This document shows positions 1 through 32,028 of a DNA stretch of 32,028 nucleotides, one piece after another. The position numbers and the translations under genes were made by a program. The number at the start of each line of letters is the position of its first letter. The first letter of the stretch is position 1. The notes below the pieces were generated by a model that was not told the DNA's origin, ran no database searches, and was given only the letters and a program-made list of their open reading frames with translations. The stretch comes from Bugula neritina (lineage: Eukaryota; Bryozoa; Gymnolaemata; Cheilostomatida; Bugulidae): positions 1-32,028 of the forward strand of contig CAXIUT010000297.1 in the NCBI GenBank assembly GCA_964035545.1, written 5' to 3'.

Positions 1-81
1 CCCAACCCCAACCCCAACCCCAACCCCAACCCCAACCCCAACCCCAACCCCAACCCCAACCCCAACCCCAACCCCAACCCC
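1..81. repeat. Left telomere, C4A2 repeat
   Basis: Perfect CCCCAA units on the + strand, in the orientation expected for the left end of a linear ciliate chromosome. Non-repeat sequence starts at 82 and the first gene starts 71 bp further in, so there is almost no subtelomeric spacer. C4A2 is the repeat known from Tetrahymena, Glaucoma and partly Paramecium. Confidence 0.95.
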
Positions 82-152
82 TGAAAAAATGTCATTTTAA
101 TTATATATTAAATATATCATTTCTATCATTACTATTATTATATCTATAGTTA

Positions 153-2000
153 ATGGGTAATCAACATCATGATATGTAACAATTCAATTCCAGAAATTGG
201 CTTTAAGTTAGTAGTACTAACAATTTAGTTACTCTTTGGGAAAACAGAACTAATAGAAATTTTCATATTGAAGAACATAGAATCAACACTCTTGATAAAA
301 ATTAGCTCAATTTAGAAGAAGAACTATATTATAAAAGAAAAAATCATTCGAGATGGGTAGCAGCTCTCTATTTCTCAGAAGAGAGTTCAGAATAATTTTG
401 TGTTTCTCGATCTCAAGCACATCTATTTCTATAAAAAATACCTATTAGATTATCTGATCTCAAAGATCTACCTCTCTATGATGCTATCCATGCCTATGAT
501 CAGTGTCTACAAGGTTTTTCGTAATTTTCTCAAATTTATGGTCATTTCCGAGTTCATCCTTAGTATATTGGAGTCAATGAGAAAGGAGTTGTTAAAGTTT
601 GGGCAGGATAGAAGTGGTCCCAGGTAGGAGTAATAGGAGGAAAAATCAGTGAACAAGAAATGGTGAGAAGTATTGTAGATTGCGTGTAAGGCCGAATCGA
701 TCATAGTACTATTCCACACCACTAACATTCAATTAGCAACTATCTCTATCGACATACAGATTCGCTTAACTTCAACAAGGCCATTATATAACTCAGATAA
801 TTTGCTAATATCTACAATGGAGGAGTTATTCCTAATCATCTTACAAGTTTATTTGAGTCGAATCATTTTGAAGATTTGATGGATCCTTTGAGTAGAAGCA
901 GTAGAGATGCTTATCTCAACCAAACTCAACATCAAAGACCATTTATTCCGAACTATTAAGGTCAAGTGACTTCGAATAAAGTTGAAAATAATTATAGAAG
1001 AGTAAATAATAATCAAGATAATGTAATGGTCAGAAGAAATAGTTAAGAAGATAAAAAGAATGCTTTGAAAAGAAGCGAAGGAAGAGATATGACGAACAAT
1101 AGATAACTAGAGAGAAATAAATACTAAACAAGAGGTCAAGCACTGCACCCAATGCAAACAAACACCTTATTTTCAAGACCTCCCACCCAAAAAGTTAATA
1201 ATCAAGTGAATTTTTTAAATAATCAACCTAAATTTCAAGCAAATAATTTAACTCACAACCAAATCAACAATAGAATCTAAAATGGAACAAAAAGGCCTCA
1301 AATAAATATCCTAACTCAACCACAACAACAACAACCACAAAATATTCAAATTATAAATCAACATAATAATAACCCTTCGATTGGATCATATCCATCAAGT
1401 TTAGTAAACACAGCAAGACCTCAAACTTCTTCGACTCTTCCACAAATTAGAATAGCTCCTCCTGCTTCAGCTCATACTCAAGAAAGATCATCTTTGATAA
1501 GTATGCCTCGACAGCAGCAAAACCGATCACTTTCAGCACTTCCTAAACAATAAACTCGTCCTCAGGCTCCTTCTCAATATCAAGAACAAGAGAGTATCAT
1601 TATGAAGCTATATACTTCTTAAAAAGACAATCCGAAAGTTCAGTTTGGAAATGTGAGACGAACTGATAGTATTCATGAAGATACAAGTAAAAAATTTTAA
1701 TCTACAACTGTAATCAAAGAATCTCAATCCAATAGAATGCTTGGTGTTCCTAATTATACGTCTCCTAATCTATCTAAACCCGATCTCTCATCAATTGCAT
1801 AACTAAGTGCATAAAACTATAGAAACTAAAGTCTTCCCTATAATGCCAGTAGACCATATCTATAAACAAATTCAAATAAGTAACAACATTTATATAACTC
1901 AAGTCATAAAGCTGACCCGGCTAATCTCAATCCAAATGATGGCAAATCATCACAATAACTGCTGAACTATCTTAGATCATTCTCAAATAAGCAAAATTGA
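153..2000 (+). CDS. N/Q-rich protein of unknown function, 615 aa
   Basis: Uninterrupted frame from ATG 153 to TGA 1998-2000 with many in-frame TAA/TAG, read as Glu. The N-terminal third (about residues 1-260) has mixed composition and looks folded, with a stretch reading HPEYIGVNEKGVVKVW near residue 130. From about residue 270 the protein is low complexity, rich in Asn, Gln, Ser and Pro, and contains short runs of Gln. It begins Met-Gly, so N-myristoylation is possible but untested. An earlier ATG at 89 touches the telomere and is out of frame. It ends 32 bp from the stop of the next, convergent gene. I do not recognise the family. Confidence 0.85.
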
Positions 2001-2032
2001 TATTAATGAAATCATTAAGAAATATTTATAGA

Positions 2033-4422
2033 TCATTTTATCTTCTATTCAAGAGAATTCATCTAGGCACGTAAAACTGTTACATCACCAGCTGCTTTTT
2101 CAGCTATCTTTTAAGTATCATTCATCCTTGATTCAATATTGTCAAGATCTTACTAAACTTTCTTTAATTTATCAGCAGATATGGAATTTCCAGCTGCATT
2201 GGAATCAGCTCTGAGGTTATTGATTTTTATTGTTAATTAGTTAAGTTGTTCTTATAGTTATTTTTATTTTTATACATTTCTGTCTATTTTCAGTGTTAAT
2301 TTATTTTATACGTTTTGAATATCATCTCTTTATCTTCTTTAAACATCGCTAATATCTTTTCTTATTTATTGGAATTCTGTTTAGCTTTATATTTTGATTT
2401 CCTATGTTATTTTTTTAACTAAATTACTATAAAATTACTATCGAAAACGATATTTTGAAGACGTTTCATTTATTACTAATTCTGTGCAGAATCTGATCCA
2501 CCCAACCCAGATATCTTCTTATTCAACAAATCTTTATTATCTTCGATACCTGCTTTCAACAACTAGAAATATTGATTCGTGTATTATTCCAATTTACTGA
2601 CTCTAACAGTAAGATCATTATTTTTCTTGAAAACAACAGTTTATACAAATTATTTCTCCTATTTCAATCTGACCTATAAATCATTATAAAACTAATCGAT
2701 CTATCCATTTACTTCATTTTTTAATTTATCAAAATCTTATTCTATAGCTGTCAATCTCCCTTCTACGTTCTTTCGATTTTGTTATGTATTTTGTAAATGA
2801 TTTTTTAGTTGTTATGCTAATTTAGTAAACACACCTTTCATTTTACTGTATTTTTATGTTACCACATCGACTACTTTTTTTACTTCAGAATCGACGTAGT
2901 GACTCAATTGACCTGCCCTTTATGCTGATTCAGAAGATACCTATCTAACTGCATGTGTTAACTTTTTATTTGAGGTAGATAAGGCTTCTTTCAAATTGTT
3001 TACATCATTTACTATCTAATGAGCGATATTTGATGTTAGTTTCTTTAGATCTAATTGGGTTGTTAAACGTACCTAGATTTATGATTTTATCATTTCTGTT
3101 ATTTTTTATACTAGATCGCTTTGATGGTTTTTATATAAATCATATTATTTTCTTAAGTTTTATTGTACACGTCTGATTTATCCTCTCATTACTGTTTCTT
3201 GTTCTTTTCGTTTTACTCCTTATCCTTGTAATTCAGTCATCATACTTCTGAATTGATCTTACATGGCTCGATGTAAAGATCTGATACTTTATTATTTTTT
3301 TATTAGTTAATTTCTGACTAAAGCATCCATGGTATCATATTTAGCTTTATTTTACATTTTTTAACTCATTTGTTTTTAGTGGATAACTCTTTATCTTAAA
3401 TCTAGATTCTTTTTTATTTAATCTTGAGATCTCATACGTTAGTCATGTTCCTGCATAACTTTATTAACCATCTAATGTACTCTATTTTAAAGTCTACTTT
3501 GAAAATCACTTTGCATATTTCTTAACAACAACTGCAAATCCTAACTAGTTCTATCATTCTGAGCAAGTAATTTAGCAATAGCTTCTTTATCTTTAACTTG
3601 TTCTTTTCCCAACATCAATAAATTAGATTATGATGTATTCAATCTCATCATCAACTTCTCACCTAATTCATTCAATACATCACTACCTGATGAGGTCCTT
3701 TGTGATACTACTTTTAAATTTTTGTCAGCATTTGATAGCTTGTTCTAGAGATCATGGTATTTTGATTAATATGATTTACCTATTGTGTTTACATAGTCGT
3801 TCATCTTCTATACTGTGTCTCCCAATCTGACAACTTACATGAATAGAACTGTGCTCTTTTATTTTTATTTGTTTAGTAGTTGCATCGATTATGCTGAATT
3901 TCTCTAGCCTGATAAACTCTTCAAAGCTGATAATTCAGTTGATTGATACTATTGTGCTCTCCGAACATCTTTTATGGTTTCTTTCATGGCAACTAGATCA
4001 GCTGAAAGCATAGCGGAGTTATCTATTTTAGGAACTTCTTTCATTACGAAATTTTAGAGTTAGTTCAAACGAATCATCATCTTACTTTACAAATTTGTAT
4101 GTCTTTCTTAGTAATATCTTACTATTTGATCTAACCTTACCTTTAGTGACTCAACTTGCCCTGAATCTCCATCACGGCTGTTCGCTCTTGGTTAGTATGG
4201 AGTCATTCTGCGAGGTTGTCTTGTTTGTTAGTCAGGAGGGGTGAATGCTTACTAGATAGGTATTTCTTGTCTGATTTACTGTCTTTATCTGGAAGGTGGT
4301 TGTTGGGGAAGACTGTTTGGAGGGATGCCTGGTAGCACTCGTTTGGGTTGGTTGATTGGTTCTAGAGGTTAATAACGAAGCAAATTAGCAATGTTTCGAC
4401 TGTTATTACTGCCAAGGGACAT
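2033..4422 (-). CDS. Long coiled-coil protein, 789 aa, one 20-nt intron
   Basis: Minus-strand gene from ATG 4422 to TGA (plus 2033-2035). The first 1,984 nt are open, then the frame shifts by +2; a 20-nt GT...AG intron at 2419-2438 repairs it, and the downstream frame is again strongly coiled-coil. The N-terminal ~95 residues are Pro/Arg-rich and probably disordered. The rest is rich in Glu, Lys, Leu and Asn with heptad-like spacing and no TGA. Composition suits a structural or ciliary/basal-body filament protein, but this is inference and no diagnostic motif was found. It converges on the preceding gene with 32 bp between stops. Confidence 0.85.
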
Positions 4423-4601
4423 TTTAGAACTTAAAAATTATATAACCGAATTTCATCAGTGTTCATTTCTAGTTCTAACATCACAATAATAAAAATCAAT
4501 GAACCTGATTTATTAATATTGTTGATAATGAAAACAATATTCCTATAAAGTAATTATTTTATTTAAACTTATATTAACAAGAATCACTGCATTTATAATC
4601 A

Positions 4602-5894
4602 ATGATTAATAACAACCCTTATAACATTCCAGAAAGACCTCTCAAACACAAAAAAGTAATAGTTTAACCTTCCCAAACTCCACCTCTCTACCCCCATCAA
4701 ATCAATCGCACCACAGATTAACACTAACGAAAACAACAATTCCATAAAAGACCTCCTATTAACTGCTTCATTGCCAGCCAAGTCACTGATCCTAGAGCAC
4801 AATTCAACCAAACTCAAGTCATGAGTCAGCAGCCTTTGCAGATGAGCACTGTTAGTCAGTGGTAGAGTTTTTAGACTGGTCCTCAGATGTCAAGTCAAGG
4901 GTAGTTAACTGAAAAGCTATCATATTTGGTTTCTAAAATATAAGATCATTAAAGGAAACTATCATATTTAATGTAACCTAAGAAACAAGAGAGTTTGAAC
5001 AATATCCTTTCTTAGTCAATAACTCTATCACATTAGACTCAATCACAATTCGCCAGTAAGCAGCTATAAAAATACTCTTCTATGTAGTAAACTTGGGATA
5101 AGTTGAAGTAGTAGTTCAGTACAGTTCGTAGTCAGAATGAGAAGATGTAGGATTATGTGAAAAATGCTTTAAATTAACAGAAAAATACTATAACTAAAGA
5201 ATTGATAAGTAATTTTAGAGAGTGTTTGAAATAGAAATTCATGGAGTAGTAGATGAAGATATCTTAGTATTTAGGGGAATTTGCATCAGTTGAAAATCAG
5301 AAGTTGGTTATTGAGGTATAAGCTGTAAGACAGTAAATTAAATAGCATTAGGATAAGTTGTTTAATACTTTTTCTCATTTGTCAAAATAAAAATAAAATA
5401 CTACTATCATGCAGATATCTAACTTACAGTAACAAATATCACAACTTAACTTGATGCTGCAATAGCTGCAATCAAATTACAGAAATATCAAAGAAGAAGT
5501 CTTCGATGCTAATTTAGCGATTCAAGATCAAAAAAGATGGCTCTACTAATTAGATAATAACATAAAAACTATCAAAAACAAGAGCAAGAGCCAGCCAGCA
5601 TAGAATAACTAAATTATGACTTATCATTAATCTCACTAGGTAAAAGGAATGTTAAGAGTATCAAGTGATTACTGTTTGAAACAGGTAATGCATCTTTGTT
5701 ATTCTGAATATATAAGCATTGCTTAAAAATCAACAGAGCATTCGATAAAATCAATGTAGAGGACTTATTTGATAGACTAGTAGGGATATCTTTTGGATTC
5801 CAATCAGTTTTATATCATCGATAGTCATAATCAAAGGATAAAACTCTCATAATCTTAAATCATAAAACTCAAGTAGGCTGGAATGATCAAGTGA
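4602..5894 (+). CDS. Coiled-coil protein, unknown function, 430 aa
   Basis: Single open frame from ATG 4602 to TGA 5892-5894. The N-terminal ~90 residues are Pro/Gln-rich; residues ~110-330 are coiled-coil (Glu, Gln, Lys, Leu). The last ~80 residues look like a small folded module with the pattern GYLLDSNQFYIIDSHNQRIKLSE followed by IIKLKEAGM, read with TAA/TAG as Glu. Beyond the TGA the same frame stays open for a while, but that stretch is the antisense of the next, minus-strand gene. Stops of the two convergent genes are 35 bp apart. Family not recognised. Confidence 0.8.
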
Positions 5895-5929
5895 TAGTTA
5901 TATTTTATTGACCAAAATAATCAATAATA

Positions 5930-6604
5930 TCAACGTCTACGACGACTAATAGCCTCGCTTTATGATTCTGTGCGAGGACGGATCTTTATGTATTCGTGTT
6001 ATGATGGCTAACTTGATTATTCTGTTAGTGTTGGATGGCTGGATTCTTCAGGTTACGATTATGATTACATTTTTGATAGTAATTGGCTTACACCTAAATT
6101 ATGGACTTGTTTTCTTAGTTTTTTGTGGGATTATTTCATTCTAGAACAATTACGGCTGATAGCTTATTCCTATTCTATATAATTCTTTTTAGCTATTCTT
6201 TTTTAATGTTATTGAAATTATTATTAAAGTTTATCTAATCTTTAACTTCTATCCCATAGCATTTTTTGTATTTAGATGACACATTTTTGTAAATTTTTAT
6301 TAACCTATTTTTAAGCTTTTATTTTTTTGCATATTCTCTCTCTACTTTACTAAATACTTTGATTTTTATTCATTCTTTTAGTCTTATTTGAAACGATAAT
6401 TGATTTATTGTCTTTTATTTTTCTGTTATCATGAGGAGAAATCATGTCAATATATCCATTAACTCGATCAACAAAGTTGTTACATTTTTTACTAGCCTTT
6501 TCAAGTATTTGTGATTTGAGGTTCTTAGAGAAGCTATATTGATTGAGATCTCCTCGATTTTATTTGTTTTGGCTGGAACCTTTCTATCTGATTGAACCTC
6601 TCAT
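5930..6604 (-). CDS. Small basic coiled-coil protein, 224 aa
   Basis: Minus-strand frame from ATG 6604, which follows an in-frame TGA, to TGA at plus 5930-5932. The N-terminal ~90 residues are basic and Ser/Asn-rich. The middle (about 95-150) is a Glu/Lys-rich coiled coil. The C-terminus is acidic and ends in Arg-Arg-Arg-Arg. No enzymatic motif is visible. A hydrophobic plus-strand ORF across its C-terminal half is an antisense shadow. Function unknown. Confidence 0.75.
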
Positions 6605-6722
6605 TATTCAAATTAAACTAATTCAAATAGAAGAATAGCTGTTATTATAACAATTAGTTATGATATTAATCTCATATTTATTATCAAATAAGAACAGCGA
6701 TAATATTTATTAAATATAGTCC
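6605..6722. promoter_or_regulatory. AT-rich divergent intergenic region
   Basis: 118 bp between two divergent start codons (6604 minus, 6723 plus). It must contain both promoters. I see only AT-rich sequence and no recognisable element. Confidence 0.4.
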
Positions 6723-8525
6723 ATGTCATAGTCATAAAAGTGTTGTAAATGCTGTTCATAATTTACAAATAGCAGTTTTCCTCATTTCCTTCTTTGCTCA
6801 CATAAAATATGTGATCCTTGTCTGACAGATTTAGTTAAAAAACACTAAAAAAACATCTTTTGTTAGTTCTGTCAAAAAAAATTGTCAACCAAAGATCTCT
6901 CTGATCAGCCAGTTATGGAAAATCCAGAAAAAGTGATTATCTAGCATGGTCAAATAAATACAATGAAACCTCCTCAACTACACGGATAAGAATGTGATAA
7001 TTTACTGGATGATGAACTTATTGATGAATAAGATTCTTCGTGCTAATAGTGCTAGGTTCATAGTGTGAGTAAGGATATAATTTGTATGACATAAAAGGTA
7101 AGGATATGTCCTCATTGTGCTCTTTTCGGTTAACATAGAGGTCATGTATTCAAAAGAGTTGAAGATCTAGAGTAAGAACTGAATGAGAAAGAGGTGTTAT
7201 TTAAAGAGATAATTCAGTAAAAATAGAATAATATACTTATAAATTCATCAATAAATATACTTTAACTTGTGACTAGTAAAATGAAGGAAAAGAAAAAGTA
7301 GCTGATTAAATAACTGTAAAATAATGTTGAGTTTTTTATATAATCTATCAAAAAAAGATAAAATCAAATCAAATAAGAAATCAATAACTACTTTATTGAT
7401 CTTTAAAAATAGTTTAGTTCAAGTGAAAATGTAGAGAAATGGACGAAGAGTAAATAAAGATTTTAAAGCTGGCAAAATAGATGTGTAAATGGTATCTAAA
7501 AACTTTAATAACTTAAAAGTACATAATAAAAAATAAACTTTTATATAAAATCACCTTTTGAGATAATCTCATCTGGTTCACTTTATCTCTAAGAAGTTAA
7601 TAGAATTCAAGAAAATATCTTTAATAAAGTTCAATAAAAAACATCTCTTAAAATGACATTCGATCAAACCTTTAGTAATAAAGTATAAAAGTCAATGCAA
7701 CTGATAATTCCAGGTATGAATTCTCAGAGTTCTACAGGAAGATAGCAAAATGATTAATTTAAAGATGGTAATCCTTTCTTGGATTGTAGTAGTTCTTAAA
7801 TAGGAATGCCTACTTCACCATTTAATCTCAATAATATCAGTATCGAAGCTTAAATTGTTTCTTTGACTAATTCAGTTAAATTTATAGGCTAAAATATTCA
7901 AAAACCTTAACAGAAAAAGACATAAGTTAAAGGTCTTTAACGATCATAAAAATTAAAACCTAATCTTAAGAAAAAAGGATACTATATACCTAAGACTAAT
8001 ACTAGTTTTGTTCCCAAAAATAATACAAAATTAACAAGTACTACTGAAGCAGTTAGTAGAAATTCATCAATGAAGATGCTAAAGGCAAGTCATAAATCAA
8101 TAGTTCTTGAAACAGAGCAAAGACATTTCGATTTGAAATAACCTGATAAACTGTTTGCAGATTTTATGAAGAGTACTTTTACTGATTTTTTGGATCTTTC
8201 CGACTGCAACTTACCCAATGATAAAATATCATAGTATGTGATTAGAGCAAAAAGAAGGCATAAACTAAAGGGTTTGAAATTGTGTTCAAACAGACTAGAT
8301 ACTTTAGGTTTTGACAAGTTGACATAATTTATAAAGGGGGTAACTAATGTAAATTTAGCTAATAATTTGATCAGCGAGCAGGTATTTGAGATAATAGTGA
8401 AGAACAGAGATAGGTTGGATTTGTTGAGGATGTTGAATTTATCACATAATCCTATAAATTTAGACAGGAAATCTAGGGGTAGATTATAGGAGGTAAAGAA
8501 GATGGGAGTGATAGTTATTTTATGA
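6723..8525 (+). CDS. TRIM-like RING + B-box + coiled-coil protein with C-terminal LRRs, 600 aa
   Basis: Probable E3 ubiquitin ligase. A RING finger is visible at residues 7-50 with ligands Cys7/8, Cys10/11, Cys25, His27, Cys30, Cys33, Cys47 and Cys50. A B-box follows, with Cys107, Cys110, His113, Cys121, Cys129, Cys132, His138 and His141. In the slot three after Cys121, where Cys or Asp is usual, the codon is TAA, read as Glu. A Glu/Lys-rich coiled coil spans about 145-260, then a Ser/Asn-rich linker. The last ~110 residues look leucine-rich-repeat-like (LDLSDCNL, VNLANNLIS, LNLSHNPI). Start ATG 6723 keeps the RING; an internal Met at 6915 would delete it. Role as a ligase is inferred from the RING/B-box order. 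Confidence 0.82.
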
Positions 8526-8588
8526 AGTATGATGTATATGTTGTATGATATATAAGTTGTAAACTATTTATAGCTGCAATAATATTAA

Positions 8589-9367
8589 ATGATCAACTAC
8601 ATAGCTGAATTTGATGACTATAAGTAAAAAATACCCTAGTTTATTGTTAAACTTTACCACATACTAGAAGTACTAATCAAACGATATAGGCTCGATAGTT
8701 TAGCTAGTACTTGAGTTGGAATGGTGATGGATAGATAGTGATAAGAAATGGCAAAAAGTTATAAGAGAAAGTGTTACCTCACTTTTTTAGACATAGACAT
8801 CTGTCATCTTTTGTCAGGCAGCTGAATATGTATAAATTTGGTAAGGTAAATAAACTTACTAAATAAAAAAATCATATGTATTTCAGAAATTAGCATTTCA
8901 AGCATGGTAATATGTATTTTTGATTGTTATTTAGAAAGGAAATGGTTAAAATCAGAAGAAATACAAAAAAACAAAAAATAATATAAAAATAAGAAAAAGA
9001 TGATTCCAACTTAATATAACATGTATCTTAGGTAGATCACAGTGAAATCAGCATTGATCGATAGCTATAAAAAAATGAATTTCAAGAGTATAAACAATAT
9101 GTGAAGCAAACCATTCGAGAATTGTCTCAGAATCTTAAAAAAATATAGTTCAACTATCCTCAGACTAAGCCAGAAATTGATAATGCTATTAATTTATGTA
9201 ACTAGATGATGGAAGGAGAAGAGATTCCTTAGCCTCAGAATAGTTTGATTCAGATTCAAAGTGAGGAAAATCATCAGAATAAGAATATGTTGACTACTAT
9301 GCGATTTTTACCTAGAATAGAGTCACTTATTCTTCCTTCTCAATGTAGTCTATACCATATTAATTGA
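8589..9367 (+). CDS. HSF: Heat-shock transcription factor, 245 aa, two introns
   Basis: Clear HSF-type DNA-binding domain at residues 15-110. Strand and helix landmarks in order are PEFIVKLYHIL, LSWNGDGEIVIRNGKKLEEK, VLPHFFRHRHLSSFVRQLNMYKF (recognition helix about 63-72), then YFRNEHFKHGNIKEMVKIRR. Introns: 8670-8689 (20 nt) and 8914-8934 (21 nt, removing an in-frame TGA). Exons are 8589-8669, 8690-8913 and 8935-9367. A short Glu/Lys-rich segment that could trimerise follows the domain, then an acidic, Gln/Asn-rich tail. In-frame ATGs at 8529-8538 are possible starts; 8589 leaves the domain 15 residues from the N-terminus, as usual. It would bind heat-shock elements in the nucleus. Confidence 0.93.
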
Positions 9368-9510
9368 TCTGTTTTGCTTATTTTAGACAATTATTCGAAC
9401 CTTATCAAATCAATATTACCATATCTTAATTAAATCATTATTATGATTGATATCTAATGAATTTATTAATTATTTGACTTATTTATAGATATAATGAATC
9501 TTTACTATTT

Positions 9511-9800
9511 ATGTAATAGTAGTTGAGGAAGGATAAAGAAACTTCTAAATAGTAGTTATCGCATGGCATGAACCTCAATAAGGATGATAATGAGAAAGAA
9601 CTAAATATAAAAAATGTAGATTCATAGATAAATTCAGTAGTCCATCATGAGTAAACATTAGATTATGAAGATAGCGTAAGATAAGTGAAAAAGAGATATA
9701 GTATTTATTAAACTAATTTTTAATAACCCGAAATAAAGCTATCAACTATTTACGAAAGATGGATTTAAAACAGACAGTGAAACATCTAATCGGTTCATGA
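9511..9800 (+). CDS. Small acidic/helical protein, 89 aa, one 20-nt intron
   Basis: ATG 9511 follows an in-frame TGA. Exon 1 (9511-9675) encodes a very acidic, Glu/Asn-rich stretch. A 20-nt GT...AG intron at 9676-9695 leads into a helical, mostly basic C-terminus (IEYLLNEFLITRNKAINYLR, then KMDLKQTVKHLIGS) ending at TGA 9798-9800. Without splicing the frame reads on but loses this character. No family recognised. It lies 143 bp after the HSF stop and is convergent with the next gene, 103 bp between stops. Confidence 0.65.
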
Positions 9801-9903
9801 AAGAACTAAATGATTTGTATTTATAGTTAAAACTAAATAATAATTGAGCATATCAAATGAATTTATATTTATATGATTAATTGCATTAAATTTAGATATC
9901 TAT

Positions 9904-10634
9904 TCACAAAAACAAAAATAACCAACCTTTTGACTCAATCTTATAGCAAACATAAATATCAGTATCAAAAAAATAAACAAAACTAGCAACCTCATAAACG
10001 GATGGTATTTGTTGGACTAGTTAGACAAAAGTAGAATCATAATTGGAATCATTAAAAATGGTCGAAAGGACTTATGCTTATAATTATAACTATGGTAGGT
10101 TGTTGTTTTTAGGGAATGTTGCTTTGGCTGGGATTATTCCCTTCTTTAGCTAGATTAATATTGTTATTTTGATGATGAATGGGGGGTTTATGATTAGTCA
10201 TTTGGGAAATTAGGTTAAAAAGTTTTTAGGATTTATTAGTAAAAATCATTAAAGTAATCTTCTTTTGTTTTAAAAACCATAGTATTATCTTCAAATTAGT
10301 ATCTTTTCATATATTTAGTGTTAAAAAATCTACTCTTCCTTTCAATTTCTTCAATTACTATGGCTTTTGACTACTATACAATCTCACATATTGTCTGTCT
10401 CTCATGGTATATCTGTAATTTATTTACTATTTCTAGTTAATCTTTATAAAAAAGTTATTCCTCAACAATATTGGCCTCTTCTAATATCTATTATTATTGT
10501 TCTAAGTTTTAATATTTTTTTATCTCCCATTAGGTAGCTTTTGAATCCTTCAGCTACTGCTGAAATAGTCTAAAAAATATCGAAAGAATGATAGTTTATT
10601 CTTGGTGTATTTTATGATATTATTGCTAGAACAT
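9904..10634 (-). CDS. Coiled-coil protein with small C-terminal domain, 236 aa, one 20-nt intron
   Basis: Minus-strand exons 10634-10091 and 10070-9904 joined across a 20-nt intron (10071-10090). The N-terminal ~130 residues are Glu/Lys-rich coiled coil, followed by a Ser/Glu/His-rich disordered linker. The C-terminal exon encodes a compact segment reading VELVQQIPSVYEVASFVYFF then DTDIYVCYKIESKGW. The start is uncertain: ATG 10634 is the first Met in this frame, and an upstream ATG at 10707 is in another frame. A plus-strand hydrophobic ORF here is rejected as antisense. Function unknown. Confidence 0.65.
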
Positions 10635-10785
10635 AAATATGTATTAATTTGTTTTAAGAGATTTCGATATTGATATTTTTTTGTTTGAAAATAGATTCTA
10701 ACTCCATTTTATAACTAAGTTTTTACAATAAGATTTAAAAAGTTCTATTTGCCTATTAAAATATAAGTTTTTTAAATCAAAGTGA

Positions 10786-13759
10786 ATGACTGACAGCATA
10801 AAGATAGCTGTTAGAGTTCGTCCCTTCAATGAAAAGGAAAGGAATGAGCAGACTAAGAACATCATTGAAATGGAAGGTCAAGAGTTAAGACTGAGAAATC
10901 CTGATACAAACTAAAAGAAAAAGTTTGGATTTCATCGATGTTATTATAGCACAGATGATGCGATGGGACATGCTCCAATTGACAATACATTTTTATTTAA
11001 TGATATAGGTAAAGAGGTGTTAAATCAAATTTATCAAGGTTACAATTCTACGATCTTTGCTTATGGACAGACGGGTGCAGGGAAGTCATACTCTATTGAA
11101 GGATATGAAGAAAAAGGTATCCTTCAGATGTGTCTTTAAGATATTTATCATCGTAAAAAACCATAGAATAGCAAAAATGGTCTAGCTACATCTGTCAGAA
11201 TAACATATCTGTAAATCTACAACTAAAAACTAAGAGATCTGGTTGATCCAAGATAAAAATAAATCAAAATTCAACAAATAGGTACAGCCATTCATATATC
11301 TAATGTGACTCCTGTCCTAGCATAAACCTATGAAGAAGTAGAACAAATATTCAAAGATGGTAAAAAAGTTAGAGTGGTTGGTGCTCACGCTATGAATAAA
11401 AATAGTTCTAGAAGTCATGCTGTCTTCACTATCTACTATAAGGAAACTGGAGGGGGTAAGATGATTGATTCAAAATTCAATATTGTGGATTTGGCTGGTT
11501 CAGAAAGACAGTCGAAAACTGGAGCTACTGGAGTTAGACTTGAAGAAGCTAATAATATCAATAAAAGTTTGACAAATTTGGGTATAGTTATTGAACAATT
11601 GGCTATTAATTGTCAAAAGAAAAGTACTAACTTTGTTCCCTATAGAAATTCTACTCTTACTCATATTCTTTCTGAATCACTTTGTGGAAACAGTAAAACT
11701 TTCATGATAGCTGCTGTATCTCCAGCTGATTCTAACTATGAATAGACTCTTAGTACTTTAAGATTTGCTCAAAGAGCTTCTATGATTACAACCAATTCTA
11801 AGAAGAATGTTCAAGCTAAATAGGGATACAATAAATAACTTTTATAGGAAATATAGAGGTTGAAGAAGCAACTTGAAGGTGCTCAAGGCCAAGTTATTCA
11901 TACTCATTCGGTAGCGTCGAATATATTACAGTTGAAAAGCAGGCTGAGGAAATGGATAGTCGAATAACTCAAATGATGCAGGAATTGGACCAAAATAAAT
12001 CAGAAAAATAAAGTTTGGATTTTAAACTTAAATAGTTAGAAGAAGAAAGAAAAAATCTTGATATTGAAAAAAGTAAAAAAAAATGCTTGATCCAGAGGAA
12101 GAGCAAAGAGCGAAAGATATTGATCAAGAGATTAACAAATTAAAAGAAGAAATATAAAATACAAAGAAAAGTAGAGAGGAATTATAAAAGGAGTTACAAG
12201 ATGAAAAAACTAAGAAGTAAGATTTATAGGCCAAAATAAAGTAGCAGCAAGGAGCTATGAGTGAGTAACAAAAGAGAGCAGCTGAATTGAATGCAAGAAT
12301 TATGATAATGATGAGTGAGTTAGACAAAAACAAAACTGACAAAGAGGCATTATAGAAGGAATTACAGGAATAAAAATTACGTAAAGAATAGATGTAGAAA
12401 TTCAAGAAGAAGATGCTTGAAGAAGCTGGTTTATCAAATCAATCGAATATCAATTAGAGAAAATTTCCATATATTATGAATGTTTCAGAAGATCCAACTT
12501 TGCTAGGTATGCTTCTCTATGACATAAAGGATGGATAGACTAAAATAGGTACAAAAGATGCATAAGAAAATCATATTAAATTGAATGCTCTTGGTATTAT
12601 GCCTAGACATTGTTCCTTTTACAATTAGAAAAGTAAGATATTTATCTAGCCTAATCCAGAAGCAAAGATCTTTGTTAATGGTGCAATAACAAATAAAAAA
12701 GTATAACTTCAACATCTTGATAGAGTAACTTTTGGTCATGCTAACAATTTCAAGTTGATTATTCCTGGTAAGGGAGCAGTTGATAATTTGAGAATGTCTT
12801 CAACTGCTATTGGCAAGTATGGTTAGTACATCGACGACAAGTTGGCTGCTAATACTATTGAAGCAAAGAGCATGAAACAATTTTTGAGTGAACTTCAGCA
12901 GAGATTAGACAAGCATATATTTGCCAAGTTTTTATAGAAATTCAAATCGTTCTTTGAAGATGTAGATTAGATGAATGAATATACTTTCCACAGATATAAA
13001 AAGTTTCCTCTTAAATCAAAGAATCTTCATTTCAGAATAAATGTGGTTATCGATATTTAGAACTATATGAAAGGTATTCCAGAAATTATCGTTTTGTGTT
13101 AGCATAAATAAAACAAAGAAGTTCAGTTTGTTTGGACTGAATAGAAGTTTCAAAATAGATTGGCAGAAATGCAGGAATGGTACTAGGGCGAGGGTAAAGG
13201 CAATGATGGATTATCATATTATGAGTTTGATCCTTGGTTTTAGGCTTCTGATACTTTTATTAAAGAAAAAGAACAACTTTAGACTTTGAAAACTAAAGAA
13301 ATAATATAATTTTTTAATAAGAAACAACAAAATAATGCAGAAGGTTATAAAAAGATCCTTGCTTAACAAAAATCTATTCTAGCTGAATTGAATGGAATGG
13401 GTCATAATGAAGGTTTGGTTGAAGATTATGCTGATTTTTATTTCAGAAATTTTCCCTGCACTGATAGTAGTAAAAAGAAGATATAAACTATGAGAAAGAA
13501 CGAATAAGTTCATAAGAAAATTCAAAGATTTATGTAATGTTGCGCTTAGGTCCAGAAATGCAACATGGATAATAAATTTTATAATTAGCAAAAAGACAAA
13601 TACTCCAAAGGAAAACAAAACGGTGCTAATGATAAATCCAACGCAGCAGGAGATGAGACTTTGGTTCAAGAAAACGTGTGGCTTAATTCAAAATTGGACT
13701 AGTTACAAGATGAGTTAAAGAGGAAGACTCAGATGATAAACAAGCTAAGAAAGCAATGA
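10786..13759 (+). CDS. Kinesin-3 family motor with FHA domain, about 973 aa
   Basis: Plus-end-directed microtubule motor of the Unc104/KIF1 type. The N-terminal motor starts KIAVRVRPF at residue 5, with P-loop GQTGAGKS (94-101), switch I NKNSSRSHAVF (about 203-213), switch II DLAGSER (235-241) and the neck motif NYEETLSTLRFAQRA, where the second Glu is TAG. A coiled coil follows, then a typical kinesin-3 FHA domain (PTLLGMLLYDIKDGETKIG ... MPRHCSF ... VNGAITNKK) and a tail with DPWF. Two frame changes occur in the coiled coil. The second fits a 23-nt GT...AG intron at 12073-12095. The first, near 11911-11939, fits no 20-nt intron; a 29-nt one is the best candidate. Stop TGA 13757-13759. Likely cargo or intraciliary transport. 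Confidence 0.9.
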
Positions 13760-13802
13760 TCTGAGATAATTAATAATAATAATAATTAAATTAATATAAT
13801 AT

Positions 13803-14681
13803 TCAGGGATCGTAGAGAGATGAATCCATTTTAGTTCTATGAAAGCTATTGACTCTTATTTTGAATTGTTTGTCTTTTCTGGTTTTTAGCATTTTATCAT
13901 CTGGTGATTATTATTTTAATTTTTAAAGACTTCTTTGTCTGATGCTTTTATTCATGAAGTTTTTTCCTGAAGTCAGGCACATAGTTTATCTTAGATTCTA
14001 AAGGGTTTGTCTGATTTATACACTCTGTTTTTGCACTAGATCATTTTGTATATTTTTTAGTTTTATTAACATCTTTTATGAATCTACTTGTCTTTGTTTT
14101 ATTTGTTAGTTTCTATCTTTTTATATTCTTTTTAGATGTGCTAGTAATGCTATTTATTGATGTTTTTGTAATACTTATTTTCTTTTCCTTAATCTATCTG
14201 CTATCTCCATTGTCTTATTTTGCTTCTATTTCTGATTGATTTTATTTGCTAAATTTTTTAAATGTTCAGCTTGAGAGTAACTTCTCTGCTTTACTAAACT
14301 CTTCTATTTAGCCTTCATATCCAGTACTCTTTTCGATGGCTTCAAGTATCCCTACAAATATTTATTTATTCTCTATTACTATTCCTACATTTCTCTTAGA
14401 TGTCTGGCTTTTAACTTCTATATTGAATTCATTGCAGCACTTTAATATTTGTCCATATAGTCATTCCATGCTGAATTAAATTAGAGTAATCTTGATTGTT
14501 GGAGGGAGTTGACCGAATGGACTTTTACTTTTTGTTGGCTGAGGAGATTTGTTTTGTATCTTCTCATTTATTTATCTTTTATTTATAGTATTTTTTGATG
14601 TGCTTTCTAGGCTTCAAGGTAGCAACTTGATTCTTAACATTTTTTACGATAATCTTAAAGTAATTTAAGAAATTATACCAT
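13803..14681 (-). CDS. Coiled-coil protein, 292 aa or longer; 5' end beside a telomere array
   Basis: Minus-strand frame from ATG 14681 to TGA (plus 13803-13805). The start reads MVEFLKLLEDYRKKCEE then SSCYLEAEKAH, a good N-terminal-looking helix pair; the rest is a basic, Lys/Glu/Gln-rich coiled coil. Only 38 bp separate the ATG from an internal G4T2 array, leaving almost no room for a promoter. If the array and one copy of a flanking TA are removed, this frame fuses with the truncated EF-hand ORF at 14801-14977 to give one 363-codon ORF. The protein may therefore really start at 14977. Its stop is 43 bp from the kinesin stop. Confidence 0.75.
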
Positions 14682-14719
14682 ATTAAGATTAGATGAATTT
14701 CTACTTTATATATTTGTTA

Positions 14720-14800
14720 GGGGTTGGGGTTGGGGTTGGGGTTGGGGTTGGGGTTGGGGTTGGGGTTGGGGTTGGGGTTGGGGTTGGGGTTGGGGTTGGG
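14720..14800. repeat. Internal telomeric array, G4T2, 81 bp
   Basis: Perfect GGGGTT units on the + strand, the orientation of a right-hand telomere, but followed by 17 kb of unique sequence. Left flank ends in TTGTTA, right flank starts TATAAC, so a TA is present on both sides. Length is 81 bp, the same as the visible left telomere. It separates the coiled-coil gene at 13803-14681 from a truncated EF-hand ORF. Confidence 0.95.
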
Positions 14801-14977
14801 TATAACTCTTGATATTGCCTCTTCACTGACTTGATTTATTTTGCATGTCGATTGTACCAGGCGAATGGCTTCAGATAGACGGATGCTTCCTTGTTTGCGG
14901 TGATCGATTTTGTTGAACTATTATAATAAGTTTTGCATCTATATTTTTGCATTTACTCCCTATTATCGCATTGTCAT
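14801..14977 (-). pseudogene. Truncated EF-hand ORF running into the telomere array (59 codons)
   Basis: Minus-strand ORF from ATG 14977, just downstream of an in-frame TGA, with no stop before the array at 14800. It reads LLEEFNKIDHRKQGSIRLSE, a degenerate EF-hand with loop D-H-R-K-Q-G-S-I-R-L-S-E, flanked by helices. Read into the array it would give Pro-Asn repeats, which is not credible. It is best seen as the 5' part of a gene interrupted by the array; removing 83 bp joins it in frame to the gene at 13803-14681. Whether an intact copy exists in the cell cannot be told from this window. Confidence 0.6.
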
Positions 14978-15137
14978 TAGTTATAAAATTATTCATTGAT
15001 ACTTATCATAATATATGCTATACTCATTTATATCTATGCTATCTAGATAAATATATTGATATTGATTGAGTTTGATCTAGTTTAGTTTTAGTAGAAGAAA
15101 GGAGTTGTTTTGTGATGATGTTAAAAACTGATAAAAA

Positions 15138-15218
15138 CGACGCCTGAGGGATTCGAACCCTCGCACCTTACGGTAATAACTTAGCAGGCTATCGCCTTAA
15201 CCACTCGGCCAAAGCGTC
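15138..15218 (-). tRNA. tRNA-Ser (anticodon GCU)
   Basis: Full cloverleaf on the minus strand. The acceptor stem GACGCTT pairs with AGGCGTC, followed by a G discriminator. The A box reads TGGCCGAGTGG and the B box GGTTCGAATCC. The anticodon loop is CTGCTAA, giving GCU (reads AGC/AGU). A long class-II variable arm with an ACC/GGT stem is typical of serine tRNA. No intron and no encoded CCA. A run of five T follows directly (plus 15133-15137), a standard RNA polymerase III terminator. Confidence 0.95.
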
Positions 15219-15329
15219 ATGTTCATCTACTTTCTATCAATGGCTTCAAGTACAAAAATACTATCGACCATTTCCAATCAAATGCTATCACTATCATATC
15301 AAATCATTTTATAATATAAAATATATCAA

Positions 15330-15416
15330 GGGGTTGGGGGTTGGGGTTGGGGTTGGGGTTGGGGTTGGGGTTGGGGTTGGGGGTTGGGGGGGTTGGGGTT
15401 GGGGTTGGGGTTGGGG
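15330..15416. repeat. Internal telomeric array, imperfect G4T2, 87 bp
   Basis: Mostly GGGGTT on the + strand, but unlike the other arrays it has longer G runs: a G5 unit near the left end and a G5 and a G7 unit near 15380-15392. Left flank ends ATATATCAA, right flank starts AAAAGAGG. It lies 111 bp beyond the tRNA and directly at the 5' end of an ORF that has no start codon of its own. Confidence 0.93.
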
Positions 15417-16159
15417 AAAAGAGGATCAACAGTGTGATTCCTAACATAAAATAAAATTTATTCAATTCAACTCAAACGTTTGTTGATGCATTATTTAACT
15501 TAGATTCTTAGTTTATACAATCAACTGCTACTCCTGCATTACAACGAGTGATACTACCTGAAATAGAACATTTGAAAAGCAAAAATACATCGATTAGTTT
15601 TGTATAATAGAAAATAGGATAGGATGGCAAAAGTTAATAAGTTGGCAAAAAGGTGCTTTATGTATCGCCTTATGTTATTTTTGGACAAACTATGGAGGAA
15701 AGATTGAAATTGTAAAATCCATGGGAAAGTACATACAGATTATTGGCATTCAATCGATTTATCAATTACGATAAAGATGAGAAATTATCTTTTAGCAAAT
15801 TGTCTAAAGACCACATCTATGGATTTAACTGTTTCTTTTAGGCATTCAAATAAATATAGATATCTTCTGGAGGGTCAAATAAAACTAAATATCCCCAGAA
15901 GGAAATGGTGGTCACATTTGAAACTAATGCATAGAATCATTAGTTTTATGTATCAGATTTTAACTTTGTTCTTAAATCGCCATAATCACTGAATAATCTC
16001 AATGATTGTATTCTATATAAATATTGTATGGATTGGCAATATATATATTCAATATCAAATGTTATCTGTTCATTGAGCAATTATATTTATTAGAAGAAGC
16101 ATGTCTTGGTATTTATTTCGATAGTCACCTGCCATACAGCAACGAGGTATCAAAGTTGA
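15417..16159 (+). CDS. Unknown protein, 5' end cut by telomere array (partial)
   Basis: Open frame of 247 codons that begins inside or at the array and ends at TGA 16157-16159. The first internal Met is far downstream, so the N-terminus is missing. The middle reads like a folded protein (LYVSPYVIFGQTMEERL, then ENPWESTYRLLAFNRF). Removing the 87-bp array and two duplicated A residues joins it in frame to ATG 15219 or ATG 15240 (MASSTKILSTISNQ), giving 283 or 276 codons. The last ~50 residues are hydrophobic and less convincing; the gene may end earlier through an unrecognised intron, because the next ATG lies only 9 bp beyond its stop. Family not recognised. Confidence 0.6.
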
Positions 16160-16168
16160 TAACTTGCC

Positions 16169-16852
16169 ATGTAAATGCCTATTCATCTAGATGCAGCTAA
16201 ACCTAAAATTAGTTTATCTTGGGGAATGAATTAGAAAACTGATAGTCGACCTCCCAGCACATCCACTAACTATATCAGAGATACCATTCCTGCTACCCTA
16301 AATAGAGAACCTGCACATGATCCTCAAATGAATCATGTTAAGGTGCTGACTGATACTTCTGATGAGGAGCAGGAGGAGTTGATTAAGTTACTAAAATCAC
16401 AGAATGATAGAAAATTGTAACAAGAAATGTTAGAACTATATAGTAAAAATAGAGCTAGAAGCAATTCGATCAAAAGTGGCATGTAGATGAAGAATCAAAG
16501 AGAGTAAAAGGGAAGTCAACGTTTTTAAGCAGATAAAAGAATAAGATTTTTATAGAATAGTTTACTTCCTTAATGCAAAAGAGATAGTATGTCGACTATA
16601 TTCGATTATAATCTCAATAAAGAAGTGCCGTTGTAGTAATCTCGAGTTAGTGGTAAATCAGTGCTTCATAACAAAGTATACCAATGATTATTAAAGAAAA
16701 ACGATTCGACTGTTCCAATGGGAGATGGCTATAATTCATTTATTCCTTAAACTGACTATAAGAAAGATCTGAATCAGAAGTTGAGATAGATCTATGATTA
16801 CGATGATAGTTATAATCGAAGGATGGAGAGGAGTAATATTCGTTTGGGTTGA
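16169..16852 (+). CDS. Basic, disordered protein, about 220 aa, one 21-nt intron
   Basis: ATG 16169, with an alternative ATG at 16175 in the same frame. Exon 1 runs to 16675, a 21-nt GT...AG intron (16676-16696) removes an in-frame TGA, and exon 2 ends at TGA 16850-16852. The protein is rich in Ser, Asn, Arg and Lys with a short acidic patch (SDEEQEELIKLL). It has no catalytic motif and looks disordered. It converges on the EF-hand gene with 48 bp between stops. Function unknown. Confidence 0.72.
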
Positions 16853-16900
16853 AATTTAACTTTATCTATTATGATAAATAAAATATTTTATCTAAAAGCA

Positions 16901-17554
16901 TCAATAAACAGCTTTTATCATGACTTCATAAAATTCTTGGAATGTAATATGTTTGTTTTTGCTGTTGCCTGCACGTTAAAGCATCAATCTCATCATTTCT
17001 TAATCTTACTATTCCTCCAATAACTTGGTCATTTCTTTGAGATCGTGCATATCAATGTAACCTTTATTGGTTCTATCGTATTTTTTGAAGATATGTTGGA
17101 TTCTTTTGGCAGGTTCTTTCTTTTTGTTTCTGTAATCCATAGCTTTCATAAATTCAGTAAATGAAATTCCACCTGTTTATTATAAATCGTATTAGGCAAT
17201 GATCTCATAAATAGTCTTTTTTGTTGCTTAGTAGCCGTTTTAATTCAAAAACACCTTTAGGTCGTTGGGAAGTAGAACTCCTATTTTGGTTGAATCGTAA
17301 TAGTCAAAAACTTATTTAAGTGCTATAACATCTTATTATGTTATTTCGCTGGTAACGTAGTGTCTGGGATCGAATTATCTGAGATCTTTTCTTTTAAAAC
17401 GGATATCATAATAACCTGAATTTCTTTCCATCCAATCTTCTTTACTCTCATGACTGTATCCATGACGAGAACTAGGTGATTTCCTATCAGGACTCCTGCT
17501 ATTTGAGACTTTTACGGAAGAAGTCTTCATTTTGCTTTCTTTCACTCTGCTCAT
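16901..17554 (-). CDS. Centrin/calmodulin-like protein with four EF-hands, 217 aa
   Basis: Minus-strand single-exon ORF from ATG 17554 to TGA (plus 16901-16903). A basic, Ser-rich N-terminal extension of ~70 residues precedes four EF-hand units. Their loops start YDSTKIGVLLPND, YDLEETGGISFTEF, YDRTNKGYIDMHDL and a degenerate GNSKNKHITFQEF. The order and the FMKAM and FYEVM helix ends resemble centrins. Loops 1 and 4 lack several acidic ligands, so perhaps only loops 2 and 3 bind calcium. Centrins act at basal bodies and contractile fibres, fitting a peritrich, but assignment as a true centrin rather than another EF-hand protein is inference. Confidence 0.82.
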
Positions 17555-17591
17555 GTAAGATATATTTAAAGTTTAATCATATTAATATTTA

Positions 17592-19095
<1,504 letters not shown>

Positions 19096-19210
19096 TACAG
19101 CATTAACATAATAGTTTAATTATTGTCTATTATTATAGTCTATTAATCTCATCGAAATCATAACTAATAATCATTAAAATCATATTTAATAATATTTTAT
19201 GACAAAATAA

Positions 19211-20428
19211 TCAATCAATGATCGTAACCTCATCTCCTGAGTAATTTACAGACACACAAAAGTAGATCTTCTACTTCTTTATCTTCTAAAACTTTAAATT
19301 ATACACTTTTGGATCCTAATTTCTTTGGAAGATCAGTTCTCCTGTCTGAGGAATGGCTGTCATCGTCAATGTATCATTCTAGTTGAAATACCATGAAGTA
19401 TATTGTTAGTTGACTGTTGAATCGCTTCCCCAACTGTATCCATCATAAGATATTTGAACTGTTCCATGACTTGACTGATCAAATTTATATCCAAAACTTT
19501 ATGCTTGACTTTTATAGGCTATTCCGGCTGCTACCCATCCTTTTATACCGTTCATTTTCAATTTGATCGTTCTTTTTTTGTTACCGATACTAGGTTCAAT
19601 AAGAGAAAGTAAAGTATATTAGTTTTACGGGAGATTGGGCATTTTTAGATTTTTAGGGTCAGTTATTTTGAGATCATGATGGGAAAGAGTGGTTGAATAT
19701 TTATAAGATTTGATTGAATTTTCTGACGAAGGATTGAACATCATGAGTATTTCTTATTATTCCCAATTCTTTTTGAGAGTTAAAGATTTTTATTTGAAAT
19801 CTTTGTAGATGGTAGCTACTTAACTTTTGACATAGTTAACTAAATTTTTTCCAGTCATTTTATCTTATAAAGACATACTTGAATATTAATCATTATCTGC
19901 AACAAACACTTCAAACCGAATAATAAAATTAAACAAACTTTGCTGTAATCTATTAATCTATCGATGATCTCCTTTACTATCATGATGATTTCTATGTTTT
20001 AGAGTGATTATGTTTGACATGGTAGTATAAAATTATTGAAAATATTTACCATTTAGCAACTATCTTGTTTTTTGGAAATAGTTAGTAATTGATGTTTGAA
20101 GGGCTGCCTAGATTTACTTGAATTGATTTCTGGCTATTCCTCTGATCAGGTTTATATGATGGTCGATAAATGCAGCTGTGGTGACGTCGTTGAGTAGTGT
20201 TATGCAACTTTGATGGATTTGTAGTAGTACCATTTTAAGGGATTTTACTTATAGATCTTATTTTTGTTTATTGTTTGTTTATGGGAGACATAAAGAACAA
20301 ATGAAACCTCTAGGCTGGGCCTCTTACTTAGTTACTATCATATTGGCTATCTATGAGGTATGTCTATCGCATTCGCATGCTAATTTTATGAATGAGTTCA
20401 GTATTCCTCCACGAATATCTTGGTGCAT
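19211..20428 (-). CDS. TRIM-like zinc-binding / coiled-coil / SPRY protein, 405 aa
   Basis: Minus-strand single ORF, ATG 20428 to TGA (plus 19211-19213). The N-terminus has a possible zinc site, Cys20-x2-His23 and Cys44-x2-Cys47, in the arrangement often seen in ciliate B-box-like proteins. A helical coiled-coil region covers about 55-220. The C-terminal ~140 residues form a SPRY/B30.2-type domain: IKLKMNGIKGWVAAGIAYK, SSHGTVQISYDGYSW, NENDTLTM, then GELIFQ. An in-frame TGA lies just upstream of ATG 20428. A shorter start at 20233 would lose the zinc site. It could act in ubiquitin pathways, but no RING is present. Confidence 0.8.
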
Positions 20429-20530
20429 TTATTATTCAAAAGAAATAAAATATCATCAATATTAACTATTTTATATCTTGTTATATATATATGAATAAAC
20501 TATCAACTTAAATAATTTAATATTGTTTCA

Positions 20531-20623
20531 GGGGTTGGGGTTGGGGTTGGGGTTGGGGTTGGGGTTGGGGTTGGGGTTGGGGTTGGGGTTGGGGTTGGGG
20601 TTGGGGTTGGGGTTGGGGTTGGG
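20531..20623. repeat. Internal telomeric array, G4T2, 93 bp
   Basis: Perfect GGGGTT units on the + strand. Left flank ends TGTTTCA, right flank starts AGCTTG. It lies 102 bp upstream of the SPRY gene start and exactly at the final codon of the minus-strand gene to its right. Confidence 0.95.
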
Positions 20624-21689
20624 AGCTTGTAATAATAGCTGATTAGTTGGAACAAATAACCTCACCTTGCACTTGATTGCCACTCGTAGCTGTAAATAAC
20701 TAAGGTGTTAAAGGATAGCATGATGTTTCTTGTTCTTTATTTTAAAAAGCATCAATATAACATCTATTCGATTTGCTATTGGTTTAAAATGGTGTGAGAA
20801 GTGAGAGTTTTATTGTATCGAATCTTACTTTTTTGAATTATAAATAATTAAGAGTATATCGTTCTTTTATTTGATATACGATCATAAGTGAAGTATAGTT
20901 GTTTTAGTAGGTATTATTGCCAAAAATAATAACACTATTTTTGTTATTTATTTTAGCTATCTAGATGATAGTTAGTTGATCATGAAAATGAATGATATCT
21001 ATTTATTTTTGGATTTAACTTGCTCCTTTCTAACTGCTAGTATAAAAAAGAGTTTATATCCAATATACCTTGATAGGTTTCTTTTTGTTAAGATATGAAG
21101 GATATACTAATATATCTGGATCAAAAGATGCTAAACTCATTTTGTATTAAGACGGAAAGGTCTAATGATATTCTGAGGTTATTTTTAGTTACATTGATTC
21201 TATGTTGATGATGCCGAAGTAATACACCATATTAATTTTTGTTTGGCATCCTAATTTGAGGTATATTTTGTTGTTTGAAATGATTGGATAAATCATTTTA
21301 TTGTAATATTTTGAATATTATTTTGTTTTATCAGTTTAGCCTATTTTAATCATCAGTATTTTAGCATTAATTAAGGTTTCTTTTTTTGATAAACTATCCT
21401 CGATCTTTTCTTTCCCAAAAATATAGATATTTGTATTAGTAAAGATAAAAATTAATTTTCGAAGTTCTTCTATTCTTAAGATATATTTGATTTATTTTTA
21501 TTAAAATATAACTTTCATCTCATGATATTTTTAACCATTTTTTATATCATAACACAAAATAGTTCCATTTCTTTTGAAGAGTATGATAATTTAGAGATCA
21601 ATATTGATTTTAACAGTACTGATGAAGACAATATTTTATGATGGTTAATTTTGTATGATAGCTGGTTGATCTATTAGATAAAATGCCAT
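20624..21689 (-). CDS. Beta-rich protein of unknown function, 355 codons, stop codon displaced by array
   Basis: Minus-strand ORF from ATG 21689 with no TGA before the array. It reads [15 protein letters not shown], then repeated hydrophobic beta-strand patterns such as [34 protein letters not shown] and [13 protein letters not shown], suggesting a propeller-like fold, though I cannot name the family. Codon 355 is AGC at 20627-20625; the next base is T and then the array. Deleting the array and one duplicated A makes the next codon TGA, an exact natural stop. With the array it would read Pro-Gln repeats. Head-to-head with the next gene, 59 bp between ATGs. Confidence 0.75.
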
Positions 21690-21748
21690 GCTAATATTAT
21701 AGATCAACATCTATTATAGAAAATTACTTCGAAAAGAATTTAAACAAT

Positions 21749-23790
21749 ATGAAAATCAAATCTCCTCAAACGCATCTAACTCATCGTTCTATTGGCTAAT
21801 TTGACAGTCAAACATGTCGGTCTCCTAAGGGAAAGACTGTGATCAATAGTAAAATAGCAAAGACATCTAAATCTAAAAAATAAAATTAGAATAAGAAATG
21901 TCCACAGAGTGAGGATAAAAAAACTAAAAGGAAATAAAAGAAGAAAAATATTGATCTAGATAATACTCTAATAATCAACTAAAATAGCAAAAATAATAGT
22001 AGGTAATTGTCAAGTACTACAAAACTGAAAACAAGAAATTCATAGAAGACATTTAGGCCTTCATCGAAACAAGAACAAAGTAGATATAAAGCGGGGTAGT
22101 GGATATCAGATCTTGTTTTTGAGAGTAGAATGACGGAATAGTCTAAAAGTAAAAATAAAAAAAATAGAAAAAAAATGCCTGAAGATAAAATATAGTTAAC
22201 TAAACCTAATTAGTAGTATCTTTTTATTGGCTAGGATTTCTATTTTATGAATAGTTTTTGTCCAACTAAAAGGTTCCTTAATTCTTTAGAAATAATTGTC
22301 TCAATTCAGATAGTAAGTTTATTACTCAAGATAAAAAAGATAAAAGTAAAGTGTCAGTTAAAAAGAGTACTAATATTTTCATAGAAGCAAGAAAATAAAT
22401 AGAAGATAAAATTTATAATAACAAAGCTACTATAATTCAAAAATGGTGGAAAAAAATATATCAAGCTAACCATTACGACCATACTTAGAAGATTACTTTC
22501 GAAGAGAGTGAGTAGGAGTTCAGAAGTCCTTTAGATATTGATCAACTTAATCAATCTCCTATTCCAGATAAGTCATCAGGGCATGAAGAGTCAATCATAG
22601 CTAGTTTTAATTCAGTTTAACAGGTAGAAGAAAGAGCTCCAAGGAAGGTATAATTCACTAAATAAAATATTTGCACCCTACTGAATCATGAATACAAGAT
22701 GCCGACAGCTTCATAAGTAAATTCTGACTAAAATGACGAAATTATGGGAAATTATCAACAATTTAAGCAAAAGTAAGTCGAAGATACATAATATATACTG
22801 TAGAATGAAGAAAGTGTCTAAAAGATTCGATAGGCAAGTATCTATTAAACATCTAACGACCCGTATAAGATCCTTAGAGGTATTTTTGAGACTATATAGA
22901 ATTTTAATAAGCGACAAGAATAAAATAGCAAATATAAAATAGAATATCTTATCAGAAGGGACATTTTAAACAACTTAATAACTATCAATAAAAAATAAAT
23001 ATTAGTACAAGTATACTAAGTATTCATAGCTTTTTGATTAAATTCTTTAACTTTTACCTTCAAAATCACAAAGAATAGTTTGTCAATTTGATCAATATGC
23101 CCTATGGATATAGCATACCATCAAGACTAAGATTTTTAGCTGGGTAGCCTTTGCCTGAAGAATAAGAATAGGATGAAGATGGAGTGATATTTGGTCTTAA
23201 TCAAATCATACCAAATTAATACTTATAGGAGTACTATAGCCATGTGGAAAAGAAATAGCCAAATAAGAACAATAGTTTCTTTAAAGCTAATTTATAACTA
23301 TAGAGAATGCATAATAAGGCAGTTCTTGACTACTTCAACTAACAATTAAATACTTTTAGACCTTATAAATAAATATGTATAATTGATTATATTCAGAAGG
23401 AGTACCTTATCCTTGGAACTATTCATACAAAGCTTTAACATTTTACTTTGTAGCAGAATAAAACATCGCATAGATTTTTTAAAAGATATAAATCAATATA
23501 TTAAAGAGTTGTTCTCTTTTTTGTGGTATTCTTCTACCAAATGATCTATATCCTAACATCTAGTCATCCAATTTAATGGAATTTATGGAGAAATACTAGA
23601 CTAGTAGTCATGGAATACTTTTATAGCACAATTAAGATAAATAGATGAAGTTGATAAATGAATAGATCAAAAACAACAATTTTAGTTTAATAACTAAACC
23701 CATACTGGAGTCATTCTTGATATTTCCAGTAATATTATTGATCTCATACTTATGGAAGCTGCATATGAAGTCGATACTGTCATTTATTGA
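21749..23790 (+). CDS. IQ-motif protein with conserved C-terminal domain, 653 aa, four 20-nt introns
   Basis: Exons 21749-22297, 22318-22879, 22900-23376, 23397-23709, 23730-23790; all four introns are 20-nt GT...AG and each changes the frame by +2. The N-terminal ~180 residues are basic and disordered. An IQ-like calmodulin-binding motif, KATIIQKWWKKIYQ, lies at about 218-231, followed by an acidic linker and coiled coil. The C-terminal ~200 residues contain LDYFNEQLNTFRPY followed by EGVPYPW and end DNIIDLILMEAAYEVDTVIY. From memory this resembles a widespread ciliate family related to DUF4378, but that is not checked. Unspliced readings of the last intron give a false transmembrane tail. 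Stop is 34 bp from the convergent protease stop. Confidence 0.82.
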
Positions 23791-23824
23791 TATGTTTATT
23801 TTTATATTTAACTTTTTAAAAATA

Positions 23825-24748
<924 letters not shown>

Positions 24749-24770
24749 TATAATTATAATCTCTTTTAAT

Positions 24771-25714
24771 ATGATTAAAACCCTCCAATAAGAATTTTAT
24801 GCCTATCTCATACGTAACGAATCGCCTTAGCAACAAAAAGCCAAATAAATAAATTCTTAGAGAATCTACCGTTTACTATAAGATAAATTCATCGATGAAT
24901 ACGATGAATAAAGCATTTTCGCTCAATAATTTTTCAAAACAAATCTAAAAAAAATATCATAGATACTAATGCTAGCAGTATATCATAAAAATCCTTCATT
25001 TATTAAAATAGACCAACTAATTGTGCTTATAGGCATATTCCAACATATATTTTATGACACTTCTTTGAACCTTCCTCAACTAGTTATCAAAAAAACTAAT
25101 AGTTATCTTCATTTTTTGCTATTTTCACAAAATATATAAACTATGATAAATATATTTGATGATAGTATCAATAGTAACTCAATAGCACACTTCTATCAAT
25201 TTATCTACAAGTCAGCATTTATCCATAGAATGAATACCCTTATATCTATGTATGGACTTACTATGAATAACCAGTAGTTGCCTTTGTACTTGCTGCAGTG
25301 TATAATTGAACAGAAATAGGGTAATTTTTAGCAATATGATTGCAAGGTGACTTCAGAATGGTTGGTTTTGAGTTTAGTATATTTCGTGTTATCAATCAAA
25401 GCAGATATCTACAAACAAAAACCTGTACTATCTTTAATTCTCAATAAATACAAAGAACAAAAGCCAGAATGGAATCTTAGAGAGATAAATGGAGACGAAT
25501 TATGTCATTTTTATAACAGTACAGTTATAAGATTGATCCAAAAGTTGGACAGTAAAGAGGTATAGCGTTTGGTGGATGAGATAAAGACGGACATCGATGT
25601 GAGTAGTCAATTCATAAGTAAATATTTATATATTTAGTTAGTCCTATTCAGAATGAGAATAATACTGTTTTGGATAACATTGCATTTTCGTTTTCATCGT
25701 CTTGGGAAGTATGA
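24771..25714 (+). CDS. Helical protein of unknown function, 307 aa, one 20-nt intron
   Basis: Open frame from ATG 24771; a 20-nt intron (25618-25637) replaces a drifting frame by a short 3' exon ending at TGA 25712-25714. The protein is mostly alpha-helical by eye, of mixed composition and without low complexity (for example HFYQFIYKSAFIHRMNTLI and EWLVLSLVYFVLSIKADIY). It has one or two hydrophobic stretches but no clear signal peptide. I do not recognise the family. It shares a 22-bp divergent spacer with the protease gene and ends 22 bp before the convergent kinase stop. Confidence 0.78.
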
Positions 25715-25736
25715 TTGCATATAAGACTACAAATTA

Positions 25737-27362
25737 TCAAATGACTGTTTTTGATGGGTTGTTGCGCATGCCTTTACCTCCCAGTCCCTTTGTTGTTACC
25801 TGTAGATACTACAATCTACCCATTCTGAGTTAGATATCGATGAGTTGTTTTTAATTTAGTTGGTAAAATTTCTTTTAGAAATCGATTCCTTCGCTTACTA
25901 CTCCTATCAATCCATCAATAGATACTGTTGAATATATTTTTCCTCTAAAACAAAAACCTAAAGTAACGACCTAAAATAGTTTATTTATATTCTATTATGA
26001 TTGTTCAGTTTAAATATTTTTACCTAAAACAACTAATCTCATGTCGATTGATTATTCTGACATGAGTTATTGATATAAAATAGTTTAATTTCCTTATAAT
26101 TTTTATGTACAATATTTACTTTGTTCCCATATTTTAACATCTTCTCTTTTTTGCATTTATATTTATTTTTAATAAAAGGATTGCTAGACTAATTTATTTT
26201 AGTTATCATTTGATAGATACTACTAATTTTATCATTATCTAGTTAAAAATATCTTTAAAATCTATTCAAATTCTTTTTACTACATGCGTGTTCATTACAG
26301 TAATAGTAGAATAAAGTTGTAGTGGGATGTTAATGTTTTAATTGGCTAATATATAATCTTCGAACATAGTTGCCATTTTATATTTGATTTACTATTGATT
26401 TTATACTCTAGCTAATTGATTCCGAGTAAAGGACAATAATCGATTTAGGTTTTATTATTTGATAGAGTTAGTAGAGCATCAGTTCCCCTAGACCTGTTGT
26501 GTAACCCATTGTATTGATAATCAACTTTTTGAAATATAATTTTTATCTGTAGTAATTGTAAAGATATTTTACTGCTTTCAGGTATGTGTCAAGATGGTTG
26601 AGAGGAGTGAATTATCCTATCCATATCTTTTTATTTATGTCTTAGCCATATAAACTAATGCATCCTTCTAGGAGATAGTTTCTACCGATATCGCAATCCA
26701 ACAAAATACATCCTTTGTTGACCAAGTAGTCACTTAAAGTGCTTTTACCTGTATTTTTACTTCCTAGAAGCATTACTTATCCATCATTTGTGATACAATC
26801 AGGCAGCTAAGTCCATGGATTATTGCATTCTTAAAGCGTACATAGATTCGATGCAATTATTAAGGTTTACTCATTGAATTTAACTTGTTTCAGTAGTTCT
26901 AATAGAGATTAATCGCCAATTTGTGTTAATTTGACGCATAGTGATGGGATGTTAACTTTTTCTGATGATTGTTTATTGATTAAAAAAATAAACTGTTATG
27001 ATGTATTGATTTTACTAATTTGTTTTCCATTGATTTATAATTTGTCTTGATCAAGGACAGTTTATATTTTAGATATTGTTATGATTATGATTGATTTTGA
27101 GAGGTTTGTTATAGGATACTATTTTTAGATATTTGTTGTTTTTTAGTTTTATTTGACGGGCGTCTTAGGGGTTTAATTACTATTGGTTGTTTTATTGAAT
27201 TTATTATTGGTCTATTTATTATGGTTATTCAGACGGAGATATCAGGTCGACTAATTACTATTGGAAACTATATTGTTGTTTGTTTTTATTCTTTTTATTG
27301 AATGGTATTTACTATTTTTTTATCTTTTTGTTTTTTGATTTTTTTGGCTTTGTGGAACTCAT
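25737..27362 (-). CDS. Grc3/NOL9-type polynucleotide 5'-kinase
   Basis: RNA 5'-OH kinase of the Clp1/Grc3 family, known for rRNA processing. Walker A is VMLLGSKNTGKST, followed by CILLDCDIGRN, then WIGEFTPLNHLDTYL and LIINTMGYTTGLGELMLYEL, in the family order. The C-terminus reads RGKIYSTVSIDGLIGVVSEG. A 20-nt intron at 26119-26138 joins the last two frames. The N-terminal region before the kinase (TVLDQDKLEINGKQISKIN) looks like a beta domain. The 5' exons are unresolved: an acidic/Lys-rich ORF starts at ATG 27362, but reaching the kinase frame needs introns that are not 20 nt (for example 23 + 17 nt). Stop at plus 25737-25739. Confidence 0.85.
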
Positions 27363-27546
27363 CAACAAAGGATTTATCAATTTATAAAATTATACTAAAT
27401 AAATAAATAGTTATTTAGTTAATCAAAATATTGTAGATTAATTCTAAGCTCTGTTTATTAAATAACATTAAATTTCTACAACAGTATTCTCAAAAATATT
27501 TATTATTTATAGTATACCGCATTAGCAATATCATAATTAATTTGGC
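27363..27546. promoter_or_regulatory. AT-rich divergent spacer
   Basis: 184 bp between divergent starts at 27362 (minus) and 27547 (plus). Very AT-rich; no recognisable motif seen. Confidence 0.35.
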
Positions 27547-28346
27547 ATGAACAAACTTCTTCTACTCATTTTGGTCATTACCTTCTTCCGTAAAGCATAG
27601 CCTAGTATCATCCTTATTCCAGTTACCTTTGAATAGTAGACTGAATAACCTTAAGTCGAGACAAACACATCGGCTAACCAAGACAATGAAGGTAATAAAT
27701 CTTTTATAAAGAAACTGAAGTTTAGGAAACAACCAATTAACCTGAAACAGAAAATCCTTAAACTGAAGGCCAAATTTCTACTTTGAATGAAGTTAATGGG
27801 ACCTAAGAGGAAAATAGCAATGGATCGGAAAAAATGAATGATCAAAATGAAACAGATGATTCTAATGATAGCAATGGCTCAACAGAAGAGGAGGCATCTG
27901 AATCATTAAGTGAATCATCTAAAACTAGTGAAAGTTCTAAGAAAGTACATCATTGTTCAAAAAAACATCACAAAAAAAGAGTAAACAAAAGAAGACAAGT
28001 GTTACCATTCAAGACAAATGAAAGAATGTATTTGTCTACTGATATCCATTTCACCAAAAAGAACTTGATTTATCGGAAAATAAACCTTGAAAACCCACAG
28101 ATGATAACACTAACTTTCACAAGTCGTACTTTTGGATTAAACATCATCAACAGAAGGTTCAAATCTATCCTAATACTCAAATTAAACCAACAAAAAGCAA
28201 AGATAAGACTAAATTGGGGAATATCAAAACAAACAGTTACTTTTGAGGGAGTTAAAGGAAAAAACATAATAAGTTTCAAACTAAAAAGCAAGGCATATTA
28301 TCCAGGAACAAGTTACAGCATTCTGAATAATTTTACTATAAGTTGA
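27547..28346 (+). CDS. Secreted acidic Ser/Glu-rich protein, 259 aa, one 20-nt intron
   Basis: Starts with a clear signal peptide (MNKLLLLILVITFFRKAEPS). Exon 1 is 27547-27691, a 20-nt intron follows (27692-27711), and exon 2 ends at TGA 28344-28346. After the signal come ~100 residues dominated by Glu, Thr, Asn and Ser with many potential glycosylation sites, then a His/Lys/Arg-rich patch (VHHCSKKHHKKRVNKRR) that may be a processing site, then ~120 residues of beta-rich, basic sequence. No membrane anchor is visible. It may be an extracellular, lorica/stalk or secretory-granule protein; that is a guess from composition. Confidence 0.78.
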
Positions 28347-28462
28347 AAACATGATTTTTTTGCATTATGAAATAATAATCAGAGTTGCATTATTATCAGA
28401 TTCCAAGATTTAATAGTTCAACGTGTGATATATTATCTTTTAATATTTTTCTCAACAAAGCA

Positions 28463-30082
28463 ATGGCTCAATAGGATTGGAGTACAACTGTTATAGTTCT
28501 TATAATGACTGTTCTAACCCTAAACTACTTCGTACTACCCGACTCAGAACATCAAGTCTTTGACATCAGTTCTAAACATATCAAGTATCATTCTAATTGG
28601 ACTCGATCTGTTGATGACTTACCTGATGTGTAGCAATTGCAGGCAGCCTATAGGTTACCAGGTATTAAATGTTTTGATATGTCACTTTCTATGTCTAGTC
28701 TTAACTTCTCTCAAATCAAACCACTTCTACCTGTTAGATTTGATCAGTATTGTAATTTGAAGTTGAATTTTGCTAATAATCCAATAGGTAGTGTAGGAGC
28801 TGATCATATTTTATCATTGATTCCTAATGATGTTAAATCGCTTGATATATCGTTTGATTCAATTGAGGCTGGTGATAATTTTGGAGCTATTCTTGCTAAA
28901 AGACTCAATAATCTAAACTCACTTAAAAAATTAAAATTATCTCTGATTATGGCAGTTAAAAATGATAAAGTACTTGATGATTATCTTCGATTTGGTCGTC
29001 TTAACTAAAAACTATAAAATTATTCTTTAGTTTTAATAGGAAATAGTCTAACCAATTAGTCAATTCCTTACTTGAAAACTCATCTAGAAAGAGCTAATCT
29101 CAAGTAATTATAATTGAATTTTTATGCTAATAAACTAGGAGTATAAGGTGCTTAAATAGTAGCTGATGCTATATCAACTCAAAAATAACTTAAATCTCTT
29201 AATCTTGATTTATACTTCAATAATATCACATAAAATGGAACATAAATGATAGCTAATGCTATTTCTAAAATAAATAATCCATAATTGAAAACTTTCCATC
29301 TTAATCTTGATTTCAATTATATTAAAAACGATGGATGTAAAGCTTTGGCTGGTATGTTCTAAAAAATGAGTCATCTTAATTCTTTGAGTCTAGGTGTTGC
29401 ATCTAAAAACTTTGGATTTCTTGGATTTAAATATCTAGTTAAAGGACTTAGTCATCTAGTCAATCTTTAAGAATTTTCATTCAAATGTGGAGTCAATCGA
29501 GTTGGACCAGGAGGAGCATAAATAACGAGAGATCTAATCAACAAAATGCCTCATCTCAAAAAATTAAGTATCAATTTCTATTAAAATTATGTAGGAGACG
29601 AAGGTTTGATTGAACTAACTAAGGCAGTATCTTCACTTGAGCATCTGAACTCTTTATATTTGAATTATGGATTTAATGATGCTAAGGGCTATGGACTTGT
29701 GAAGTGTTTGTAGTTGTTGGCTAAGAGACAATATTAGGAGGTATATCTTGGATTTTCTAGTAATTAGTTCCAGGATAGTGAGGTCAATTTGGTAAGAGAT
29801 TAGTTGAGATAAATGGTTAGAAAAACAAAAACATTTGAATTATAGTTTATGGAAACAGCTATTTCAAAGAAAAAGGCAGCATAACTTGAAAGAATCTTTG
29901 CATCTAAACCAAGTGGCTCTCAATCCAGAATCAACGTGAACTCTATTATATCCGATGAGCAAGAAGCCAAATACAGCTAGAAGGCTTAGGACAGAGAAGA
30001 GAAGTTAAAAGAGTTGGCAGATAAAGATGCATTGGGTGAAAGGGAGCAAGGTTCTTCTGGTAAGGTGGACAGTTAGTTGTGA
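28463..30082 (+). CDS. Membrane-anchored leucine-rich-repeat protein (ribonuclease-inhibitor type), 539 aa
   Basis: Single-exon ORF ATG 28463 to TGA 30080-30082. A short cytosolic N-terminus precedes a hydrophobic segment at about 9-26 (TVIVLIMTVLTLNYFVL), either a signal anchor or an uncleaved signal. Residues ~70-440 carry ribonuclease-inhibitor-like LRRs of ~28 residues with LxxLxLxxxxxN and G(A/C)xxIAxA units, for example LKELELNFYANKLGVEGAE and LKSLNLDLYFNNITENGTEM. The C-terminal ~100 residues are charged and helical. LRR proteins of this kind usually bind proteins. It lies 60 bp upstream of the kinase gene on the same strand. Confidence 0.85.
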
Positions 30083-30142
30083 TATGATGGATAATTATGT
30101 GAAAATAATTAGTTTTCGAACTATATTTTATTATTAATCTGT

Positions 30143-31654
30143 ATGTAGAAGTACAAGACGATAAAGACATTGGGAGATGGTGCATTTGGGACGGTATATA
30201 AGGCGACGAACATAAAGACGGGTGAGGTGGTGGCTATAAAGAAGATGAAGCAGAAATACAAGAACTGGAATGAGTGTATATAATTGCGAGAGGTGAAATC
30301 TTTGAGAAAGATGAATCATAGCAATATAATAAAGATGAAGTAGGTGTTGTTGGTGGCAGAAGAGTTGTACATGGTTTTTGAGTACTTGGACTACAATTTA
30401 TATGAAGTCTATTCCAAGATGAAAGAGGAAAACAAACACTTCACTTAAAAATAAATCAAGTATTTACTCTTACAAATAGAAATATTGTCTTCCAAATTGC
30501 TAGTGGACTTGCTAGTATGCACAAACATGGATTTTTTCATCGAGACATGAAACCTTAAAATCTACTCATCTACAACAATGTCGTTAAAGTATGCGATCTA
30601 GGCCTCGCAAGATAAATACGGTCGAGACCACCTTTCACTGACTATGTTTCCACCAGATGGTAAACTTGTATCTACTCAGGTATAGAGCTCCAGAACTTCT
30701 ACTCAGGTCCACCAACTATAACTCACCCGTCGATATCTTCGCACTAGGAGCCATCATGGCAGAACTCTACACTCAGTGTCCTTTGTTTCCAGGAACTAAC
30801 TAAATGGATCAGCTCAATAAAATCGTTAAAATATTGGGAACACCCAAGAAGTAAGATTGGCCTTAGGGATATAAATTGGCACAAGCCAAAGGATACTATT
30901 TTGCATAAGAAAAAGGAGTAAATTTGGGAGAAATTATACCAAATGCTTCAATGTAGGCAATAGATTTGATTGAATCTATGTTGAAGTATTCTTCTAGAAA
31001 AAGGCCAACAGCTGCATAGTACTAGTTTCGTAAAGTAGAATGTTGAAGCATGATTATTTCAAAGGAGTAACTATAAACGTTGGATAATCTAGTGGTAAAG
31101 AACCTGTTTTTGAAGAGAAGCCTCAGGGAGTAAAACTCGATACAAGTAAAGAAGACAAAAATATCAATATATTTAGAGCTACTAAATAAAAATTCAAACA
31201 AACTAGAAAGCATGATGCAATGGATTCTAATGTATTCAAACAACCTGATGTGGTCGAGAACAATCGATCAGGAGCAATGGAAGGAGTCAATGACGATATT
31301 GATTCAATTTTACAATATTTGTAGGATAAAAACAAAAAGAAAGATACTAAAAAGTTTCCAGTTATCAATACTAAAGATAAATTTTATAAACCTCCTTAGA
31401 AAAAATAGTTAAGATAGAGTAAAACTTAACTTAAGCATGGATAATACAAGTACCATGATAAGGATTAATGGAAAAATATAAAGAATAATCCTTATATGGA
31501 GTAAAAAGAAAGAATAAATCGATAGTAGAATAGTTCATATAAAAAGAAAATGATCGGTAACCCCTACAACCCACTGGGATCACTAAATGCCATGCCTCGA
31601 ATAGCAAGAAAGAGATGGCACAAAATAAGTTTTCATATAGTTTTCAGCCAGTGA
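30143..31654 (+). CDS. RCK/MAK/ICK-type ciliary protein kinase, about 483 aa, three 20-nt introns
   Basis: CMGC kinase of the RCK group, which controls cilium length and intraflagellar transport. Gly loop GDGAFG (11-16), Lys33, [22 protein letters not shown] (126-135), activation segment [23 protein letters not shown] with the TDY phosphorylation motif at 159-161, and DWPEGY. The magnesium motif is DLG (145-147), not DFG. Introns: 30460-30479, 30660-30679, 31019-31038, each 20 nt. The tail is basic and disordered. The last ~35 residues are uncertain: after 31560 a second frame stays open to TGA 31793-31795 and looks equally good (for example SYPSSKHTKTSNLGLGLAY), but no 20-nt intron connects them. 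Confidence 0.92.
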
Positions 31655-31840
31655 TGGTTCCTAGCTATCCATCGAGCAAACACACAAAAACATCGAACTT
31701 AGGATTGGGATTGGCATATATGCCTCTTCCTAAGGCGAACTCTCTTTTGAAGAAAGACCTTCTTCCATTAAAATGTGATATATGAATAGTTAGTTTTATT
31801 CTTTTACTAAAAATAATAAATATAAAACAATATTAATCAA

Positions 31841-31909
31841 GGGGTTGGGGTTGGGGTTGGGGTTGGGGTTGGGGTTGGGGTTGGGGTTGGGGTTGGGGTT
31901 GGGGTTGGG
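31841..31909. repeat. Penultimate telomeric array, G4T2, 69 bp
   Basis: Perfect GGGGTT units on the + strand. It is followed by only 50 bp of unique sequence (31910-31959) and then by the terminal array. It looks like an alternative right-end telomere addition site. Confidence 0.95.
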
Positions 31910-31959
31910 TGCTAAGATAAACATTTGATTGAAGCATATTATTATTCTATAATAACATA

Positions 31960-32028
31960 GGGGTTGGGGTTGGGGTTGGGGTTGGGGTTGGGGTTGGGGT
32001 TGGGGTTGGGGTTGGGGTTGGGGTTGGG
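31960..32028. repeat. Right telomere, G4T2, 69 bp to window end
   Basis: Perfect GGGGTT units running to the last base. Together with the C4A2 array at base 1 this suggests that the window is an entire chromosome assembly of about 32 kb. Confidence 0.95.

What the first reader, a model, noticed from the sequence alone, without database searches (positions are those of the whole stretch)
14720..31909. Four internal telomere arrays, all in the same orientation as the right chromosome end
G4T2 arrays at 14720-14800, 15330-15416, 20531-20623 and 31841-31909 sit inside a contig that already has telomeres at both ends. All read GGGGTT on the + strand, as a right end would, and none is C4A2 or a head-to-head fusion. 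Simple end-to-end fusion or concatenation of finished chromosomes would give G4T2 followed by C4A2. The pattern fits nested molecules that share the left end and stop at different points, merged by an assembler. Alternatively telomeric DNA is really inserted at these sites.
Basis: partly seen in the sequence, partly recalled or inferred. Interest (0 to 1): 0.9.

Follow-up and report, generated by a model that had tools for sequence, protein, structure and literature searches.

The report
Assembler-pasted ends of ciliate chromosomes
The four telomere stretches inside this sequence are most likely tails of shorter chromosome copies of a contaminating, probably peritrich, ciliate that the assembly program pasted over the real DNA, so they mark alternative chromosome ends and are not inserted telomeres.

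Summary
The arrays are real letters in the contig and the coordinates are right. The window is one complete 32,028-b scaffold of a 215.8-Mb assembly whose chromosome lengths match the published bryozoan Bugula neritina genome (hifiasm, YaHS). The scaffold itself is a ciliate chromosome: G4T2 caps at both ends, UAA and UAG read as glutamate as in peritrichs. Across the assembly, clean internal array exits are 312 plus and 36 minus relative to the printed strand. Of 38 measured scaffolds under 54 kb with listed exits, 36 are plus only; of 18 scaffolds with a listed minus exit, 16 are 54 kb or longer. At three sign switches that I read, a 200-N scaffold join lay there. Biology cannot know which strand an assembler prints, so the shared orientation comes from the assembler. 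Internal arrays end in the same phase (..TTGGG) as chromosome tips, and at one site in a 22-bp minisatellite the array replaces an equal length of DNA. Best reading: alternative telomere-addition sites, known in other ciliates, whose capped read ends were overlaid on longer molecules. Raw reads were not available; two small contigs (C249, C93) do not fit the simplest form. The biology is known in kind; the unflagged contaminant and the artefact signature are the useful results.

The parts
1..81 (-). left telomeric cap, C4A2 on +, 13.5 repeats, outer end CCCAAC
14720..14800 (+). internal array 1, 13.5 perfect repeats, ends ..TTGGG; read as an overlaid right-type cap
14801..14977 (-). open frame (code 30, ATG) that runs into array 1; EF-hand-like by eye, Pfam found no family
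15330..15416 (+). internal array 2, 14.7 imperfect repeats, ends ..TTGGGG before AAAAG (last G may be flank)
20531..20623 (+). internal array 3, 15.5 perfect repeats, ends ..TTGGG
31841..31909 (+). internal array 4, 11.5 perfect repeats, ends ..TTGGG; 50 b before the right cap
31960..32028 (+). right telomeric cap, 11.5 repeats, outer end ..TTGGG
10786..11976 (+). kinesin motor gene used for the genetic-code test (UAR = Glu)

Best explanation
The window is one macronuclear chromosome of an unnamed, probably peritrich, ciliate that was sequenced with a bryozoan colony. Copies of the chromosome end at different AT-rich places, each capped with about 60-110 b of G4T2 (known biology in other ciliates; inferred here). 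Some reads therefore end in a cap while longer copies run on. So internal arrays of a contig share one sign relative to the printed strand, end in the phase of a molecular tip, and hide real sequence. Shown: the sign bias tied to the printed strand, sign switches at scaffold joins, the tip phase, equal-length replacement at one site in another scaffold. Inferred: the read-level events, the step inside the assembler, and that the four window arrays follow the same rule.
For: Clean internal exits over the assembly: 185 plus and 21 minus (reversed-pattern control 7 and 2), 98 and 7 (control 5 and 2), 29 and 8, together 312 of 348 plus. Of 38 measured scaffolds under 54 kb with listed exits, 36 are plus only; 16 of the 18 scaffolds with a listed minus exit are 54 kb or longer. 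Sign switches in C35, C20 and C97 lie at 200-N joins, 3 of 3 read. Twelve of 12 terminal caps end GGG; 20 internal arrays end GGG (17) or GGGG (3). In C35 a 22-bp minisatellite keeps its phase across the array, 57 of 57 bases at shift 0, next best 33 of 57. A toy one-sided layout gives arrays of one sign only and no change of contig length. UAR = Glu at three invariant columns and G4T2 caps make it a ciliate.
Against: No raw reads were examined. C249 (21 kb) has two internal minus arrays, none plus and no gap in the bases read (1-120 and 4900-21123). C93 (16 kb) has a 27-b minus array near its left end beside three plus exits; 261-16278 were not read. The layout rule that I recall for hifiasm would print the opposite sign. 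The other mixed scaffolds were not read through to their switch. Equal-length replacement rests on one site (chance 1 in 22); a second minisatellite (C11) did not discriminate and fitted neither model exactly. No array-free copy of the window was found, in a search of 13500-22000 only.
Confidence: 0.88

Rival explanations
1. True interstitial telomeric DNA: the arrays sit in the chromosome, put there by telomerase at breaks or by capture of telomeric fragments.
For: The letters are in a finished contig, and no array-free copy was found in the assembly (13500-22000 searched).
Against: Insertions would fall in both orientations relative to an arbitrary printed strand; 312 of 348 clean exits are plus. 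The sign switches at scaffold joins. The array in C35 does not shift the minisatellite phase as an added 76 b would. No flanking duplication longer than 10 b at the four window sites.
Confidence: 0.04
2. Chimeric molecules or contigs: capped ends of one molecule were joined, in the library or by the assembler, to unrelated DNA, so the right flank is a different locus.
For: An array followed by ordinary sequence looks like a join, and for the four window sites the continuity of left and right flank was not shown directly.
Against: In C35 both flanks are the same minisatellite in the same phase. Arrays close behind one another near contig ends (window 31841 and 31960; C20 at 47446 and 47559) look like neighbouring ends of one locus. 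Ligation in the library has no reason to follow the printed strand.
Confidence: 0.04
3. Molecules really share a fixed left end and vary only on the right, so the orientation is biological.
For: All internal arrays of the window are right-type.
Against: The printed strand is arbitrary, so a fixed left end would leave about half of the contigs with minus arrays only. Of 38 measured scaffolds under 54 kb with listed exits, 36 have plus only, one minus only (C249) and one both (C93).
Confidence: 0.03

Closest known systems
Alternative telomere addition sites (ATAS) of the Blepharisma stoltei macronuclear genome (PMC9942806; section 5 read)
   Same: Capped molecules end at many internal positions of the macronuclear contigs; seen there with HiFi reads, most mapped reads at a site carrying no telomere.
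   Different: Another ciliate class and telomere repeat; shown there from mapped reads. Here only the assembled contig was seen, with the caps printed inside it.
Variable telomere addition in Paramecium bursaria minichromosomes (PMC7702705; passages)
   Same: Oligohymenophorean ciliate, short multi-gene chromosomes, highly variable addition sites, about 30% of them in coding regions; the authors map capped reads to an assembled long contig.
   Different: The paper works from reads with caps; a single-sign overlay is not in the passages I saw.
Oxytricha chromosome isoforms seen in single reads (PMC6937825; search listing only)
   Same: One locus gives several capped molecules (by its title).
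   Different: Gene-sized chromosomes with another repeat (recalled); isoforms read directly.
Bugula neritina genome note tzBugNeri2.1 (PMC11480708; sections 5 and 11 and passages)
   Same: Chromosome lengths match this assembly; hifiasm, purge_dups, YaHS and manual curation were used.
   Different: Ciliate, Ciliophora, protist, peritrich and epibiont do not occur in its main text; it says repetitive sequences could not be assigned. It gives 320 scaffolds and 216.01 Mb; our copy has 295 and 215.85 Mb.

Membership tests
Alternative telomere addition sites of ciliate macronuclear chromosomes | reads capped at an internal position coexist with reads that cross it without telomere | not testable with these tools
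Alternative telomere addition sites of ciliate macronuclear chromosomes | same repeat and same tip phase as the chromosome ends | tested here: met
   12 of 12 terminal caps end GGG; 17 of 20 internal arrays end GGG and 3 GGGG
Alternative telomere addition sites of ciliate macronuclear chromosomes | sites spread over many chromosomes | tested here: met
   348 clean exits counted; the 237 listed lie in 141 scaffolds
Alternative telomere addition sites of ciliate macronuclear chromosomes | small telomere-capped chromosomes of a ciliate | tested here: met
   caps at both ends of the window; 38 of 40 left ends fetched begin with C4A2; reassigned stop codons
Interstitial telomeric sequence (real insertion) | orientation independent of the printed strand | tested here: not met
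   312 plus and 36 minus
Interstitial telomeric sequence (real insertion) | adds its length to the locus | tested here: not met
   one site, C35 minisatellite; not testable at the four window sites
Fixed breakage motif as at Tetrahymena Cbs (recalled) | conserved motif close to the cap | tested here: not met
   52 flanks (internal and terminal mixed): AT-rich, no base above 0.58 at any of the last 12 positions; a motif further away was not tested
Peritrich ciliates | UAA and UAG both read as glutamate | tested here: met
   one gene: TAA at two columns with Glu in 120 of 120 relatives each, TAG at one with 118 of 118; code of Peritrichia from PMC10553269 passages
Peritrich ciliates | rRNA or multigene placement in Peritrichia | not tested
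   rRNA search not answered

The most novel reading that the evidence does not exclude
A peritrich macronucleus carries dense alternative chromosome ends on both sides of its genes, so each locus exists as a family of overlapping capped molecules. Long-read assemblies record one side of these ends as single-sign, equal-length overlays, which can be mined from public assemblies as a map of alternative ends in uncultured ciliates; and much of the roughly 15.6 Mb of unplaced sequence in a published animal reference, with the genes annotated on it, is ciliate.
Probability: 0.55. Interest if true: 0.5.

Novelty: new member of a known kind. Interest (0 to 1): 0.33.

Why it matters
It explains a striking pattern without new biology and gives a simple test (sign against printed strand, tip phase, equal-length replacement) that separates overlaid read ends from real internal telomeres in long-read assemblies of ciliates or of other organisms that trim their chromosomes. 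It also indicates that much of the unplaced sequence of a published bryozoan genome is a ciliate, which matters for its gene set, and it offers a partial macronuclear genome of a probable peritrich.

Tried and rejected
Head-to-head fusion or concatenated telomeres: no G4T2 followed directly by C4A2 in the stretches read inside a component; a cap, 200 N and a cap of the other sign were seen only at scaffold joins (C20, C97).

An array-free copy of the window: searched with 13500-22000 only; apart from itself 8 short matches at 66-85% identity, so none found, and array 4 was not covered.

Target-site duplication: no direct repeat longer than 10 b within 300 b on either side of the four arrays.

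The large chromosomes as the germline of the same ciliate: considered because their TTTGGGG telomere resembles a Tetrahymena germline variant that I recall; dropped because the searched part of the window has no near-identical match there and the lengths match B. neritina.

Glutamine code (table 6), my first translation: replaced by glutamate after the column test.

A coding frame across array 1 as a second replacement test: nothing recognisable continues behind the array and Pfam found no family in the frame before it, so undecided.

A tRNA next to an array in C14, suspected by eye: ARAGORN found none in that 10-kb stretch.
Full report
What is there. The window has G4T2 arrays at 14720-14800, 15330-15416, 20531-20623 and 31841-31909 on the + strand, a C4A2 cap at 1-81 and a G4T2 cap at 31960-32028. 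Array 2 is imperfect. No direct repeat longer than 10 b lies within 300 b on both sides of any internal array. The window is the whole of scaffold C281 in an assembly of 215,847,546 b and 295 scaffolds.

Where it comes from. C5 has 17,720,077 b and C6 16,049,455 b, and telomere-like hits reach 35.638 Mb on C1, 15.810 Mb on C7 and 13.348 Mb on C8. This matches Table 3 of the Bugula neritina note (17.72, 16.05, 35.64, 15.81, 13.35 Mb), which used hifiasm 0.19.8, purge_dups and YaHS (PMC11480708; sections 5 and 11 and passages). Its main text does not contain ciliate, Ciliophora, protist, peritrich or epibiont. Its nine chromosomes sum to 200.25 Mb, which leaves about 15.6 Mb here in some 286 scaffolds. 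Internal G4T2 exits were listed in 141 of them; not every scaffold was tested.

The organism. With standard stops only 2 frames of 150 codons or more (stop to stop) exist in the window. In the kinesin gene 10786-11976, TAA at residues 143 and 147 lies in columns with Glu in 120 of 120 relatives each and TAG at 320 in one with Glu in 118 of 118. Over all covered columns TAR averages 0.44 Glu (13 columns), GAR 0.34 (23), CAR 0.15 Glu and 0.10 Gln (18); with the eight best-scoring relatives TAR averages 0.49 Glu, GAR 0.54 Glu and CAR 0.41 Gln. Several TAR columns are not conserved and say nothing. One gene was tested. UAR = Glu is reported for Peritrichia (PMC10553269 passages). I therefore call it a probable peritrich; rRNA was not obtained.

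The orientation test. A cap that belongs to a molecule has no knowledge of the strand an assembler prints. I counted clean exits, meaning an array followed by non-repeat sequence, so that chromosome tips are not counted: 185 plus and 21 minus (reversed-pattern control 7 and 2), 98 and 7 (control 5 and 2), 29 and 8 (its control, 392 and 201, is not informative, since the reversed pattern fits cap starts). Together 312 of 348 are plus. Some GGG-T-G exits may be errors within arrays. Searches (403 and 85, control 76 and 43; 33 and 16, control 115 and 50) mix in repeat errors and host telomeres and are not used. None of the listed rows lies in C1-C9. Those rows cover 237 of the 348 exits (one search lists 100 of 206, 100 of 105, all 37) and 141 scaffolds: 123 plus only, 7 minus only, 11 mixed. 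All 18 scaffolds with a listed minus exit were measured: 16 have 54-418 kb. Of the 123 plus-only scaffolds 43 were measured: 36 have 12-54 kb and 7 are longer. Of all 38 measured scaffolds under 54 kb, 36 are thus plus only.

Minus arrays outside these classes. One search also lists a minus exit in C55, an 85-kb scaffold that one search counts as plus only; it is a minus array of about 50 b. Searches show that the minus array of C210 (77 kb) directly follows a stretch of N. C202 (10 kb) has a minus run of three repeats that does not look like a cap, and C79 begins with host-type repeats that turn into C4A2. These were not followed further.

Scaffold joins. In C35, four minus arrays and a right cap are followed by 200 N, then by two plus arrays and a right cap. 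That suggested that blocks of minus arrays are flipped components. I therefore looked between the plus and minus blocks of C20 and C97 and found 200 N there, with a cap on each side. Three of three switches that I read lie at joins; the other mixed scaffolds were not read through. Against the simplest form stand C249, with two minus arrays, none plus and no gap in 1-120 and 4900-21123 (121-4899 not read), and C93, with a 27-b minus array at 174 beside plus exits.

The tip phase. Twelve of 12 terminal caps in the fetched stretches of seven scaffolds end ..TTGGG. Of 20 internal arrays there, 17 end GGG and 3 GGGG; for two of the 17 the script ran two bases into the flank, and one search shows the GGG end. 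Of 40 further left ends, 34 start CCCAA, 3 CCAA, 1 CCCCAA and 2 have no cap. An array broken at random would end in any of six phases. The internal arrays therefore end where a sequenced molecule ended.

Replacement. In the C35 component (own orientation) the array at 18897-18973 lies in a 22-bp minisatellite. Units before and after it are in the same phase when the array is counted as occupying genomic positions: downstream 57 of 57 bases match at shift 0, next best 33 of 57. An added 76 b would shift the phase by 10. So the array stands in place of an equal length of DNA. The 29-bp minisatellite in C11 moves by one base and fits neither model exactly. If the window arrays follow the same rule, about 330 b of real sequence is hidden under them (inference).

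Mechanism. Alternative telomere addition is established in Blepharisma (PMC9942806 section 5) and Paramecium bursaria (PMC7702705 passages). A toy model of 60 simulated loci per rule gave 24 left-type and 0 right-type internal caps with a prefix rule, 0 and 14 with a suffix rule, and no change in length. The prefix rule is what I recall of miniasm and hifiasm, and it predicts the sign opposite to the one seen; I could not resolve this. The single sign, not its direction, is the argument. The cap flanks are AT-rich without a motif close to the cap (52 flanks).

Verdict. The shared orientation is an assembly effect. The biology behind it is most likely the known alternative-end behaviour of ciliate macronuclear chromosomes, here in a probable peritrich contaminant. 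Searches for a description of such overlays (listings only) showed none by title, which does not prove that there is none. In checking I added, dropped a tRNA claim that one search did not bear out, and set the confidence at 0.88 in view of the unread mixed scaffolds.

Noticed in passing
scaffolds other than C1-C9 of the assembly; window = C281: Much of the roughly 15.6 Mb of unplaced sequence of a published bryozoan assembly looks like ciliate chromosomes (141 scaffolds with listed internal G4T2 exits); the genome note's main text does not mention ciliates.
   Followed up: partly
window 10786-11976: UAA and UAG encode glutamate in the kinesin gene, which points to a peritrich.
   Followed up: yes
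L001 (end of C5): The host chromosomes carry TTTGGGG-type telomeric repeats with some variants.
   Followed up: no
window 15137-15219 (-): tRNA-Ser (GCT) gene 110 b before array 2.
   Followed up: no
C93:174-200 (L053): A short minus array of about 27 b lies near the left end of a 16-kb scaffold whose other listed exits are plus; unexplained.
   Followed up: partly
C249 (L054, L073-L075): A 21-kb scaffold, gap-free in the bases read, has only minus internal arrays; perhaps printed on the other strand.
   Followed up: partly
52 cap flanks in fetched loci: The bases next to the caps are AT-rich, with no motif in the last 12 positions.
   Followed up: partly
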